Below, piece after piece: positions 1 to 64,000 of a stretch of 64,000 nucleotides of DNA. The position numbers and the translations under genes are program-made. The DNA comes from Saccharibacillus sacchari DSM 19268 (GTDB taxonomy: Bacteria > Bacillota > Bacilli > Paenibacillales > Paenibacillaceae). The first letter of the stretch is position 1, and the number at the start of each line of letters is the position of its first letter. The stretch lies in contig NZ_KK073875.1 in the NCBI RefSeq assembly GCF_000585395.1, positions 1,763,999-1,827,998 on the forward strand. Direction: 5' to 3'. The notes below the pieces were generated by a model. That model worked only from the letters and a program-made list of their open reading frames with translations. It made no database searches and was not told the DNA's origin.

Positions 1-714
1 TTCGGCTTCCAATACGGTCAGTTGTTCGCTGCCTTGGTCATAACCGGGATTCAGCGTACGCGTATATATCGGCGCTTGCAGCTTGAACGCTTCCAGATCC
101 GCTCCTACCGATGCGTCCAGATCGAATCGCGCGTAACCATACAGATTTCCATTCACAAAAAAATCTTGGCGTTCTTCCTGCATTCCGATCTGTTTGCCGG
201 ACGCGTCTGTCAGCGTACCCAAACTGATTGCCGTCGAACGCACATCCTCCCCGCTGATCTCGTAGAGCAACGATAGCTTTCGACTATCGCGCACCGCGCC
301 GTATAATTGCAGCGTATAACCATCCCCTTCGACCGTTACATCCAGCGGTTCCACTTCTCTTTTATCCAACGCGCTTTTGAGAACGGGATCATTGGATACG
401 CTGGTTCGAAAAACCTCGTATTCTCCCCATTCCCCCTTCGTTTGCGGCTCTTCTTCCATGGCTGGCGCAGGCACGATAGCCGCACGCGTCAGATCGTCGT
501 CGCCTCCGATGGCAATAAACAGGCCTGTCGCAAGCGCCAATCCGGCTACGCTCGCTCCGCCATACTGATAAACGCGTCGTCTGGACGATGCCTGACCGCG
601 CTTCACGCCGCCGCGAATCGCTTGCATCAGCGCTACATCGTCTACAGACGTTTGGTCGCGACTCTCGTGCCTCGCTTCTTCTTCGAAGAGCCGCCGAATC
701 CGATTATCCTCCAT
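1..714 (-). CDS. DUF4179-type membrane anti-sigma/regulatory protein (C-terminus cut by window edge)
   Basis: Only the first 238 codons are inside the window; the gene continues past base 1. The start is the ATG at 714, preceded by AGGGGGAAGCGAAG. Residues 1-45 are a charged cytoplasmic part, then about 48-70 form a single membrane segment, then an extracellular beta-rich part with a VRDSRKLSLLYEI stretch that recurs in the second copy at 1.5-2.9 kb (IRDSRSVTLLYKL). The layout matches DUF4179 proteins that sit next to ECF sigma factors. It lies 82 bp downstream of the sigma gene at 797-1306 on the same strand, so it probably binds that factor and reports an envelope signal. The anti-sigma role is inferred from context. 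Confidence 0.75.
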   Translation of the reverse strand, partial: MEDNRIRRLFEEEARHESRDQTSVDDVALMQAIRGGVKRGQASSRRRVYQYGGASVAGLALATGLFIAIGGDDDLTRAAIVPAPAMEEEPQTKGEWGEYEVFRTSVSNDPVLKSALDKREVEPLDVTVEGDGYTLQLYGAVRDSRKLSLLYEISGEDVRSTAISLGTLTDASGKQIGMQEERQDFFVNGNLYGYARFDLDASVGADLEAFKLQAPIYTRTLNPGYDQGSEQLTVLEAE

Positions 715-796
715 CTTCGCTTCCCCCTATACAATCGAAGTTCATTTCTTTGCCGCCTACGATCACGGACCCTGATGTCCTTGATCTGCGCCATCC

Positions 797-1306
797 CTAT
801 ACCAAATCCCGCATCTGCTTGAGCGCCTTGTGCAACCAGGTCTTGACCGTTCCTTCCGGCTTGTTCAGCACTCGTGCGATCTCCGTCAGCGTCATATCAT
901 GATAATATTTCAGAATCACGACATGTCGATGCTTCGCATTCAACTTGGCTAATGCCCGTTCCAGATCGATCCGATTCGAACTGATCATCTCGGCGCCCCG
1001 ATCTTCTCCGGTCTTGTCCGACGGAATGACTCGTTTGCGTTTCCTCAGTTCGTCCATGCAGCAATTGATCAAAATACGGATCATCCACGGTAAAAACAAT
1101 GCGTCGTCCTTGAGCGATTTGCGCTTGATCCATGCTTTGCAAGACGCTTCCTGAATCGCTTCGAGCGCATCTGCTTCATTGTGCAAATAACTGAAAGCGA
1201 TCCCGTATAACTTCCGTCGATGCTCGGCTATTTTGCCGATAAAAAACTCTTCGCTGTCAGCGACTGCGCGCGCGCCTTCCTGCTTCGCTTCTATCGGTGC
1301 GTCCAC
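797..1306 (-). CDS. ECF-type RNA polymerase sigma-70 factor
   Basis: About 169 residues, the normal size for an ECF sigma factor. Region 2 is visible from about residue 20 (HRRKLYGIAFSYLHNEADA, then ALEAIQEASCKAW) and region 4.2 at the C-terminus (LKYYHDMTLTEIARVLNKPE then GTVKTWLHKALKQMR). The GTG at 1306 is preferred to the TTG six bases upstream because AGGAGG sits seven bases before it. It directs RNA polymerase to stress- or envelope-type promoters, and its partner is probably the DUF4179 protein that follows. It is clearly a paralogue of the sigma factor at 2896-3429; both share the CCMDELRKRKRVIP/CCMDELRRRKRVIP stretch. Confidence 0.93.
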   Translation of the reverse strand: MDAPIEAKQEGARAVADSEEFFIGKIAEHRRKLYGIAFSYLHNEADALEAIQEASCKAWIKRKSLKDDALFLPWMIRILINCCMDELRKRKRVIPSDKTGEDRGAEMISSNRIDLERALAKLNAKHRHVVILKYYHDMTLTEIARVLNKPEGTVKTWLHKALKQMRDLV

Positions 1307-1401
1307 CTGCAATCCTCCTCTGCCACGCGTGTTTCTTTTTTTAATCGATTATGTATCATAGACGGCGTTTAGGCCGCGAACGGTTTTCGAATTCGGAAAA
1401 A

Positions 1402-1436
1402 TAAAAAAACCGCGAAGTCCGGTGAGGACTCCGCGA
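1402..1436 (-). terminator. Rho-independent terminator of the DUF4179 gene at 1.5 kb
   Basis: On the minus strand CGCGGAGTCC and GGACTTCGCG pair around a short loop and are followed by a run of seven T. It lies 25 bp past the stop of the DUF4179 gene and separates the two sigma/anti-sigma modules. Confidence 0.85.
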
Positions 1437-1460
1437 TTTGATCGAATGACGGACGGCGGA

Positions 1461-2879
1461 TCATTTTAACACCACTTCCTGTTCGTCGCGAATGCCTCCC
1501 GGGTACATGCTGATCGTAAACGTCAACGGCTGCGGATAGTCTTGATCGGGAATGTAAAACGTATCGCTCGCAGATTGACTGTCTCCTTTTCCCGTTTGCA
1601 TCGCTCCTTCTGACGATACCATCTCATGTTCCTTGCCGTTGCCGTCTTTGAATACGGGATCCAGCCTCATAGAGCCGAGTCGTCCGAATTCGTCTTCATG
1701 AACCGGATAGTGAACGGCAATCTGCTTGGCGTTTGCTTTGGCTTGGGTTACCTGCAAAGCAAAGCCGTCCTCCGGCGCTTGAAGCACGCTTTCTTCCTCC
1801 GTGTTCAACACCAAATTAAGTTGCTCTTTCGACAACGATTGGATACCGGACACGCCGAACGATAGAGCGTCGGGGTTGACGATTCCGGCATGATTTACAA
1901 AACTCATCTCCCAACCCAGCCGCCCTTCGATAAGGGAAGGAACGCCAGGTTTTTGAAGCTTGAAAGTCTGTTCGTCTTGCTCAAGAGTCAAGGTCGGCTC
2001 AATGAGATCAAACAGCTTATCCGTATTGTCCGGGTCTTCGGATACGTTCAAATACACGGAAAGCGGCGTAAGCAGCATCCGATGGACTTGTATCGTCTGG
2101 CCGGACACGATCAGCTGCTTGGGTTGATCATAGACGAGTTCTTGTTCTTGCGACAAAGTTGACGGGAGGCGCAGCGGAACGACGAACGTTCCGAGCGATT
2201 TGTCTTGATCGGGAGATTGTAGGGATAAAGCGTCTACTTTCAAATTAAAATCCTCCGCTCTGCTTCTCGCTTCTCCGCTGAAAAATAATGTCGCGTAACC
2301 GTATGTGGCTCCTTCTCCGGTATTGAAGTACGTCCGATGAATCCAATTCTTGGTCGTCGTTTCTTTTCCGTAAAAGGCATCCAGCAGTTTCGGCGTATCC
2401 CACTCTGCCGCTTCGCCCTCCGGCGACTTCAACTTGTACAATAACGTTACGCTGCGGCTATCCCGAATCATGCCTTCAATCTTCAAGTTCATGCCGTTCT
2501 CTTCGACCGATACCGCATCCACCGGTTCAACGAATCCTTGCTTCCAAGCACTGCTTAGTCCGTCGTTGCCGTTCAGTAATTTAAGAAAAGGCTCCCATTT
2601 GTCAGCTTCCGGAAGGAATGACGATTGATGCGTACCGCTGTTGCCGAAAACACCTTGCAGCGGCCCTGAATCCGCGAACAGCAAGACCCCTGCCGCAATC
2701 GCCACCGCCGCAACTCCGCCGTAAATGATCCTTTTTCCGCGCGGTCGTTCATTATTCGCACGCTGCATCCCCCTGCGAATCGCCGCGCTGCGCTCCCCTG
2801 CCGAAGGCAGGGTTGACGGATGACGAAGAGTCTCGGCGTCCTGACGGATTCTTTTTTCCAAATGATCATTCATCTGCAT
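1461..2879 (-). CDS. DUF4179-type membrane anti-sigma/regulatory protein
   Basis: About 472 residues from the ATG at 2879, which follows AGAGGGGAGAAGAAGCGA; a longer reading frame upstream has no ribosome site and would run into the sigma gene. Residues 1-50 are cytoplasmic and rich in Arg/Glu; a transmembrane helix follows (YGGVAAVAIAAGVLLFA); the rest is extracellular, beta-rich and ends in a DEQEVVLK tail. The sigma gene stop is only 16 bp upstream, so the two are cotranscribed and probably form a sigma/anti-sigma pair. Family assignment rests on architecture and on similarity to the partial copy at 1-714; the ligand sensed outside the cell is unknown. Confidence 0.82.
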   Translation of the reverse strand: MQMNDHLEKRIRQDAETLRHPSTLPSAGERSAAIRRGMQRANNERPRGKRIIYGGVAAVAIAAGVLLFADSGPLQGVFGNSGTHQSSFLPEADKWEPFLKLLNGNDGLSSAWKQGFVEPVDAVSVEENGMNLKIEGMIRDSRSVTLLYKLKSPEGEAAEWDTPKLLDAFYGKETTTKNWIHRTYFNTGEGATYGYATLFFSGEARSRAEDFNLKVDALSLQSPDQDKSLGTFVVPLRLPSTLSQEQELVYDQPKQLIVSGQTIQVHRMLLTPLSVYLNVSEDPDNTDKLFDLIEPTLTLEQDEQTFKLQKPGVPSLIEGRLGWEMSFVNHAGIVNPDALSFGVSGIQSLSKEQLNLVLNTEEESVLQAPEDGFALQVTQAKANAKQIAVHYPVHEDEFGRLGSMRLDPVFKDGNGKEHEMVSSEGAMQTGKGDSQSASDTFYIPDQDYPQPLTFTISMYPGGIRDEQEVVLK

Positions 2880-2895
2880 TCGCTTCTTCTCCCCT

Positions 2896-3429
2896 CTAGC
2901 GATGACGTTCCAGCTTTGCACGCATCTGCTTTAGCGCGCGATACAATCGGCTTTTCACCGTACTCTCCGGTTTGCCCAGAATTTCCGCGATTTCCGCCAG
3001 CTTCATATCGTGGTAGAAGCGCAGAATCAAGACGTGCTGATACTTTTTCGGTAGATTGTTCAGCACGTATTCCAGGTTCAGCTGATCGGAGCTTTGCATC
3101 TGCGCCATTCCCGGTGCGCTCCGGCGCTCCCCGATATGCTCGACCGGAATCACCCGCTTGCGCCGCCTTAGTTCGTCCATGCAACAATTAATCAGAATGC
3201 GGATTAGCCACGAATCGAATAATTGGTCGTTTTTCAACGATTCGCGCTTCGACCAAGAACGATACGACGCTTCTTGCAGCATCTCCAGGGCATCCGCTTC
3301 ACTGCGCAGATAACTGTAAGCGATGCTGTACAGCTTCCCGCTCTGCCTGTCGATTCGCTCGAAAAACCGTTCTTCCTCTACGTGACAAACCCGCTGCTCC
3401 GCTTCTTCCATTTTCAACGTCCCGGCCAC
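2896..3429 (-). CDS. ECF-type RNA polymerase sigma-70 factor
   Basis: About 177 residues. Region 2 (GKLYSIAYSYLRSEADALEM) and region 4 (LRFYHDMKLAEIAEILGKPE followed by STVKSRLYRALKQMR) are intact. I choose the GTG at 3429 because GAGGGGGG lies six bases before it; an upstream in-frame GTG at 3450 would overlap that ribosome site. It is a paralogue of the sigma factor at 797-1306, and each is followed by a DUF4179 protein, so the two modules arose by tandem duplication. Target promoters cannot be read from this window. Confidence 0.92.
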   Translation of the reverse strand: MAGTLKMEEAEQRVCHVEEERFFERIDRQSGKLYSIAYSYLRSEADALEMLQEASYRSWSKRESLKNDQLFDSWLIRILINCCMDELRRRKRVIPVEHIGERRSAPGMAQMQSSDQLNLEYVLNNLPKKYQHVLILRFYHDMKLAEIAEILGKPESTVKSRLYRALKQMRAKLERHR

Positions 3430-3504
3430 CTCATTCCCCCCTCTCGTCACCTTGCACCGCTATGACGGATTGTTCCCCGTGGAAAGTTTCATTTGTCGAA
3501 AAAA

Positions 3505-3548
3505 AGAAAAAAGCCGCACGCGTTCCTTTTCAGGATACGACGTGCGGC
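3505..3548 (-). terminator. Terminator downstream of the GH65-PGM fusion gene
   Basis: GCCGCACG and CGTGCGGC (3513-3548) form the stem with a loop of about 20 bases; on the minus strand the stem is followed by TTTTTTC. It lies about 50 bp past the stop at 3600. Confidence 0.85.
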
Positions 3549-3599
3549 AGGTTACGGAATAGCGTTACTTATTTAATTGGATTATCATTGCGACCCACG

Positions 3600-6593
3600 T
3601 TAGCCTTTTAGCTCCCGCTTCGGAAATTCTTCCATCCATTCGCGCAGCAGCGCCGGAGTCAGATCAGCGGGGGTTGCGACATGATGATCGGCATCCGGCA
3701 GCGTCTCTTCGGTCCCGATGCCGATCGCCGGCATACCGGCGCGATGAATCGCGAGCACGCCGGCTTCCGCGTCTTCGATTCCGATGCAGCGCAGCGGATG
3801 CACGCCGAGTCCTTCGGCCGCGTTCAGGAAAATTTCCGCGTCCGGCTTTTGCAGCGCTACGGCGCCGGCGTCGGCCACGTAATCGAACAAGTCGGTTACG
3901 CCGAGGCGGTCGAGCACCGTCGGAGCATTGCGGCTGGCGGAAGCCAGGGCGACGAGAATACCGTCACGGCGCAGCGCCTTCAGCAGCTTGCGTACGCCCG
4001 GCAGAAGCGCGTCCGGCGTCAATGTCTCCAGCAGTTTCTTGTACCGTTCGTTTTTTTGATCGGCCAACTTGACCAGCTCGTCTTGCGAGAACTCGCGGTC
4101 GCCGTTTTGGAGGATCAGCTTCAGCGAAGCCATCCGGTCGACGCCTTTGAGCTTCTCGTTGTATTCGCGGTCGAACGGGATGTTCAGCTCGTCGGCCAAC
4201 TCTTTCCACGCCTGGTAATGCAGCTCGGCCGTGTCTGTGATGACGCCGTCAAGGTCGAACAATACGCCGCCCAAAACCCGGTTCGGCAAGGTCAGTTCTT
4301 CCTCCAGCTCCGCTTCGACGCCGAAATGCTCGATTTTGACCGGGTCGCCTTCCAGCACGCGGTAAGTGGTCGAATCGGCGGAGATGTTGATGTGCAGGCG
4401 CCGTCCTTTCCATTTGAGAGAAAAGGCGTATCGTTCCCATTGATCCGGGATGACCGGGCGGAAACTCAGTTTGTCTTCGTCTTGCTTCATGCCCGCGAAG
4501 CCGTTCAGGATCGCCAAACGACTTCCCGCCATGGCTGCGGCATGGATGCCGTCCTTCACGTTGCCGTGCGTATCGTCCAGGTCGAGCCGCGCCGTTTCCA
4601 TGAAGAATTCATACGCTTGATCCAGATACCCGAGTTCCGACGCGACCATGGAATGCACGCAGGCGGACAACGAGGAATCATGAGTGGTCAGTCCTTCATA
4701 GTAGAGATAAGCACGCGCTTTTTCCGCACGAGTAAATCGCTCCGGATGAACATGGAACGCGAGCACCAGATCAGCCTGCTTCAGTACCTGGTGGCGGTAG
4801 ATGTCCATCGGGTGATAATGCAGCAGTAGCGGATACTTGTCTTTCGGCGTGTCGGCAAAGTTCCAAGGCGCTTTGTGCAGGAACGTATCATCTTGGCCGA
4901 TCATGCCTTGGTCGCGGTAGATGAACATTTCCTCGGCCATTTTACGCCAAGATCCGATCTCGGCATCGCTCACCTGAAGCCGATCGCACAATTCTTCGCA
5001 GCGTCCTTCGTGCATGTCCTTCATTTCTTCCATCAGCTTCACGGTATATTCGAATAGATCCTGAACCATGACGTTGGTGTAGGCATTGTTGTTCACCAGC
5101 GCCGTGTACTCGTCCGGTCCGGTCACGCCGTTGATGCAAAATCCTCTTCCGGGGATAAAGCTTCCGTAATCGGCGAAAAAGCGGCTCGTTTCGATCAGGA
5201 TCTCCAGACCGTCACCGTACTTGTAGTCCGGGTCGTCGACGGCTTCATTGTAAATCTTGATCGCATGCGCGATATCGGCATTAATATGGATCTGCGCCGT
5301 CCCTGCCGGGAAATACGCCGACGTCTCCTTGCCGCTAATCGTCCGCCACGGGAACAACGCGCCTTTGAAATTGAGCTTTGCCGCCCACTCCCGTGCTTCG
5401 GGCAGGATGTAATGGCGGTAATCGAGCAGCTTGCGCGCGATCTCCGGCTCCGTGTACAGGAAGAACGGCAGCACGTACATCTCCGTATCCCAGAAATAGT
5501 GTCCTTCGTAGCCTTCGCCCGTCAGTCCTTTTGCCGCCATATTGGTACGACCGTCGCGGCCCACGGATTGGAACATATGGTAAGCGCTGAAACGAAGCCC
5601 CTGCTGGAGCGCTTCGTCGCCTTCTATCGCAATGTCCGCGGACATCCAGAACTCGTCAAGAATGCCTTCCTGAACGATGGCGTAGCTCTCGTAACCGCGT
5701 TCCCAGGCTTCATCCAACTGACGAATGCCTTCTTTCCACAGATCGCCGATATTCGGTTCCTCCGAAGCATGGTAGACGACGTATTTCTCCAGCGTGAATT
5801 GTTCTCCGGCTTGAGCAGAAACGGTAAACCGTTTTTCTACTCTGCCGCTCGACGAATCGGTCTCCAGCTCGTACTCGCCGCCCGAAAATTTATGCTCGGC
5901 CGCGCAGGTCACGTGAAATCCCGTTACCCGGGTACGCTGCGCGATGCCCATATACGTTTTGTTTTCGCGCATCTCCAACGTTGTCAGCACGGGACCCGAG
6001 AAAGAAGATCCGGAACGCGGATCGCCCGAAGACGACTGGTTCACGACGTTGCCGTCGATCTCCGATTCGAAACGGATTTTCCCGTCGAAATTCATCGGCT
6101 TGACCGTGCATCGGAACAATAGCAGATGCGGATCGTCGAGCGAAGCCATGCGTTCGAACGTGATTTCCACCTCGCGGCCTTCTAGCGAACGCCACTGGAT
6201 CGTGCGGGTCACGGTACCTTTTCGCATATCGAGCTGACGCCAGTATCCAAACAAGGTGCCCTGGAACATATGCACCGGTTCATCCTCCAACCAGATCCGG
6301 ATAACCTGCGCGTCCGCGACATTCAGCATCGTCTCGCGCTCATGGGCGGAACCGTACGTCTCTTCTCCGTAAACGATCGGCGCGGATTCGTAAAATCCGT
6401 TAATATAAGTTCCGCGCAGGGAAGTCCCAAGCGGTCCGTAATAGCCCTCCTCGAAATTGGCACGCATGCCGATATATCCGTTCGCTACAGCGAAGATAGT
6501 CTCGTCGCGCAAGTTCTGTTCGGTATCCAGCGTATGTTCGGTTACTGTCCAAGGTTCATACGCATAGATCGGTCCGGCAGATGAATGCTTCAT
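3600..6593 (-). CDS. Fused GH65 disaccharide phosphorylase (maltose phosphorylase type) and beta-phosphoglucomutase
   Basis: About 997 residues from the ATG at 6593 (ATAGGAGGGAAATAC before it). Residues 1-765 are a complete GH65 phosphorylase: N-terminal beta-sandwich, (alpha/alpha)6 barrel, catalytic Glu in GVTGPDEYTALVNNNAYTN, and the phosphate-binding THDSSLSACVHSM. Residues from about 771 are a full beta-PGM of the HAD superfamily: nucleophile and acid/base Asp in FDLDGVITD, ASASRN, the Lys of LQKPDAEIF and GIEDAEAG. GH65 phosphorylases release beta-glucose-1-phosphate and beta-PGM converts it to glucose-6-phosphate, so one polypeptide should perform both cytoplasmic steps. In lactic acid bacteria these are neighbouring genes. 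Maltose, trehalose, nigerose or kojibiose as substrate cannot be told from sequence alone. Confidence 0.93.
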   Translation of the reverse strand: MKHSSAGPIYAYEPWTVTEHTLDTEQNLRDETIFAVANGYIGMRANFEEGYYGPLGTSLRGTYINGFYESAPIVYGEETYGSAHERETMLNVADAQVIRIWLEDEPVHMFQGTLFGYWRQLDMRKGTVTRTIQWRSLEGREVEITFERMASLDDPHLLLFRCTVKPMNFDGKIRFESEIDGNVVNQSSSGDPRSGSSFSGPVLTTLEMRENKTYMGIAQRTRVTGFHVTCAAEHKFSGGEYELETDSSSGRVEKRFTVSAQAGEQFTLEKYVVYHASEEPNIGDLWKEGIRQLDEAWERGYESYAIVQEGILDEFWMSADIAIEGDEALQQGLRFSAYHMFQSVGRDGRTNMAAKGLTGEGYEGHYFWDTEMYVLPFFLYTEPEIARKLLDYRHYILPEAREWAAKLNFKGALFPWRTISGKETSAYFPAGTAQIHINADIAHAIKIYNEAVDDPDYKYGDGLEILIETSRFFADYGSFIPGRGFCINGVTGPDEYTALVNNNAYTNVMVQDLFEYTVKLMEEMKDMHEGRCEELCDRLQVSDAEIGSWRKMAEEMFIYRDQGMIGQDDTFLHKAPWNFADTPKDKYPLLLHYHPMDIYRHQVLKQADLVLAFHVHPERFTRAEKARAYLYYEGLTTHDSSLSACVHSMVASELGYLDQAYEFFMETARLDLDDTHGNVKDGIHAAAMAGSRLAILNGFAGMKQDEDKLSFRPVIPDQWERYAFSLKWKGRRLHINISADSTTYRVLEGDPVKIEHFGVEAELEEELTLPNRVLGGVLFDLDGVITDTAELHYQAWKELADELNIPFDREYNEKLKGVDRMASLKLILQNGDREFSQDELVKLADQKNERYKKLLETLTPDALLPGVRKLLKALRRDGILVALASASRNAPTVLDRLGVTDLFDYVADAGAVALQKPDAEIFLNAAEGLGVHPLRCIGIEDAEAGVLAIHRAGMPAIGIGTEETLPDADHHVATPADLTPALLREWMEEFPKRELKG

Positions 6594-6708
6594 GTATTTC
6601 CCTCCTATTTCCATCTTAATCTCCTCTGCAACACATCTTAACCTATTACCCACCTGGCTTCGGGTAAGTAACTTTATTGAGCGGAAAAGAGGAAAGAGAA
6701 ATGAAAAT

Positions 6709-9700
6709 TTAATGATTGACCTCGGCCTGGAAATCATCCTTGTACGACTTGTCGGCATTGTAGAAGACAATATCGCCGTCGGTTAAAGAAAACGTGTTTT
6801 TCCAAGAATCTTGCACGCTGTGCTTGAACCCTTCCAGTGTCCATTGGTTCATGAGCGGAGCATTGATGTACTGCAAATGCGGCGCGTTCAGATTGCCGTC
6901 GCGGATGCTCTCGATGTTGAAGTTCAAAACGATATAGCCGTCCCGCAGGAAGATCGGATCGCGCTTGGTCAGTCCGCCGTGCGTGCGTCCGTATTCGGCC
7001 AGATTGGTTCCTTTGACGACGACATAGGGATCGCCGGGCAGGCTGTAATGGCCGTACCACTTCTGCATCGCCGCATTGGCACGCGCAAAATCGACCGAAC
7101 CGGGAAGGTTGGCCTTGGGTCCGATTAACGTGCGGGTTTGCTCCGGCAGCAGCAGGAGGTCAAAACCGCCAATCGGCGTTTTTTCTTTGGTGAAGCGGCG
7201 GATGTAGTCGGCGATGAACATATCGCGACTGACGCCGTTCATTTCCGCAAACGTGTAATAGTTGTCGTACTTATATCTGGCAGTATCGGTCAATTCCTCC
7301 TCGGGTACGTTGCGCAGGCGGTCGTTTAGAATGATGTAGCGTTCTTCGGTGTCTTCCGGCGAGCCGACTTTGATGAACGTTCGGTGGTCGTCGTTGTAGT
7401 ACAGATCGACAGGCGTTTGGGTCTTGCCGTCTTTGCTCACGAAGGTGAAGCTTGGGGTGATGCGGATGCCGTCGGTTTTGCCGAACATATTGCCTTTGGT
7501 TTTCAGGTCGAACTTGATGTGGTAGCCGGTTTTGACGGTGATGTTTTTCATCCCCTCGAGCGGATTGCTGCCGGGCAGAATCGGGAGGGTAAACGGCGGG
7601 TTGTTGCCGCGCGCGTCTCCGTCGATGCCTTGCAGTCCGGTCCAATAGGTGTTGCCGGTGTGGACGGCGCTGCCTTCTTGGGTGCGGAAGACCATCTCCC
7701 AGTTGTAATCGGCGATGTCGGTGATCTGGAAATCGTATAAACGGCCGATCACTTCGACGTCGACGGTGTCGCTTGCGACGTGGTTGACGAGATCGAAGTT
7801 CGCGTCTTGCTGCGTCGGTTGAACATCCGGTGCATTTTCGGCGGTGTTGCGGAAGGTGACGGTGTAGTCGCCTTCGTCGACCCAGACGGGAAGAAAGAAT
7901 TCGGTGGTGATCTGTCCGACCGGGATGTTGATCCAGGTGCCTTTCGGGTAGAACGTTGTTCGATTAGCGGAATACGTATCGAACGGGAAGTAGACTTCTT
8001 TGCTTCGGAAATACTTCGCGTAATCGCGATTGCCATAGCCGGGATAGGTTTGATGTTGTCCGCTCGTTGGCATGGTGATCGTGAAGGGGCGGTCTAAGAT
8101 GAAGGCTTGGCGACTGTAGTTTGGCGTTGTCTTCTGGTTGTGCGCCGCGTCGTCGGATGTGGATGAATAGTTGACGACCGGGGTGTGCACCGTGACGGGA
8201 TTAATCCCTGGGATCGGGTACGTGTCGCCATCCGGCGCTTCGTAGTTTGCGTCAAGCCCTGCGTATGTGATCGTTCCCATACTCGGAGCCGCCATCCGGT
8301 TTGTTTTGGTCTTTGGGATCATATGGTTCGGACTGTACAATACGTTTCGCCCAATTTGATTTCCGTTCGGGACGGGTGTTGGAACCGGTGTTTGGACTTC
8401 GGTTTCACGATCGTACATCAGGATTTGACCTTTAAAGACGACCTTGTCATTTTTCCCTTTGACCTGTCCGATTTTTTCTTCGACATAGCCCTGCGCGATG
8501 TCCGCATCAGGCGTTGGCGACGGCTTGCTTTTCCCGCCTTCTACCGTGATGGTATTCGGAGCGGTAAACGCAGGAGGTACAGGCGGTGCGGTATATCCAC
8601 CGTTTTTCTCGACAATCAATTCAGGCGGGATATAGCCTTCGGGGTAGATCGTGATACTTTCCCCCTGGAATGCGTAATTTTTTAACACCGCGCTGTCGAT
8701 TTCGTATACACCCAATTTTTCAACGGTCCAATACGTGAAGTAGCGTTCCGTATGGATGTTGTAAATGACGGTAGTTTCATCCGTTTGCTCATCAGATTCT
8801 TCATGCGTACCGGGCGGCGGATTATTGGGTACCGTTTTACCGGGGTCCCATTTTAAAAGATAGGGTTGAGTGACCGGAACCTCGTAAATACAGGTGACTT
8901 TTTGTTCTTGGAACTTGAATTGATGCAGATAGTCTTTGGCGAGTACGTTTCCGTACAAGCTTTCGGATGTCGGAATGCCTTGCAAGACATCGAAAATTTC
9001 TCGGTCGCGCTGATCGGCTTTGATCATGGCGCTTACGGTGGGTTGCATGTCTTGACCTTCGATCGTGCGTCCCGTATGGATATTACAGAAACCCGTCGGC
9101 TCTTGCTCTTCGCTTGTTCGGTACACCCAATATTTGTCGGGATACTGATAGGTAACCGAAGCAGCGACAAATTTGTAGGCGGCGTAGTAGAACGCCATGA
9201 TTTGTGCGTTTTTGGGGCTGTCCTTGTCGTATGCTTTCATACTACCGTCTTCGTTCTTTTTGACGTAATAGCGATCCGCGCCTGTATCCGAATGTTGCTG
9301 TTTGAATACGATGGTGGCGTAGTTCAAATCTCGGGTGGCGCCTACTTCGGTTTGCCCGGGTTGCAAGCCGACTAATAGTTGTTCGATCTTGATTTGGTCT
9401 TTAGCTGGCTTACCTTCAATTTTCAGATTATCATTTTTAACGATTTGGTTGTAATCAGGTACAACTTTCGCTCCATCCTTAACTAATTGCTTGTTTCGGG
9501 CTTGCACAATCGAAGCTCGATTATCAATCATGTAGATTGGGAAAGGTACATCTGTAAATTCGTCCACGCCTTTAAACGAATTACTGATTGGATACTGTAC
9601 GGTTAACTTAACAGTTCTACCGGGTGACGTTGTATACGTGTCGGACCATCTTGGGCTGTCTGTTGCGATGGGTCCTTCGGTTCCAGGTGCATCAATGGAT

Positions 9701-10170
9701 GGCCCAACATCTTCCCAGCGATCACTTTGTCCGGCTTTCCATCCTTCTTTGATTGTGCGGTTCCAGGCAAACCACGAACCATTGGCTCCATTATCAACGG
9801 ATTGGACTTCGATTTTGTCACCATTAAAGGTTTCAGTTCCGGAATACGTTTGGGCATTCACTTGAATCGTTTTGACGGCTTCCGTGCCTTTGTAAAACAC
9901 AATCTTTTCGATTTTATTTCCGCCGCCCGCATCTTCATTGATCGCGGCTGTTGTTGCGGTTGGATTTTTTCCGAAGGTGAACGCTTTTTTGTTTGGGTTA
10001 GGTGTGGGTGCACCTTCACCGCTGTACACGATGGTTTTTTTAGATATGGTTGTTGCCGCGTCGGTTTTTTGCGGTGCTTGAAAAAAAATACCCAGCACGC
10101 TGCTTGCAAGAAGCAGCGTGCTGAGTCCGACAAGCGTGAATCGTTTCTTGCTTTGTCGGGATTTTTGCAT
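6709..10170 (-). CDS. Very large secreted protein of unknown function, coupled to an SLH protein
   Basis: 1153 residues. The N-terminus has Lys/Arg, then a hydrophobic stretch (LVGLSTLLLASSVLGIFF) and a cleavage-like region ending TDAA, a typical Sec signal. There is no LPXTG, SLH or membrane anchor. The mature part is rich in Tyr, Thr, Pro and Asn, with proline-rich linkers near 445-455 and 525-565 and several beta-sandwich-like blocks. No enzyme motif is recognised. Its ATG shares one base with the stop of the SLH gene upstream (TAATG), so translation is coupled. The pairing suggests a cell-surface complex held by the SLH partner, which is inference. It may belong to the large secreted DUF5704-type proteins of Paenibacillus, recalled only loosely. 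Confidence 0.7.
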   Translation of the reverse strand: MQKSRQSKKRFTLVGLSTLLLASSVLGIFFQAPQKTDAATTISKKTIVYSGEGAPTPNPNKKAFTFGKNPTATTAAINEDAGGGNKIEKIVFYKGTEAVKTIQVNAQTYSGTETFNGDKIEVQSVDNGANGSWFAWNRTIKEGWKAGQSDRWEDVGPSIDAPGTEGPIATDSPRWSDTYTTSPGRTVKLTVQYPISNSFKGVDEFTDVPFPIYMIDNRASIVQARNKQLVKDGAKVVPDYNQIVKNDNLKIEGKPAKDQIKIEQLLVGLQPGQTEVGATRDLNYATIVFKQQHSDTGADRYYVKKNEDGSMKAYDKDSPKNAQIMAFYYAAYKFVAASVTYQYPDKYWVYRTSEEQEPTGFCNIHTGRTIEGQDMQPTVSAMIKADQRDREIFDVLQGIPTSESLYGNVLAKDYLHQFKFQEQKVTCIYEVPVTQPYLLKWDPGKTVPNNPPPGTHEESDEQTDETTVIYNIHTERYFTYWTVEKLGVYEIDSAVLKNYAFQGESITIYPEGYIPPELIVEKNGGYTAPPVPPAFTAPNTITVEGGKSKPSPTPDADIAQGYVEEKIGQVKGKNDKVVFKGQILMYDRETEVQTPVPTPVPNGNQIGRNVLYSPNHMIPKTKTNRMAAPSMGTITYAGLDANYEAPDGDTYPIPGINPVTVHTPVVNYSSTSDDAAHNQKTTPNYSRQAFILDRPFTITMPTSGQHQTYPGYGNRDYAKYFRSKEVYFPFDTYSANRTTFYPKGTWINIPVGQITTEFFLPVWVDEGDYTVTFRNTAENAPDVQPTQQDANFDLVNHVASDTVDVEVIGRLYDFQITDIADYNWEMVFRTQEGSAVHTGNTYWTGLQGIDGDARGNNPPFTLPILPGSNPLEGMKNITVKTGYHIKFDLKTKGNMFGKTDGIRITPSFTFVSKDGKTQTPVDLYYNDDHRTFIKVGSPEDTEERYIILNDRLRNVPEEELTDTARYKYDNYYTFAEMNGVSRDMFIADYIRRFTKEKTPIGGFDLLLLPEQTRTLIGPKANLPGSVDFARANAAMQKWYGHYSLPGDPYVVVKGTNLAEYGRTHGGLTKRDPIFLRDGYIVLNFNIESIRDGNLNAPHLQYINAPLMNQWTLEGFKHSVQDSWKNTFSLTDGDIVFYNADKSYKDDFQAEVNH

Positions 10171-11393
10171 TACTTGATACCTCGCAGTCTGAGCAGTTCG
10201 ACTTCCATAAATCGAGCATTAGATGGTGTTTGAAGTTTGATGACAAGATCGCTGATGCCTTGTATGGTCCCGGTTTTTGGAATAATGAAAGCGGGCACGT
10301 CACCGTCTCTATTGCGGTAAATGGATGTAGCTCCATTCAGTTTCCCGTTCATAAAGGCGGTGTCGTTTGAGCTGTTGAAACCACTAACAAGATATGTCAG
10401 AGATTTGCGAGGCGAGTATTTAGAGTCGTCTTTGTTGAATATAACACCACCCTTGAAATACAACACATACGTGTTCTTTTCATTTTTGATTGGATGTTTT
10501 ACGAGTTCAAGACCGATTTGCTTACCGTTGTACCAGTTCAGCGTATTGATATCGCCGAGCAGCGAGCGGTTTGGATCGTTCGGGTCGGCCATGTCGATCG
10601 CGACCAGGGCGTCGAGTTTGGCTTGATACAACCCGTCTTTCGACGTGATCGTCATGTTCTTTTCGTTCCACATTTCCTCGACCGACGATTTACCTTTACC
10701 TTTCCAATCAGATTCTGGTGTGACGAACATTTCCGGCATCACTGTGAAGATGTTCGTACCGTGCCAGAGGATTTCCGCAGCGCCGGTTGCGTACAGATCG
10801 GAATCGAGTTCAGTACCGGCATTTACGCTCAAGATGCGCTCGATGATCACGACCGATTGGGCGCGCGTCGTGAGACCTTCTGGGGCGAGCTTGCCTTTTC
10901 CGACGCCTTGGATCAGGCCGGATTTGGTGGCGAGGTACATCCATTTGTCGTTTTCCGACGTTTTCTCGCCGATCGCGCGGGCGGCGACCCGGGCCATTTC
11001 TTCGCGCGTCATCGTTTTGTTCCAGCCGGAATCGTTATTCGCGAAATCACTGGCCGAATACAAACCAGCTTTCGTTGCGGCATTGACGTATTGCGTATAC
11101 CATTTGCCGCTTGCAGGCGTCGTATCCAGCTTCATCGCTGCGACAACCATCTTCACGAACTCAGCGCGACTGACGGATGTGTCGGGTTTGAACGTTCCAT
11201 TCGTATACCCGTCAACATATCCCTTCGCTACGGCCTTCTGTACGGCGCTGTACGCCCAGTGACTCGATTTCACGTCCGAAAACTGCGTGCCTGCCGCTTT
11301 GACCGTAGACACGGCTCCGCTTCCCCAAACGGCTCCCGCCAATACCATCGATGCTGCCGTAGCTTTAATCCATTTGCTCCAAACCTTGCTCAC
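10170..11393 (-). CDS. S-layer homology (SLH) domain surface protein
   Basis: 407 residues from the GTG at 11393, six bases after GGGGGAG; the upstream extension lacks a ribosome site. A Sec signal peptide (IKATAASMVLAGAVWGSGAV then STVKAAG) is followed by three SLH repeats at about 35-85, 100-145 and 150-205. Typical pieces are FSDVKSSHWAYSAVQKAVAK, GYVDGYTNGTFKPDTSVSRA, MTREEMARVAARA and LTTRAQSVVIIERIL. SLH triplets bind pyruvylated secondary cell-wall polymer and anchor proteins to the wall. The C-terminal 200 residues are unfamiliar and may hold the large secreted protein encoded next. Expression probably depends on the leader at 11.4-11.8 kb. Confidence 0.92.
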   Translation of the reverse strand: MSKVWSKWIKATAASMVLAGAVWGSGAVSTVKAAGTQFSDVKSSHWAYSAVQKAVAKGYVDGYTNGTFKPDTSVSRAEFVKMVVAAMKLDTTPASGKWYTQYVNAATKAGLYSASDFANNDSGWNKTMTREEMARVAARAIGEKTSENDKWMYLATKSGLIQGVGKGKLAPEGLTTRAQSVVIIERILSVNAGTELDSDLYATGAAEILWHGTNIFTVMPEMFVTPESDWKGKGKSSVEEMWNEKNMTITSKDGLYQAKLDALVAIDMADPNDPNRSLLGDINTLNWYNGKQIGLELVKHPIKNEKNTYVLYFKGGVIFNKDDSKYSPRKSLTYLVSGFNSSNDTAFMNGKLNGATSIYRNRDGDVPAFIIPKTGTIQGISDLVIKLQTPSNARFMEVELLRLRGIK

Positions 11394-11562
11394 TTCATTC
11401 TCCCCCTTCGTTTTCTTGCCTTTCACATATATGAATCCAGGCCCCTCCCGCCCGGACGTACTCTTCCATTGTCGCTTGGTTGCATGAATTGGGAAAGTCC
11501 CATTTTTTGTTTTCAAAGAACAGGTAATTCATCGCAAGCAATCCTGATCGTCCATTTGCGCA

Positions 11563-11609
11563 CAAAAAAGCGGACGACCCCCTTCCATGAATGGAAAGAA
11601 GACGTCCGC
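11563..11609 (-). terminator. Strong hairpin plus T-run inside the SLH operon leader (attenuator candidate)
   Basis: GCGGACG and CGTCCGC (11570-11576, 11603-11609) form the outer stem, an inner TTCCAT/ATGGAA palindrome extends it, and TTTTTT follows on the minus strand. It lies between two good promoters and the SLH start 177 bp further on, and 320 bp beyond the previous gene's stop, so it is better explained as a leader attenuator or RNA-stabilising element than as the terminator of that gene. Confidence 0.65.
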
Positions 11610-11647
11610 GTGCTTCGCGTAAGCGTCGATTTATTTACGATAACACC

Positions 11648-11676
11648 ACTTTATTTCAGAGTCAGAGGAATTGCAA
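11648..11676 (-). promoter_or_regulatory. Proximal promoter of the SLH operon
   Basis: On the minus strand TTGCAA, a 17-base spacer and TAAAGT. Transcription would start near 11640 and give a leader of about 250 bases containing the hairpin at 11570-11609. The 535-bp gap between 11393 and 11929 otherwise shows no convincing gene. Confidence 0.55.
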
Positions 11677-11776
11677 GAGAAATTCATGCTTGATTACGCA
11701 AAAACCCCATAAAAAGAGAGCCTGCGCCGAAACGAAGACTCCAAGTCAGGGTTGTTTTGAAAGGGCTTACAATTGC

Positions 11777-11805
11777 ATTATAATCGCCCGTTTGCTTTTT
11801 GTGAA
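11777..11805 (-). promoter_or_regulatory. Distal sigma-A-type promoter of the SLH operon
   Basis: On the minus strand TTCACA (11805-11800), exactly 17 bases, then TATAAT (11782-11777). Both hexamers are close to consensus. Strong, duplicated promoters with long leaders are common for abundant surface proteins, which fits the SLH gene downstream. Confidence 0.65.
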
Positions 11806-11928
11806 TCCCTAATTTTTCAAAATAGAGAAGAAGTTTTTCGAATTCGTCGTCAAGCGAATCCAAACGTAAGCAAATCCTTATTTTTTATTCTCTTTATCCG
11901 TCCTTTTGCAGCTTTGAATCCGATGAGG

Positions 11929-13161
11929 TTACTGCGAACCTGTCGCGTCGGCGGACAATTGCACCGAGGAAGCTTCTTTCAGGATTTTCTGCATCATCGG
12001 CACGTAAACATCCCAGTAAAAAGCATCTTCGCTGCCGGGCGCATCGAAGGTAAACCAGCTTTTGAACGCCGGCCAGCCCGCGTATCTTCGCCAAAACGGA
12101 TATTCGTCGTGGTCCGCGTAATCGCCGGCGAAATAATAGCTTACCTGCGCGGCGGAAGGAGCAGCCGTGGCGCCGAAAGACAATTCGGAAGCATCGACGG
12201 TTCCTTCGCGCCGGATCACGGCCGGGAAGCTTTCCCTAACGCCGTGCTCGGCGAGCAACGCACGGCCGTTCCCGGTCAATTGAAGATCGTAGTTCGCCAA
12301 CACTTCGCTACCGGCAGAAGCCGTGACGATGTCGAACCAATAATTGTAACGGTTCTCGGGATGGATCCCGAAGCGCTCCCTGCCGGCTTCGGTAAAGGAA
12401 ATGCGCGCCCCTCCTTCGGTTTCTTGGCCTTCGCGCAGCACGAACAGATCGCCGTCGTCCTGCATGAACAGGAAACCGGCTCCTTCGTAATTCCATTCCC
12501 TGCCCGTGATTTCCCGGTAACGGTCCGGCACCCAAGCCGGAACCTCGACGCCTTGGGTCAAATCCGGAAAATAGCGCGCCGTCCAGCCGGTCCATTTCAT
12601 GCCGAACAAGGCGCTGGCGCGATCGCGCACGGGATCAAGCGTGGGAGCCGCGACAGAGTTAAACTCCGCGATCAGCATGGTGCCGCGCGCGGCAGCCGCT
12701 TCCAGCACATTGACGTCCACCGTTTTCATGCCGCCCTCCTGCGAATCCGGCGTTTGGCCGCCCGCATTGGCAGGAACGCCTGCTTCCGCGTCGGTATCGT
12801 CCGCATTCTGGGCTTCGGCCAGGCCGTAAGTGTCCGCGACGTAAATCAGCTGCGTGTCCGCCGGCATCTCCGCCAGCGTTCGCTCCGCATGCCGCAAGCC
12901 GTTTTCGGGAGGATAATTGCCGTAATAATCGCGATCGTATACATATTTTTCGCCTCCGGGCATTCGGTATTTCTGTTGATTCAATGTCCAGAATAATCCT
13001 TTATGCTCCCGGTAACTTTCGTCCGTTACGGTTTTATCCAACACGGCAACGGACAGAGTCTTGGCGGGACGAACTTCCCAAATGATCCACGGCAGAAGCA
13101 GGAGCAGCATCAGTGCCGCAAGACCGGCCCAAAATCGGGGGAACGGTTTCTTTTTTTTCAA
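11929..13161 (-). CDS. Membrane-anchored extracytoplasmic protein of unknown function in an exopolysaccharide operon
   Basis: 410 residues from a TTG start (GAAGGAGTGAACCGGAA before it). Residues 10-27 form one hydrophobic helix (WAGLAALMLLLLLPWIIWEV) with a basic N-terminus, so the rest is outside the membrane. The body looks like an alpha/beta fold: a strand (TLSVAVLDKTV), a later strand (TQLIYVADTYGL) and another (GTMLIAEFNSVAAPT), suggestive of a Rossmann-like or amidotransferase-like domain, but no catalytic motif is certain. The glycosyltransferase stop lies 7 bp upstream, so it is the last gene of a tightly packed operon and probably serves polymer synthesis or export. Function is otherwise unknown. 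Confidence 0.72.
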   Translation of the reverse strand: MKKKKPFPRFWAGLAALMLLLLLPWIIWEVRPAKTLSVAVLDKTVTDESYREHKGLFWTLNQQKYRMPGGEKYVYDRDYYGNYPPENGLRHAERTLAEMPADTQLIYVADTYGLAEAQNADDTDAEAGVPANAGGQTPDSQEGGMKTVDVNVLEAAAARGTMLIAEFNSVAAPTLDPVRDRASALFGMKWTGWTARYFPDLTQGVEVPAWVPDRYREITGREWNYEGAGFLFMQDDGDLFVLREGQETEGGARISFTEAGRERFGIHPENRYNYWFDIVTASAGSEVLANYDLQLTGNGRALLAEHGVRESFPAVIRREGTVDASELSFGATAAPSAAQVSYYFAGDYADHDEYPFWRRYAGWPAFKSWFTFDAPGSEDAFYWDVYVPMMQKILKEASSVQLSADATGSQ

Positions 13162-13168
13162 TTCCGGT

Positions 13169-14671
13169 TCACTCCTTCTTCTCCGGCGGAGCCGGGTTCG
13201 CGCCCGTGATCGTACCCGGTTTTTTATTGGCGCCCAGCACGTTGACCCGGGTCATTTCGCCCCAACCGTGCTTTTTGCCGCGAATCGCTTGAATCAAGCC
13301 TTGCGTCCGCCACACCGTCAATACGGGGCGGTACCAGAACGATTCCGACAGCGCGTAGGCGAACATTTTCAGCACGTCGCGGATCCGGTTGTAATTGTGG
13401 AACCGCCATTCCTCGAACAGCACGGCTCCCGCCGAAACGAGCGAGCCGAACAGCAGCATCATCAACGCGAGCGACAGCGAGACCTGAATGTTGATCCGGT
13501 CGAGGAAAAATCCGAACACGACCGTGATATAGCCGAATATTTCAACCAACGGCCCGAGCAGCTCGATAAACAGGAACATCGGCATCGATAACATGCCGAC
13601 CCGGCCGTAGCGCGGATTCAGCACCATGTTTTTATGCTTCCAGATGCTTTCGAACAGCCCACGCTGCCAGCGGGTACGTTGACGGCGCAGGATGGTGAAG
13701 CTTTCCGGAGCTTCCGTCCAGCATACCGGCTCCGGCACGTACACGATGCGGGCTTTGCTTTTTCTGCGGCGGATCTCTTGGTGCAGCCGCACCGTCAATT
13801 CCATGTCTTCGCCGATGGTTCCGGTCTCGTAGCCGCCAACGTCGACCACCCACTTTTTATTGAATACCCCGAAGGCGCCGGAGATCAGCAGCAGCATGTT
13901 GTAACGGCTGAGGCCGATCCGTCCCATCAGGAAGCCCCTCAGATACTCGATGACCTGCATGATGACGAGCGGCTTATCCGATAAACGCACGTTGTCGCTG
14001 CTGAGGTAACCGCTGTCGACCGTGCTGCCGTTGGCGATGCCGACGCTGCCGCCGGTAGCGATGATTTCTTCGCCGGGACGCGCGTCCATGATCGGTTTGA
14101 CCACCTTGATAAAAGCATTCGCGTCCAGCACCGTATCGCCGTCCAAAGACACGAAATACGGGTAACGCGAGATGTTGATACCCACGTTCAGCGCGTCCGC
14201 TTTGCCGCCGTTTTCCTTGTCCACCAGCACCAGGTTCGGGTGGCGCAGCGAACGGTATACGGCCCGGATCGGCTTCGTTTCGCGCTTGAGTCCGGCAAAC
14301 GGCACGCGTCCTTTGACCTCGGACATATCGAATTCTTCGATCATGATGTCGGCGGTCCGGTCCTTCGATCCGTCGTTGACGACCACGATCTCGAATTGCT
14401 TGTAATTGATGCCGAGCAGCGAGCGGACGCTGCCGACGATGTTGACTTCTTCGTTATATGCCGGCACGACGATACTCAAAGGGGGCACGAGCTCCGTTTC
14501 CAATACCGTGCTGTATTGGATCGGGCTGAGATCGCGGTCGCGCCACAGGCTTCGCGCCGCGGCGGCGTACATAAAGATGTATACTCCTGACGACAATCCG
14601 ACGTAAGCCATGATCGCGTAGCCGAAAATCCGGTGCGCCTGCATCATGAATTCAAACCACGTTTCGTTCAT
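13169..14671 (-). CDS. Processive family 2 glycosyltransferase (poly-N-acetylglucosamine/cellulose synthase-like)
   Basis: 500 residues from the ATG at 14671 (GGAAAGGAGGGCGT before it). An N-terminal helix (residues 10-35), a cytosolic GT2 domain and about three C-terminal helices match membrane synthases. Motifs: VVPAYNEE, VVVNDGSKD, the DxD in VSLDGDT, TIGEDME and the processivity motif QRTRWQRG. These enzymes polymerise UDP-sugars on the inner face of the membrane and extrude the chain. Sugar identity cannot be read. The start lies 20 bp inside the preceding HEAT-repeat gene, so both proteins are probably made together. The upstream two-component genes suggest signal-controlled polymer production. 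Confidence 0.93.
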   Translation of the reverse strand: MNETWFEFMMQAHRIFGYAIMAYVGLSSGVYIFMYAAAARSLWRDRDLSPIQYSTVLETELVPPLSIVVPAYNEEVNIVGSVRSLLGINYKQFEIVVVNDGSKDRTADIMIEEFDMSEVKGRVPFAGLKRETKPIRAVYRSLRHPNLVLVDKENGGKADALNVGINISRYPYFVSLDGDTVLDANAFIKVVKPIMDARPGEEIIATGGSVGIANGSTVDSGYLSSDNVRLSDKPLVIMQVIEYLRGFLMGRIGLSRYNMLLLISGAFGVFNKKWVVDVGGYETGTIGEDMELTVRLHQEIRRRKSKARIVYVPEPVCWTEAPESFTILRRQRTRWQRGLFESIWKHKNMVLNPRYGRVGMLSMPMFLFIELLGPLVEIFGYITVVFGFFLDRINIQVSLSLALMMLLFGSLVSAGAVLFEEWRFHNYNRIRDVLKMFAYALSESFWYRPVLTVWRTQGLIQAIRGKKHGWGEMTRVNVLGANKKPGTITGANPAPPEKKE

Positions 14672-15758
14672 ACGCCCTCCTTTCCAGAATCTCCACGGCC
14701 ATGTCCCGGGCAAAACGGTCCGGATGATTTTCCGCGACCTGCCGGATGCGGTCCAACCCGCCCCGGTAGTTCGACAGCGAAGCCGCCGCTTCCCGCCGCA
14801 CTTCGTAGGACGGATCGGCCATCATTGCTTCCAGATGCGCGGCGAACCGTTCTTCGCGAACCGTCCCGGCCAAACGGGCGTGCATCAAGCGCTCGGGCCA
14901 GATCACCGCATCGCCTTCCGCCATGCGCGCTTCCAGCCTGTCCGCCGCCTCTTCGCTCATATAGCCGAAGTTCGCCAAAGCTTTGAGCGCGCGGATGCGC
15001 GTTTCGGTATCTTCGGACTTCATGCAGCGCTCCAGCAGTTCCAGCACTTCGGTCGTCCGGACATTGCCCAACCGAAGCGTGTCCAACACGCAGCGCGCGA
15101 CGCGCGGCGGCAGAAGATCGAAGTCTCGGATTAAACGCTCGGCCAGATCGCCTCTCATCGGGCGCAGAACCTGCATCAGTTGAAGCTCCGAAAAACGCTC
15201 CGCCCCCATGTCCAGGTAATCGAACGTCTCTTCCGCTTGCAGCGACGCAAGCGTGCGAACCAGCAAAAAGCGCTCGTCGTCCGTTCGCGGGCCTTCCCCG
15301 ATTGCGTCCAGCCGCGCCAACAACTGCTCTTTCAAGCCTCCGATCCGGAATTTCTCGATATGCAGCAGCGCATTCATCCGATCGCTCCAGCGTCTTTTGC
15401 CGAGAAGATAAGCGTACTCTTCGGCGAAATAACCGGACGCGAAGTCGTAAATGCGCTGCCGCTCCGTCTCGGACGCCCCGACGGCCAGCCGATCGAGCAT
15501 CGCTTCCTCCAGCGCTTCCCTGCGAAGGCCTTCCCCGCTGCCCGAAGCGTTAAGCTTGCGGGTCGGATCACCGCTGCGCAAATAATTTTCGAGCGGCGAC
15601 TTCGGCGCGGCGAACAGCGCGATGGCCTGCTCCACCTGACGGCGATGGCGCATGCGGCGAACCTTCCGTTCGACGAGATAAAACAGGACCAACAAGATGA
15701 CCAGCACCAGCACGGCGATCCCGATCCATACGACGAGCAAAAATTGGGAGTCGGTCAT
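14652..15758 (-). CDS. HEAT-repeat membrane protein
   Basis: 368 residues. Residues 6-30 are a transmembrane helix (LLVVWIGIAVLVLVILLVLF), followed by a basic segment and then helical repeats through to the end. HEAT-like pairs are clear in the C-terminal half, for example RIRALKALANFGYMSEEAA and YEVRREAAASLSNYRGGLD. HEAT solenoids are protein-binding scaffolds; here it may link the glycosyltransferase to the regulators. Its start overlaps the stop of the HPt-receiver gene by four bases (ATGA), and the glycosyltransferase start lies inside its last codons. No enzymatic role is suggested. Confidence 0.85.
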   Translation of the reverse strand: MTDSQFLLVVWIGIAVLVLVILLVLFYLVERKVRRMRHRRQVEQAIALFAAPKSPLENYLRSGDPTRKLNASGSGEGLRREALEEAMLDRLAVGASETERQRIYDFASGYFAEEYAYLLGKRRWSDRMNALLHIEKFRIGGLKEQLLARLDAIGEGPRTDDERFLLVRTLASLQAEETFDYLDMGAERFSELQLMQVLRPMRGDLAERLIRDFDLLPPRVARCVLDTLRLGNVRTTEVLELLERCMKSEDTETRIRALKALANFGYMSEEAADRLEARMAEGDAVIWPERLMHARLAGTVREERFAAHLEAMMADPSYEVRREAAASLSNYRGGLDRIRQVAENHPDRFARDMAVEILERRAYERNVV

Positions 15759-17647
15759 GACATCGCCTCGACTTTGCCGAGCAGCCTGCGCACGCGGGCT
15801 TCCAGCTCGATCATGCTGAACGGCTTAGTCATATAATCGTCCGTTCCGGCCCGGATCGCTTCCGCGATGCCGAGTTCGTCGCCGACGCCCGTCAGCATGA
15901 GCACGGTATAGACCGGATCGTAAGCGCCGCTTCGCAGCCTGCTGAGCACCTCCATGCCGTTCATTCTCGGCATCATACGGTCCAGAATCAGCAGGTAGCG
16001 CGCAGGCTCGACGTGCCAAGAATCGCTCAGGAAGTCTTCGCCGTCGGAGAACGAACGGACTTCCAATCCGTACTCTTCTTCCACGCCTTCGAGCTGGCGT
16101 TCCAAAATGGTTCGGATCAACGGATCGTCGTCGATGATCGCCAAACGCAGCTTGCGCGGAAGCGCGCCGGAAGCCGAACCTTCGCCTTCCGGCTGCAAGT
16201 CGCGGCCGGCCGACGCTTCGAGCGCGCGCAGCGCTCCGGCCAGCGCTTGCTGACGCGTCGAACCGGCTTCGACGTCGATGACGCCGCAAACCGCGCTGAC
16301 CTCGTCCGGACGCAGCAGCGCCAGCACGTTTTCGTCGGCAAGCACGCCTTCCAGAAACTCGCGGCTTCGCTCGGCATCAAGCCCCGGCTGCATCAGATAA
16401 AAGCGGTTCGCCCGATCGCGCGCCCAAATATCGCGAGGTCTGAGCATGCGCCTTACCGCATCGGAAAACGATCGCAGAACGCGGTCTCCTTCGCGGTAAC
16501 CGGTCCGCTCGTTCAGTCGGCGCAACCCGTCCAATTCGACGGCGGCCAGCGCGAGCGGCTCCCGCCGCGCGTCCGGCGAACCCGTTTGGCGCGTAAGCTC
16601 GCGCTCCAAAAACGGCATGCCGTAGGCGCCTGTCGTCTGGTCCAACAGCAGCTGCCCCGTCAGACGGCTGCGACGGCGCGTCAAGCGACGGATGCGCACC
16701 ACGAACTCTTCCGGATCGACCGGCTTGGAAAGAAAATCGTCCGCCCCGTTCTCGTAAGCGCGCAGTCTCGTCGCCTTGTCGGTTTTGGCCGTGATCAACA
16801 CGACCGGAATCATGTAGTCTTCGCATAGCCCGCGCAGCCGTTCCATCAATTCGAAGCCGGATTGCTCCGGCAGCAGCACGTCGAGAACCGCGCAATCCGG
16901 CCTCATTTCGTAAAACCATTCGACGGCTTTATCGAAGCGCGGGGTCGCGAACACGGTAAAGCCCTGTGCTTCCAGCACGTCCTTCAACAGCGCGAGCAGG
17001 CTGAGATCGTCGTCCAGCAGCAGCACGGTGCCTTCCGATTCGGCAGTGGCAGCGGAAGCCCCGGTCCGAACCGCGGGCTCCAAACGCCGGTTAACCGCGT
17101 TATCCGGCAACGCCTTCCCGCCCTGAATAACTTCGCCGGCCTGAGCGGACGCGGCTTCCGACGAGGCAGACGTTTCCGGAACCGGGCCGCTCTGCGACGA
17201 TTCCGGCACGCCCAAGCTGCGAGCGATCGCGTTGCGAAGATTGCCGAACGTTTCCGACGTTCGGCTCGTAGCATCGGAACGGCTCGAATCGGACCCTTCC
17301 GCCGTTTTCGAAGACTCAGGCGAAGCATGGTTCGGCAACGATCCGAGATTCGGCGCGGATCCCCCGGCGAGCTTCGCCTCTTGTCCTTCGTTCAACAGCT
17401 CCGACAATTCCGCCAGTTTGCCGCTCAATTCCTCGCCCGTGAACACACGGTCGCCATGCTCGTCGAAATCATTAAGCAGCCGCAGGGAGGCTTCGTACCA
17501 CGCCTGCAACCCGATGGTCCCTGAGGTGCCCTTGATCGAATGAAGCATCCGGTAAACGGAACGTTCGTCGCTTCGGGCACCGGGCTTCAGGATTCTGCCC
17601 AAATTGTCTCCCGTTTGATCGATAAACAGCTTCTGATATTTGTTCAT
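15755..17647 (-). CDS. HPt-REC-degenerate GGDEF-REC signalling protein
   Basis: 630 residues. An HPt domain (about 1-90) has its phospho-His in MLHSIKGTSGTIGL; a low-complexity Ser/Ala/Glu linker spans 90-195; the first receiver (about 203-320) has DDD, Asp in VLDVLLPEQSGF and Lys in LSKPVD; a GGDEF-like domain follows (about 335-470); a second receiver (about 500-625) has IIDDD, LILDRMMPRMNG and MTKPF. At the GGDEF signature position the sequence reads ARDRANRF, so diguanylate cyclase activity is probably lost and the domain may sense instead. Four-base ATGA overlaps with both neighbours place it in a phosphorelay with the hybrid kinase upstream. Confidence 0.9.
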   Translation of the reverse strand: MNKYQKLFIDQTGDNLGRILKPGARSDERSVYRMLHSIKGTSGTIGLQAWYEASLRLLNDFDEHGDRVFTGEELSGKLAELSELLNEGQEAKLAGGSAPNLGSLPNHASPESSKTAEGSDSSRSDATSRTSETFGNLRNAIARSLGVPESSQSGPVPETSASSEAASAQAGEVIQGGKALPDNAVNRRLEPAVRTGASAATAESEGTVLLLDDDLSLLALLKDVLEAQGFTVFATPRFDKAVEWFYEMRPDCAVLDVLLPEQSGFELMERLRGLCEDYMIPVVLITAKTDKATRLRAYENGADDFLSKPVDPEEFVVRIRRLTRRRSRLTGQLLLDQTTGAYGMPFLERELTRQTGSPDARREPLALAAVELDGLRRLNERTGYREGDRVLRSFSDAVRRMLRPRDIWARDRANRFYLMQPGLDAERSREFLEGVLADENVLALLRPDEVSAVCGVIDVEAGSTRQQALAGALRALEASAGRDLQPEGEGSASGALPRKLRLAIIDDDPLIRTILERQLEGVEEEYGLEVRSFSDGEDFLSDSWHVEPARYLLILDRMMPRMNGMEVLSRLRSGAYDPVYTVLMLTGVGDELGIAEAIRAGTDDYMTKPFSMIELEARVRRLLGKVEAMS

Positions 17648-20600
17648 GTAGGCCCTCCTTTATCTTCGGATTCGATCTCCGCGATTGCGAAATCCGGCTC
17701 GACTTCGATTTGTCGCACGCCCAGGCCGTGCGTTTCGAGCGAAGCCCTGGCCAGCGCTTCGCTCGGTAAAGGCAGCGCAAGCTCCGTTCCGGCATGCACG
17801 GAAGCGATCATCCGCCGTCCGAGTTCCAACAGTTCGCGCACCGTGAACGGCTTGCGCAAATACTTGCCGCTTTCCGATTCGGCATATCCTGCGGGCGGAT
17901 CGAGCGCCGAGGACACGATGATCGGAACGCTTCGCAAACCTTCGTCCGCGGCGAGATAACGAATAAAGTCCCAACCGCTTTGTTCGCCGGCCAGCGACAG
18001 ATCCACCACGCACAGCTGCGGAGCGGCTTCGGCATTCCCGGCTTCAAGCGCGAGCAGCGCGGTCTCGGCTTCGGAGAATCGGCAAACCCGGAACGCCTCG
18101 CCGCGGAAAGCTTCTTCGATCAAGCCGCCGAGGCTGTCGTCGTCTTCCAGAACCAATACCGCGCCCGCCGCGGACGGCAGTTCGAGGAGCGGGAGCGCGA
18201 AACGGAACGCGCTGCCGACGCCGAGCGTCGAATCGAACGAAATCTCGCCGCCCAGCCCTTCGACCATCTCTTTCACGATGGCGAGCCCCAGACCCGTGCC
18301 GCCGATCTGGCGGCGGTCGGAGTTGTCGACCCGGTAAAACTTGCCGAACAGTTGAGGCTTCGCTTCTTCGGGGATACCGAGCCCGTAATCCCGGATCTCG
18401 ACAACCCAGCGGTTCTCCGCTTCCGTCTCTTTCGAAGCCTCCCGCCGAATCTCGCAATCCACGAGCGTTTTGCCCGGCGAGTATTTGATAGCGTTGCTCA
18501 GCAGATTATGCAGCACCTGTTTCAAACGGTCGCCGTCGCTGCGAACCACGCACGGTTCTTCCGGCAGCGTCAGCCGTACCTCGTGACCGGAACGCCCGTC
18601 CCATTGCGCCGCGATCTCCGCCGTCAATTCCTTGAGGTTCAGCGGAAGCGCGCGGTACGTCTGCTTCCCCGCTTCGATCCGTTGGAGATCGAGGAAGTCC
18701 CCGATCAATCCCGACAACCGGGTGGCTTCGCCGTGGATGGTGCTCAAGTACTTCTGCGCTTTCTCCGGCTTGACCGTCCGGTTCAGCATGATTTCGGCGA
18801 AGCCGAGTATACTCGCGAGCGGCGTGCGCAATTCGTGAGACACGACACTGACGAACTCGTCCCGAAGCCGGTTGGTTTCTTCTTCTTCCGTCCGGTCGCG
18901 GAACACGAACAGGCGCACGTCGCCCCACAGTACGTCTTCGACCTTCTGGACGTATACTTCGAAATACCGTGCGGAACGCCCGGGAGGTTCGAAGGCGTAA
19001 CGCGCACGCGTACCGTCCAGTCCGGAATCGAGCGCCACGCGAATTCTTTCGCCCGAGTCGTCCTCGATGCCGAATTTTTCGTTCATTTCATCCATCGCGT
19101 CGGCGAAGTTGCGGCCCGAACAGAAGATCGGGTCCAGCATCTCGCCGGTAATCCGGTTGCACATCAGGATTTCGCCGGAAGGCGAGCAGACGATCAACGC
19201 TTCGTGGATCGAATCGATGACCTGCTGCGTGGAATCGCGCTGGTGCAGCAAATTGCGCTTCTCCTTTTCCAAATCCCGATTCAGGCGCTCCAGCTCCCGG
19301 CTCTGCCGCTGCCGCTCCGCCTGCGTCAACTGCGCCACCAAGGCTCCGATAAATTGACGGATCATTCCGGCCGCCAATTCTTCTTCCCCGTCCGCGGAAG
19401 GCCGGTCGCCGTAACTGGTCAACAGCAAAAATCCGGCCGGACGTTCCTGTCCTCCCCCGTCGTATACCGGGTAATACGTATCCACCGCCGTCTCGTAAGC
19501 CCCGTGAACGCCCGCTTCTGCTCCGGAAACCGGACGCCGCCGCGTCACAGGACGGTTCGCGGCGATCGCTTGCAGCGCCGGTCCGGCCGGCTCGCCGACG
19601 AACGAGGCTTGCGACGAGGCGGGATAGCCGCTGCTGTAAAGCAGTTCGTAACGTTCTTCGCCGAATCGGGCACGGAAGGCTTCGTCCGCGTAAGCCTCGG
19701 GTTTGTCGCCCGCAAGCTCGTCCGCCCGCCAACCTTCGGCGGGAGTGCGTCGGCTATCGCCGCTGCGCATAACGAGCATCGCCGCGTCGCGCCCGGTGAC
19801 GAAAATAAGCTGACCGATCGCTTCCCGCAAAAAGTCGCCCAATTCCGTCAGGCCGACCAGAGCGCGCTGATACGTGTTGATCGCTTCCAACTGCTCTTCG
19901 CGGCGGGTCAGACGTTCGAGCGCGCGTTCCAATTGTTCGCGCTGCTCGAGAATTTGCTCGTTCTGCGCCTCAAGCTCGTCGTTTTGCGCTTCGAGTTCTT
20001 CGCGCTGTTCTTCCATATGGAGCAGATTGTTTTCCAGCTCGGCCTGCCTGCTGCGAATGCCTTCGGCCATGCGTCCGATACCTTCGAACAAGCTGCCGAT
20101 TTCGTTGCGGTGAGGCGAAGCGTCAAGCTCCACGATCTCACCGCGCTCGATCCGGCCCACGGCCGACTCGGCTTGAACCACCGGCGATATGAACGATTTT
20201 CTCAAGTACCGAATCAGCAGCAGGGCAGCTACCAGCGCCGCGATCAGAGCCGCACCCGGAACGATCAGAACCATCCGGGCCAAAAAGCGCCCCCGGTCGC
20301 TCAGATCCAAGATCCGGTCTCTCTGCTGGGTGACAAGTCCCGAAAATTCGTCTTCCATCTGCCGAACGAGCGCGCTGCCTTGCGTTTGCGCCAGCGCGTC
20401 GAGCGCATCTTCGTTTCCGGCCGCGATCAATTGAAGCGCGTCGACGTAATACGTTTCGAAGCGGCCGTTCATTTCGGCGAGAGGATCGATGTCCGATGCA
20501 TTTTCCGCAGCGTAAGCGGCACTCAAACTGTTGAATAACAGATCGTAATCGGCCCGCGCCGACGTTGCCTGGTTCTGCAAATCCTCCCTGCCGTAAGCCG

Positions 20601-20820
20601 CGTAAGCGCGAAGGTACGATACCGATTCCAAAAAAGCGCGCTCCGTGTCCTGAAGCAGGTTCAATCGTTCAATCCGATCATCGAGCTGAGTCGAAATGTC
20701 CGTATACTGCCGATGCACGCCCCATTCCACAGCCGCAAGCAGCAGCCCGAATACCAAAAACAAAGCCATTGTGCCGTAAGCAATCCGCCGCTGCAAACTT
20801 CCTCCGGCCTTGCCGATCAT
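17644..20820 (-). CDS. Hybrid sensor histidine kinase with GAF/PAS-like domains and C-terminal receiver
   Basis: 1058 residues. TM1 at about 12-30 and TM2 at about 178-205 bracket an extracellular four-helix-like sensor. A HAMP-like segment and a long coiled coil (about 255-320, many Glu/Gln) follow, then a GAF-like region, a second coiled coil, a PAS-like region (VIDSIHEALIVCSPSGEILM), HisKA with phospho-His in VSHELRTPLASILGFAEIML, and HATPase (VLHNLLSNAIKYSPG, GTGLGLAIVKEMVEG). A C-terminal receiver (about 905-1020) has LVLEDDD, VVDLSLAGE and LRKPF. It overlaps the upstream receiver gene and the downstream HPt gene by four bases each, so signal probably flows kinase to HPt protein and single receiver, ending in polymer synthesis. 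Confidence 0.95.
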   Translation of the reverse strand: MIGKAGGSLQRRIAYGTMALFLVFGLLLAAVEWGVHRQYTDISTQLDDRIERLNLLQDTERAFLESVSYLRAYAAYGREDLQNQATSARADYDLLFNSLSAAYAAENASDIDPLAEMNGRFETYYVDALQLIAAGNEDALDALAQTQGSALVRQMEDEFSGLVTQQRDRILDLSDRGRFLARMVLIVPGAALIAALVAALLLIRYLRKSFISPVVQAESAVGRIERGEIVELDASPHRNEIGSLFEGIGRMAEGIRSRQAELENNLLHMEEQREELEAQNDELEAQNEQILEQREQLERALERLTRREEQLEAINTYQRALVGLTELGDFLREAIGQLIFVTGRDAAMLVMRSGDSRRTPAEGWRADELAGDKPEAYADEAFRARFGEERYELLYSSGYPASSQASFVGEPAGPALQAIAANRPVTRRRPVSGAEAGVHGAYETAVDTYYPVYDGGGQERPAGFLLLTSYGDRPSADGEEELAAGMIRQFIGALVAQLTQAERQRQSRELERLNRDLEKEKRNLLHQRDSTQQVIDSIHEALIVCSPSGEILMCNRITGEMLDPIFCSGRNFADAMDEMNEKFGIEDDSGERIRVALDSGLDGTRARYAFEPPGRSARYFEVYVQKVEDVLWGDVRLFVFRDRTEEEETNRLRDEFVSVVSHELRTPLASILGFAEIMLNRTVKPEKAQKYLSTIHGEATRLSGLIGDFLDLQRIEAGKQTYRALPLNLKELTAEIAAQWDGRSGHEVRLTLPEEPCVVRSDGDRLKQVLHNLLSNAIKYSPGKTLVDCEIRREASKETEAENRWVVEIRDYGLGIPEEAKPQLFGKFYRVDNSDRRQIGGTGLGLAIVKEMVEGLGGEISFDSTLGVGSAFRFALPLLELPSAAGAVLVLEDDDSLGGLIEEAFRGEAFRVCRFSEAETALLALEAGNAEAAPQLCVVDLSLAGEQSGWDFIRYLAADEGLRSVPIIVSSALDPPAGYAESESGKYLRKPFTVRELLELGRRMIASVHAGTELALPLPSEALARASLETHGLGVRQIEVEPDFAIAEIESEDKGGPT

Positions 20821-21209
20821 GGAGTGCCTTCCCCGGTCAAGTCATGCACGATTTCCGTTAATTCCGCGGGACTGAACGGTTTGGAGACGAATATCGAGAC
20901 GCCGGCTTGCCGGGCCTCCTCGCGGTCTTTCTCCTCGGCTTTGGCCGTCAGCAGGATCACGGGCTTTTGCGCGTTGATCCCGCCTTCGGCCCGCAGCCAG
21001 CGGCAGACCTCGACTCCCGTCGCTTCGGGCATCATGTAATCGAGAATGACCAGATCGTACTCTCCGTAGCGCAAACTGTCGATGGCGAGCCTGCCGTCTT
21101 CGGCTTCGTCGATATCGAATCCTTCATCTTCAAGCGTCTCCGTCAACAGGAATCGAAGCACCATCTCGTCTTCGGCGATCAGTATTTTCTTGTTTCCCAA
21201 TTCGGCCAC
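20817..21209 (-). CDS. Single-domain response regulator
   Basis: 130 residues: a stand-alone receiver with acidic pocket ILIAEDE, phospho-acceptor Asp in LVILDYMMPEATG, Thr in LLTAKAEE and Lys in FVSKPF. It has no output domain, so it acts by protein contact, as CheY or Spo0F do. It is the first gene of the six-gene polymer/signalling operon. The start is taken as the GTG at 21209; a TTG nine bases later, after GGGGTGG, is also possible. Confidence 0.9.
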   Translation of the reverse strand: MAELGNKKILIAEDEMVLRFLLTETLEDEGFDIDEAEDGRLAIDSLRYGEYDLVILDYMMPEATGVEVCRWLRAEGGINAQKPVILLTAKAEEKDREEARQAGVSIFVSKPFSPAELTEIVHDLTGEGTP

Positions 21210-21388
21210 CCCGTTCGTGTACGGCTTCCGGACATTTGGAAACCGGTGGAATTTTCGGTTCTCTCTTAATCTTACCCCAAAACTCGCTTTTCGTGCCGGA
21301 TCGCTTACAAAGCTTCCGATGCCTTATGGTATACTGAAAAAGACGCGCCCCGGCGCATTTCATTCTTTTATAGAGAAGAGGCCCATAG

Positions 21389-21925
21389 ATGATCGATTGG
21401 ATCAATTCGATATTCGACAAATTCTTTTCCCTGAATCCGATCCTGCTCAGCGTGCTGTTCACCTTGTTCTTCGCCGGAATGGCGTTCATGGCGCTATTCA
21501 TGCGGATGAAAGCCAGCAAAAGACCCCTTACGGTTCGCAAGATCATGATGCCGCCGGTCGGGATGGCTACCGGATTTTTCATGTTCGTCATTCGCGATAT
21601 CCAGATTCCGTGGTTGGGCGCGTTGACGGCGTTCCTCGTCGGCTGGTTCCTGTTCGCTTATCCGCTCATACTCGGAACCAAGTTCGAGCAGGTCGGCAGC
21701 GATCTGTTCGTCAAAAGGTCCAAAGCTTTTCTGCTCATCCTCGTCGTGCTGATCGTGATCCGTCTGGCGCTGCACGGCTACGTCGAGCAGTTCGTGACGC
21801 TTCCGCAGACCGGCGGCGTGTTCTTTATCCTCGCGTTCGGCATGATCCTGCATTGGCGGCTCAACATGCTGCTGCGGTTCAAAAGGATGACGCGGGGGAC
21901 GGAGAGCGGAGCAGCAGCGGTTTGA
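21389..21925 (+). CDS. ccdC: CcdC-family membrane protein (DUF1453)
   Basis: 178 residues with five hydrophobic helices at about 15-37, 50-68, 72-95, 110-130 and 138-158. The pattern, including RKIMMPPVGMATGFFMF and the conserved FAYPLILGTKFE region, fits CcdC (YneJ) of Bacillus, which lies in the ccdA/cytochrome c maturation locus although its exact job is unsettled. A TGGTATACT extended -10 at about 21328-21335 gives a short leader. The gene stands alone here, divergent from the signalling operon and without ccdA beside it. Confidence 0.82.
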   Translation: MIDWINSIFDKFFSLNPILLSVLFTLFFAGMAFMALFMRMKASKRPLTVRKIMMPPVGMATGFFMFVIRDIQIPWLGALTAFLVGWFLFAYPLILGTKFEQVGSDLFVKRSKAFLLILVVLIVIRLALHGYVEQFVTLPQTGGVFFILAFGMILHWRLNMLLRFKRMTRGTESGAAAV

Positions 21926-21930
21926 GCGAG

Positions 21931-22046
21931 AGGCGCTGCGGGAAAAATTCGTTCTAGGCGCTGTCTCACCCGGGAATTCGGATTGAAATTTTTATAAGGA
22001 AGATTCCCGAGTTCAAAGGCGCCTTTCACTGAATTTCTCCCTCCGC
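21931..22046. repeat. About 115-bp palindromic intergenic repeat, copy 1
   Basis: The element shares its core with 30227-30338 in inverted orientation: GCTGTCTCACCCGG, ATTGAAATTTT, GTTCAAAGGCG and GAATTTCTCCCTCCGC recur in the same order. It can fold along its full length; the inner arm here is CCCGGGAAT with ATTCCCGAG, while the other copy uses CCCGGAAAG with CTTTCCGGG, so both arms changed together. It sits just past the ccdC stop. Confidence 0.75.
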
Positions 22047-22112
22047 TGGTGCGCTCAATTCTGATCTTTGCTGCGCTCTCCGTTTAAATAAAGGGTAGAA
22101 GAAAAAACAATC

Positions 22113-22141
22113 AAGACGGAACCTTCGGGTTTCGTCTTTTT
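22113..22141 (+). terminator. Rho-independent terminator after ccdC
   Basis: AAGACGGAACC, a TTCG tetraloop and GGTTTCGTCTTTTT form a stable stem followed by T residues. It ends plus-strand transcripts from ccdC through the repeat element. Confidence 0.85.
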
Positions 22142-22216
22142 GATTGGCAACTTTTTATGGGCAAGGAGCGTTTGGGGAGTGAAATATAATAGGAGCTGTA
22201 AAAGGAAAACGACGGC

Positions 22217-22474
22217 ATGAAAAAGGTTATAACGGCTGCGGCTTTGGGGGTAGCAATAGCGGGAGGAGCGACGGTGAAACTCAAGGTAATCGATTTGTCG
22301 GGCGAGGTCGAATTGGAAAGTGTCGTCGTGCAGAAAAATGGGCGTATCTACGTTCCGGCTCAGGCATTCGAGAAGTTTTTTAATAATGTCGTGATTAAAA
22401 AAGGATCGGTGTCCATTTCGCCGCAGATGGCCGAGCTGCATGATGAGCTTCAAACAGAAGGCTTGAAGCGTTAA
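22217..22474 (+). CDS. Small exported protein with a stalk-like segment
   Basis: 85 residues. A Lys-rich N-terminus and a short hydrophobic stretch (VITAAALGVAIAGGATV) look like a signal peptide or anchor. Residues 38-60 (VVVQKNGRIYVPAQAFEKF) resemble one strand-turn-helix of the copper-amine-oxidase N-terminal stalk domain frequent in Paenibacillus, but the domain is truncated. AAAGGAAAACGACGGC precedes the ATG and TATAAT lies at 22185-22190, though the -35 is poor. It may be a complete tiny surface protein or a relic of a larger one. Confidence 0.6.
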   Translation: MKKVITAAALGVAIAGGATVKLKVIDLSGEVELESVVVQKNGRIYVPAQAFEKFFNNVVIKKGSVSISPQMAELHDELQTEGLKR

Positions 22475-22485
22475 GCTGTTCAATC

Positions 22486-22661
22486 GTGCTTATAGGCAAC
22501 AATTCGGATGATTTTCGGTAAAAACAGCCCCAATGTTGCCTATAAGCAATAATTTGAAGCTGATCTGTATAAAAAAGCCGATCTGCCGCATAATTGTTGC
22601 TCATAAGCAGAAATGAAGGGCAAAATCGCTTTTCGGTAGTTGAACTCTTGCTTATTTGCAT
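22486..22661. repeat. Cluster of short palindromic repeats (TGCTTATAGGCAAC family)
   Basis: A 14-bp unit at 22487-22500 recurs as an exact inverted copy at 22535-22548, with looser copies at 22596-22609 (two changes) and 22648-22661. Each unit is itself nearly palindromic (TTGC..TATA..GCAA). The first two can form a hairpin immediately after the small gene's stop. The rest of the 348-bp gap up to 22822 shows only the terminator at 22742-22774. Confidence 0.65.
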
Positions 22662-22741
22662 CAATCGTAACAAACCATGCGTTTGCATTTGATCCGCTGC
22701 CAGGCTTACCAACAATTCTTCATTTTTCCCTATAAAAAAAC

Positions 22742-22779
22742 GAGGAACGGCAAAGCCTCTCGGCTCCGTTCCTCGCTTT
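22742..22779. terminator. Bidirectional terminator downstream of the GH1 gene
   Basis: GAGGAACGG (22742-22750) pairs with CCGTTCCTC (22766-22774). It is flanked by seven A on the left and five T on the right, so it can end the minus-strand GH1 transcript and any plus-strand read-through. Confidence 0.85.
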
Positions 22780-22822
22780 TTCAAAAATTCATTTCAGAAA
22801 TCATTCATCGCAAAAATTCAGC

Positions 22823-24341
<1,519 letters not shown>

Positions 24342-24358
24342 GCGTAAGGAGAGACGTT

Positions 24359-25630
24359 ATGTCCAATCTTGAACAAATCGCGAAACTTTCCGGCTTTTCC
24401 AAGGCGACGGTGTCGCGCGTATTGAACAAATCCCGCCATGTCAGCCCCGAGACGAGGGAGAAAATCCTGCAAGTCATCCGGGAAATGGACTACGTGCCGA
24501 ACCGCAACGCCGTCTCCCTGTCCAAAGGCAAAACGCTTCAGATCGGCATGATTACGGCAGGCATCACCGAAGTCATCCTTCCCTTCATGACCAGTTTCGT
24601 CGAAGTCGCGGCTGAACACGGCTTCCAGACGATCATCTATACCTCGGACTCGGATCGCAACCGCGAGCTGCAAGCATTCGAAGATTTGAAGCAAAAAAGG
24701 GTCGACGGATTGCTTATTATCACCTGTGTCAACGAACTGTCCGTCGTCAGCTCCTACAATAAATACGGCCCGATCGTGTCGTGGCAGCGAATGGACCGAC
24801 CGGATATTCCTTCCGTGGCGATGGATCAATACGGCGGCTACGCGCTGGCAATCGAGCATCTGCTTGAGCGCGGCGTGACGAAGATCGCGAATGCGTTCGG
24901 CCGCCCGAGCAGCCTGAATACGTTGCGCCGCATTCAAGCCTATGAGGATAAAATGACGGCAAGCGGCCTTACGATTCGGCGGGATTGGTACTTCAACGCC
25001 GTCTATCATCTGGAAGACGGTCAAGAAGTCGTTCGACGCCTGCTCGGCGCGCCTACGCAGCGTCTGACGGATACTCATGCCAGACGCGAAGCGGCGGCGG
25101 GCGAGCCCGGCGTTCTGGAGACGTATGCGGAAGCTTCCTATCCACGCTCCACAGACGACCGTGCTTCCCGTCCCCGCTTGGAATGGGCGGAAGAAGAAGC
25201 AATAGCGAAGCCGGAGCGCTCTCGCGGACGTGCCTGCGCGGATCCCGATAACGAGGGCCCTGTACGTCCGTTTGAGCGCGAGCATCCCTTCGGCGAGGCA
25301 TCGACGCAGTTCGGATCGAACGACGCAGATTCTCCGGCGCAAGCAAAATATTCTGATGAGCTGCCTCAAGCCATCGTCTGCGCCAATGACTATGTTGCCG
25401 CAGGCATTTTGAGCGAAGCTCGACGAATGGGCTGGGACGTTCCGGGCAAGCTTCGGATCGTGAGCTTCGACAATATGCAAATTGCGAGCACGCTTGGCTT
25501 GACCAGCGTTCAGAATCCGATTCGCGATCAAGCCTATAATGCCTTCGCCCTGCTGTCTCCCAATCTGCTTGGTCATCAAATTCCGTTGAAACCGCTAAGC
25601 TTCAGTCTCGCCGTGCGCGAAACGACTTGA
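24359..25630 (+). CDS. LacI/GalR-family regulator with a large internal insertion
   Basis: 423 residues, against about 330-340 for the family. Residues 3-45 form the helix-turn-helix and hinge (EQIAKLSGFSKATVSRVLNK). The periplasmic-binding-like core runs to about residue 228 and resumes at about 327 with LPQAIVCANDYVAAGILSEA and IVSFDN. Between them lie about 95 residues rich in Arg, Glu, Ala and Pro with no fold signature. The reading frame is open across the insertion. It is divergent from the GH1 gene with an operator-like palindrome between, so it probably represses that gene and answers to a phospho-sugar. Confidence 0.88.
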   Translation: MSNLEQIAKLSGFSKATVSRVLNKSRHVSPETREKILQVIREMDYVPNRNAVSLSKGKTLQIGMITAGITEVILPFMTSFVEVAAEHGFQTIIYTSDSDRNRELQAFEDLKQKRVDGLLIITCVNELSVVSSYNKYGPIVSWQRMDRPDIPSVAMDQYGGYALAIEHLLERGVTKIANAFGRPSSLNTLRRIQAYEDKMTASGLTIRRDWYFNAVYHLEDGQEVVRRLLGAPTQRLTDTHARREAAAGEPGVLETYAEASYPRSTDDRASRPRLEWAEEEAIAKPERSRGRACADPDNEGPVRPFEREHPFGEASTQFGSNDADSPAQAKYSDELPQAIVCANDYVAAGILSEARRMGWDVPGKLRIVSFDNMQIASTLGLTSVQNPIRDQAYNAFALLSPNLLGHQIPLKPLSFSLAVRETT

Positions 25631-25679
25631 GCATGCGGGAAAAAGCATATCGAAATTTTCGAGAAAGGAGCCGATTCCG

Positions 25680-27449
25680 TTGAGGCCCAGCACCACCTCT
25701 GCATTAAAAATAACGTCTGCCGTATTATTGGTTCTGATTCTGATCAGCTTGGCCGTCTTGCTGCTCAGGGATCGGCCCATAGCCCCCAATGCCGCAAACT
25801 CTTCAGTTTCTCCAAGTAGCCAAACTCAAAATACGAATACCGATGCGGTAAAAGATCAGATTGCTGCCATTGTTTCTTTAGCCGAAGAAGGTCGGGTCGA
25901 ACCCTCGGGCTTCACCGCCGGAAAAACCACTCAAGACGAAGTTATCGCCAAATGGCAGACTCCTGAACTCACTTCGGAGAATGGCGGAATGTTATTTGCT
26001 GAATATCCGGCGGAATTCGCTGCGATCGGTTATCGCGACGATATCGCAATTGACCTGCGTTCCGACGATCCGGCGCTGCAAAAGATTCATTATTTGGATC
26101 TGCTGGCCGAACTCGGCGACGCGGATCACGTAACCACATATAGCGACGACACCGTCGATCAGATTATTTTGGCATACGACTTGCCCGGCGGATACACGTT
26201 GAGATGGATCTTTCCGAGGCCGTGGAGCGGTTCAGACAATGAAACGGACACGTCCGAAAATCCGGCGCTCGATCACATTTCGCTGCTCGGCACAGCCAAG
26301 ACCGCTGCGGTAGACGCTCCGGGTGCCACTTCTCCATCAAAACCGGAACAACCGGACGGAACGGCCGAGATCCCTTCAAACGACTCGGCATCCGCGGAAC
26401 CCGACGATTCTGCTTTTAACCCTTCGGAAGAGGTGGCCGCATTGCTCGATAATATGACGTTGGACCAGAAAATCGGCCAGATGATCGTCGCTGGCGTAGA
26501 GGGTACTTCGCTAAGCAAAGAAGACCGCGCGCTGCTTGGCGACCATGGCGTAGGCGGCGTGATCCTCTATGCGGACAATATCGATTCGGCGGCGCAAACG
26601 AAGTCTTTTGTGAACGAGATCAAAGCCGCCAATCAGGAAAAGGAACTTCCCTTGTTCATCAGCGTCGATCAGGAAGGCGGACGCGTAGCGCGGTTGAAAG
26701 GCGTGGCCAAAGTTCCGACAGCCGGAACGGTAGGCAAAGAAAACGACGCAGCCTATGCACGCTCCATCGGCGAACTTCTGGGCGATCAGCTGCTCTCCCA
26801 GGGCTTCAACCTCGACTATGCCCCTGTGCTTGACGTGAACAGCAACCCGGATAATCCGGTGATCGGCGACCGTTCCTTCGGCAACAGCGCCGCACTCGTC
26901 TCCAAGCTCGGAATCGCGGTCATGCAGGGACTTGAGTCGAAAAACATTATCCCTGTCGTCAAACATTTCCCCGGCCACGGCGATACGTCCGTCGATTCCC
27001 ATATCGCGCTTCCGGTCGTGAATAAGAGTCTGGACGAACTGAATAAGCTGGAACTGGTTCCTTTTAAAAAGGCAATCGCCGACGGCGCAGACGTCGTCAT
27101 GATCGCCCATATTCTCCTACCGAAACTCGACAGCGAGTATCCGTCTTCCCTGTCCGAAGCCGTCATTACCGATCTCCTGCGCAGCCGACTCGGATTTGAC
27201 GGCGTGGTTATGACCGACGACATGACCATGGGCGCCATCGCTGAAAATTACGGCCTGGGCGAAGCCTCCGTGCATTCCGTGCAGGCCGGGAGCGATATTT
27301 TGCTTGTTGCCCACGGTGCGGATAACGCCATCGCGGCGATCGAGGCAATCAAGCAGGCCGTTGCGGACGGTAAAATTTCCGAGCAGCGCATCGACGAGAG
27401 CGCAGCAAGAATCATCGCGTTGAAGCAGAAGTATTTGCTGAACAATTAA
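25680..27449 (+). CDS. nagZ: Membrane-anchored DUF4309-GH3 beta-N-acetylhexosaminidase
   Basis: 589 residues from a TTG start (GAAAGGAGCCGATTCCG before it). Residues 9-30 are a membrane anchor. Residues about 55-200 match the DUF4309 (YjgB) pattern: a helix, TAGKTTQDEVIAKWQTPE, and the closing YTLRWIFPRPW and NPALDHISLL. After a Ser/Pro/Glu linker, residues about 255-589 form a GH3 domain with SVDQEGGRVARL, the acid/base segment KHFPGHGDTSVDSH and nucleophile Asp in VVMTDDMTMGA. NagZ enzymes cut GlcNAc from muropeptides, so this one probably acts outside the membrane in wall recycling. It is 49 bp after the LacI gene and may share its transcript. Confidence 0.9.
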   Translation: MRPSTTSALKITSAVLLVLILISLAVLLLRDRPIAPNAANSSVSPSSQTQNTNTDAVKDQIAAIVSLAEEGRVEPSGFTAGKTTQDEVIAKWQTPELTSENGGMLFAEYPAEFAAIGYRDDIAIDLRSDDPALQKIHYLDLLAELGDADHVTTYSDDTVDQIILAYDLPGGYTLRWIFPRPWSGSDNETDTSENPALDHISLLGTAKTAAVDAPGATSPSKPEQPDGTAEIPSNDSASAEPDDSAFNPSEEVAALLDNMTLDQKIGQMIVAGVEGTSLSKEDRALLGDHGVGGVILYADNIDSAAQTKSFVNEIKAANQEKELPLFISVDQEGGRVARLKGVAKVPTAGTVGKENDAAYARSIGELLGDQLLSQGFNLDYAPVLDVNSNPDNPVIGDRSFGNSAALVSKLGIAVMQGLESKNIIPVVKHFPGHGDTSVDSHIALPVVNKSLDELNKLELVPFKKAIADGADVVMIAHILLPKLDSEYPSSLSEAVITDLLRSRLGFDGVVMTDDMTMGAIAENYGLGEASVHSVQAGSDILLVAHGADNAIAAIEAIKQAVADGKISEQRIDESAARIIALKQKYLLNN

Positions 27450-27488
27450 GACTTCTCCGAGACGTGTATACGCTCCTTGACATGACAA

Positions 27489-27518
27489 AGCCTCCGGCCG
27501 ATGCCGGGGGCTTTTTTT
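27489..27518 (+). terminator. Terminator after the GH3 gene
   Basis: AGCCTCCGG and CCGGGGGCT pair around a short loop and are followed by seven T on the plus strand, 40 bp past the stop. Confidence 0.85.
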
Positions 27519-27521
27519 CGA

Positions 27522-27680
27522 TTACGCGATTACAAATCCGACCTTGTCGACGAGTTCGATGTTCCCGTTCTTGAACGTATTTTCTGCTCTGCAGGCGTTG
27601 ACCGGCGCGCTGCGCTTGCACTTGGCGCTGCGGACGAAGCCGTCGCTCCAGGTTCCGATGTCTCCATTCTTAGTTTTTGA
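27522..27680 (-). pseudogene. Possible 3' remnant of a protein-coding gene
   Basis: One minus-strand frame reads about 50 codons to a TAA at 27522, containing NGDIGTWSDGFVRSAKCKRS and NTFKNGNIELVDKVGFVIA, which look like real protein composition. There is no start codon or ribosome site and an in-frame stop lies just upstream. I do not recognise the family. It sits between two terminators in a 350-bp gap that has no other gene. Confidence 0.3.
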
Positions 27681-27730
27681 ATTTCAGGGATTTGCTCGGC
27701 TAGATCCGGATAGTAGAGATTTTTATGCGC

Positions 27731-27768
27731 GAAAAAGGCGATGATCCAGAAAATTCCCGATCATCGCC
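27731..27768 (-). terminator. Terminator after the oxidoreductase gene
   Basis: GGCGATGATC (27737-27746) and GATCATCGCC (27759-27768) form a perfect 10-bp stem followed on the minus strand by TTTTTC. It lies 30 bp past the stop at 27800. Confidence 0.88.
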
Positions 27769-27799
27769 TGCTTGAAGCACTCTATTCGACTTGTTCCTT

Positions 27800-28798
27800 T
27801 TACGCTTTGACCAGCTGCTTGCCCAAGTTATCGCCGCTGAACAGACCCAGGAAAGCTTCAGGCGTCCGCTCGAATCCTTCGATGATGTTTTCCCGATATT
27901 TGAGCTTGCCTTCTTTCATCCAAGCCGCCATCTCCGGAATCGCTTCGCTGTATCGATCCTGATACTGTCCGACCAGGAAGCCCTTGACAAGCGCGGTTCG
28001 CGTAAGCAGCAGAGGCAGGAAACGCGGTCCCGGCTCTTTTTTCGCTACATTATATAAAGAGATCTGGCCGCACAAAGGAATACGCGCATTCGAGTTCAGC
28101 AGTTGGAACACCGCATCCGTTACTTCTCCGCCGACATTGTCGAAGTACACGTCCACGCCGTCCGGGCAAGCTGCCGCCAGGGCTTCGTCCAGCGACTCCG
28201 TTTTGTAATTCACGACGGCGTCGAAGCCCAATTCTTCGGACAAATAACGGTTCTTCTCCTCGGAGCCCGAAATGCCGACCACGCGGGCGCCTTTTATTTT
28301 GGCAATCTGGCCCACGATCATGCCGACCGCGCCGCCCGCGCCGGATACGACGACCGTCTCGCCCTCTTTCGGTTGTCCGATATCCAGCAACCCGAAATAA
28401 GCGGTTAACCCGGTCATGCCGAGCACGCCGAGCGCCGTCTGGATCGGAGCAAGGTCGGGATCGACCGGAGCCACTTGATCTCCGTTTACCGTCGCATGCG
28501 TCTGCCATCCCCAACCGCCAAGCACGATATCGCCGACTTTACGGGAAGCGTGACGGCTTTCGATCACTCGACCGATCGAACCTCCGCCCAGCGTGCCTCC
28601 GATCTCGTAAGGTTTGGAATACGACTTGGCATCGTTCATCCGGCCGCGCATGTACGGGTCTACCGACAGGTACAGCGTCTCCACCGAAATCTCGCCGTCC
28701 TGCGGCGCTTCCAGCTCTTCCGTCTTCAATTCGAAATTATCTTCCGTAGGCATACCGTCGGGACGGCTGGCCAATACAAAGCGTTTCTTCTGTGTCAT
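27800..28798 (-). CDS. NADP-dependent zinc-free medium-chain oxidoreductase (YfmJ/CurA type)
   Basis: 332 residues. The N-terminal half is a GroES-like domain without the zinc Cys/His ligands; the NADP fold has GAGGAVGMIVGQIAKIKGA and VVGISGSEEKNRYL. DPYMRGRMNDAKSY and the PLCGQISLYN region are typical of the prostaglandin/leukotriene reductase and YfmJ group, which reduce alpha,beta-unsaturated carbonyls. GACGGAGGTGAATGAATC precedes the ATG. It is a monocistronic gene closed by its own terminator, and its neighbours do not suggest a specific pathway. Confidence 0.9.
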   Translation of the reverse strand: MTQKKRFVLASRPDGMPTEDNFELKTEELEAPQDGEISVETLYLSVDPYMRGRMNDAKSYSKPYEIGGTLGGGSIGRVIESRHASRKVGDIVLGGWGWQTHATVNGDQVAPVDPDLAPIQTALGVLGMTGLTAYFGLLDIGQPKEGETVVVSGAGGAVGMIVGQIAKIKGARVVGISGSEEKNRYLSEELGFDAVVNYKTESLDEALAAACPDGVDVYFDNVGGEVTDAVFQLLNSNARIPLCGQISLYNVAKKEPGPRFLPLLLTRTALVKGFLVGQYQDRYSEAIPEMAAWMKEGKLKYRENIIEGFERTPEAFLGLFSGDNLGKQLVKA

Positions 28799-29021
28799 GA
28801 TTCATTCACCTCCGTCAAAATTCGCCCGGCGCTTCTTCTGTCGAAAGAACTCCAATCGAAGTCACGTCAAGGCCACCCTTATAGTTTACCCCTTATGAAG
28901 CCGATCGCCCATTTTGGCCGTTCATCCGCTGTTCCGTCCCCTTTTCTTCCATTCAAAGTCGATTTATTAACTTTTTCCGTCTGATATGTCATGTATCGTA
29001 ACATATTCGTGCATTTTGTGG

Positions 29022-29050
29022 CTGACAATCCTCTTCTTTTCCGCTAAAAT
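29022..29050 (+). promoter_or_regulatory. Promoter of the lactate dehydrogenase gene
   Basis: CTGACA, 17 bases and TAAAAT, each one mismatch from consensus, about 105 bp before the ldh start. The rest of the 358-bp gap 28799-29156 is AT-rich and shows no gene; I did not find a convincing Rex operator. Confidence 0.55.
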
Positions 29051-29156
29051 GAAAGCAATGAGTTCTTTTGAAATCCTTTCATGTAAACAAGTGAATACCT
29101 AATTCTTTCATTCAATCATTTTCGATATAAAATATTAATGACTAGGGAGTGCGAAT

Positions 29157-30113
29157 ATGGGGAGAAAAAACCGTAAAGTCGCCATTATCGGATCGGGTCT
29201 GGTCGGATCAAGCTGCGCCTACGCCATGATTAACCAATCCATCTGCGACGAAATCGTCATCATCAGCCGCAATCATGAACATGCACTGGCGCAAGCGCTC
29301 GATCTGTCCCACTGTGCCGACTTCACCTCGACGCGCACACGTGTACGCGCCGGAACTTATGCCGATTGCAGCGATGCGGATATCGTGGTGCTCACCGCAG
29401 GCGCTAATGTCAAAGCGGGCCAGACCCGCATGGACATCATCGCCGATGCGGCTTCGATCACCCGCGAAGTCGTCACTGCCGTCATGGCCAGCGGTTTCGA
29501 CGGCATCTTCGTGGTGGCCTCGAATCCGGTCGACGTCGTAACGCAGATTACCGCCCAAGTGTCCGGCTTGCCGCGCCACCGGGTTATCGGCACCGGGACA
29601 TCCATCGATTCCGCCCGCCTCAAAACGCTGCTCGCCGACGTTTTCCAAGTCGACCCGCGCAGCGTCCACGGCTACGCGATGGGCGAACACGGCGAATCCC
29701 AATTCGTCGCCTGGTCGCACGTCACCATCGGCGGCAAACCGATTCTGCATATCATCGAAGAACACAAGCTTCGCTTCCCGGATCTCGACCTGAACGATAT
29801 CGCGCGCAAAACCAAAGACGCGGGCTGGGAAATCTTCACCCGCAAAGGCTCCACCCAATTCGGCATCGGCAGCGCCATCGCCTATATCACCCGCTCGATC
29901 CTGAACGACGACCACCGCATCATCGCCGTCTCCGCGATCCTCGACGGCGAATACGGCCAATCCGACGTCTGCGTCGGCGTCCCCGCCATCATCGGCGACG
30001 GCGGCATCGAAGAACTGATCGAATTCAACTTGAGCGACGACGAAAAACTATCGTTCCAACGCTCCTGCGACATGATCCGCACCGGCCTGAACAGCATCGC
30101 CATGCTTTCTTGA
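29157..30113 (+). CDS. ldh: L-lactate dehydrogenase-family enzyme
   Basis: 318 residues with the NAD fold KVAIIGSGLVGSSCAYAM, the Arg of AGQTRMD, VASNPVDVVTQ, the substrate-binding Arg in PRHRVIGTGTSIDSARL and the catalytic His in GEHGESQFVAWS. The usual active-site loop in Bacillus LDH reads NQKPGETR; here it is NVKAGQTR, so the residue that normally selects pyruvate (Gln102 in classical numbering) is Val. The enzyme may therefore prefer another 2-oxo acid. The ATG follows ACTAGGGAGTGCGAAT. It reduces pyruvate or a relative with NADH and has its own promoter and terminator. Confidence 0.88.
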   Translation: MGRKNRKVAIIGSGLVGSSCAYAMINQSICDEIVIISRNHEHALAQALDLSHCADFTSTRTRVRAGTYADCSDADIVVLTAGANVKAGQTRMDIIADAASITREVVTAVMASGFDGIFVVASNPVDVVTQITAQVSGLPRHRVIGTGTSIDSARLKTLLADVFQVDPRSVHGYAMGEHGESQFVAWSHVTIGGKPILHIIEEHKLRFPDLDLNDIARKTKDAGWEIFTRKGSTQFGIGSAIAYITRSILNDDHRIIAVSAILDGEYGQSDVCVGVPAIIGDGGIEELIEFNLSDDEKLSFQRSCDMIRTGLNSIAMLS

Positions 30114-30155
30114 TCGAATGTCTGTCTGAATTGAATTTCTTTTTTCGCACAAAAA

Positions 30156-30188
30156 CAGCCCGGAAGCCACTCCTTCCGGGCCTTTCCC
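30156..30188 (+). terminator. Terminator after ldh
   Basis: GCCCGGAAG (30156-30164) pairs with CTTCCGGGC (30171-30179) and a CTTTCCCTTT tract follows. Confidence 0.8.
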
Positions 30189-30226
30189 TTTATCCATAAC
30201 AAGCTCAATACGCGAACGTGACGCTA

Positions 30227-30338
30227 GGCGGAGGGAGAAATTCAGCTCAAAACGCCTTTGAACCCGGAAAGATTCCTTTAAAATTTCAATCAACCTTTCC
30301 GGGTGAGACAGCGTCTTGAGCGAATTTCTCCCTCCGCC
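30227..30338. repeat. About 112-bp palindromic intergenic repeat, copy 2
   Basis: Ends GGCGGAGGGAGAAATTC and GAATTTCTCCCTCCGCC are exact inverted repeats; inner arms CTCAAAACGC/GCGTCTTGAG and CCCGGAAAG/CTTTCCGGG continue the fold. It is the inverted relative of 21931-22046. It occupies the gap between ldh and the convergent small gene at 30354-30710. Confidence 0.8.
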
Positions 30339-30353
30339 GCCCCGCACACCTTC

Positions 30354-30710
30354 TCACGAATTGCGCTTCCGCCGCACCATCAACCCGAACACCCCCAACA
30401 TCACCGCAAGCGAAGCCGCCATCGATACGCAGAACACGGAAAACCGCTTTCCGTCCGTCATCGACGCGGCCGGAGAACCTTCAATTCCCATGTCCAGCAT
30501 GGCTGCCGCCTGATCGCCTGTCCGGATCGAAGCATATTCCGCAGCGGCGTATTCCCCCGCTGCTCCTTCGTGCGGCAGTGCAGCCGCGGCGGTTGCGAAT
30601 GCCGTATCGCCCGGAGCCGCCGCTTCGGCGTGAGTTTGGCCGGCCCCGGCCACTCCCGAAATCGCGATGGCGGCGAGCAAAGCTGCGCCGAGCATTTTTT
30701 TTCGAAACAT
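30354..30710 (-). CDS. Small exported protein with C-terminal membrane anchor
   Basis: 118 residues from the ATG at 30710 (AAGGAGGCAACAATC before it). A signal peptide (MLGAALLAAIAISGVAGAG then QTHAEA) precedes an Ala/Gly/Glu-rich segment; residues about 90-112 are a membrane helix followed by RRKRNS, a typical stop-transfer tail. The sequence is low-complexity and I do not recognise it. It is 136 bp downstream of the ABC permease and may be the last gene of that immunity-type operon, as a small membrane accessory. Confidence 0.65.
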   Translation of the reverse strand: MFRKKMLGAALLAAIAISGVAGAGQTHAEAAAPGDTAFATAAAALPHEGAAGEYAAAEYASIRTGDQAAAMLDMGIEGSPAASMTDGKRFSVFCVSMAASLAVMLGVFGLMVRRKRNS

Positions 30711-30846
30711 GATTGTTGCCTCCTTGTTATGATGAAACCCGATATTCCTTTTCCTATATCTATCAACGTCGAAACCGGCCGATTCGTTAATAGCCGGAAG
30801 CAAGCTTCGCAAAAAATATTTCCTCCTATAGCTTTCCGCACCGTGT

Positions 30847-31587
30847 TTACACCGGTTTTCGGTTGAAATAAGTTAACCCCGCTGTCAGGAACAATACGAA
30901 GCTCCCGCCTACGGTAATCAGCAGCGTCTCGGCAGGCAGCCCGAACGCGCCGAAATCGTATTGTCCGCCCGCCTGCATCATCACCAACATCGGCTGCGCC
31001 CACGGATAGTACGGACCGTACGTCGCCGAGTTGGCGATCAATATATTCGGGATAGTGAAGACCACGTTCAACACAAGCGGCGCGGCGAAACTGCTCCACA
31101 TCGTAGACACGAATAATTGCAGCGCGGCAAGCGGCAGGCAGGCGACAAATCCGCCGAGAATCTTGATGCCGAAATCTGCCCAGGGAATCAAAGCGAGATC
31201 AAATCCTTTGAGCGCCCCTACGCCGAGCACCGCAATCAAAAACAGCAGTTGGTTCAACGCGAGCGTCCCCATGACGACCAGCAGCTTGGAAAAATATAAC
31301 GCGCTGCGCGAAACGGGAAGCGACAAGATCTGTTTCCATCCGCCCCCCGCATGCTCGTACCGACACACATACGCCGAGAAAATCCCCGTCATGATCGGCA
31401 GAAACAGCATCGCGTGCAGCACCATCATCGCCAGCATCAAACCAGCCCATGCGCCTTCTCCTTTACCGACGTTGGCAAGCAGCCCGATCACTGCGCATAA
31501 TACCGGATCAATGACGGCGAGCAGCATGATTTGAGAGCGTCCGAGCTTGATTCGTTCGCTGCGCAAAGCAGCAATCCATGTTCCCAT
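30847..31587 (-). CDS. ABC-2 permease, lantibiotic-immunity type (MutE/MutG-like)
   Basis: 246 residues with six predicted helices and an N-terminal cytoplasmic segment (LRSERIKLGRSQIM) typical of permeases of lantibiotic self-protection ABC transporters. Helical pieces include LPIMTGIFSAYVCRYEHAGG and the C-terminal LITVGGSFVLFLTAGLTYF. Its ATG immediately follows the stop of the sister permease. With that protein and the ATPase upstream it should form a heteromeric transporter that expels peptide antibiotics from the membrane. No lantibiotic gene is adjacent, so immunity to foreign peptides or to the peptides at 46-48 kb are both possible. Confidence 0.85.
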   Translation of the reverse strand: MGTWIAALRSERIKLGRSQIMLLAVIDPVLCAVIGLLANVGKGEGAWAGLMLAMMVLHAMLFLPIMTGIFSAYVCRYEHAGGGWKQILSLPVSRSALYFSKLLVVMGTLALNQLLFLIAVLGVGALKGFDLALIPWADFGIKILGGFVACLPLAALQLFVSTMWSSFAAPLVLNVVFTIPNILIANSATYGPYYPWAQPMLVMMQAGGQYDFGAFGLPAETLLITVGGSFVLFLTAGLTYFNRKPV

Positions 31588-32304
31588 TTACGCCACGTCC
31601 TTTCTGGAAAAGTGCAGGGAGCCCAAGAGATACAAGACGGCGAATACTCCGATACCGAGTCCGACGAATCTCATCGTTTGCCCGCTGTGGATCGCCAATG
31701 CCGGCCAGGACAACGGGAGCAGCTCCGGCATGGAAGCCCCGAATACCGAGGTCAACGAAGCCGCGATGCCCAGCGCGATCGGAATCGCCTGATTGCGTAC
31801 CGTCAAAGTCAGCCACAGCATCACGCCCAACATCGGCAGGGAAGCCAGCATCGGATAAAAGCCGAACGTCGCCAGTTCCATATACGGAATACGACCGGGC
31901 AGCTTCAATACAAGGCCCAAAATCAAAGTCGAAACCGTCAGAAGCACGCAAGCCGCAAGCAGTTGGATCAGGCAGCTCAGAAACTTGGACGCGAACACCT
32001 GGGAACGACGCACCGGAAGTGCCAGCGTCTGCTTCCAGGAGTTCTGCCGATTCTCGATATTCGCGATCATTGACATCAGCAGCGTCATCGCCAGATAGAT
32101 CGCGATCGGAACGAAAAGTCCGGTCGATTCGATCAGTCCGCCCCATGGATCGCTCGCGTACGCATCATGCACCAGATAATCGTAACGAAGACCGAAGTTA
32201 AGCGCCTGCATTGCGGTCAGTCCGACGGAGCCGATGAACACGACCCACCAGATTCCGGTTCGGCGCATCTTCAGCAAATCCGTTGCGAGAAGTTGCCCGA
32301 TCAT
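31588..32304 (-). CDS. ABC-2 permease, lantibiotic-immunity type (second subunit)
   Basis: 238 residues, six helices, beginning with a cytoplasmic LLATDLLKMRRTGIWWVVF segment. It resembles the sister permease in topology and in the NRQNSWKQTLALPVRRSQVF/GGGWKQILSLPVSRSALYF loop shared by both. It overlaps the ATPase gene by four bases (ATGA) and abuts the next permease gene, so the three are translated as a unit and make one transporter. Confidence 0.85.
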   Translation of the reverse strand: MIGQLLATDLLKMRRTGIWWVVFIGSVGLTAMQALNFGLRYDYLVHDAYASDPWGGLIESTGLFVPIAIYLAMTLLMSMIANIENRQNSWKQTLALPVRRSQVFASKFLSCLIQLLAACVLLTVSTLILGLVLKLPGRIPYMELATFGFYPMLASLPMLGVMLWLTLTVRNQAIPIALGIAASLTSVFGASMPELLPLSWPALAIHSGQTMRFVGLGIGVFAVLYLLGSLHFSRKDVA

Positions 32305-33278
32305 TGCGCAGCCTCCTTCCGCAGCCCGGCCGCTCTCGGCGCGCCGGCTTCATGGCGTTCGGAAGAGGCATTGGCTGCACCCGACGTCATGGTCAGGAAC
32401 AGGTCTTCCAACGATTTGCGGCGTTCTTCCACCCGGTAAATGCTGTGGCGGGCATCCACCAGCGCCGCGACAAGACGGGCGATCTGTCCGTTGTCGATGC
32501 CTTTGAACACCAGATGGCCTTGATCCAGCCGCGGGAAGCAGCCCTGCTCGCGCGCGGTGATCATCGCGGCGTCCGGATCGGACAGCGCGATATGGATTTC
32601 GCTGCCGGCTTTGCGCTGCAAATTCGGAATGCTGTCCTGGAAGACCATTTTCCCTTGATTGACGATGCCGACGCTGCTGGCCATCTGTTCGACTTCACTG
32701 AGCAGGTGGCTGGAGACGAGCACGGTAATGCCCTGCTGCTGCGGCATTTTTTTGATCAGCTCCCGAATTTCCAAAATACCTGAAGGATCGAGGCCGTTCG
32801 TCGGTTCGTCCAGAATGAGCAGTTCCGGACTGCCCAGCAGCGCCGACGCGATGCCGAGCCGCTGCTTCATGCCGAGCGAGTAGCCTTTGACGGAGCGCTT
32901 GGCGTCTTTGGTCAGGCCTACGGTCTGCAATACTTCGTCGATCCGGCTTTTCGGCACGTTCAAAATACGGCGGATCGTCTCCAGGTTCTCCACTGCGTTC
33001 AGATGGCCGTAATACGACGGGTATTCGACCAGCGAACCGACGCGGCGCAAAATCTTGATCCGCTCTCTTTTCAAATCCTGGCCGAAGATCTGCACGACGC
33101 CGCTATCCGGCTTGATCAGCCCCAGCAGCATGCGGATCGTCGTCGTCTTGCCCGCTCCGTTCGGTCCGAGGAAGCCGTAAATCTCGCCTCGCGGGATCGC
33201 CAGATTAAGCGCGTCCACGGCCGGGGTTCCTTTGTATTTTTTCGTCAAGTTCCGGGTCTCGATCATCATGTCTGTCAT
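32301..33278 (-). CDS. ABC transporter ATP-binding protein (BcrA/MutF type)
   Basis: 325 residues. Walker A GFLGPNGAGKTTTIRML, Q-loop region, signature YSLGMKQRLGIA and Walker B LLILDEPTNGLDPSGI are all intact, as is the H-loop (VLVSSHLLSE). The C-terminal 80 residues contain a region common to BcrA-type bacitracin and lantibiotic resistance ATPases. It begins at the ATG after GAGAGGTGAGGGACA and is first in the operon with two permeases and probably the small membrane protein. Confidence 0.92.
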   Translation of the reverse strand: MTDMMIETRNLTKKYKGTPAVDALNLAIPRGEIYGFLGPNGAGKTTTIRMLLGLIKPDSGVVQIFGQDLKRERIKILRRVGSLVEYPSYYGHLNAVENLETIRRILNVPKSRIDEVLQTVGLTKDAKRSVKGYSLGMKQRLGIASALLGSPELLILDEPTNGLDPSGILEIRELIKKMPQQQGITVLVSSHLLSEVEQMASSVGIVNQGKMVFQDSIPNLQRKAGSEIHIALSDPDAAMITAREQGCFPRLDQGHLVFKGIDNGQIARLVAALVDARHSIYRVEERRKSLEDLFLTMTSGAANASSERHEAGAPRAAGLRKEAAQ

Positions 33279-33378
33279 TGTCCCTCACCTCTCGTTTTCT
33301 TATCGTTGTTTCTTATGATAAAGACGCAAGGTTAAAGGGAGGATGACCTGAAGTTTAAATTTGGTTTAAAAAATCGGC

Positions 33379-33419
33379 AAAAAGCCGACATTCGTTCCAT
33401 CAGTGAATGTCGGCTTTTT
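33379..33419. terminator. Bidirectional terminator
   Basis: AGCCGACATTC (33383-33393) and GAATGTCGGCT (33405-33415) form an 11-bp perfect stem, with A residues on the left and T residues on the right. On the minus strand it closes the DUF4177 gene upstream. Confidence 0.88.
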
Positions 33420-33461
33420 ATAATCAGGCATTTTTCAAACCGGGTTTACGGCATTGCATAT

Positions 33462-33653
33462 TCAGCGCTTGATTTCGCGTTCGAAGTACAACTCCATGAA
33501 CGTCGCGGTTCCGTAACCCATAGCCGGCGGAGCGAACAGCTGCACCAGACGCCAACCTTCTTGAGCATGCGCATGAATGATTTCGTGATGATCCTGCTTC
33601 GGTTTGCCTTTAAAAGCTCCCATTTCGATTTGAACAATATCGTATTCGTACAT
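33462..33653 (-). CDS. DUF4177-family small protein
   Basis: 63 residues beginning MYEYDIVQIEMG and containing the family's EIIHAHAQEGWRLVQLFAP core. AGGAGAGATCAACG precedes the ATG. DUF4177 proteins are small beta/alpha proteins of unknown role, common in Firmicutes. It lies 55 bp after the ABC permease gene on the same strand and could be cotranscribed with the ComA-controlled transporter. Confidence 0.85.
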   Translation of the reverse strand: MYEYDIVQIEMGAFKGKPKQDHHEIIHAHAQEGWRLVQLFAPPAMGYGTATFMELYFEREIKR

Positions 33654-33708
33654 CGTTGATCTCTCCTTTTCATGATTCGTAAATTTATGGTGCTTTTAGC
33701 AACAGGTA

Positions 33709-35004
33709 TTACACGGCGTCGTTCGTTTGGCCGACTCCGACTTGAGTTTGAGGACGAAGGGATTTATTTTTTACGCCTAACATTTTCAGCATCGTGCCGA
33801 TCGACGGCTTCTGTCCGTACAGCAGCACGCCGCCGCGATAAATTTTAGCCGACAGAAGTCCTACGACGAGCGTGGAAACGGCGAGAACCAGGATCGGCAG
33901 CAAGATCTCCAGCAGTGCCAATTCGCCTGCGCCGACTCGAGCCAGCATAACCATAGGCGTCAGGAACGGAATGTAAGAAGAGACGACCGCCATCGTTCCG
34001 TTCGGATTGCCGAGCGAAAGCATCGCGATGATGAATCCGACGAACAGCAACAGCGAGATCGGCATCATCGCCTGACTCAGCTCCTCGCTGCGGCTGACGA
34101 TCGAACCGGCTGCGGCAAACAGCGTCGCGTAGAAGAAGTAACCGAGTACGAATATCGCGGCCGCCACAGCCAGCATTTGTCCGTCGAAAACCGACAAGTC
34201 GAATGAAAGTCCTGCCAGCGACAAGCTTTCTTCGGCTCCGAAGAGGTTCACCAACAGAGCGCCCGAGCCGAAAATAATCGCAAACTGCAGCATCCCGGCC
34301 AAGCCTACGCCCAATACCTTGCCTGCCAGCAGTTGGACCGGGCTGACTTTGGTAATCAGAATTTCCTGAATGCGCGATCCTTTTTCCACGGAAACCGAAG
34401 TCGCGACCGTGCCGGCGAACAGGTAGATCATGAAGAACATCACGACCATCAGCGCGTAGACCGGCATATAAGTCTCGGTCGTGGACTTGGCTCCCGCGTT
34501 CAATTCGTTGAGTTCGAAGGCCGGCTGCGCAGTCAGCGCCGCGGCCTGCTGCGTCGTCAGTCCCAGCGATTCCACGCGGTCGTTCACGTTCAGGCGTTCC
34601 ACGTAAGCAGACAGGTTCGGAGCAAAGGCCACGTCATCCTTCCGGTTGACCGAGAGAAGGATTTGCGGAGCCGCCGCAGCATCCGCGCCGCGTTCGATCA
34701 CGACGACCGCCGCCAAGTCTTCGTTTTGCAGTAACTTCTGTTGAGACGCCAATTCGCTGTTCTGTACCATTTTCCATTCGTAAATCGGCGACACGCCGGA
34801 AGTCAGCTCGCCGGCTTCGACCGGAAGAGACGAATTATTAACGACCGCGACCGTGCCTTCCGTCAGCGCCTGACCGCCGAGGAATCTGGAAGCCAAGACG
34901 ACGGCGGCAATGACCGCGACCATCAGAACAGTCATCCAAGTGAACGATTTGGAGCGAATGCGTCCTTTAAACGAATAGCCGAATACGATTCCGAATGGTT
35001 TCAT
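33709..35004 (-). CDS. ABC-2 permease (NatB-like), copy 1
   Basis: 431 residues. One N-terminal helix (FTWMTVLMVAVIAAVVLASR), an extracellular domain of about 130 residues, then five or six C-terminal helices: the NatB/YhaP layout for type 2 exporters. It is nearly the same as the permease at 53664-54962 across its length, for example TSVSVEKGSRIQEILITKVS in both. Its start overlaps the ATPase gene by four bases. The promoter upstream of the ATPase carries ComA-like boxes, which suggests export of or immunity to the cluster's peptide. Confidence 0.88.
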   Translation of the reverse strand: MKPFGIVFGYSFKGRIRSKSFTWMTVLMVAVIAAVVLASRFLGGQALTEGTVAVVNNSSLPVEAGELTSGVSPIYEWKMVQNSELASQQKLLQNEDLAAVVVIERGADAAAAPQILLSVNRKDDVAFAPNLSAYVERLNVNDRVESLGLTTQQAAALTAQPAFELNELNAGAKSTTETYMPVYALMVVMFFMIYLFAGTVATSVSVEKGSRIQEILITKVSPVQLLAGKVLGVGLAGMLQFAIIFGSGALLVNLFGAEESLSLAGLSFDLSVFDGQMLAVAAAIFVLGYFFYATLFAAAGSIVSRSEELSQAMMPISLLLFVGFIIAMLSLGNPNGTMAVVSSYIPFLTPMVMLARVGAGELALLEILLPILVLAVSTLVVGLLSAKIYRGGVLLYGQKPSIGTMLKMLGVKNKSLRPQTQVGVGQTNDAV

Positions 35005-35897
35005 ACCGCTTCTCCCACCTTTTCAATAAAGATTTCATGCAGCGAAGGTTCTTTGAGTTCAAATTTGAGCATAGGCACGCCGGATTGTCCAAGCTCCCGC
35101 ATCAATTGGTGCGCTTGCGCTTCGCCCGGCACCCGGATCGTCCATTCTTGCGCGTCGCGGCGAATATCGCCCCATCCTTTTCCTTCCAGGAAAGGAGTCA
35201 GGTCAGCTTCGCTGCGCAGAACCAGATTGTTGCGTCCGTACGAGCTTTTGATTTCGGACAATTTGCCGTTAAGCCTCATTCGGCCTTTTTTCATGATGCA
35301 GATATTCTCGCAGAACTGCTCGACCTGCATCATCTGGTGGCTGCAAAACACGACGGCTTTACCGAGCGCGATCTGATCTTTGACGACCGAAGCCAGCATA
35401 TCCGCGTTAACCGGATCAAGTCCGCTGAACGGTTCATCCAGGATGACCAGGTCCGGATCGTGGATCAGCGAAGAAATAATCTGCACCTTCTGCTGATTGC
35501 CTTTGGACAGCTGTTCGACCCGCTTATGTTCGTGTTCTTCGATGCCGAGACGTTCCAGCCACGTTTTGAGCGCTTTCTGCGCGTCGCCTTTTTTCATGCC
35601 TTCGAGACGGGCCAAATATGTAAGCTGTTCGCTCACCGTTTCTTTCGGATACAGTCCCCGCTCTTCCGGCAGGTAACCGACGCTCGGCCGATTTTCCAGA
35701 AACGGCTTGCCGTTCCAGAGCACGTCGCCCCGGTCATATTCCAGCAATCCGAGCACCGAACGGATCGTAGTTGTTTTGCCCGCGCCGTTGCCGCCGAGAA
35801 GTCCGAACGCTTCGCCGGCTTTGACCTCCAGCGTCACGTTGTCCACGACGTAATTGCCTCCGTACTGCTTGCCCAATTGATTGATTGAAAGTGTCAA
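35001..35897 (-). CDS. ABC transporter ATP-binding protein (NatA-like), copy 1
   Basis: 298 residues from a TTG at 35897, chosen because GGAAGGAGCGATTAAA precedes it and because the paralogue at 54959-55855 has the same length and start. Walker A LLGGNGAGKTTTIRSVLG, signature LSKGNQQKVQ, Walker B LVILDEPFSGLDPVN and VFCSHQMMQVEQF are intact. The C-terminal extension contains a domain seen in YhaQ/NatA-type ATPases. The promoter about 200 bp upstream resembles that of comX. Confidence 0.92.
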   Translation of the reverse strand: MTLSINQLGKQYGGNYVVDNVTLEVKAGEAFGLLGGNGAGKTTTIRSVLGLLEYDRGDVLWNGKPFLENRPSVGYLPEERGLYPKETVSEQLTYLARLEGMKKGDAQKALKTWLERLGIEEHEHKRVEQLSKGNQQKVQIISSLIHDPDLVILDEPFSGLDPVNADMLASVVKDQIALGKAVVFCSHQMMQVEQFCENICIMKKGRMRLNGKLSEIKSSYGRNNLVLRSEADLTPFLEGKGWGDIRRDAQEWTIRVPGEAQAHQLMRELGQSGVPMLKFELKEPSLHEIFIEKVGEAV

Positions 35898-36090
35898 TTT
35901 AATCGCTCCTTCCGAATAATAACTTGATCGACAACCCGTCGATTCGGGAAACATCCTTTTCATAAGCGGCGGCGGAAGATTCCCGCTCGTTTCGCCTTGA
36001 TTCGAAACTGCCGCTTGTCTGTCTTGCCATCATTGAACTGCCCGATTCGCGGTGTCTGCCTTGCTTGTAAAGTACGGCGCCTCTTGGCTT

Positions 36091-36185
36091 GATTTCACTA
36101 TACCAGCCGATATGCGCGCGGAAAACGACAACGCGTTCCGTAATTCCCGCAAATTGTCGTTCTCCGTTTTGCGGGCCGCAAAGCT
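36091..36185 (-). promoter_or_regulatory. ComA-like regulated promoter of the ABC transporter
   Basis: On the minus strand: TTTGCGGCCCGCAAA, then TTTGCGGGAATTACGG, then TTGTCGTTTTCC, then the extended -10 TGGTATAGT (TATAGT at 36102-36097) followed by GAAATCAAGCCAA. The -35 hexamer is poor, as expected for an activator-dependent promoter. Order and spacing match the comX promoter at 39572-39668. The remaining parts of the 362-bp gap hold the comA terminator and an untranslated leader of about 190 bases. Confidence 0.7.
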
Positions 36186-36221
36186 TTGATGTTCGGTACG
36201 GATCGTGCTTCAAAACAGCAC

Positions 36222-36248
36222 GAAAAACCCGTCTCGCAAAGAGACGGG
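36222..36248 (-). terminator. Terminator after comA
   Basis: On the minus strand CCCGTCTC, TTTGC loop, GAGACGGG, then TTTTTC. It lies 12 bp past the comA stop and isolates the quorum-sensing operon from the ABC transporter promoter. Confidence 0.88.
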
Positions 36249-36259
36249 CCAGCAGCTTC

Positions 36260-36916
36260 TCAAAAAATCGTATTCTCCGACAATAATCCGATTCGCCTCG
36301 CTTCGGCGATCGCTTCGGAACGCGAACGCACGCCGAGCTTTTCGAACACGCGGGTCAGGCTGTATTCAACGGTGCGCTGGCTCATCAGCAGCTTGGCGGC
36401 AATGTCTTTGTTGCTCCGCCCGCTGGCGACTTCCTGCAAAATCTCCTGCTCGCGTTCGTTGATCGAGACCGTTTCGAGCGTGTTGTCTTCGCGCGTCGAT
36501 ACGCGAATATCGCTGCGCCGAAGCTGGCGGAGCAGCTGCACGGGAATCACGGCCTCGTCGCGCATCACGCAGCGGATCGCCGTAAGCAGCTGCTCGCGGC
36601 TGGCGGTCTTGCTGACGAAACCCGAGACGCCGGAATCGATCAGTACGTTAAAATGCGGACTGATGTCATAGCCGGTATAGATCAGCACGCGGCTGTCAGG
36701 CTGCGCGGTTACGACTCGCTTGGTCAACTCCAGTCCGCTGATGCCCGGCATATTCAAATCGAACAGCAAAATATCGAATTCTTCCGTTTGCAGCAGCTCC
36801 AACGCTTCCATAGGCAAAGACAGCGACGTCACGCGAACTTCCGGGTCTTGCTCCAACAGCAATTTGGTTCCTTCCCCTACGGAAGGGTGGTCGTCGACCA
36901 GCAAAATTTTAATCAT
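36260..36916 (-). CDS. comA: ComA-like response regulator (NarL/LuxR family)
   Basis: 218 residues. Receiver (1-115): ILLVDDHPSVGEGTK, phospho-Asp in LLFDLNMPGISGLEL, Lys in GFVSKTASREQL. LuxR-type HTH (about 148-205): INEREQEILQEVASGRSN, KDIAAKLLMSQRTVEYSLTR. Length and order match B. subtilis ComA. It follows the comP-like kinase with a four-base overlap and completes a comQXPA set. It should bind TTGCGG/CCGCAA-type boxes; three such regions occur in this window. Confidence 0.9.
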   Translation of the reverse strand: MIKILLVDDHPSVGEGTKLLLEQDPEVRVTSLSLPMEALELLQTEEFDILLFDLNMPGISGLELTKRVVTAQPDSRVLIYTGYDISPHFNVLIDSGVSGFVSKTASREQLLTAIRCVMRDEAVIPVQLLRQLRRSDIRVSTREDNTLETVSINEREQEILQEVASGRSNKDIAAKLLMSQRTVEYSLTRVFEKLGVRSRSEAIAEARRIGLLSENTIF

Positions 36917-39243
36917 TGAACGGCCTCCTTATATGAGAAATCGGAACTTGGCTTAAGCGGAATCATAATCTCGGTCTCCATACCGGCTCCCGGTCGGGAA
37001 TGCCATTCGAACGTTCCTTCGAAGCTTCGGACTCTTTCTTTCATGCCGGCAAGCCCCATATGGCTGAACGAGTCCGCCGCGTCTGCTTCATTCATGCCTA
37101 CACCGTCGTCCCGGTAGCGGTAATAAAAAGCTTCTTCGTCGGCGAACATGGAGATTTCCACGTTCGAAGCATCGGCGTGCTTGTCCGCGTTGCGCAGCAA
37201 TTCCTGGGTAATCCGGTAAATGGCCAGCGTCTGCTCGTCGTCGAGGACGCCGCCGATATTGTTGGCCTGAAAATCGACGATATAATCGGCTCTCATCTGG
37301 GCCTCGGCGAACAACTGCTCGAGCGATTGTTCCAACCCCATTTCCATCAGCAGCGGCGGACGAAGCTCGTTGCAAGTCTCGCGAATCTGATGAATAACGT
37401 CCAGCAGCCCTTCTTTGATCCGATCCAGCTCGGCTTTCAGCAAGCCGTTCATCTCGTAATCCACGATCGCGGTCTCCAAGCGGCGCAGCCAAATGATCTG
37501 GTCCTGAAGCGCGGAGTCGTGCAGGTCCGAAGCCAGCCGTCTTCGTTCGTTCTCCGACAGGTTGAAGATCAGGCGCAGTACCCAGCCCGGCGTTTCGCCG
37601 TGCTTTTCCATTTCCGCTTCCAGACTGTCGATCAGCCCTTCGACCAGGTACAGATTCTCGAACACGATCGCGCTATAGTTGGCGAGCGTGACGAGTCGAT
37701 TGCGTTCGTCGGGGTTGTATCGGGTATGATCCGCTTTGTCGTCCAGCCAGAGCAGATACGCTTGGTCTCCGCGGCGGCCGATAACCAGGCAGGCACCGCG
37801 CGAAAGCATCGTCAACGAACCGGGAACGAGCTGCTCGTTTTTGCGCCGGAGCGCTTCGGCAATCTCCCGCCGCTCCGCGGCTGCCATTTTTTCGACCGGC
37901 ACTTCGTTGACCGAAGTATCCCAATCGAAAAATTGCAGCGCGGGTATGCGAATGCTTTCCTTGATCTCCTGTTCGAGCGCCCGTTCCAGATCCGCCCGCT
38001 TCATCACGCGCGCGATATTATGGGAGAACCGCTCGAAATTCCCGTCCAGGCTCGTTCCGCCTTTCCCTTGCCGCAGTTTGCGGTCCAGCGCTTCTTTAAC
38101 GAACAATAAGATGACCAGCACCAGGTAAAAAATCAGGAACATCCTCGTGATGCCGATTCCGCTCGGCCCTTCGCTGCGAACGATCCACATGCCGAGCAGC
38201 GCCATGATCGCCGAAGGCAATACGGCCACCGAAGCATGATAAAAAAATCGGTTCAATACGAAATTCACGTCGAAAATACGGCGCGTCATCAGCATGTACA
38301 TGTAAGCGAGCGGCAGCACCAATAAAAAGGCTGTTGCGGTTCCGACGGAAATGATCGGAGATCCGATTAACAGGGGTAGGCTGTATAAGACGATAAACGG
38401 CGAAAAAGCCAAAATATGCGTGATTAAGGTCAGCTTGAACAAAGAGTTCAAGTCGCCTTTTCGATGTTTTCTGTATTTCCGTATCAGTTGAATGATGGCA
38501 ATGACGTTCGGAATCGCAAAAAAGAGAGTGAAGAGCGGCGAGGTCCAAGATAAAGCTTCGCGCGCGACGAATAAACGGATATAACTCGTAACAAGCACGA
38601 AACTGATGCATGAATAAAAGAAAACCAGCCATTTGGAAGACAGCAAACGCTCATTGAACTTTTTCAAATACAAATTCATAAAATGAACAAAGATTACAGG
38701 AACCATCAGAAACAGAAAACGAAATAATAAAGTTCCGAAAGGATCAATTTTATGAATCGTATACCCGCCGATATAAGCCGCTCCCGTAAATAGGAAAAAG
38801 AGCGCCAGCACAAAAGCTGAAGGGTCCAGGCGTCCGAATCTCCAAAGCGCGGCCGCAAAAATTAAAAATAAAAGCGAAGCCGTTAGCGGCACGCCGATAA
38901 ATCGAAGCGTCTCCGACAACGGAGGCGGCTCCAATTCATAATGGATACTTTCGTCTTGGGCATTCAGAATGTCGAGCGATCTCGCTCTTTCCAACTCTCC
39001 GTAATGCCTAAGAGTGTAATTTTTTGCAGGATCCTCGCCGTTAACTGCTACGATCCGATCGTCAACTTCAAGGTGTCGCTGTCCCCATCCGCCTTGTTCG
39101 ATCAAGGTTACGCGGTAAGAGCCGTCCGACTCCGGCATCGCTTCGACGAATATATTCGGATTGAATGCCACAACATGAAAATATTGAAAAATAACGACTA
39201 TGTATAGGAATACGGCGATCGGCCATTTCCATCTTGTTAACAT
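36913..39243 (-). CDS. comP: ComP-like pheromone-sensing histidine kinase
   Basis: About 776 residues from the ATG at 39243, five bases after GGAGG (an ATG 12 bases earlier lacks a site). TM1 (about 5-22), an extracellular PDZ-like segment containing GGWGQRHLEVDDRIVAVNGE, then seven or more helices up to about 390, as in ComP. The kinase part is the NarX/ComP type: phospho-His in ERRRLASDLHDSALQDQ and an ATPase with YRYRDDGVGMN and MGLAGMKERVR. It should sense the prenylated ComX peptide outside the cell and phosphorylate ComA. It starts 25 bp after comX. Confidence 0.92.
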   Translation of the reverse strand: MLTRWKWPIAVFLYIVVIFQYFHVVAFNPNIFVEAMPESDGSYRVTLIEQGGWGQRHLEVDDRIVAVNGEDPAKNYTLRHYGELERARSLDILNAQDESIHYELEPPPLSETLRFIGVPLTASLLFLIFAAALWRFGRLDPSAFVLALFFLFTGAAYIGGYTIHKIDPFGTLLFRFLFLMVPVIFVHFMNLYLKKFNERLLSSKWLVFFYSCISFVLVTSYIRLFVAREALSWTSPLFTLFFAIPNVIAIIQLIRKYRKHRKGDLNSLFKLTLITHILAFSPFIVLYSLPLLIGSPIISVGTATAFLLVLPLAYMYMLMTRRIFDVNFVLNRFFYHASVAVLPSAIMALLGMWIVRSEGPSGIGITRMFLIFYLVLVILLFVKEALDRKLRQGKGGTSLDGNFERFSHNIARVMKRADLERALEQEIKESIRIPALQFFDWDTSVNEVPVEKMAAAERREIAEALRRKNEQLVPGSLTMLSRGACLVIGRRGDQAYLLWLDDKADHTRYNPDERNRLVTLANYSAIVFENLYLVEGLIDSLEAEMEKHGETPGWVLRLIFNLSENERRRLASDLHDSALQDQIIWLRRLETAIVDYEMNGLLKAELDRIKEGLLDVIHQIRETCNELRPPLLMEMGLEQSLEQLFAEAQMRADYIVDFQANNIGGVLDDEQTLAIYRITQELLRNADKHADASNVEISMFADEEAFYYRYRDDGVGMNEADAADSFSHMGLAGMKERVRSFEGTFEWHSRPGAGMETEIMIPLKPSSDFSYKEAVQ

Positions 39244-39268
39244 GAAATCCTCCATTTCTTGCCGAAAT

Positions 39269-39451
39269 CTATTTTTCCCAAAGCAGGATATTTGAATTTT
39301 TTAAAACCCGATCATTTCTTCCTTCCTTGAACACTTCTTTCAACGCCCGCTGCTCCATCGCTCCAAGCCCCGCAAACTGTAGTTGTCCCGATTGGAATTC
39401 GGCCCGAGCATTCTTATTTTGCATAAGCATCGCTATCGCTTCTTTCAACAT
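39269..39451 (-). CDS. comX: ComX-like prenylated pheromone precursor
   Basis: 60 residues: MLKEAIAMLMQNKNARAEF at the start and a C-terminal NSNILLWEK. ComX precursors of Bacillus are about 55-73 residues and carry the prenylated Trp near the C-terminus, third from the end in strain 168; here Trp is also third from the end. ACGGAGGTTGATCGGAA precedes the ATG. Position between comQ and comP, a ComA-like promoter just upstream and the ComQ-like prenyltransferase make the call strong although the sequence itself has diverged. ComQ should prenylate the Trp and a protease release roughly the last 6-10 residues. Confidence 0.88.
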   Translation of the reverse strand: MLKEAIAMLMQNKNARAEFQSGQLQFAGLGAMEQRALKEVFKEGRNDRVLKNSNILLWEK

Positions 39452-39571
39452 TTCCGATCAACCTCCGTGAATTGGGATAGGTACAGCCGGCAGTTCGTCT
39501 GCCTGAAGCTGTCAGCGTAACCGGGGATCGGAAGCGAGAAGATTCTGGATAGTGGTTCCGGCGTTTGGCTT

Positions 39572-39668
39572 GACTTCACTATACCAGCGCCGGGAAGTTC
39601 GGGAAACGACAACAGCCGCGACAATTCCCGCAATTGTTTTTGCGGTGTTTTTGCGGGAACGCAAAGCG
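39572..39668 (-). promoter_or_regulatory. ComA-like regulated promoter of comX
   Basis: On the minus strand: TTTGCGTTCCCGCAAAA, ACACCGCAAAAACAATTGCGG with perfect CCGCAA-N6-TTGCGG symmetry, GAATTGTCGCGG, TTGTCGTTTCCC, then TGGTATAGT (TATAGT at 39583-39578) and GAAGTCAAGCCAA. It is strikingly like 36091-36185. This would give positive feedback on pheromone production, separate from comQ. Confidence 0.72.
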
Positions 39669-39693
39669 GCCTGCGGACACGCGAAAAAAGGAT

Positions 39694-40611
39694 TCACATG
39701 CGAATCGTTTGATCCAATATCCGCTTGAATTCCGATTGGGCGGGCAGCGATTCGATCACGTCCAGACACCGATAATAAGCCAGTCGCATTCTTACCGAAG
39801 CATAGGCGAGCGCACCGGATTGTTCAAGCGCCTCCTCGAACTCGGTTGTCTTGGTTTTGACTTCGTCGTAGCTTAATTTTCCTTCGAAATACTCTGTTGC
39901 CCAATGATCTTCGCCCTCCAGATAATTCAGCAGCATCAAAACGGGCAGCGTGCGCTTGCGGTTCCAAAAGTCGTTTTTGCCTTCATGATTCGTAATATCC
40001 AGAATATCGTTCTTGATCTGGGCGGCTATGCCGAGCTGAAGCGCGAATTCCGCACTTTCGATCTTGGTTTCCCCGCAGCCGAGCAAGGTACCGAGTTGAA
40101 CGGCCATAACAAGCAAGGAGGCGGATTTCCCCGAAATCATCTCCATGTATTGTTCTTCGGTATAGACGGCATTCAAAAGGTCCGTCATTTGTCCGTTAAC
40201 GGTCGTAAGTAATTGAGCATTGAGCAGCGCGGCCGCTTCATATTTGCGTTCGGACGGAAAAGGGGCTTGCAGCAGCATCTGCTGAGCCAAAAACGAAAAT
40301 CCGAGCGCGATATTCAAGGCAAGATCGCTTCGAAATTTGCTCCACGGAGCCGATTCGTTATCTCCGTCTTGCAGATCATCGATCATGTCCAAAGACAGCA
40401 CCAAGGCTTCGACGGCAGCCGCCGCTTGCAAAATCCCGTCGCCTTCTCCGCCGTACATCCGATAGTGGAGAACAGTGAGATTGCCGAAAAGGGCTTTTTC
40501 CGACAACTTGTACGCCGCGCATTCCGCTGCCATGTCCCGAAGCTCGGCCTGGTTGAATCCTTGTTCGATCCCTTGCATCAAAGTTTGCTTAATCGCTTCA
40601 TTCCAATTCAA
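39694..40611 (-). CDS. comQ: ComQ-like isoprenyl transferase
   Basis: 305 residues of polyprenyl-synthetase fold. The first Asp-rich motif is LSLDMIDDLQDGD; the second region is KNDILDITNHEGKNDFWNRK. These, the length and the position next to comX match ComQ, which attaches a farnesyl or geranyl group to the ComX Trp. The TTG start follows AAGGAGAGAAACTCACG with a slightly long spacing. It is separated from comX by 242 bp containing the comX promoter, unlike B. subtilis where comQ and comX overlap. Confidence 0.9.
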   Translation of the reverse strand: MNWNEAIKQTLMQGIEQGFNQAELRDMAAECAAYKLSEKALFGNLTVLHYRMYGGEGDGILQAAAAVEALVLSLDMIDDLQDGDNESAPWSKFRSDLALNIALGFSFLAQQMLLQAPFPSERKYEAAALLNAQLLTTVNGQMTDLLNAVYTEEQYMEMISGKSASLLVMAVQLGTLLGCGETKIESAEFALQLGIAAQIKNDILDITNHEGKNDFWNRKRTLPVLMLLNYLEGEDHWATEYFEGKLSYDEVKTKTTEFEEALEQSGALAYASVRMRLAYYRCLDVIESLPAQSEFKRILDQTIRM

Positions 40612-40732
40612 CGTGAGTTTCTCTCCTTATCCGCTACTGATTAGGATTAGATTTATTCCTATCCCCTATTCTACTTTCAAACCCTCTTTATTCCAACAGC
40701 GAAACGCCAACCTTTATATACCCGGAATACGC

Positions 40733-40762
40733 AAAAAAGACCTTCCCGTTCGGAAAGATCTT
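40733..40762 (-). terminator. Terminator after the SagB-like gene
   Basis: On the minus strand AAGATCTTTCC, loop GAAC, GGGAAGGTCTT then TTTTGCG. It closes the RiPP biosynthetic operon before comQ. Confidence 0.82.
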
Positions 40763-40781
40763 CTACGCGATTCCTATACGA

Positions 40782-41513
40782 TTAAGGTTTGTCGTACAGC
40801 ACGACAGCGGCGAGCGCAACTTCGTAAATCCCGTCCAACCCCAGCCATTCATTCACTCTGTCGTCATAAAACGTGGCAATCGGAGCCGTATCCGTTGTTG
40901 GAGGCGCGCAGCTCTGCACTTGTTTCGCCATTCTTCCCGCTTCCAGCAGACTATAGCGGTAGCCCCGTTCGCCGAGCAATTTATGCGAACGGTGCAAATT
41001 GGCAGCGACGAACCAGATCGCCCGCGGCGAGCCGCTCAGAAGTCCCGGCGGAAAAGCATCTTGCAACGAAATATTCCAAGGCCGGCCGCAGCACTTCAAC
41101 TCCCGCCCTTGCTCTTCGATGTGATAGCAAAGGTGCTGCCCTTCTTCGTTCCGGCAAACCATGTACAGCTCCAACTGATCGGGCTTGAATCCGGCAGTTT
41201 GCTCCAGCACGCGCATTTCCTCGAAAGGAACTTCAGAATGGGACGCCACGGTTCGGGCATAAGCGTCCAACCATTGTTTCAGATCCGGCGGGATGTCCGC
41301 TTCGCTCGACGGAATCGCCGGCGAACCGAAATAACGTTTGTCCGACGAAGCTTGACCGTTCAGGTGTCGAAACAGGTTGCCGAGCATTTTCATCCGAGAT
41401 CTCATTAACACGTCCAATTCGGGGTGATGGGCAGAACCGGCATGGTAGGTCAGCGAAAGACGTTCTTCATCCAGCTCGCGCTCGGATCTCCAATCGTTAA
41501 ATTTCAGACTCAT
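40782..41513 (-). CDS. SagB/McbC-like nitroreductase-fold protein (azoline dehydrogenase family, atypical)
   Basis: 243 residues from the ATG at 41513 (GAAAGGAGAATGCTTG before it). The C-terminal half fits the SagB/McbC family: GERGYRYSLLEAGRMAKQ, ATFYDDRVNEWLGLDGI and VALAAVVLYD. Active relatives carry a Lys-Tyr pair before the G-x-R-G-Y-R motif; here the aligned residues read Leu-Leu (SHKLLGERGYR), so oxidation of azolines to azoles is doubtful. The protein may be a structural partner of the YcaO complex or use another reaction. It is the last gene of the cluster, 12 bp after ycaO. Confidence 0.8.
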   Translation of the reverse strand: MSLKFNDWRSERELDEERLSLTYHAGSAHHPELDVLMRSRMKMLGNLFRHLNGQASSDKRYFGSPAIPSSEADIPPDLKQWLDAYARTVASHSEVPFEEMRVLEQTAGFKPDQLELYMVCRNEEGQHLCYHIEEQGRELKCCGRPWNISLQDAFPPGLLSGSPRAIWFVAANLHRSHKLLGERGYRYSLLEAGRMAKQVQSCAPPTTDTAPIATFYDDRVNEWLGLDGIYEVALAAVVLYDKP

Positions 41514-41527
41514 CAAGCATTCTCCTT

Positions 41528-42871
41528 TCAGGGAAAAGGGTGGGGCGCCGTATTCAAATCCGTCGGCGCGATCGGGAATGCGCGGTAACCCGTCCCGACC
41601 GGAACATCGAAAATGCGGCGGCTTCCGATCAGGCGTTCATGCTCGCTTCGCGGAAGCTGCACGGTTCCGGGGACGATCATTTTGACGACATGCAGCCCCA
41701 GCGCTCTCGCGTCTTCGGTCGTGACGTCCGCGCAGATCGCTTCCAATCCGCGCGCCGCAAGCCGGTCAAGCACCTGCTTCAACTGCTCGGCATGGGACGC
41801 CTTGCCGTCGATCGGGTTCGCGGCGAGCTTTCGCGTCTTGGGTGCGGCGCAGGCGAAATCAAGCTCGCGCATCGCGTTCGGCTGCTCGTAATAAGGCAGT
41901 CGCAGACCGTAATCGACAATCTGGTCCGCTTGCAGCTCGGGAAGTCCGGACGCGTAAATTTGCGCTTTGTTGCCCATGTACAGCTGGCTGATCTCCATCA
42001 GCGTCTTGGACGCGGCCTCCTCGAGCGTGCTGCGGGCGGCGCCGCCGAACGAGACCTTCCCGTCTCGGGTATGCAGCAGGCCGAAGACGGAAGGCACGCC
42101 GATATCCGAAGTCGTATCCACCAAATCAAGCCGGAAACGCCGTTCATCCATCAGCGCTTTGAACGGTTCCAACAGCGCGGATCCGTTCAAGTCGATCCCC
42201 GGCATCTGCAACCGGTTGTACCACATGATCATGAACGAATCGCGTTCGATGATCTCCAACAGCCCGCCGAGCATGGCTTGCTCCAGGGTCGAGCCGGCCG
42301 CGGAGCCGGTCATGAGGCCGAAGCAAATCGCGTCTTCGTTCGGAGCGATCGGCCGGTAAGAGTCCCAGGTCAGCGCGGCCGGCACGTAGACGTTCTTTCC
42401 ACGGGTCAGACTATATGCCTCGAACCATCCTATGCGGCTGTCTTCCGTAAACGGACGGTACGGGAATCCCGGCTTCGCGTGCTGCTCTTGCGTGAAAAGA
42501 GGAAGTTCGCTCGGATGCAGCGCATTCGCGCCCAACTCCCGCCGCGAAGCGAAGACCGTCCGATCGGGCTGCACGTAAGACGCGCAATAGCGTTCGACCG
42601 CTTCCGCGACGGCGGACGTATTCGCTTCTTCCGGCGTGCGTCCCATGCCGCTGGCAAAAAAGTCGATCAGCCCTTCCTGGCCCGGAACGAAGGCTTTGGG
42701 ATTGCCCGGAATAGCCAGACTCAAAAAAAGCTCGGGATCTTCCGCGTCGGAATTGATATTCATCAAGCCTTTCACGATCCCGCCCCGGCTGCCCAGCGTC
42801 GCGGCCAACGCTTTCGGCACGCCGGCGTCCGTTCCGACGGACGACGATCTGCGAACCAGTTGACGGCTCAT
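41528..42871 (-). CDS. YcaO-domain cyclodehydratase (RiPP, D-protein type)
   Basis: 447 residues from the ATG at 42871, which overlaps the E1-like gene by four bases (ATGA). The ATP-binding YcaO core is complete: GMGRTPEEANTSAVAEAVER with YCASYVQPDR, GSAAGSTLEQAMLGGLLEII followed by ERDSF, and SFGGAARSTLEEAASKTLME. It ends TAPHPFP, matching the proline-rich tail (PxPxP-like) required by azoline-forming YcaO proteins. Such enzymes activate backbone amides with ATP, usually to cyclise Cys, Ser or Thr. The likely substrates are the ten precursors at 46.5-48.2 kb. Confidence 0.93.
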   Translation of the reverse strand: MSRQLVRRSSSVGTDAGVPKALAATLGSRGGIVKGLMNINSDAEDPELFLSLAIPGNPKAFVPGQEGLIDFFASGMGRTPEEANTSAVAEAVERYCASYVQPDRTVFASRRELGANALHPSELPLFTQEQHAKPGFPYRPFTEDSRIGWFEAYSLTRGKNVYVPAALTWDSYRPIAPNEDAICFGLMTGSAAGSTLEQAMLGGLLEIIERDSFMIMWYNRLQMPGIDLNGSALLEPFKALMDERRFRLDLVDTTSDIGVPSVFGLLHTRDGKVSFGGAARSTLEEAASKTLMEISQLYMGNKAQIYASGLPELQADQIVDYGLRLPYYEQPNAMRELDFACAAPKTRKLAANPIDGKASHAEQLKQVLDRLAARGLEAICADVTTEDARALGLHVVKMIVPGTVQLPRSEHERLIGSRRIFDVPVGTGYRAFPIAPTDLNTAPHPFP

Positions 42872-43449
42872 GCGAGCACCGCCGCTTCGGTCCACGGCTG
42901 CGCGGCCAGCGAAGCCGATCGACGAACTCCGCATACGGTACAGGTCGGAACGCGATGCACCGCCGACAACTCGCCTTCGATATGGAACGCGTCGAATTCC
43001 AACAGATGCCCGAGCGTCAACGGCGCGAAGCTGCTTTTATGCCGGGAGGACCACTTCGCGACTTCAAGCGCGACGATGCCGGCAAAAATCTGCCAAGACA
43101 ATTCGAAGCCGGCTGCCGCCTCCGGAACATCGGGGCTGGCCAACGACGCCATGCGCCGCTTCAGGCATTCCCGGCAAGCGGTAACCCCGGGAATGACCAG
43201 CGGACCCACGCTTCCTCCAAGGCGATTGAAGCGCACCGGCAGCCAATTGAACGCTCGGTTATTCGCGATCTCGTTCCAGGCCGAAAGCCGTTCCTCGCTG
43301 CCGATCGCGATCATCAATTCGGGTACTTCGCGTACTTCGTCCGGGGACTGCGTCCATCGAACCGGCAGTCCCGCGATTTGAAGCATGCCGCCGATCTTTT
43401 CGGCTTTCGCCCGATCTTCTTCGGCGTGAAGAATCCAATATTCGCCCAT
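42868..43449 (-). CDS. Short E1-like leader-binding partner of YcaO (C-protein type)
   Basis: 193 residues, shorter than usual ocin-ThiF or SagC-like proteins. It holds VIPGVTACRECLKRRM and VPTCTVCGVRRS, two Cys-x-x-Cys pairs matching the zinc-binding ends of E1-like TOMM proteins, while the ATP-binding part of a real E1 enzyme is absent. In related systems this protein binds the leader peptide and presents it to YcaO. It is coupled to both neighbours: TGATG with the methyltransferase and ATGA with ycaO. Confidence 0.82.
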   Translation of the reverse strand: MGEYWILHAEEDRAKAEKIGGMLQIAGLPVRWTQSPDEVREVPELMIAIGSEERLSAWNEIANNRAFNWLPVRFNRLGGSVGPLVIPGVTACRECLKRRMASLASPDVPEAAAGFELSWQIFAGIVALEVAKWSSRHKSSFAPLTLGHLLEFDAFHIEGELSAVHRVPTCTVCGVRRSASLAAQPWTEAAVLA

Positions 43450-44270
43450 CAGCTCACCTTGCCTTTCTCAAGCACCAGGCAGCGCACGGGCGCCTGATCC
43501 GCGGGATAGGTATGCGTCTCGATCAGTTTCAAGGAAGAGCGATTCACGCAATCCAGAATTTGCGCTTCCGGGAAAAAGCTTTTGGACGTGGAACCGAAGT
43601 AACGGCGCGTGCTTCCGCCCTGCACCACTTCCGCGTAAAAGTTCATGACCGCTTTGCGGGAATCATGCTCTTCGTGCTCGCCCATCAATACGAACTGTTT
43701 ATGATCGGGACCGAGATCGATCGTAACGCCGTCCACTTTGCCGTCGCGCATTTCGCGGTTGTGCTCGCTGTTCTCGTAGACGTAGTCGAACACGAACCGC
43801 CCGCCTTCCTCCAGATGCGCGTAGACCGTTTCCAGCATTTTTTCCACCGAAGCCATATCCGGCAGCAGACTGACGCTTGTCGCCGACAACACGATCAACG
43901 GAAACTTTTCGGCTTGCGCAAACGAAGTCATGTCCGCTTGGCCGACTTCGATAAGGTCACGAACATTCTCCGGCAACCTAACGCTCTTGCGGCGGTACAA
44001 AGCCAGCATGTCCGGCGACAGATCCAAGCCGAGCGTCGAATGGCCGCGTCGGGCCAGTTGGATCAACACGCGCCCGGCACCGCAAGCCAGTTCCAGAATC
44101 CGTCCTTGGCCGCGCACCCGTTCCGCCTGCTCGGCCAGCAGTTCGACGTCGTACTCGGTCCGTTCCGTCAATGCTTCGTAGAACTCCGAGTAATACCCTT
44201 CATACAAGTCCATATCGTGACTGTCCGGCAGGTTCAGGCTGCGCAGCTCTTTGAAAATTCCGAAATACAT
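43449..44270 (-). CDS. Class I SAM-dependent methyltransferase
   Basis: 273 residues. Motif I ILELACGAGRVLIQLARRGH and the acidic end of beta-2 (TLGLDLSPDML), VGQADMTSF and the VFDYVYENSEHN region define a Rossmann methyltransferase of the Methyltransf_25 type. AAAGGGGAGAGGATT precedes the ATG at 44270. Its place immediately before the E1-like and YcaO genes suggests it methylates the peptide, perhaps the terminal carboxylate or the N-terminus; the site is not known. Confidence 0.9.
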   Translation of the reverse strand: MYFGIFKELRSLNLPDSHDMDLYEGYYSEFYEALTERTEYDVELLAEQAERVRGQGRILELACGAGRVLIQLARRGHSTLGLDLSPDMLALYRRKSVRLPENVRDLIEVGQADMTSFAQAEKFPLIVLSATSVSLLPDMASVEKMLETVYAHLEEGGRFVFDYVYENSEHNREMRDGKVDGVTIDLGPDHKQFVLMGEHEEHDSRKAVMNFYAEVVQGGSTRRYFGSTSKSFFPEAQILDCVNRSSLKLIETHTYPADQAPVRCLVLEKGKVS

Positions 44271-44313
44271 AATCCTCTCCCCTTTTCTTGTCGGTCTTAT
44301 AGAAATCCGGCCG

Positions 44314-45147
44314 TTAGGCGACCGTCCAGCCGCCGTCCACGATCAGATTATGTCCGGTGATCATGCCCGCTTGATCCGAAGCCAAGAACAGCACGGCTTC
44401 CGCAATGTCCGAAGGCACGGCAAGCTTGCGCAGCGGAATTTTCGGCAGGCTCATTCGGCGGAATCTCGGATCTTCCACGTGTTCGCGATTCGCTTCTGTA
44501 GCGACGAAAGTCGGCGACACGGCATTCACCCGGATTCCGTACTTGGCCCATTCCAGCGCCAATGCCTTGGTCAAATGAACAAGTCCCGCTTTGCTGGCGC
44601 AGTACGGCGCACGATTCTCGTTAGCGACCACGCCGTGTTGGGAAGCCAGCATGACGATCGAACCGCTTCGGCGTTTGACCATTCCTTTGGCGATCTGCTG
44701 AGTGAGGAAAAAAGTGCCCTTCAAGTTGATATCCATAATCTGATCCCACTGCTTCGGCGTGACTTCAAGCGCCGGTACCAGCATATTCACTCCGGCATTG
44801 TTCACCAGGTAATCAATGTCCAATCCGTCCGTTTTCAGTTTATTCGCACATTCGGTTATGGATTGGTCGCTGCGAATATCAAGCATGATTCCTTCGATTT
44901 CTTTTCCGTAGGTCTGCCGCAGTTCGCCAGCAACGTCATTCAGGCGTCCCATCTCGCCGGGAACTTCCGTGATGACGAGCGAGGCTCCTTCTCTGGCAAA
45001 ACTTTCGGCTATCTTGGCGCCGATCCCTCTGCCGGCTCCCGTCACGAGTACCCGCTTGCCGTTCAACCTTCCAACGCTCCGAACCGGCAAGTCGCCTTCT
45101 TGTTCTTGCGAATCCTCGAGCCCTATTTCAGCCGTATTCCGCTTCAT
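44314..45147 (-). CDS. Short-chain dehydrogenase/reductase (SDR)
   Basis: 277 residues: NAD(P) motif LVTGAGRGIGAKIAESF, NNAG in YLVNNAGVNML, catalytic Ser in IVMLASQHG and Tyr/Lys in APYCASKAGL. It is a classical SDR with a 30-residue Glu/Asp-rich N-terminal extension. AGGAGGGGAAAGG precedes the ATG. In the peptide cluster it could reduce a keto group made by the aminotransferase, which is inference. It lies between the M50 protease gene and the methyltransferase gene. Confidence 0.92.
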   Translation of the reverse strand: MKRNTAEIGLEDSQEQEGDLPVRSVGRLNGKRVLVTGAGRGIGAKIAESFAREGASLVITEVPGEMGRLNDVAGELRQTYGKEIEGIMLDIRSDQSITECANKLKTDGLDIDYLVNNAGVNMLVPALEVTPKQWDQIMDINLKGTFFLTQQIAKGMVKRRSGSIVMLASQHGVVANENRAPYCASKAGLVHLTKALALEWAKYGIRVNAVSPTFVATEANREHVEDPRFRRMSLPKIPLRKLAVPSDIAEAVLFLASDQAGMITGHNLIVDGGWTVA

Positions 45148-45185
45148 CCTTTCCCCTCCTGACTATTCATGGTTCCGAGCCGGAA

Positions 45186-46316
45186 TCAGACCGGCTCGCG
45201 CAGCGTCTTCCAGAACTTCATGGCATGCGCGGCCAGCATGGCGAGCAGAACCAAAGCGACTGCGTACGACGCGATGCCGATATAAGGTTGCAACCGATCG
45301 ATCAACTGATAGATGCCCCATCCCCAGAACAACGGAGTGAAAGCGGCGGCCGCGATGCCGTACAGCAACAGCACTCCCGTTTCGAAAGGACGTGCCGGCT
45401 TGCGATTAGTCTCTTTACCGGGAAGCAGCCAGCCGAAGATGTAACGAAACGCTTTCTGTCTGAGGTTGACGATCCCGAGCGAGTGGGACAGCATCCAATA
45501 TCCGTCCAATTTGACCAGCGGAATCAAATTCAGCAGGCTCATGCCCAAGTTGGCGACCGAGTAATAGAACAGCAGAGGCACTTCGATTCCCGCGTGCAGC
45601 AACCCGTAGAATGCGGCCGCGGATATTGCCGTCATCATCCATTGGCTGTAGATTCCGGCAAACAGAACGGCCAGTTTATGACGCTTCTTTTTGAACAGGT
45701 ACGTCGAGCTGACGTCGCAGAACATGGCCGGACCGAAGTAAAACAGCATCACTCCGGTCTCCGGAACGCTTCCGCCGTATTTCTTGCAGACCGCCGCATG
45801 GGACATTTCGTGAAAAGCGGTCGTCGCGACCATCATCAGATAAAGGATCAATGCTTCTTTGACGCCAAGTCCCGAAAGGGACAACCGGTTAATCAACCCG
45901 GGATCGGACATCATCATGTACAGCGCGCCCAGCATCAGCAGCGTATAAGCGCCGATCGCGACCGGGTGCAGCAGGACGCGGATCAAGCCGAGTCTTCGCT
46001 CCAGCCAGGCATCCGGATTGATGCGCAGAAGCTTGATCAGCGTCATGTCTTTTTTCTTGCCCGAAACTTCTGCGGCTTCCGCTTGAAGAAAGCCCCATTC
46101 TTCGAATTTGGCGGCCAGGTAACGTCTTTCGGGAGCGGTCAATTCTCCGGCATACAGACGTTCTCGCTCGCTTTCCTGCGGCTGGCTCAGCATGAGTTTT
46201 AAAAACTCCGCTTCCCGACGTCCGACTTTGATGTATTTGTTCAATGATTTATGTTTAATCGTAAAAGAATTATTTTCAGATTCATGAAATTCGATAAAAT
46301 CCGCTGTTTGACTCAA
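45186..46316 (-). CDS. PqqD-like/M50 membrane metalloprotease of the RiPP cluster
   Basis: 376 residues. Residues 1-80 resemble a PqqD-type leader-recognition element: KYIKVGRREAEFLKLML and a closing YLAAKFEEWGFL. The rest is a multi-helix M50 protein with zinc motif HEMSH, GPAMFCDV and LVKLDGYWMLSHSLG. It probably cuts leaders within or at the membrane during export, or transports the product. The TTG start follows GAAGGTGATGAACA. It is the first gene after the precursor array and the terminator-like hairpin at 46405-46451. Confidence 0.85.
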   Translation of the reverse strand: MSQTADFIEFHESENNSFTIKHKSLNKYIKVGRREAEFLKLMLSQPQESERERLYAGELTAPERRYLAAKFEEWGFLQAEAAEVSGKKKDMTLIKLLRINPDAWLERRLGLIRVLLHPVAIGAYTLLMLGALYMMMSDPGLINRLSLSGLGVKEALILYLMMVATTAFHEMSHAAVCKKYGGSVPETGVMLFYFGPAMFCDVSSTYLFKKKRHKLAVLFAGIYSQWMMTAISAAAFYGLLHAGIEVPLLFYYSVANLGMSLLNLIPLVKLDGYWMLSHSLGIVNLRQKAFRYIFGWLLPGKETNRKPARPFETGVLLLYGIAAAAFTPLFWGWGIYQLIDRLQPYIGIASYAVALVLLAMLAAHAMKFWKTLREPV

Positions 46317-46394
46317 TGTTCATCACCTTCGCTCTTTGGAATAGATGCGCGATTCGCATTCCTTTGCCGATGCTGCATTTTCGGGGAAACGGTT

Positions 46395-46451
46395 GAAAAA
46401 GAACGGGGCTTTCCGCCGTACGGCTGCCGCTGATGCGGCGGAATAAGCCCC
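46395..46451 (-). terminator. Hairpin terminator between precursor array and maturation genes
   Basis: On the minus strand GGGGCTTATTCCGCCG pairs with CGGCGGAAAGCCCC and GTTCTTTTTC follows. The hairpin is strong, yet the next gene has no clear promoter, so partial read-through is likely; this would give more precursor mRNA than enzyme mRNA. Confidence 0.75.
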
Positions 46452-46499
46452 CTATGTCCTGCACGATCCTGCGTTAATGAAAGCCGAATGTATTTGCGG

Positions 46500-46637
46500 T
46501 TAAGTGAAAGCGACCAATCCTGCTCCGACGGCTACGACGCCTACTCCGGCAATAACGCCTTCCACGAAGTCTCTCGAACTTCCCGGCGCTTCGACGTTCT
46601 CCAACAGTTCCAGATCCAGTGCGCATGTTTCGTTCAT
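46500..46637 (-). CDS. RiPP precursor peptide A3 (family A)
   Basis: 45 residues, with GAGGAGGAATTTTAAA before the ATG. Leader MNETCALDLELLENVEAP, then core GSSRDFVEGVIAG, VGVVAVGAG and the end LVAFT. Same protein sequence as A2, with silent differences. The only Cys is in the leader. The glycine spacing (G-x3-G) and hydrophobic run suggest a membrane-active helix. It is the last of ten tandem precursors. Confidence 0.85.
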   Translation of the reverse strand: MNETCALDLELLENVEAPGSSRDFVEGVIAGVGVVAVGAGLVAFT

Positions 46638-46723
46638 TTTAAAATTCCTCCTCGTTGGTTGTTTTTCAAATTTGGGTTACGAGTATTTCCGACCTTGCAT
46701 CTTGCGTTTGTCAAAAATACTCT

Positions 46724-46849
46724 TTACGTAAAAGCGATCAGACCGCCGCCCACGATGACGCCCACGACTACTCCGCCGGCGAACGCTCCGCTCACGGGCG
46801 CCGCGATCTCTTCCAGTTCTTCCAATTGCACGCTCAACACGTTTTCCAT
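46724..46849 (-). CDS. RiPP precursor peptide B3 (family B)
   Basis: 41 residues. Leader MENVLSVQLEELEEIAAP, core VSGAFAGGVVVG then VIVGGGLIAFT. This is the most diverged B copy: the junction reads Ala-Pro-Val-Ser rather than Ala-Pro-Gly-Asp. AGGAGCGATAAACG precedes the ATG. Ends with the shared Phe-Thr. Confidence 0.85.
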   Translation of the reverse strand: MENVLSVQLEELEEIAAPVSGAFAGGVVVGVIVGGGLIAFT

Positions 46850-46878
46850 CGTTTATCGCTCCTTTCGGCTTCGGTTTT

Positions 46879-47004
46879 TTAAGTCAGGGCTACGATTACG
46901 CCGCCGACGACGATTCCCGTGCCGAAAGCGGTCCCGATTTCTTGCCAGCCCGGCGCATCCATAGCTTCCAGTTCTTCGACGATCAGATTCTTGTTTTGTT
47001 CCAT
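46879..47004 (-). CDS. RiPP precursor peptide C2 (family C)
   Basis: 41 residues. Leader MEQNKNLIVEELEAMDAP, core GWQEIGTAFGTGIV then VGGVIVALT. Differs from C1 by one residue (Thr for Ala in the core). AAAGGAGCGATTGAAC precedes the ATG. Starts the second copy of a tandem C-B-A unit. Confidence 0.85.
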   Translation of the reverse strand: MEQNKNLIVEELEAMDAPGWQEIGTAFGTGIVVGGVIVALT

Positions 47005-47056
47005 GTTCAATCGCTCCTTTTGGGTTTGGTTTTTTATTGGTTTTTTATTCGACGAC

Positions 47057-47194
47057 TTAAGTAAAAGCGACCAGGCCTGCTCCGACGGCTACGACGCCTA
47101 CTCCCGCAATGACGCCTTCCACGAAATCTCTCGAACTTCCCGGGGCCTCGACGTTTTCCAACAGTTCCAAATCCAGTGCGCATGTTTCGTTCAT
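47057..47194 (-). CDS. RiPP precursor peptide A2 (family A)
   Basis: 45 residues, protein identical to A3 (MNETCALDLELLENVEAP leader, GSSRDFVEGVIAG core start, LVAFT end). GAGGAGGAATTTTAAA precedes the ATG. Ends the first C-B-A unit. Confidence 0.85.
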   Translation of the reverse strand: MNETCALDLELLENVEAPGSSRDFVEGVIAGVGVVAVGAGLVAFT

Positions 47195-47242
47195 TTTAAA
47201 ATTCCTCCTCGTTTAAATGGTTTTGTTTTGCGAAAAGCATTC

Positions 47243-47368
47243 TTACGTAAAAGCGATCAAGCCGCCGCCCACGATTACGCCTACGATCACGCCGCCCACG
47301 AACGCTCCGTCTCCCGGCGCCGCTACCTCTTCCAGTTCTTCCAGTTGTACATTCAGCATATTTTCCAT
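47243..47368 (-). CDS. RiPP precursor peptide B2 (family B)
   Basis: 41 residues. Leader MENMLNVQLEELEEVAAP, core GDGAFVGGVIVG then VIVGGGLIAFT. Core identical to B1; leader differs in two or three residues. AAAGGAGCGATTAATC precedes the ATG. Confidence 0.85.
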   Translation of the reverse strand: MENMLNVQLEELEEVAAPGDGAFVGGVIVGVIVGGGLIAFT

Positions 47369-47440
47369 GATTAATCGCTCCTTTGATTGAATTTGGTTTT
47401 TGAGTATTGCGAGTGTTAGTTGAAAAGAAACGCGAAATCT

Positions 47441-47566
47441 TTAAGTCAGGGCGACGATTACGCCGCCGACGACGATGCCCGCACCGAAAGCGGTCCCAAT
47501 TTCCTGCCAACCCGGCGCATCCATAGCTTCCAGTTCTTCGACGATCAGATTCTTGTTTTGTTCCAT
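47441..47566 (-). CDS. RiPP precursor peptide C1 (family C)
   Basis: 41 residues. Leader MEQNKNLIVEELEAMDAP, core GWQEIGTAFGAGIV then VGGVIVALT. AAAGGAGCGATTAAAA precedes the ATG. The core contains Trp, Gln and two Thr, setting it apart from A and B. Confidence 0.85.
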   Translation of the reverse strand: MEQNKNLIVEELEAMDAPGWQEIGTAFGAGIVVGGVIVALT

Positions 47567-47607
47567 TTTTAATCGCTCCTTTTAGGTTTGTTTTTTTAAA
47601 AGAAAGT

Positions 47608-47733
47608 TTACGTAAAAGCGATCAGGCCGCCGCCTACGATCACGCCTACAATCACGCCGCCCACGAACGCTCCGTCTCCCGGCGCCGCTACTTCTTCAAG
47701 TTCTTCCATCTGTACGTTCAACAAATTTTCCAT
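47608..47733 (-). CDS. RiPP precursor peptide B1 (family B)
   Basis: 41 residues. Leader MENLLNVQMEELEEVAAP, core GDGAFVGGVIVG then VIVGGGLIAFT. AAAGGAGAGATTAACG precedes the ATG. No Cys or Ser; the only Thr is the last residue. Confidence 0.85.
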   Translation of the reverse strand: MENLLNVQMEELEEVAAPGDGAFVGGVIVGVIVGGGLIAFT

Positions 47734-47754
47734 CGTTAATCTCTCCTTTGGGTT

Positions 47755-47892
47755 TTAAGTTAAGGCAACCAATCCTGCTCCGACGCCCACAATGCCTACT
47801 CCGGCGATGACGCCCGTCACGAAATCCCGTGCGCTTCCCGGCGCTTCCACGTTCTCCAACAGTTCCAGATCGAGTGCTTGTTGTTCGTTCAT
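47755..47892 (-). CDS. RiPP precursor peptide A1 (family A)
   Basis: 45 residues. Leader MNEQQALDLELLENVEAP, core GSARDFVTGVIAG, VGIVGVGAG and the end LVALT. GAGGAGGAATATGAAA precedes the ATG at 47892; an ATG two codons earlier is too close to that site. This copy lacks the leader Cys of A2 and A3 and is the likely ancestor or sister of them. Confidence 0.85.
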   Translation of the reverse strand: MNEQQALDLELLENVEAPGSARDFVTGVIAGVGIVGVGAGLVALT

Positions 47893-47940
47893 TTTCATAT
47901 TCCTCCTCAGGGTTTATCGAGCATATGCCTTACTTTGAAC

Positions 47941-48093
47941 TTAGGTAAGAGCGACGAGAATTCCGCCTGCCACGCTTCCCAGACCCGGGAAAGGGATTCC
48001 GGAAGGGAACGGCATCAGGGTTTCGGGAGCCGAATAGATAGGGGCCACCACATTTTCCAACAGCTCGATGTCCAACGCTTGCAGTTTTTTCAT
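47941..48093 (-). CDS. RiPP precursor peptide D (single copy)
   Basis: 50 residues. Leader MKKLQALDIELLENVVAP, core IYSAPETLMPFPSGIPF, then PGLGSVAGGILVALT. The leader clearly belongs with family A, but the core starts Ile-Tyr and carries a Pro-rich stretch. GAGGAGGAATAGGAAA precedes the ATG. Confidence 0.82.
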   Translation of the reverse strand: MKKLQALDIELLENVVAPIYSAPETLMPFPSGIPFPGLGSVAGGILVALT

Positions 48094-48114
48094 TTTCCTA
48101 TTCCTCCTCGAATA

Positions 48115-48237
48115 TTAGGTCAGGGAGATCAATCCGCCGACAATTACGCCTATGATCGGTCCGCCTATGTACATGCCGCCTGCCGGCGCCGTTACGGCTT
48201 CCAACTCTTCGGCTTTTACGCTCCAAGCTTTTTCCAT
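48115..48237 (-). CDS. RiPP precursor peptide E (single copy)
   Basis: 40 residues. Leader MEKAWSVKAEELEAVTAP, core AGGMYIGGPIIGV then IVGGLISLT. AAGGAGGTGAGGAAC precedes the ATG. First precursor in transcription order; it ends Leu-Thr like the others and is closest to family B in its leader. Confidence 0.82.
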   Translation of the reverse strand: MEKAWSVKAEELEAVTAPAGGMYIGGPIIGVIVGGLISLT

Positions 48238-48296
48238 GTTCCTCACCTCCTTCACGAAATAAACTCTTTCAAGACTCTTGGATATCCGGAAATGGA

Positions 48297-48395
48297 TTAG
48301 AACAACACGGCCTCGTTAAGCGGCTCGTCGCCGGGATATTCGCCGCCGAAAAGCGTCGTTTCTTTCAAAGGATCGAACGAATAGTCACGCTGCAT
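48297..48395 (-). CDS. 32-residue acidic mini-protein in the RiPP operon
   Basis: The ATG at 48395 follows GGAGGCAGGTGAGAAGC, and the gene fits the 100-bp gap between the aminotransferase stop and the precursor array. Sequence runs MQRDYSFDPLKETTLFGGEY and ends PLNEAVLF. It lacks the ELE-Ala-Pro leader and C-terminal Thr of the precursors, so it is more likely an accessory peptide or chaperone than a substrate, though a different class of precursor is possible. Too small to assign a family. Confidence 0.6.
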   Translation of the reverse strand: MQRDYSFDPLKETTLFGGEYPGDEPLNEAVLF

Positions 48396-48400
48396 GCTTC

Positions 48401-49720
48401 TCACCTGCCTCCCAGCGTTTTCTTGATGATACCGACGATCTTCGATACTTCCTGAGCGGAGACGACGAACGGAGGATAGAGATGGAATCCCGTCGTGACG
48501 CCCGGCGTATAGAACGGATACACGATCAATCCCCGCTGCTTCAGCCGGCCGACCAAGGCGGAAAGACGCTCGGCCTCCATGCAAACGCCGCCCGCCAGAT
48601 CGTCTTGCAGCGCAACGCCCGTCATCAAGCCTTTGCCGCGCGTTTCCAAAAAGGCCGGGCAATCCGCAAGTTCTTCGTTCAAAAGTTCGCGCAGCAATTC
48701 TCCCATCTCGGAAACATGTTCCAGCATGCCCGGTTGATTCAAAGCTTCAATCGTCGCCAATCCGGCTGCACAGGCAATCGGATTGCCATTTTGCGTAGAC
48801 AAATGCTCGATATGCAGATTGGCGGCCGCGAATTCGCGGTAGATCGCTTCGCTGAACAGGACGGCTCCAAGCGGCAAATACCCGCTGTTAATGCCTTTGG
48901 ACAAACAAAGGATATCCGGTACGGCGCCGCTGTGTTCGAAAGCGAACATTCGGCCCGTTCTGCCCATTCCCGTCGCGACTTCGTCAAAAGCAAGGAGCGC
49001 GCCGTGCAGGTCGCACAGCTCCCGAATTTTTCGCAAAAACGCATCCGGCAGAGGAATCGTTCCGCCCGAGCCGATAATCGGCTCAACAATCATTCCGGCA
49101 ATCCGGTCTCCTTCACGTTCAAACAACTCTTCAATCGCGCGCAGTTCTTCGTCTTCGCTGCCTCGCCCCAAGCTGCTGAGCGGCGTATCGTGGAACAGGA
49201 ATCCCGGTACCTTCGGACCGTAACCCTGCGAAATCTCCCTGTCGATCCCGCTTGCGCTCATCGCTCCGTAATACGTGCCGTGGTAGGAAATGCTTAGCGC
49301 CACGATATTTTGCTTTTGCTCCAGCCCGCGCAGGCTCTGGTATTTGCGCATCAGCTTGATCGCCAACTCGGCCGATTCCGAACCGGTGCAGGTGTAGATC
49401 GCCCGGGATAGGCGCTCCGGCGTCAGGGCCAACAGCTCTTGCGCGAATTTGACCGTGGTCGGATTGGTCTGATCGACCAGGTTCACGAACGGAATTCGGT
49501 CGAGTTGTTCGAGGATCGCCTGCCGAATGCCGGGGTGTCCGTACCCGAGCGATACATTCCATAGACCGCTGATTCCGTCGATATAAGGCTTTCCGTTCTC
49601 GTCGCGAACATAGATGCCCGATCCTTCAAGCAGAGAAGTGAACGATTCGCCCAACTGAACGTTTTTTAGCGGGTGGATCAGCGGATAGACCGCCTTTTGC
49701 GCATTTTGCAACGTAGACAT
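48401..49720 (-). CDS. PLP-dependent class III aminotransferase
   Basis: 439 residues from the ATG at 49720 (AAAAGGAGAATCGGCT before it). Features: TCTGSESAELAIKLMRKYQS, ISYHGTYYGAMSASG, LLAFDEVATGMGRTGRMF and the PLP lysine in LCLSKGINSGYLPLGAV. The fold is that of omega- or acetylornithine-type aminotransferases. In a peptide cluster it might convert an aldehyde or keto group on the product to an amine, or supply a small building block. It sits 26 bp after the large maturase gene and shares its transcript. Confidence 0.92.
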   Translation of the reverse strand: MSTLQNAQKAVYPLIHPLKNVQLGESFTSLLEGSGIYVRDENGKPYIDGISGLWNVSLGYGHPGIRQAILEQLDRIPFVNLVDQTNPTTVKFAQELLALTPERLSRAIYTCTGSESAELAIKLMRKYQSLRGLEQKQNIVALSISYHGTYYGAMSASGIDREISQGYGPKVPGFLFHDTPLSSLGRGSEDEELRAIEELFEREGDRIAGMIVEPIIGSGGTIPLPDAFLRKIRELCDLHGALLAFDEVATGMGRTGRMFAFEHSGAVPDILCLSKGINSGYLPLGAVLFSEAIYREFAAANLHIEHLSTQNGNPIACAAGLATIEALNQPGMLEHVSEMGELLRELLNEELADCPAFLETRGKGLMTGVALQDDLAGGVCMEAERLSALVGRLKQRGLIVYPFYTPGVTTGFHLYPPFVVSAQEVSKIVGIIKKTLGGR

Positions 49721-49746
49721 AGCCGATTCTCCTTTTATTTTATGCT

Positions 49747-52146
49747 TTAAGAAGCTCTGCGCGAAGCGGGCAAGATGCCCATTTCGTCCAGCTTGAGACC
49801 CACCTGGCGCGCTGCCGTTTCGGCTTGCGCTTCGTCGGCTTTGAACACTTCGGAAATCGCGCGTCTGAGCGATATTTCGGACAACCCTTTGATCCCCGCT
49901 TCCAGCACCAAGGCCATCAGCGGACTCAGTTTCAGCAGTTTCCCTCCGTTCGCCTGGTAAAGCAGCGGTTGATCGCCGACGAACAGAACAAACAGATGGT
50001 CCGGTACCCATGCGTCGCCTTCGCTCGGATAGGAAGCGGGCAGTACATGCGTGCAGGTTCGCAGCGACACGCCGATTTCGCGGATATCGACATCGCGGAA
50101 TGCCGCCGTATATTGACGCAGTCCTTTGAGCAATTGCGCGACCTGCATATAGCGGTGCAGCAGTACATGGCGCTTGCGAAGATCGCAGTATTGGTTTCGG
50201 GTCATGTATTCCGGCAAAAAGGTGCATTTGGAGCAGGTGTCGCGGATTTCGCAGCCGTCGCAGCCGCGCAGCAGTTGTTCGCGCGTGGAGATTGCCGCCG
50301 CTTCGCGCTGCAGCGCGTCATAAGAATCTCCGATTCGGCCGATGGCGGAGCACCCTCCGCAGCCGGAAACTTTGCCGTCGGCTTCCGTGTACAGGCGCGG
50401 AAGCTGCTTGATCGGGCATTGTCCGGCAGCCGACCATCGACAACTGTCCGCGACATACCCTTGCACCTGATAGCCTCGGAGGAATCGGCCTTCGCGCTCG
50501 AAAGCTTCTACGTCTTCCATGAAAGCATCCAGGTCGGCGGGTTGGACAAGCTGCAAAATCTCCAAACCTTGTCCGTTCGCAGTCTCCTTATCGGCCGGCT
50601 CAGAAGCTTCCCGATAATTCGTCAGTCCGATCTCGACCGGAGATCCGAAATCAAATTCGCTCATCTCCAAACGCATCATTCGGTCATCGGCACTGAGAAT
50701 TTCCGCATGAACGTGAGGGACGTACTGCCGCTGCCGCTCTAGTTCATGATCGATAGGCCCGTACCATTCCCGAGACTGCTTGACGACTCCCTCCATATCG
50801 ATATATTTTTCTTCCTTTTCCGATTTGCAAACTGAGTTTTTATTTAGAATGAAGGCGCTGTTGACTCCCATCAACTGATCCGGCTCCAACCCTGCAAGAC
50901 CTGCCGCATGCTCCTCGGACACTCCGACGTGCTTCACTCCGCTTCCGAGTGCTTGCGGCGGATATTGACCCGTTTTGAAGGCCAGATAACCGTTCAGCAA
51001 AGCCGGATCGCTGCCGCCCGTCGAAGCCGATAACAGGTCTGCCATTTCGGCATGGAGCTCCGTTCGTCCCGGACCTTTCACGCGAACGTTCAAGTCTCCC
51101 TGCCCGATCAAACCGGCAGTCAACCAATCCCGGAGCGCAGACGCCGTTTCCTGTTCGGGCGAGACCGTTTTTTCGTCCAGTGTTATTCTAAGCTTTGCAC
51201 CGGCCTTGCCTTTTTTCCAATCGGCCAGTCGATTTCTCACCTCGGACGAACGGAGAGAGCCGGAATCCGTTACCACGAGTTCAAGCGTCGCAAGGCTCAG
51301 GGCTTCCAACCGTTCAGGCTCGATCCAACCCAACTGCTCGGGACTCAAAGCAATCTCGAATCCCGCCCCGGTTGCATGCTGCTCCAAAACGCCAAGCCCT
51401 TGAAGAAGTCGTTGCGGCGACGGCTCAAGCTCAAAGCCTTCCACGACCATTGGCGAGTAGGCTCCGCAGTTCGCTTCTTGCTGAAGCTCTTGGGCGAATC
51501 GGCTTGCGGAATGCCGTCGCAGTCCGTTGCTTTGCGAAGTTTCGCCTTGAAGATCGGCCCAACGAACCGTACATCCCGAACCTTTGGCCGCATCCGGCGA
51601 ACTTAAACGATCCAGCAGGCACATGTCTGGTTCGATTCCGGCTTGCGGATCCGAAAAGGCTTCTTGGTGCGTGTCTTCGAAATCAACTTCGCCTGCAAGC
51701 TTTAAGCCCGGTTCGCTTCGCCAGCTTTCTTTGTCCGATTCGGACAATCTCCATAGCCGGCTTTCGGGCTCGGCCAGAACAAAAGCATCCGCGCCCGCAT
51801 CCGCCGGGTCCGTATCCCGAAGCGTTCCGACCCACTCTCCGAACCAGACGATTCGGATATCGGGGTCCAATCGTTTCAGCGTTCTGCATAACCCCCGGCA
51901 AAGCGAGTAGGTCTGCGGTTCGACTTCGAAGGCGACAACGGCGCTTCCGAACGATTCGATCTCTTCGGCGCAATCCTGAAGCGTTCCCAAGCTTGCTTCG
52001 ATGTACTGCGCGGCGTTGCCGCCCCGGCTTTTGAAATGCGCTCTTATGTATCTGCAGTTCAGGCTGTCACCGGCTGTGTACAGTCTGGACGACTGGGCTT
52101 TAAAATGAATAAGCGTAATGCCTTCTCCGTAAGTGAATCCGTACAA
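49747..52146 (-). CDS. Large cysteine-rich RiPP maturase with B12-like N-terminus and PqqD-like C-terminus
   Basis: About 799 residues from the TTG at 52146 (TTAAGGAGGCGAAGCAA before it). A longer frame begins with ATGATG at 52263, but those codons overlap the -10 element of the conserved promoter, so they should not be in the mRNA. Residues about 45-135 (SFGSAVVAFEVEPQTYSLCR, then LDPDIRIVWFGEW) resemble a cobalamin-binding Rossmann domain. The middle is TIM-barrel-like, but I find no radical-SAM CxxxCxxC. Residues about 610-690 are SPASM-like with many Cys (CGGCSAIGR, CDGCEIRDTCSKCTFLPEYM). The last 90 are PqqD-like (GGKLLKLSPLMALVLEAG). Exact chemistry is unknown. Confidence 0.75.
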   Translation of the reverse strand: MYGFTYGEGITLIHFKAQSSRLYTAGDSLNCRYIRAHFKSRGGNAAQYIEASLGTLQDCAEEIESFGSAVVAFEVEPQTYSLCRGLCRTLKRLDPDIRIVWFGEWVGTLRDTDPADAGADAFVLAEPESRLWRLSESDKESWRSEPGLKLAGEVDFEDTHQEAFSDPQAGIEPDMCLLDRLSSPDAAKGSGCTVRWADLQGETSQSNGLRRHSASRFAQELQQEANCGAYSPMVVEGFELEPSPQRLLQGLGVLEQHATGAGFEIALSPEQLGWIEPERLEALSLATLELVVTDSGSLRSSEVRNRLADWKKGKAGAKLRITLDEKTVSPEQETASALRDWLTAGLIGQGDLNVRVKGPGRTELHAEMADLLSASTGGSDPALLNGYLAFKTGQYPPQALGSGVKHVGVSEEHAAGLAGLEPDQLMGVNSAFILNKNSVCKSEKEEKYIDMEGVVKQSREWYGPIDHELERQRQYVPHVHAEILSADDRMMRLEMSEFDFGSPVEIGLTNYREASEPADKETANGQGLEILQLVQPADLDAFMEDVEAFEREGRFLRGYQVQGYVADSCRWSAAGQCPIKQLPRLYTEADGKVSGCGGCSAIGRIGDSYDALQREAAAISTREQLLRGCDGCEIRDTCSKCTFLPEYMTRNQYCDLRKRHVLLHRYMQVAQLLKGLRQYTAAFRDVDIREIGVSLRTCTHVLPASYPSEGDAWVPDHLFVLFVGDQPLLYQANGGKLLKLSPLMALVLEAGIKGLSEISLRRAISEVFKADEAQAETAARQVGLKLDEMGILPASRRAS

Positions 52147-52254
52147 TTGCTTCGCCTCCTTAACCATCGGCTGTGATTCGTCCTCACCTGAGCGCTGCGG
52201 CTTGCTCGGCGGCGTTCCGTTTCGGTGCGGCGTGTCTGTGTTCCTTTTGCTTGA

Positions 52255-52372
52255 TTTCATCATAAACCAGTTTCAAAAGGATTTCACCGAAAAGAATGTA
52301 AGGTTTTCCCACAAATGCTTTGCGCTGTATTCAGCCTATATTTGCGGTTTTTGCGCGGCTCCGCAAGTTGCG
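52255..52372 (-). promoter_or_regulatory. ComA-like regulated promoter of the RiPP maturase operon
   Basis: On the minus strand: TTGCGGAGCCGCGCAA, ACCGCAAATA, GCGCAAAGCATTTGTGGGAA, then TGGTTTATGATGAAATCAAGC. The last piece aligns with TGGTATAGTGAAATCAAGC of the 36.1-kb promoter, and the box-to-(-10) distance is 46 bases against 48 in the other two. The match is weaker than between the comX and ABC promoters. The long gap to the M50 gene holds only this and a terminator. Confidence 0.6.
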
Positions 52373-52448
52373 CGTCGCGTGCGGAATCGCGGTCAGAGCG
52401 AAGAGGCGAACCTCAACTCGATGCGGGGATGCGGATAGAAGTTCAAAG

Positions 52449-52478
52449 CAAAAAGACGACCGTAGATGCGGTCGTCTT
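52449..52478 (-). terminator. Terminator after the second M50 gene
   Basis: On the minus strand AAGACGACCG, loop CATCTA, CGGTCGTCTT, then TTTGC. Perfect 10-bp stem, 20 bp past the stop at 52500. Confidence 0.88.
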
Positions 52479-52499
52479 CAAACTGTCGTTAAGTCTGAC

Positions 52500-53618
52500 T
52501 CATGCTTGCGCCATTCGGCGCTCTTCCTGCGCAATCAACGCCCCGTAAGAAGCCAGATCGCTGCCCATGGCACGAACCGACTGCACATACTCGCGGGCGG
52601 AATTTTCAGTTCCTTCTATAAAAGCGCGGGCTTTGAGCAGCAGCGGCGACGGCTTGGCCGAGCGGCCGCCGATCTCTTCATATAATTGCTCGGCTTCTTC
52701 CCGCAGACCGTCCTCGCATAAACGCACGACCTCTTCCGCCAGTACCATGACCAGCGTATCGCGTCTCGGTTTGGAGAGTTTGGCGGGAATCGCCGCAGAC
52801 CAGGCGGCCTTTGTTTCTTCGATCAACCGCCTAACGGCAGGTTGGCGCGCGGTCTCTCCGTCCATCAGCTTGACGTAATAGACCAGGAACAGGTCATGAG
52901 CCTCTCGTCCTTTTGCAGGCGCGGAGGCGGCCGCAAGCTCCTGCAAATAGAGCTTGCTCGCCGCATTTAAAAACTTCAGCTTCTGCTCGTCCATTCGCCG
53001 ATCTTGAACCAGCATCGTCCACCCGCTGACCAATGCGTAGTTGCGACGGCCGAGCAGGATCGCGTTAACCCCGTCGCTGCACAAGGTGGCAAGTCCGATC
53101 CCGACAGATAGCAGCGCGTAAATGCCGACGATGCTCCACGGGCTTGCGGCAAATCCGTAAGCGATCAGGCCCGTAATCAGGCTGAATGCGGGTCCGGCCG
53201 CATTGACGATCCGCTGCGCCCGGATAGCCCGGGCAAAAGAAGCTTCGTCGCGATAAGCTTGCATATCCGTCTGCATGGCGCCGAAGAAATAACGATTGCG
53301 GAACGTGAATCGGATACGCCGTTCGGGGAATAGGCAGATCAAAGGTCCCCAATATAACCGGGTCACGCGGCTGCGGACCGCAATCGCGCCAAGGATATGC
53401 CCGAGCTCATGAATCAGAATCGCGATCAGCGCGATCGCGGCGGCGCCGAGGATCACCGCTGCCGGATTCCAGCCGCCGAAGGCCTGCCGGGTCGCGGATT
53501 CCAAGACAATCCTTTCTTGAATCCCGTCCCGGCTTAGCCGAACGGCGACGGTGGCCACAAACGCGCCGGCGCAAGCTCCGATCAACAACGGAAACACTTT
53601 TCTGAACATAAGCCGCAC
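52500..53618 (-). CDS. M50-family membrane metalloprotease-like protein
   Basis: 372 residues. An N-terminal helix (PLLIGACAGAFVATVAVRL) and three or more helices surround a zinc motif HELGH in ALIAILIHELGHILGAIA. A second conserved region, INAAGPAFSLITGLIAYG, corresponds to the NPDG-type loop but lacks the usual Asp, so activity is uncertain. The C-terminal 150 residues are helical and cytoplasmic. It lies 45 bp after the copy 2 ABC permease, so it probably belongs to that operon. Confidence 0.82.
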   Translation of the reverse strand: MRLMFRKVFPLLIGACAGAFVATVAVRLSRDGIQERIVLESATRQAFGGWNPAAVILGAAAIALIAILIHELGHILGAIAVRSRVTRLYWGPLICLFPERRIRFTFRNRYFFGAMQTDMQAYRDEASFARAIRAQRIVNAAGPAFSLITGLIAYGFAASPWSIVGIYALLSVGIGLATLCSDGVNAILLGRRNYALVSGWTMLVQDRRMDEQKLKFLNAASKLYLQELAAASAPAKGREAHDLFLVYYVKLMDGETARQPAVRRLIEETKAAWSAAIPAKLSKPRRDTLVMVLAEEVVRLCEDGLREEAEQLYEEIGGRSAKPSPLLLKARAFIEGTENSAREYVQSVRAMGSDLASYGALIAQEERRMAQA

Positions 53619-53663
53619 TCCTTTCCTTCACCTTTATTACCCCTGCTGCATCGTTGCTCTTCG

Positions 53664-54962
53664 TTAAACCGCGTCTTTGGCTTGGCCTTTGGATGGCACG
53701 ATCTTGGCACGGGCAGCTTTGTTTCCTGCGGAGCCGAGCATTTTCAGCATCATGCCCACGGAAGGTTTCTGTCCGTAGAGCAGCACGCCGTTACGGTAAA
53801 CTTTGCCCGACAGCCAACCGACCAACAGCGTCGATACGGCCAAGATCACGATCGGAAGCACGATTTCCGGCAGCGCCGGTTCGCCTGCGCCTACTCGGGT
53901 TAGCAGAACCATCGGCGTCAAGAACGGAATGTAGGAAGAAACGACAGCCAATGTTCCGTTGGGATTCGCCAAGATCATCAAGGCGACGATAAAGCACGCC
54001 ATCAGCAGCATCGACACCGGCATCATCGCTTGATTCAACTCTTCGCTCCGGCTGACCATCGAACCCGCCGCCGCAAACAACGTCGCATAGAAGAAATAGC
54101 CGAGGATGAACAATGCAGCCGCAACAACCAGAGTTTGGCCGCCCAGAATCGATAGATCGATAGACAAGTTGCCGATCGACAGCGCTTCTCCCGTTCCGCC
54201 GAAGCTCATCAGCAGCACGCCGAAGCCCGCGATAATGGCAAACTGGAGAATTCCCGCTACGCCGACGCCGAACACCTTGCCTGCCAGCAGTTGACCGGGG
54301 CTGACTTTCGTAATGAGAATCTCTTGAATGCGCGAGCCTTTTTCGACCGAGACCGAAGTGGCGACGTTGCCCGCGAACAGATAGATCATGAAGAACATCA
54401 GGGTAAGCAGCGCATAGACCGGCATGTAAGTCTGGGTGAACGACTTGCCTCCGGCGTTCAACTCGTTCAGTTCCAAGGAAGGCCGGGCCGTAACCGAAGC
54501 CGCCTGCTCTGAAGACAAGCCGAGCGCTTCGACGCGTTCCTCCACGTTCAACCGTTCCACGTAAGCCGATAGATTCGGCGCGAACGGAACATCTTCCTGA
54601 CGGTTCACCGACAACGTGATTTGCGGAGCCGCCGACGCTTCGGCCGCAGGCGCAATCGCGACGATCGCGGACAGTTCTTCATTTTGCAGCAATTTCGCTT
54701 GGTCAGCCTGCTCGCTCTCCGGCACTATTTTCCATTCATATAACGGGGATACGGAAGCTCCCAATCCTTCCGCATCGACCGGCAGCGAGGTGGTATTGAC
54801 GACCGCAACCGTTCCTTGCGTCGATGTTCCTCCGCCCGTGAGTCTCGGAATAAGCACGATCGCCGCGATCAGCGCGACAAGCAGCACCGTCATCCACAAA
54901 AACGATTTGGAACGAACCCGTTCCTTGAACGAATAGCCGAATACGATTCCGAATGATCTCAT
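53664..54962 (-). CDS. ABC-2 permease (NatB-like), copy 2
   Basis: 432 residues with the same topology as copy 1 at 33709-35004: one N-terminal helix, extracellular domain, C-terminal helix bundle. Long stretches agree, such as VFGYSFKERVRSKSF, LNELNAGGKS and GYFFYATLFAAAGSMVSRSE. It overlaps its ATPase gene by four bases. Divergence from copy 1 is spread over the whole length, so the duplication is not very recent. Confidence 0.88.
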   Translation of the reverse strand: MRSFGIVFGYSFKERVRSKSFLWMTVLLVALIAAIVLIPRLTGGGTSTQGTVAVVNTTSLPVDAEGLGASVSPLYEWKIVPESEQADQAKLLQNEELSAIVAIAPAAEASAAPQITLSVNRQEDVPFAPNLSAYVERLNVEERVEALGLSSEQAASVTARPSLELNELNAGGKSFTQTYMPVYALLTLMFFMIYLFAGNVATSVSVEKGSRIQEILITKVSPGQLLAGKVFGVGVAGILQFAIIAGFGVLLMSFGGTGEALSIGNLSIDLSILGGQTLVVAAALFILGYFFYATLFAAAGSMVSRSEELNQAMMPVSMLLMACFIVALMILANPNGTLAVVSSYIPFLTPMVLLTRVGAGEPALPEIVLPIVILAVSTLLVGWLSGKVYRNGVLLYGQKPSVGMMLKMLGSAGNKAARAKIVPSKGQAKDAV

Positions 54963-55855
54963 ACCGCTTCCCCTACCTTTTCAATAAAGATTTCATGCAG
55001 CGACGGTTCTTTCAGTTCGAACTTGAGCATCGGCACGCCGGCTTGACCGAGTTCGCGCATCAGTTCGTGTGCCTGCGCTTCGTTGTTCACCTTGAGCGTC
55101 CATTCCTGCGCGTCCCGGCGAATGTCGGTCAGGCCGCGCGTTTCCAGAAACGGCATTAGATCCGCTTCGCTGCGCAGGATCAGATTGCTGCGTCCGTACG
55201 AGCGCTTGATCTCGGACAGGCGTCCGTCGATCTGCACCCGGCCCCTTTTCAAAATGCAAATCTGTTCGCAGAACTGCTCGACCTGCATCATCTGGTGGCT
55301 GGAGAAGACCAACGCTTTGCCTTTCGCGATCTGTTCTTTCACCACCGAAGCGAGCATGTCCGCATTGACCGGATCAAGTCCGCTGAACGGCTCGTCCAGA
55401 ATGACCAACTCGGGATCGTGGATCAGCGCCGAGATAATCTGCACCTTCTGCTGATTGCCCTTCGACAGCTGCTCGACGCGCTTGTGTTCGTGCTCCGCGA
55501 TGCCGAGACGCTCCAGCCAACTTTTCAAAACGCTTTGCGCCGCGGTTTTCTTCATCCCTTCCAGCCGCGCCAGATAGATCAACTGCTCGCTCACCGTCTC
55601 TTTCGGATACAATCCTCGCTCCTCCGGCAGATAACCGACGCTCGGACGATTGCTAAGAAAAGGTTTGCCGTTCCACAGCACCTCGCCGTGTTCATGTTCC
55701 AACAATCCCAGCACAGACCGGATCGTCGTCGTTTTCCCCGCTCCGTTCCCGCCCAGCAGCCCGAAAGCTTCGCCGGATCTGACCGTCAGCGATATATCGT
55801 CCACGACTTTCACCTCGCCGTATTGTTTGCCCAAATGCCTGATTTCCAATGTCAT
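54959..55855 (-). CDS. ABC transporter ATP-binding protein (NatA-like), copy 2
   Basis: 298 residues, MTLEIRHLGKQYGEVKVV at the start. Walker A LLGGNGAGKTTTIRSVLG, signature LSKGNQQKVQ and Walker B LVILDEPFSGLDPVN are the same as in copy 1. AAAGGGGAGAACGGG precedes the ATG. Its promoter is a standard TTGACA/TATAGT type with a palindromic operator, unlike copy 1, so the two transporters answer to different signals. Confidence 0.92.
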   Translation of the reverse strand: MTLEIRHLGKQYGEVKVVDDISLTVRSGEAFGLLGGNGAGKTTTIRSVLGLLEHEHGEVLWNGKPFLSNRPSVGYLPEERGLYPKETVSEQLIYLARLEGMKKTAAQSVLKSWLERLGIAEHEHKRVEQLSKGNQQKVQIISALIHDPELVILDEPFSGLDPVNADMLASVVKEQIAKGKALVFSSHQMMQVEQFCEQICILKRGRVQIDGRLSEIKRSYGRSNLILRSEADLMPFLETRGLTDIRRDAQEWTLKVNNEAQAHELMRELGQAGVPMLKFELKEPSLHEIFIEKVGEAV

Positions 55856-55946
55856 CCCGTTCTCCCCTTTCGAGTGGTGCGCGTCTGCGCGATGTATAAA
55901 TTCGAGTGAAACGCATAATCAAATTCAGGTGTATATAGAGTGATTA

Positions 55947-55997
55947 GTGTGTATGTCTATATGCACACTATATTTGCAGAAGGGTGATTTTGTCAAC
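55947..55997 (-). promoter_or_regulatory. Promoter and inverted-repeat operator of ABC copy 2
   Basis: On the minus strand TTGACA (55997-55992), 18 bases, TATAGT (55973-55968). Overlapping its downstream edge is AGTGTG-N12-CACACT (55947-55970). Such operators are typical of GntR/YtrA-like repressors of ABC transporters; no regulator gene of that kind is in the window. Confidence 0.72.
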
Positions 55998-56126
55998 GGT
56001 TTGGATAAAAAAAGAGGATCGGATCAGAAAAATACGTAAGCAAAAAAGTAGAATAAACCGCGCGGTTGCAGCATTTTCAAGGGTAACAAAATAGTTCGGA
56101 ATTTTTGGGGGTCCAGGGTTCGAGCT

Positions 56127-56165
56127 GTGTATAGGTGTGCTTACGAGTGTGTATAGAGGTGTGCT
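56127..56165. repeat. Direct repeat of GTGTATAGAGGTGTGCT type
   Basis: Two direct units, GTGTATAGGTGTGCT (56127-56141) and GTGTATAGAGGTGTGCT (56149-56165), 22 bp apart. The words GTGTATA and GTGTGC also occur in the ABC copy 2 operator 160 bp away. It may be a further binding site. The rest of the 458-bp gap 55856-56313 shows a terminator and no gene. Confidence 0.45.
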
Positions 56166-56191
56166 CATTGAGCTTAAAAAAGACAAACAGC

Positions 56192-56219
56192 AAAAAAGCG
56201 TGCCGCAGCAGGCACGCTT
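56192..56219 (-). terminator. Terminator after the sensor kinase gene at 56.3 kb
   Basis: On the minus strand AAGCGTGCC, loop TGCTGC, GGCACGCTT then TTTTGC. It lies 95 bp past the kinase stop. Confidence 0.82.
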
Positions 56220-56313
56220 CGGAATGGTACTTTTCAGAAACTCATGGAGACCCTATCGATCCCATCCTGTCCCCTGCATCCCCGTGTACATAAATTTGAA
56301 CCAAATTACCGAG

Positions 56314-57810
56314 TTAAGGATAAATGGCGATCACGGTTCCGTCGGGGCTGCCGTGGATGCTCCAGCTCATATTCATTTCGCGGATCATGAGGTCTACGAT
56401 GGACAGGCCGATGCCGGCTCCGGCAGAAGGACTGCGCCGAGTCTCCGGCTTTACGGAGTCGGATTCCCCGGACGCATCAGGCGCGGCGGAGAGATTGCCG
56501 AGCGAAGGAAGACCCGGGCCTTTGTCGCGGATCAGCAGCGGACGAACTCCGCGGTCGTCGGCTTCGCCGAGCGACAGGCCGATGTATCGTCCTTCTTTCG
56601 CATGGCGGACGGCGTTTTGGAACAGATTGTCGAGGATGCGGACGAACCATTCGCGGTCGACGTTCCAGAGCAGCGCTTCGTCGGGCAGGTCGGCGTCGAC
56701 TTCCATGCCTTCTTTTTCGAATACCGGATACCATTGCGCGGCGGCGGTTCGAACGATGCGCAGAATGTCGGTTTCCTCCAAGCGCATCGGATAACGTCCT
56801 GCGGCGATCAACGTGTAGGACAGCAGATTATCGATCAGTCCGCCGAGGTCGTCCAGTTTGCGCGACATCAGCCGCAGCGATTCTTGGCCGCGTTCGCCCA
56901 AAGGTTCGCTTTCCAGCGAATAGGCGTGGCTGCGAATAACCGTCAGCGGCGTTCGAAGATCATGCGACAGATTGGCGATCAGCTTTTTGCGCAGTTCTTC
57001 CTCTTCCCGCTCGCGTTCGCGGCTGTCGCGCAGTTTATGCACCATGGCGTTGAACGTGTCTTCCAACGCCGCCACTTCGTCTCGATGCTTGCCCGGGCCC
57101 ACCGGTAAAGGAAGACCGGCTTCGTCGTAGGCGGTCATGGCCTCCTGCAAACGAATCAGCCGTTTGCGAATCCGGTAGAAGAACGCCCAGGACATGAAGG
57201 CGAACAATACGAACAACAGCAGGAACAAGGATACCGCTACGATTTGCGGGAATCTGTCGTTTTGGTCAGGCACGTTCGTATCCATATGCTCGCGCAAGAT
57301 CTCGGCAACCAAGAAGCCCTGCCGGGCATCCCGCATCCGGTCTTCTCCTTCTCCGATAAACGCGACGACGGAAAAACTGCGGGAATTGTAGGCGGTTGCT
57401 CGCTTCATATACTCGGCCGTCCAGCCGGGCGTCCATACGTCAGGAATTCCCGATTGCTGCGGATCTTCCAGGATCGTGCGGCCTTCGGCATCGACGGCGG
57501 CGACCGAGATCAACGGATTTTTGATACGAAAAGCCTCGAGCGACTCCACGATTTCTTCCGCCGAAGCCCCATCCAGCTTAGCCGCCAGTTGATGCCAGCC
57601 CTCCTCCAGGGCCGACAACGAAACATATTGCTGATCGGGTTCGATTTCCTGACGACCCGGCTGCCAAACGAAATAGGTGTAGCCGAGGTAAATCACCATC
57701 ACGAAGATCAAAATCATCGGCAGCAGAAAAATGGCAAAACCGATCAGCATCAGATAACGGGCCATTAACGAATGACGAAATTTTTCAGTCGATCCTTTGC
57801 GCCGCTTCAT
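56314..57810 (-). CDS. Sensor histidine kinase
   Basis: 498 residues from the ATG at 57810, overlapping the regulator gene by four bases. TM1 about 18-42 and TM2 about 185-208 flank a 140-residue extracellular sensor. A HAMP domain, HisKA with phospho-His in ANLSHDLRTPLTVIRSHAYS and an ATPase with LDNLFQNAVRHAKEGR and AGAGIGLSIVDLMI follow. It forms a standard pair with the OmpR-type regulator upstream. It neighbours ABC copy 2 but a terminator and separate promoter lie between, so a functional link is only possible. Confidence 0.93.
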   Translation of the reverse strand: MKRRKGSTEKFRHSLMARYLMLIGFAIFLLPMILIFVMVIYLGYTYFVWQPGRQEIEPDQQYVSLSALEEGWHQLAAKLDGASAEEIVESLEAFRIKNPLISVAAVDAEGRTILEDPQQSGIPDVWTPGWTAEYMKRATAYNSRSFSVVAFIGEGEDRMRDARQGFLVAEILREHMDTNVPDQNDRFPQIVAVSLFLLLFVLFAFMSWAFFYRIRKRLIRLQEAMTAYDEAGLPLPVGPGKHRDEVAALEDTFNAMVHKLRDSREREREEEELRKKLIANLSHDLRTPLTVIRSHAYSLESEPLGERGQESLRLMSRKLDDLGGLIDNLLSYTLIAAGRYPMRLEETDILRIVRTAAAQWYPVFEKEGMEVDADLPDEALLWNVDREWFVRILDNLFQNAVRHAKEGRYIGLSLGEADDRGVRPLLIRDKGPGLPSLGNLSAAPDASGESDSVKPETRRSPSAGAGIGLSIVDLMIREMNMSWSIHGSPDGTVIAIYP

Positions 57811-58484
57811 CCCCGCACCCGATATCCGATCCCCCGAATGGTTTCCACGATCTCCGGATTGCCGGGATCGCGTTCGATTTTTTCCCGCAAGTACCGAATA
57901 TGCACCATCAAGGTCTTGTCTCCGTCGATGTAAGGTTCTCCCCATACCGCTTCATAGATCTGTTCTTTCGTCAGGATTTGTCCCAGATGGCGCAGGAAAT
58001 ACATGAAAATATGAAATTGTTTGCCCGTCAACGGAATCTCTTCGCCGCTTTGCGCGTCTTCGATCCGATTCTCGTGTTCATGCACCAATAAATGCCCGAT
58101 ACGCCGGGCTTCCGGCTCGGCCGGACCGCTTCGCCGCAGCATGACTTCGATCCGCGCCGCCAATTCGTCCGGGTGAAAAGGCTTGGTCAAATAATCGTCG
58201 GCAAATCGCAGCGCTTCGAGCTTATCATCAATAGCGGTTCGAGCCGATAACATCATTACGGGCAGTGTCGGATGGTCGCGCTTCAGGCGCTGACCGACCG
58301 TAAAACCGTCCAGTCCCGGCAGCATGATATCCAATACCGCCGCATCGCATGCTCCGGCCGCGTCGGACGCGCCGTCGCCGCTTTCCAGCCAGACCACGCC
58401 GTATCCGCGCTCTTCAAGGTTACGCACGACCCATTCGCCGATCTGACGCTCGTCTTCGATGTAGAGTACCGTTTTTTTCGTCAC
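57807..58484 (-). CDS. OmpR/PhoB-family response regulator
   Basis: 225 residues from a GTG start after CGGGAGGATACTATCT. Receiver: VLYIEDERQIGEW, phospho-Asp in AVLDIMLPGLDGF, Lys in DYLTKPFHPDEL. Winged-helix output (about 128-225): LTGKQFHIFMYFLRHLGQIL, YEAVWGEPYIDGDKT and IRGIGYRVRG. It is paired with the kinase that follows. The 273 bp between it and the divergent gene at 58758 must carry both promoters; I see no strong consensus there. Confidence 0.94.
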   Translation of the reverse strand: MTKKTVLYIEDERQIGEWVVRNLEERGYGVVWLESGDGASDAAGACDAAVLDIMLPGLDGFTVGQRLKRDHPTLPVMMLSARTAIDDKLEALRFADDYLTKPFHPDELAARIEVMLRRSGPAEPEARRIGHLLVHEHENRIEDAQSGEEIPLTGKQFHIFMYFLRHLGQILTKEQIYEAVWGEPYIDGDKTLMVHIRYLREKIERDPGNPEIVETIRGIGYRVRG

Positions 58485-58757
58485 AGATAGTATCCTCCCG
58501 TTTTCGGCGCTTCGGTAAAAAAGCTTGATTCGCCTTTGCGCCGCCTTGCGTCCATGATACCAGCATTTATTCTTTCAGGCACATTGAAAGCGCTCTTTTA
58601 AATCTTCTGTTTCGCTGAAAATCCCGTTTCTTGCAGCTGTGCACCCGGGTAATAACAAGTACTGTTTTCGCTTATTTTCCGACATCCATTCTCCATTACG
58701 TCCACTTCGCTGCTTGAATATAATCTTCCATCCCATGATCCGAGGAGGAACCCCGTC

Positions 58758-59141
58758 ATGACGCCGATCACTATCACGCTGCTGCTCGCAGCTGCCGCAC
58801 TGGCCGGTTCGACCGCCGCCTGGCTCATTGTCCGTTCGAAGCTTATGCGCAAAAAAACAAGCAACATCGTCGATCTGGCTGCCGCCCGCCGCCGCAAAAT
58901 GCGGGAAGCTTCGCTGAATCCGATCCGGACCGACGTGCCCAAGCGAAAATCCGGCTCGGTTTCCGGCGCGGAAATTCGCGGGTTCACTCCGAAAAACGGC
59001 GATGCGCGTCTGCAAGCCTGCATCCGCTGCCAGAAGAAAAGCGACACGGTAGGCTTCTACGTCGATGAATACGGCAAGTTGGTCGGCGTGTGCAACGAAT
59101 GCCGCAAATCGGCCAAAAACCGGGATCTGATGCCTCTATAG
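58758..59141 (+). CDS. Small membrane-anchored zinc-ribbon-like protein
   Basis: 127 residues. Residues 4-25 form a membrane helix (TITLLLAAAALAGSTAAWLI), then a basic region (AAARRRKMRE) and a C-terminal ribbon with CIRCQKKSD and CNECRKSAK, two Cys-x-x-Cys pairs that could hold zinc. GAGGAGGAACCCCGTC precedes the ATG. I do not recognise a named family. The neighbours give no hint; a metal-bound cytoplasmic domain tethered to the membrane is the most that can be said. Confidence 0.75.
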   Translation: MTPITITLLLAAAALAGSTAAWLIVRSKLMRKKTSNIVDLAAARRRKMREASLNPIRTDVPKRKSGSVSGAEIRGFTPKNGDARLQACIRCQKKSDTVGFYVDEYGKLVGVCNECRKSAKNRDLMPL

Positions 59142-59337
59142 CAGCCGAATCAAAAGACGTCTTTCAGGCTCGTCCCCCTGCCGTGCGCGGTTGGGGAACG
59201 GGTTTTTTTCTCGTCCCTGCTTTTTTGCGGACTCCGCTTTGTTTCTCGTTTCCCTTTTCACGGGTATACCATCTTGTCGGTGCATGCGCGCCATTTCATC
59301 ATTCCACTATTCCAACAACTCAAGGGGGACTTATCTC

Positions 59338-61128
59338 ATGCTGCTCGAAGCGATCGAACACCGGCCGAAAATGAACTGGGCCTACACGGTAGACAAAGAG
59401 ACGATTCACCTGCGAATCCGCACGAAAAAAAGCGACGTGGAGCGGATCTTCGTGATCGGCGGAGACAAATACGCGTGGGACCGGACGAAACAAGAGATCC
59501 CGATGCGCGTATTCGCGTCCGACGAGCTGTTCGACTATTGGGAATGCGAAGCCAAGCCTCCCTACCGCCGCCTGAAATACGGATTCAAGCTGGAAAGCGG
59601 CAGCGAGACGGTATGGATGAACGAGGACGGCTTCCACCATACCGAACGCACGTCGTCCGACGATTTCTACGAAATCGCCTATATCAATCCCGAAGACATC
59701 ATCAAGACGCCGGAGTGGGCCAAAAACGCCGTGTTTTATCAGATCTTCCCGGAACGTTTCGCCAACGGCGATCCGTCGCGCGATCCCGAGAACGTGCAGC
59801 CGTGGGGCGGCAAGCCCGAAGTGGACAGCTTCTTCGGCGGCGACCTGGAAGGCGTGCGGCAGCATCTGGACTATATCGCGGATCTGGGCATCAACGCGAT
59901 CTACTTCACCCCGATCTTCGAAGCGCCGAGCAACCATAAGTACGATACGCAGGATTATTTGAAGCTCGACCCGCATTTCGGCGATATCGACACGCTCAAG
60001 CAGCTGATCGAAGAATGCCACGGCCGAGGAATTCGGGTTCTGCTGGATGCGGTATTCAACCATTCGGGCAAAACGTTCAAGCCGTTCGTCGACGTGAAAG
60101 AAAACGGCGCGGATTCGGCGTATGCCGACTGGTTCCACGTCCGCGAGTTTCCGATCGAGGTTAAGGACGGCATCCCGAGCTACGAGACCTTCAGCTTCGA
60201 GCCGAACATGCCGAAATTCAACACGGGACATCCCGAGGTCAAAAAATACCTGCTCGAAGCCGCGCGTTACTGGATCGGCGAAGTCGGCTTCGACGGCTGG
60301 CGGCTGGACGTGGCGGACGAGGTGGATCACCGCTTCTGGCGCGAGTTCCAGACGGTAGTCAAAGAAGCCAACCCGGAAGCCTACATCGTCGGCGAACTTT
60401 GGCACGAGGCCACGCCGTGGCTTCAGGGCGACCAATTCGACTCCGCGATGAATTATCCGTTCACTTACGCGGTTCGCGACTTCGTCGCGCTCGGCAAAAC
60501 GGATGCGCAAAAATTCGCCTATTCGCTGTCCAAGCAGTTGGCCCGCTATCCGCTGCCGGTCAGCCAAGCCGCGTTCAACCTGCTGGACAGCCACGATACG
60601 GAGCGGATGCTGACCGTTGCCGGCGGCGACAAAAATAAGCTGAAGCTGGCCGTCGCCATCCAGATGACGTATCCCGGCACGCCGTGCGTGTATTACGGCG
60701 ACGAGATCGGCATCGACGGCGGAGCCGATCCGGACTGCCGCAAGTGCATGGAGTGGGACGAATCGAAGCAGGACCGCGAGCTGCACGAATTTTATAAAAC
60801 GGCGATCGGCCTGCGGCACGAATATGCCGCGCTGCGTACGGGACGCTTCGACGTTCTGCACGCGGAAGAAGGCGGACACGCGCTGGCTTACCGCCGCGAA
60901 GACGAAGAGGCTGTGCTGATCGTCGCGCTGAACGCGTCGGACAAAGCGCAGACGATCGAGATCGACGCGGACGGCGGCAGCGGCACGAAGACGGCCAAAG
61001 TCTGGAGCGTGCTAACAGCGGGCGGCGTCAAACCTTCGCTCAACGCGGAAGACCGTCTCGACGCGAAAAAAGGACGCTTGACCGTCGAGCTGCCGGCTTA
61101 CGGGTATGCGGTGTTGAAGGCGGAGTAG
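59338..61128 (+). CDS. Neopullulanase/cyclomaltodextrinase-type GH13 enzyme
   Basis: 596 residues from the ATG at 59338 (CAAGGGGGACTTATCTC before it), the usual length. The first 125 residues form a CBM34-like N-domain. GH13 motifs follow: AVFYQIFPERFANGD, LLDAVFNHSG (I), nucleophile Asp in GWRLDVADEVDH (II), acid Glu in YIVGELWHEA (III) and LLDSHDTERML (IV). The YQIFPERFANGDP segment is typical of the subfamily (GH13_20). No signal peptide, so it acts in the cytoplasm on maltodextrins or cyclodextrins, yielding maltose that the GH65-PGM fusion at 3.6 kb could use. Confidence 0.95.
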   Translation: MLLEAIEHRPKMNWAYTVDKETIHLRIRTKKSDVERIFVIGGDKYAWDRTKQEIPMRVFASDELFDYWECEAKPPYRRLKYGFKLESGSETVWMNEDGFHHTERTSSDDFYEIAYINPEDIIKTPEWAKNAVFYQIFPERFANGDPSRDPENVQPWGGKPEVDSFFGGDLEGVRQHLDYIADLGINAIYFTPIFEAPSNHKYDTQDYLKLDPHFGDIDTLKQLIEECHGRGIRVLLDAVFNHSGKTFKPFVDVKENGADSAYADWFHVREFPIEVKDGIPSYETFSFEPNMPKFNTGHPEVKKYLLEAARYWIGEVGFDGWRLDVADEVDHRFWREFQTVVKEANPEAYIVGELWHEATPWLQGDQFDSAMNYPFTYAVRDFVALGKTDAQKFAYSLSKQLARYPLPVSQAAFNLLDSHDTERMLTVAGGDKNKLKLAVAIQMTYPGTPCVYYGDEIGIDGGADPDCRKCMEWDESKQDRELHEFYKTAIGLRHEYAALRTGRFDVLHAEEGGHALAYRREDEEAVLIVALNASDKAQTIEIDADGGSGTKTAKVWSVLTAGGVKPSLNAEDRLDAKKGRLTVELPAYGYAVLKAE

Positions 61129-61168
61129 CGCGAAGTCAAAGGTAAGGCGGAACAAAATTGAACGCATA

Positions 61169-61211
61169 AAAAGCCCGGGTCCAACGGAGTTTTCCGTTTG
61201 CCCGGGCTTTT
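61169..61211. terminator. Terminator after the GH13 gene
   Basis: AAAGCCCGGG and CCCGGGCTTT form a perfect outer stem; the loop contains AACGGA/TCCGTT, which extends it. T residues follow on both strands. It lies 40 bp past the stop. Confidence 0.88.
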
Positions 61212-61295
61212 CGCGTTCAATTTCGGTTTTGCGGGTAATCCAAAATGACAATCCCGATAAAAACCCGAATCTGCCGCCGAAAAGGAGAATCCGAT

Positions 61296-61913
61296 ATGTC
61301 CCTGTCTTCCAGCGTAGTGAAACGTCTGGCCGCCCGTCGCAACGAAGATCCCGATCTGCTGGAGCGCACCTCGTTTCCGGCCGAATTCCGCATTTCTTGG
61401 GGAGGTTACGCGCTCGCCGTTCTGGGAATCGCGATGGGCATTTCTTTTATCGCTGCCGGTTTTTATCTGTACTCCGAGGATAGCAGCAATCTCTACGCGC
61501 TGTGGCTCCCGGTCGTGATCGGCTCCCTGTTCGCCCTTCTCGGCGCTTACCTGATTTACGCCGGGCGGCAATTCCGCTTCATCGTCGAACCGGATCGGAT
61601 TCGTTTTCGGGAACACGCGAAATGGACCGAATTTTCCGCAGCCCATATGACGGTCGAAGAACGCAACGGTTTTCTTGTGCTGCATTATCCCGGAGGAAAG
61701 CATACGGTCAACACGATGGTCCGGGATTATCCGCTGCTCGCTTCCCTTCTACTGCGTCTTGCCCATCAAACCGGGCAGGACGGAGACCTTTCGTACGACG
61801 AAGCCCGGAGAGAATCGAAGGCGCGCGACGAAAAGCGGAACCGGAAAGGACTTGTCGTCGTTTTTGCCGTCCTGCTTCCGCTGCTTGTCGTTTACTATGC
61901 CTTCGTTCAATAG
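61296..61913 (+). CDS. Membrane protein of unknown function with PH-like region
   Basis: 205 residues from the ATG at 61296 (AAGGAGAATCCGAT before it). Helices at about 35-60 and 66-88 form a hairpin; a beta-rich cytoplasmic segment follows (QFRFIVEPDRIRFREHAKWT, then EERNGFLVLHYPGG), similar in pattern to bacterial PH-like domains; a C-terminal helix at about 185-203 ends the protein. The order is common in small Firmicute membrane proteins of unknown role. Confidence 0.72.
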   Translation: MSLSSSVVKRLAARRNEDPDLLERTSFPAEFRISWGGYALAVLGIAMGISFIAAGFYLYSEDSSNLYALWLPVVIGSLFALLGAYLIYAGRQFRFIVEPDRIRFREHAKWTEFSAAHMTVEERNGFLVLHYPGGKHTVNTMVRDYPLLASLLLRLAHQTGQDGDLSYDEARRESKARDEKRNRKGLVVVFAVLLPLLVVYYAFVQ

Positions 61914-61940
61914 GACGAAGCGAACGTCTTTTGACCGGCT

Positions 61941-62429
61941 TCACTTCAACTCGAACAACTGAAACCGCCGATCGCTTTCCATTTGTTCCAGCAAAGGGGC
62001 TGCCCCGGTCAGATCCCGAATCACCCGGTCCCAGAATTTCTGCGCCGGGATGTTATTCGCGAGCTGGTGCAGCCCCCACCGGCCCGGCTTCGTACTGAAA
62101 ACGAGCCTGGCCGCGCGCATTCCGATCCCGGAGCGGCGGTATTTGCGCATAATGAAAAACTGCGACAAATACGCCGCTTCGTTTTCCCAAAATTCGTGCA
62201 CCATCGCGAATCCGGCAATCTGCCCGTCCGCCAAGATGAGGTATGCACAGTTGCCGCCCCACTTTTTCCAATACAATTCGAACTCCGGGAAATACGGATA
62301 TTCGCCGTCCGAACGCACGTCCATCCCCGTAAACTCGCTAAAATCATACAGGTACAGCTGCCATAACTGTTCAAACAGCTTCCTGTCCGTACTGCGCGCT
62401 TTCCGAATCTCTACGTTGCCGATATCCAT
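61941..62429 (-). CDS. GNAT-family N-acetyltransferase
   Basis: 162 residues. The GNAT core is visible: VEIRKARSTDRKLFEQL at the start, the strand AYLILADGQIAGFAMV and the acetyl-CoA loop FIMRKYRRSGIGMRAARLVF with its R-x-x-G-I-G. AGGGGACCTGCA precedes the ATG. The ending (NIPAQKFWDRVIRDLTG) is usual for this group. The substrate is unknown. It is 40 bp after another GNAT gene on the same strand; the two are only distantly alike. Confidence 0.88.
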   Translation of the reverse strand: MDIGNVEIRKARSTDRKLFEQLWQLYLYDFSEFTGMDVRSDGEYPYFPEFELYWKKWGGNCAYLILADGQIAGFAMVHEFWENEAAYLSQFFIMRKYRRSGIGMRAARLVFSTKPGRWGLHQLANNIPAQKFWDRVIRDLTGAAPLLEQMESDRRFQLFELK

Positions 62430-62469
62430 TGCAGGTCCCCTAATCTATGTAGTCTATGCATTGCGCGCG

Positions 62470-62982
62470 TTACCTTAACTCAATCCAATACTTGCAGGAA
62501 GCAGTTGCCGACTGTTCCGGTTTGCCGCCGCAGCCTTCAATAATGCTTCGCGAAGCGGCGTTTTCTGCGTTGCAGGTCAGCAGCACTCGGTCCAATCCGC
62601 CTTTTTCGGCTTCGAGCAGCAGTTCCTTCAGCATCTGACGTCCGTAACCTTTGCCCCTCGCGGAAGGTCGGATCACGTAACCGATATGTCCTCCATGCTC
62701 CCGCAACGCGTCGGTTAGCGAAAATCGCAGCTTCCCGTATCCTACTGGATGCTCCCCGTCATATAGCCAATAAATCCGCTGGCGCACATACCCCGGCGGC
62801 AGATGATCTCCGATCGCAATCCGGGCATTTTCCGCAAGCTTGGCTTGGTAATCCTCTTCCGTATCCGTGTAAAGACCGTTTACAAAGCCATTTTCCCCCG
62901 GACCGATCTCTTGGATCATGACTCGGATTTCCGGCGTTTCTTCCGCTTGCAGCGGCCTGAGCCGAATCGAATGTTCGCGCAT
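62470..62982 (-). CDS. GNAT-family N-acetyltransferase
   Basis: 170 residues. Core: IRLRPLQAEETPEIRVM, the strand EHPVGYGKLRFSLTDAL, the CoA loop YVIRPSARGKGYGRQMLKEL and LTCNAENAASRSIIEGCGG. The layout matches RimJ/RimL-type or small-molecule acetyltransferases with the N-x-x-S-x-x-x-x-x-x-x-G ending. The substrate is unknown. The gene is divergent from the kinase-like gene at 63175 and upstream of the other GNAT gene. Confidence 0.88.
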   Translation of the reverse strand: MREHSIRLRPLQAEETPEIRVMIQEIGPGENGFVNGLYTDTEEDYQAKLAENARIAIGDHLPPGYVRQRIYWLYDGEHPVGYGKLRFSLTDALREHGGHIGYVIRPSARGKGYGRQMLKELLLEAEKGGLDRVLLTCNAENAASRSIIEGCGGKPEQSATASCKYWIELR

Positions 62983-63174
62983 GAATCTGCCCCCTTTGCT
63001 TATCTGCCTTCGTATCGTGTATCCTCTAATTTACCAAATGCCTTTCCAAAAATCTATTCATTACAAGAACGATACTCCGCCTCAAGACGGTTGCCCGGAT
63101 AGTCTCGGCGGACTATGATAAGAAAAACAACAAGGCAGGGTCAAGCGCCCATTTCCTCCAAGGAGTGAACAACC

Positions 63175-63900
63175 ATGATGCACAGCGGCGAGCAAGAACC
63201 CTCGATCCGCCTGATTGAAGATACGCTGCTGCCCGACGTTCAACTGGAGAGCATCGATCCGTTCAACCCGGTTGTCGTGCATCTTACGCCGACAGATTGG
63301 ACGCTGCTGGGTGCCGGCAATTACGCCGCAGTCTTCGAGCATCCGTCGCTTCCCGGCAAAGTCGTCAAAGTCTATGCGCCCGGACGGCCCGGTTGGCGGG
63401 AAGAATGCGACGTCTATGAACGACTCGGCACGCATCCTGCTTATTCGACGCTGTACGCGGCGAACGTGCTAGACAATAAATATTATCTGGTCCTGAAAAA
63501 GCTCGAAGGCAAAACGCTCTACAACTGTCTTCGCGACGGTACGTACATTCCTTCAAAAGCCGTGCGGGATATCGACAGCGCGCTCGACTACGCCCGCTCC
63601 CGCGGACTGAATCCGAAAGACGTCCACGGCAAAAACGTCATGCTCAAAGACGGACGCGGCCTCGTGGTGGACATCTCCGACTTCCTGCAAGCCGGACCGT
63701 GCGTGATGTGGAAAGACTTCAAGAAAGCTTACTTTAAGCTCTACAAGCCCTTGATGCCGAAAAAACATACCTTCCCCATGCCCGACTGGTCGATGAACGC
63801 GATTCGCTACGTTTACCGCCGCCTGCGCAAAAAAGCCCGCCTCGACGGCCGGCATCCGCAGGGAAAGAGATATAAGGTGAAGGCTCGGAAGTCGAGTTAA
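63175..63900 (+). CDS. Protein-kinase-fold protein (serine/threonine or small-molecule kinase-like)
   Basis: 241 residues. A compact kinase core: Gly-rich loop LLGAGNYAAVFEHPS, ATP lysine in KVVKVYAP, Glu in WREECDVYERL, catalytic loop PKDVHGKNVMLKDG and the DFG-equivalent VVDISDF. The catalytic loop reads DVHGKN in place of HRDxKxxN, as in RIO- and lipopolysaccharide-kinase-like families. AAGGAGTGAACAACC precedes an ATGATG. The basic C-terminal tail (RRLRKKARLDGRH) may contact nucleic acid or membrane. The substrate is unknown. Confidence 0.85.
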   Translation: MMHSGEQEPSIRLIEDTLLPDVQLESIDPFNPVVVHLTPTDWTLLGAGNYAAVFEHPSLPGKVVKVYAPGRPGWREECDVYERLGTHPAYSTLYAANVLDNKYYLVLKKLEGKTLYNCLRDGTYIPSKAVRDIDSALDYARSRGLNPKDVHGKNVMLKDGRGLVVDISDFLQAGPCVMWKDFKKAYFKLYKPLMPKKHTFPMPDWSMNAIRYVYRRLRKKARLDGRHPQGKRYKVKARKSS

Positions 63901-64000
63901 AGGACGACTCGGGGAGAGCGGAAGGAATCGGATCGAAGGCGCAGGAAGTCAAACGAAGTCGGAGACAGGCAGACGGGATAAACATCAAAGTCGCGGAAAA
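63901..64000. other. Window end without a recognised gene
   Basis: The last 100 bases are purine-rich and show no start codon with a ribosome site and no clear terminator. An unfinished gene beyond the edge cannot be excluded. Confidence 0.4.

What the first reader, a model, noticed from the sequence alone, without database searches (positions are those of the whole stretch)
40782..52372. Quorum-sensing-linked YcaO RiPP cluster with ten precursors and no Cys-rich core
Seen: a YcaO enzyme with PHPFP tail, E1-like partner, SagB-like protein, methyltransferase, SDR, PqqD-M50 protease, aminotransferase, B12/SPASM-like maturase and ten precursor genes on one strand. Known: YcaO D-proteins with E1-like partners normally modify Cys/Ser/Thr-rich cores (TOMMs). 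Here cores are Gly/Val/Ile-rich with almost no Cys or Ser, so the cluster does not fit the LAP, thiopeptide, bottromycin or thioamide classes as I know them. Inference: a new YcaO-dependent class of hydrophobic, probably membrane-active peptide.
Basis: partly seen in the sequence, partly recalled or inferred. Interest (0 to 1): 0.95.

Follow-up and report, generated by a model that had tools for sequence, protein, structure and literature searches.

The report
Quorum-linked YcaO daptide gene cluster
A bacterium close to Saccharibacillus carries, beside a complete comQXPA cell-density signalling locus, a gene cluster of the already known daptide class: ten small hydrophobic peptides plus enzymes predicted to turn the last amino acid of each into a positively charged ring, which would likely help the peptides act on membranes.

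Summary
The gene list is real, but the cluster is not a new class. It is a Bacillota-type daptide cluster: methyltransferase, aminotransferase and intramembrane protease pass curated daptide cut-offs, 8 of 10 precursors pass the daptide precursor cut-off, and all ten end in Leu-Thr or Phe-Thr. YcaO enzymes in daptide clusters are published; in two actinobacterial ones they close a C-terminal imidazoline (PMC12338566), so no Cys-rich core is needed. Cores from clusters with a YcaO end in Leu/Phe-Thr far more often (53 of 59) than those without (2 of 23), with exceptions. Less explored: in 12 of 12 sampled Paenibacillales daptide genomes the YcaO comes with an E1-like protein (here lacking most of its N-terminal, leader-binding part) and a SagB-like protein lacking the catalytic tyrosine; DapB has a B12/radical-SAM fold without CxxxCxxC; and comQ adjoins the cluster in 10 of the 12. 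The helpers' functions are inferred. New variant of a known kind; moderate interest.

The parts
46500..46637 (-). daptide precursor A10, core GSSRDFVEGVIAGVGVVAVGAGLVAFT
   Evidence: NF041808 39.5 bits, cut-off 25; same peptide as A7
46724..46849 (-). daptide precursor A9, core VSGAFAGGVVVGVIVGGGLIAFT
   Evidence: NF041808 31.3 bits
46879..47004 (-). daptide precursor A8, core GWQEIGTAFGTGIVVGGVIVALT
   Evidence: NF041808 38.1 bits
47057..47194 (-). daptide precursor A7, identical to A10
   Evidence: NF041808 39.5 bits
47243..47368 (-). daptide precursor A6, core GDGAFVGGVIVGVIVGGGLIAFT
   Evidence: NF041808 38.1 bits
47441..47566 (-). daptide precursor A5, core GWQEIGTAFGAGIVVGGVIVALT
   Evidence: NF041808 37.3 bits
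47608..47733 (-). daptide precursor A4, core same as A6
   Evidence: NF041808 39.2 bits
47755..47898 (-). daptide precursor A3, core GSARDFVTGVIAGVGIVGVGAGLVALT
   Evidence: NF041808 39.7 bits
47941..48093 (-). divergent daptide precursor A2, Pro-rich core ending VALT
   Evidence: no NCBIfam match; leader LLENVVAP and terminal Thr by sight; same gene in L001
48115..48237 (-). divergent daptide precursor A1, core AGGMYIGGPIIGVIVGGLISLT
   Evidence: below cut-off; leader LEAVTAP, terminal Thr; similar genes in L001, L016, L020
48401..49723 (-). DapD, class-III aminotransferase
   Evidence: NF041821 522.1 bits, cut-off 450
49747..52146 (-). DapB-type leader-binding partner: B12/radical-SAM-like fold without CxxxCxxC, nine-Cys SPASM-like module, C-terminal RRE (upstream ATG at 52263 also open)
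   Evidence: fold search and VIA, Cys pattern, NF041823 47.2 bits, under its cut-off of 150, start site
45186..46316 (-). DapP, intramembrane metalloprotease that would remove the leader
   Evidence: NF041824 428.9 bits, cut-off 300
44314..45147 (-). DapC, SDR oxidoreductase, predicted oxidative decarboxylase of the C-terminal Thr
   Evidence: PF13561 220 bits; PF13561 is the Bacillota DapC type in PMC10036551
43449..44270 (-). DapM, N-methyltransferase
   Evidence: NF041820 209.7 bits, cut-off 175
42868..43449 (-). E1-like YcaO partner, short of most of the N-terminal (RRE) part
   Evidence: TIGR03882 44.7 bits; residues 39-177 align to 110-253 of a 263-aa E1-like protein
41528..42871 (-). 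YcaO, SagD type, C-terminus PHPFP; predicted C-terminal imidazoline former
   Evidence: TIGR03604 303.2 bits, cut-off 219.25; aligned with TruD, MusD and LynD
40782..41513 (-). SagB-like protein, predicted not to be a competent flavin dehydrogenase
   Evidence: nitroreductase fold near BmdC, ThcOx and McbC; catalytic Tyr replaced in 10 of 10
39694..40611 (-). ComQ, prenyltransferase
   Evidence: PF00348 74.4 bits; adjacent in 10 of 12 sampled daptide genomes
39269..39451 (-). ComX pre-pheromone ending NILLWEK
   Evidence: PF05952 34.0 bits, cut-off 25; sequence
36913..39255 (-). ComP-like sensor kinase
   Evidence: PF07730 and PF02518 over cut-off; next to ComX
36260..36916 (-). ComA-like LuxR-type response regulator
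   Evidence: PF00072 and PF00196 over cut-off
53664..54962 (-). ABC transporter permease, likely export or immunity (DapT-like)
   Evidence: PF12698; homologues lie inside the Paenibacillus clusters
54959..55855 (-). ABC transporter ATPase, partner of 53664-54962
   Evidence: PF00005
52351..52366 (-). ComA-box-like palindrome upstream of dapB (consensus recalled, suggestive only)
   Evidence: 1 mismatch (reported there as a + strand match); also in L001 and L016, not in L020 and most Paenibacillus loci

Best explanation
The cluster encodes a Bacillota-type daptide pathway in which ten precursor peptides ending in Leu-Thr or Phe-Thr are predicted to have that terminal Thr decarboxylated, aminated and N-methylated and then likely closed by the YcaO enzyme into a C-terminal imidazoline. 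Inferred order, by analogy with the reconstituted actinobacterial pathway: DapB binds the leader through its C-terminal RRE and presents the C-terminus to DapC (SDR), which makes an aminoacetone end; DapD transfers an amine; DapM adds one methyl; the YcaO, placed by the E1-like partner, uses ATP to join that amine to the carbonyl of the penultimate Leu or Phe. The SagB-like protein is predicted to have lost flavin chemistry and would serve as a structural partner, so the ring would stay an imidazoline. DapP would cut after AP and the ABC transporter would export a peptide with charge at both ends. The comQXPA locus beside the operon likely ties production to cell density. Shown here: families, fold similarities of predicted models, conservation, the Leu/Phe-Thr signature and ComX. 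Inferred: every chemical step, the helper roles and the regulation.
Against: No product or expression data. By BLAST the window YcaO is closer to seven of twelve other YcaOs taken from these genomes (96.7-150 bits; the other five 35.4-42.7) than to the seven actinobacterial daptide-linked YcaOs (28.9-57.8 bits); the tree neither supports nor rejects a common clade of the daptide YcaOs (p-AU 0.415), so the imidazoline function is carried over from possibly non-orthologous enzymes. The Leu/Phe signature fails in two actinobacterial YcaO-bearing clusters (0 of 4 cores, L063 and L067), in one core of L074, in Massilia (its four precursors end in IT or VT) and in L061 (Leu without any YcaO in the genome); L065 has one Leu core of two. 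The SagB-like gene is kept in 12 of 12 genomes with many invariant residues, so it does something, possibly redox. DapB scores under the curated cut-off of NF041823 and its model is of modest confidence (pLDDT 62.0, pTM 0.47). The ComA-box-like site is absent from one Saccharibacillus locus (L020) and from most Paenibacillus loci.
Confidence: 0.66

Rival explanations
1. Same daptide pathway, but the SagB-like protein is an active flavin enzyme that oxidises the imidazoline to an aromatic C-terminal imidazole.
For: Its predicted nitroreductase fold is nearest to, among others, the azoline oxidases BmdC, ThcOx and McbC; it is kept in 12 of 12 genomes beside the YcaO and keeps an Arg aligned with the last Arg of the RSxR motif of two LAP dehydrogenases. 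Azoline dehydrogenase is listed among daptide cluster genes in PMC10036551.
Against: The general-base Tyr (BmdC Tyr260) is Phe or Leu in 10 of 10, the column before it Leu in 10 of 10, and the RRS/TRS phosphate motif seen in two LAP dehydrogenases (L104, L105) is absent. TIGR03605 score is 25.4 against 78.4.
Confidence: 0.15
2. The YcaO modifies the peptide backbone inside the core (azoline on Ser/Thr, thioamide, or N-terminal macrolactamidine) and the C-terminus ends as plain Dmp.
For: The YcaO and E1-like protein score as TOMM types (TIGR03604, TIGR03882), and BLAST places the YcaO nearer to several other YcaOs; PMC12338566 says that some daptide YcaOs were annotated as azoline-forming, thiopeptide-associated. 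Ser occurs in 6 and internal Thr in 4 of the ten window cores.
Against: No Cys; no Ser or Thr position shared by all cores; A4 and A6 have none at all. It leaves the Leu/Phe-Thr ends unexplained.
Confidence: 0.13
3. A categorically new YcaO-dependent RiPP class.
For: Exact enzyme combination not found in the main texts that I could read.
Against: Three equivalog-level daptide enzymes and eight precursors over curated cut-offs; published daptide clusters with YcaO.
Confidence: 0.02

Closest known systems
Daptides of Bacillota (Ren et al. 2023, PMC10036551)
   Same: Several short precursors with an ELExMEAP-like leader motif, hydrophobic core and C-terminal Thr; DapB/C/D/M/P and ABC transporter; SDR-type DapC; more than ten precursors in some clusters.
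   Different: That paper characterises an actinobacterial cluster without YcaO. E1-like proteins and ComX are not named in its main text, azoline dehydrogenase only in a figure legend; its supplementary list could not be read and may contain this or a sister cluster.
DapY pathway to C-terminal 3,4-dimethylimidazoline, T. fusca and S. azureus (PMC12338566, PMC12670281)
   Same: YcaO with PxPxP end acting in a daptide cluster whose cores share only the terminal Thr; Leu-Thr terminus.
   Different: Orthology unresolved.
Micrococcin TclI-TclJ-TclN and microcin McbBCD azole machinery (PMC10634744, passages)
   Same: E1-like/ocin-ThiF scaffold, YcaO cyclodehydratase and SagB-type dehydrogenase work together.
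   Different: There TclI carries an RRE and the dehydrogenase is active on a Cys-rich core; here the E1-like protein is short, the catalytic Tyr is missing and there is no Cys.
B12-dependent radical SAM enzymes (TokK, TsrM, OxsB)
   Different: No CxxxCxxC in 12 of 12 sequences; extra SPASM-like Cys module and RRE.
comQXPA of Bacillus subtilis (PMC4008528, passages)
   Same: Gene order, ComX over the Pfam cut-off, Trp near the C-terminus with variable tail.
   Different: Sits beside a RiPP operon; control of that operon is not shown.

Membership tests
Daptides (RiPP class) | Several precursors with conserved leader motif before AP and invariant C-terminal Thr | tested here: met
   10 of 10 end in Thr; 8 of 10 over NF041808 cut-off
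Daptides (RiPP class) | Aminotransferase DapD | tested here: met
   NF041821 522.1 bits against 450
Daptides (RiPP class) | Methyltransferase DapM and protease DapP | tested here: met
   NF041820 209.7/175 and NF041824 428.9/300
Daptides (RiPP class) | NAD(P)-dependent oxidoreductase DapC (PF13561 in Bacillota) | tested here: met
   PF13561 220 bits
Daptides (RiPP class) | DapB with C-terminal RRE | tested here: met
Daptides (RiPP class) | Amine-modified C-terminus (Dmp or derivative) in the product | not testable with these tools
   needs mass spectrometry
DapY-type imidazoline-forming YcaO | YcaO with PxPxP C-terminus in a daptide cluster | tested here: met
   PHPFP
DapY-type imidazoline-forming YcaO | Common descent with actinobacterial daptide YcaOs | tested here: inconclusive
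   low BLAST scores; one clade not rejected, p-AU 0.415, long branch
DapY-type imidazoline-forming YcaO | Imidazoline product | not testable with these tools
   needs reconstitution
LAP/TOMM with azole formation | Cys/Ser/Thr-rich core | tested here: not met
   0 Cys; two precursors (A4 and A6, one core) without any internal Ser/Thr
SagB azoline dehydrogenase | Curated family score | tested here: not met
   25.4 bits against 78.4
SagB azoline dehydrogenase | Lys-Tyr before GxRGYR and RRS flavin-phosphate motif | tested here: not met
   Tyr column Phe/Leu in 10 of 10, against Lys-Tyr in 30 of 59 domain rows from 30 members over the cut-off; RRS/TRS of L104 and L105 absent
Radical SAM enzyme (DapB) | CxxxCxxC | tested here: not met
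   0 of 12
comQXPA | ComQ, ComX with Trp near the C-terminus, ComP, ComA in order | tested here: met
comQXPA | Prenylated pheromone controls the neighbouring operon | not testable with these tools
   needs expression assays

The most novel reading that the evidence does not exclude
Paenibacillales assembled a second imidazoline-forming daptide machine from parts of an azole synthetase: a SagD-type YcaO retargeted from Cys/Ser to a C-terminal amine, held by an E1-like protein that has shed its leader-binding domain and a SagB-like protein that has shed its flavin chemistry, with leader binding handed over to a dead B12-radical-SAM/SPASM protein (DapB). The peptides are made on command of a rapidly diversifying ComX pheromone, so that clones of one pherotype arm together.
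Probability: 0.3. Interest if true: 0.62.

Novelty: new variant of a known kind. Interest (0 to 1): 0.45.

Why it matters
It turns an apparent new class into a testable variant of a known one, and gives a candidate sequence rule (penultimate Leu/Phe before the terminal Thr) for where a YcaO acts in daptides. If the helper proteins really are former enzymes reused as scaffolds, the cluster shows how azole machinery can be retargeted to a peptide's C-terminus. The ComX locus gives a possible handle, a pheromone, to switch on a silent cluster.

Tried and rejected
Tried without result: tRNA scan (0); plasmid search with DapD (none at 1e-90) and with the E1-like protein (2 distant hits); DapB against PDB sequences (one match at E 0.28, taken as chance). 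Class-level survey of 398 Bacilli genomes: 7 with a DapP match at E<=1e-20, 2 over cut-off (the window's own and G059, already in hand); the five other loci (L080-L084) showed no other daptide gene and were dropped. Literature: no paper of the library holds 'azoline dehydrogenase', FMN, lysine, tyrosine and YcaO together; 'daptide' with 'quorum sensing' gives 3 papers: in PMC10036551 'quorum' occurs once, in a reference title; the other two were seen in the listing only. PMC4603692 (passages) was not used. Supplementary files could not be read.

Considered and rejected: imidazole as the main product (SagB motif loss); DapB as a radical maturase (no CxxxCxxC); a firm claim of separate origin of the YcaO lineages (not supported by the AU test); a ComA box as evidence of control (the pattern is recalled; 3 matches in the window against 6.5 expected at up to 2 mismatches; best site with 1 mismatch, as good in 0.7-2% of background stretches in the window, L001 and L016, which are close relatives; 2 mismatches in L007, equalled in 0 of 150 background stretches; 3 in L003 and L006; 4 in L004, L005, L018, L020, L022).

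Errors found on the way: I first counted Massilia L008 as YcaO-free because tblastn with the window YcaO missed it; the PF02624 hit L059 lies inside L008, so the counts are replaced by those. In some searches precursor A1 was given two residues short; the full form has no NCBIfam match at 0.01. The 30 'canonical' domains were picked by the KY motif itself, so the KY claim rests. In one search I translated the wrong frame of L009; the ORF read looks by sight like a glycosyltransferase, and the DapB of L009 was not identified. From, 8 distinct ORFs not ending in Thr (3, 3 and 2 per set) were dropped from the counts; its pattern misses the two divergent precursors A1 and A2 of the window (both end in LT), their relatives, three of the four Massilia precursors and one of the two of L061. 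L078 (cut contig) and L027 (no daptide-like precursor recognised) were not counted; in L027's genome (G017) a YcaO lies about 11 kb from the daptide-like genes and was not followed up. L068 is counted as YcaO-free although its genome has YcaOs on another contig.
Full report
What is there. The region 40782-52146 of the minus strand holds, in order of transcription, dapB, dapD, ten precursor genes, dapP, dapC, dapM, an E1-like gene, a ycaO gene and a sagB-like gene. NCBIfam equivalog models identify DapM (209.7 bits, cut-off 175), DapP (428.9, 300) and DapD (522.1, 450); 8 of 10 precursors pass the daptide precursor model. The SDR is of the PF13561 type, the DapC type of Bacillota according to PMC10036551. 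The host is close to Saccharibacillus: S. endophyticus CCM 8702 carries the same cluster, its proteins from DapB to SagB and ComQ at 96.9-99.3% identity; the window's own genome is a single 6.08-Mb contig without a name.

Why the missing Cys is no puzzle. YcaO enzymes in daptide clusters are published (PMC10036551; outline, sections 4, 6, 10, 11 and passages seen). In two actinobacterial clusters the YcaO closes a C-terminal imidazoline from the amine that the pathway builds on the terminal Thr and the carbonyl of the residue before it (PMC12338566; abstract, section 5 part 1 of 3, sections 9 and 14 and passages seen; journal version PMC12670281, passages). The ten cores here have no Cys, Ser in 6 and internal Thr in 4, and no such residue in common but the terminal Thr.

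A sequence test of where the YcaO acts. I compared distinct Thr-ended cores from clusters with and without a YcaO near by. Leu or Phe precedes the terminal Thr in 42 of 42 cores of 13 Paenibacillales clusters, 11 of 16 of seven actinobacterial clusters with YcaO and 0 of 1 of Massilia (0 of 4 if its four precursors are all taken), against 2 of 23 from 13 clusters without YcaO near by. Fisher p is 3.3e-12 for all, 6.2e-11 with all four Massilia precursors, 1.4e-4 inside Actinomycetota and 9.4e-6 by locus (18 of 21 vs 1 of 13; L065, a tie, counted as no). Related cores are not independent, so p is only a guide. Exceptions: L063 and L067 (YcaO, no Leu), one core of L074, L061 (Leu, no YcaO), one core of L065, Massilia. 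Absence of a near YcaO was checked with PF02624 in the genomes concerned.

The YcaO lineage. The enzyme is over the SagD-family cut-off, keeps PHPFP and aligns with TruD, MusD and LynD. BLAST puts it nearer to seven of twelve other YcaOs from these genomes than to the seven actinobacterial daptide-linked YcaOs (one of the seven nearer ones, L095, lies about 11 kb from daptide-like genes of G017), but a tree of 32 rows does not reject one clade of the Paenibacillales and actinobacterial daptide YcaOs (p-AU 0.415). Common or separate origin is open.

Quorum sensing. ComQ (PF00348), ComX (PF05952 34.0 bits, cut-off 25), a HisKA_3 kinase and a LuxR-type regulator follow directly. ComQ adjoins the cluster in 10 of the 12 genomes above (no match in the fetched stretches of G133 and G241) and in P. 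ihuae. An ORF with Trp in the last ten residues and a shared head lies between ComQ and ComP in the window and in 8 of 9 other loci examined; the ninth, L018, is cut by the end of the locus. Its tail differs sharply between the window (NILLWEK) and S. endophyticus (LAAWGVV), and ComP is 90.5% identical where ComQ is 97.7% and ComA 100%, the pattern expected of diverging pherotypes. Control of the daptide operon is inferred from position only. In the text seen of the two daptide papers and in the search listings I found no mention of this link.

Verdict. A known class with a published chemical precedent; new here, as far as the readable text shows, are the conserved set of helpers that look like former enzymes, the pheromone linkage and the end-of-core rule. 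The published supplementary lists may already contain the cluster.

Noticed in passing
window 48297-48395 (-): A 32-residue ORF (MQRDYSFDPLKETTLFGGEYPGDEPLNEAVLF) between dapD and the first precursor, with relatives in three other Saccharibacillus loci (L001, L016, L020), without leader motif or terminal Thr.
   Followed up: partly
L003 8879-8977 and 9209-9307; L006 8718-8804; L018 from 8034: Short Pro/Ile-rich ORFs (such as MMGIWPIIIGPVIPLLPVIPPITIIDPITKLF) interleaved with the Paenibacillus daptide precursors, lacking leader motif and terminal Thr; possibly a second peptide type or immunity peptides.
   Followed up: no
window 33709-35897 (-) and 53664-55855 (-): Two paralogous ABC-2 transporters (70% and 82% identical for permease and ATPase) flank the com-dap region on both sides; in the Paenibacillus loci a homologue sits inside the cluster.
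   Followed up: partly
window 52500-53618 (-): A second M50 metalloprotease upstream of dapB, matched only in Saccharibacillus loci among those searched; relation to the cluster unknown.
   Followed up: no
L008 4540-5862 (+), Massilia sp. ST3: A pseudomonadotal daptide-like cluster with a YcaO that lacks PxPxP and is nearest to the QGKG-type YcaOs of the actinobacterial set; a different YcaO chemistry may be at work there.
   Followed up: partly
L027 and L095 (G017): DapB/DapD/DapC homologues without DapM or DapP matches and a YcaO about 11 kb away in another genus of the family; may be a daptide hybrid.
   Followed up: no
L025 (G241): Daptide cluster with several frameshifted genes (matches split over frames), apparently decaying or poorly sequenced.
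   Followed up: no
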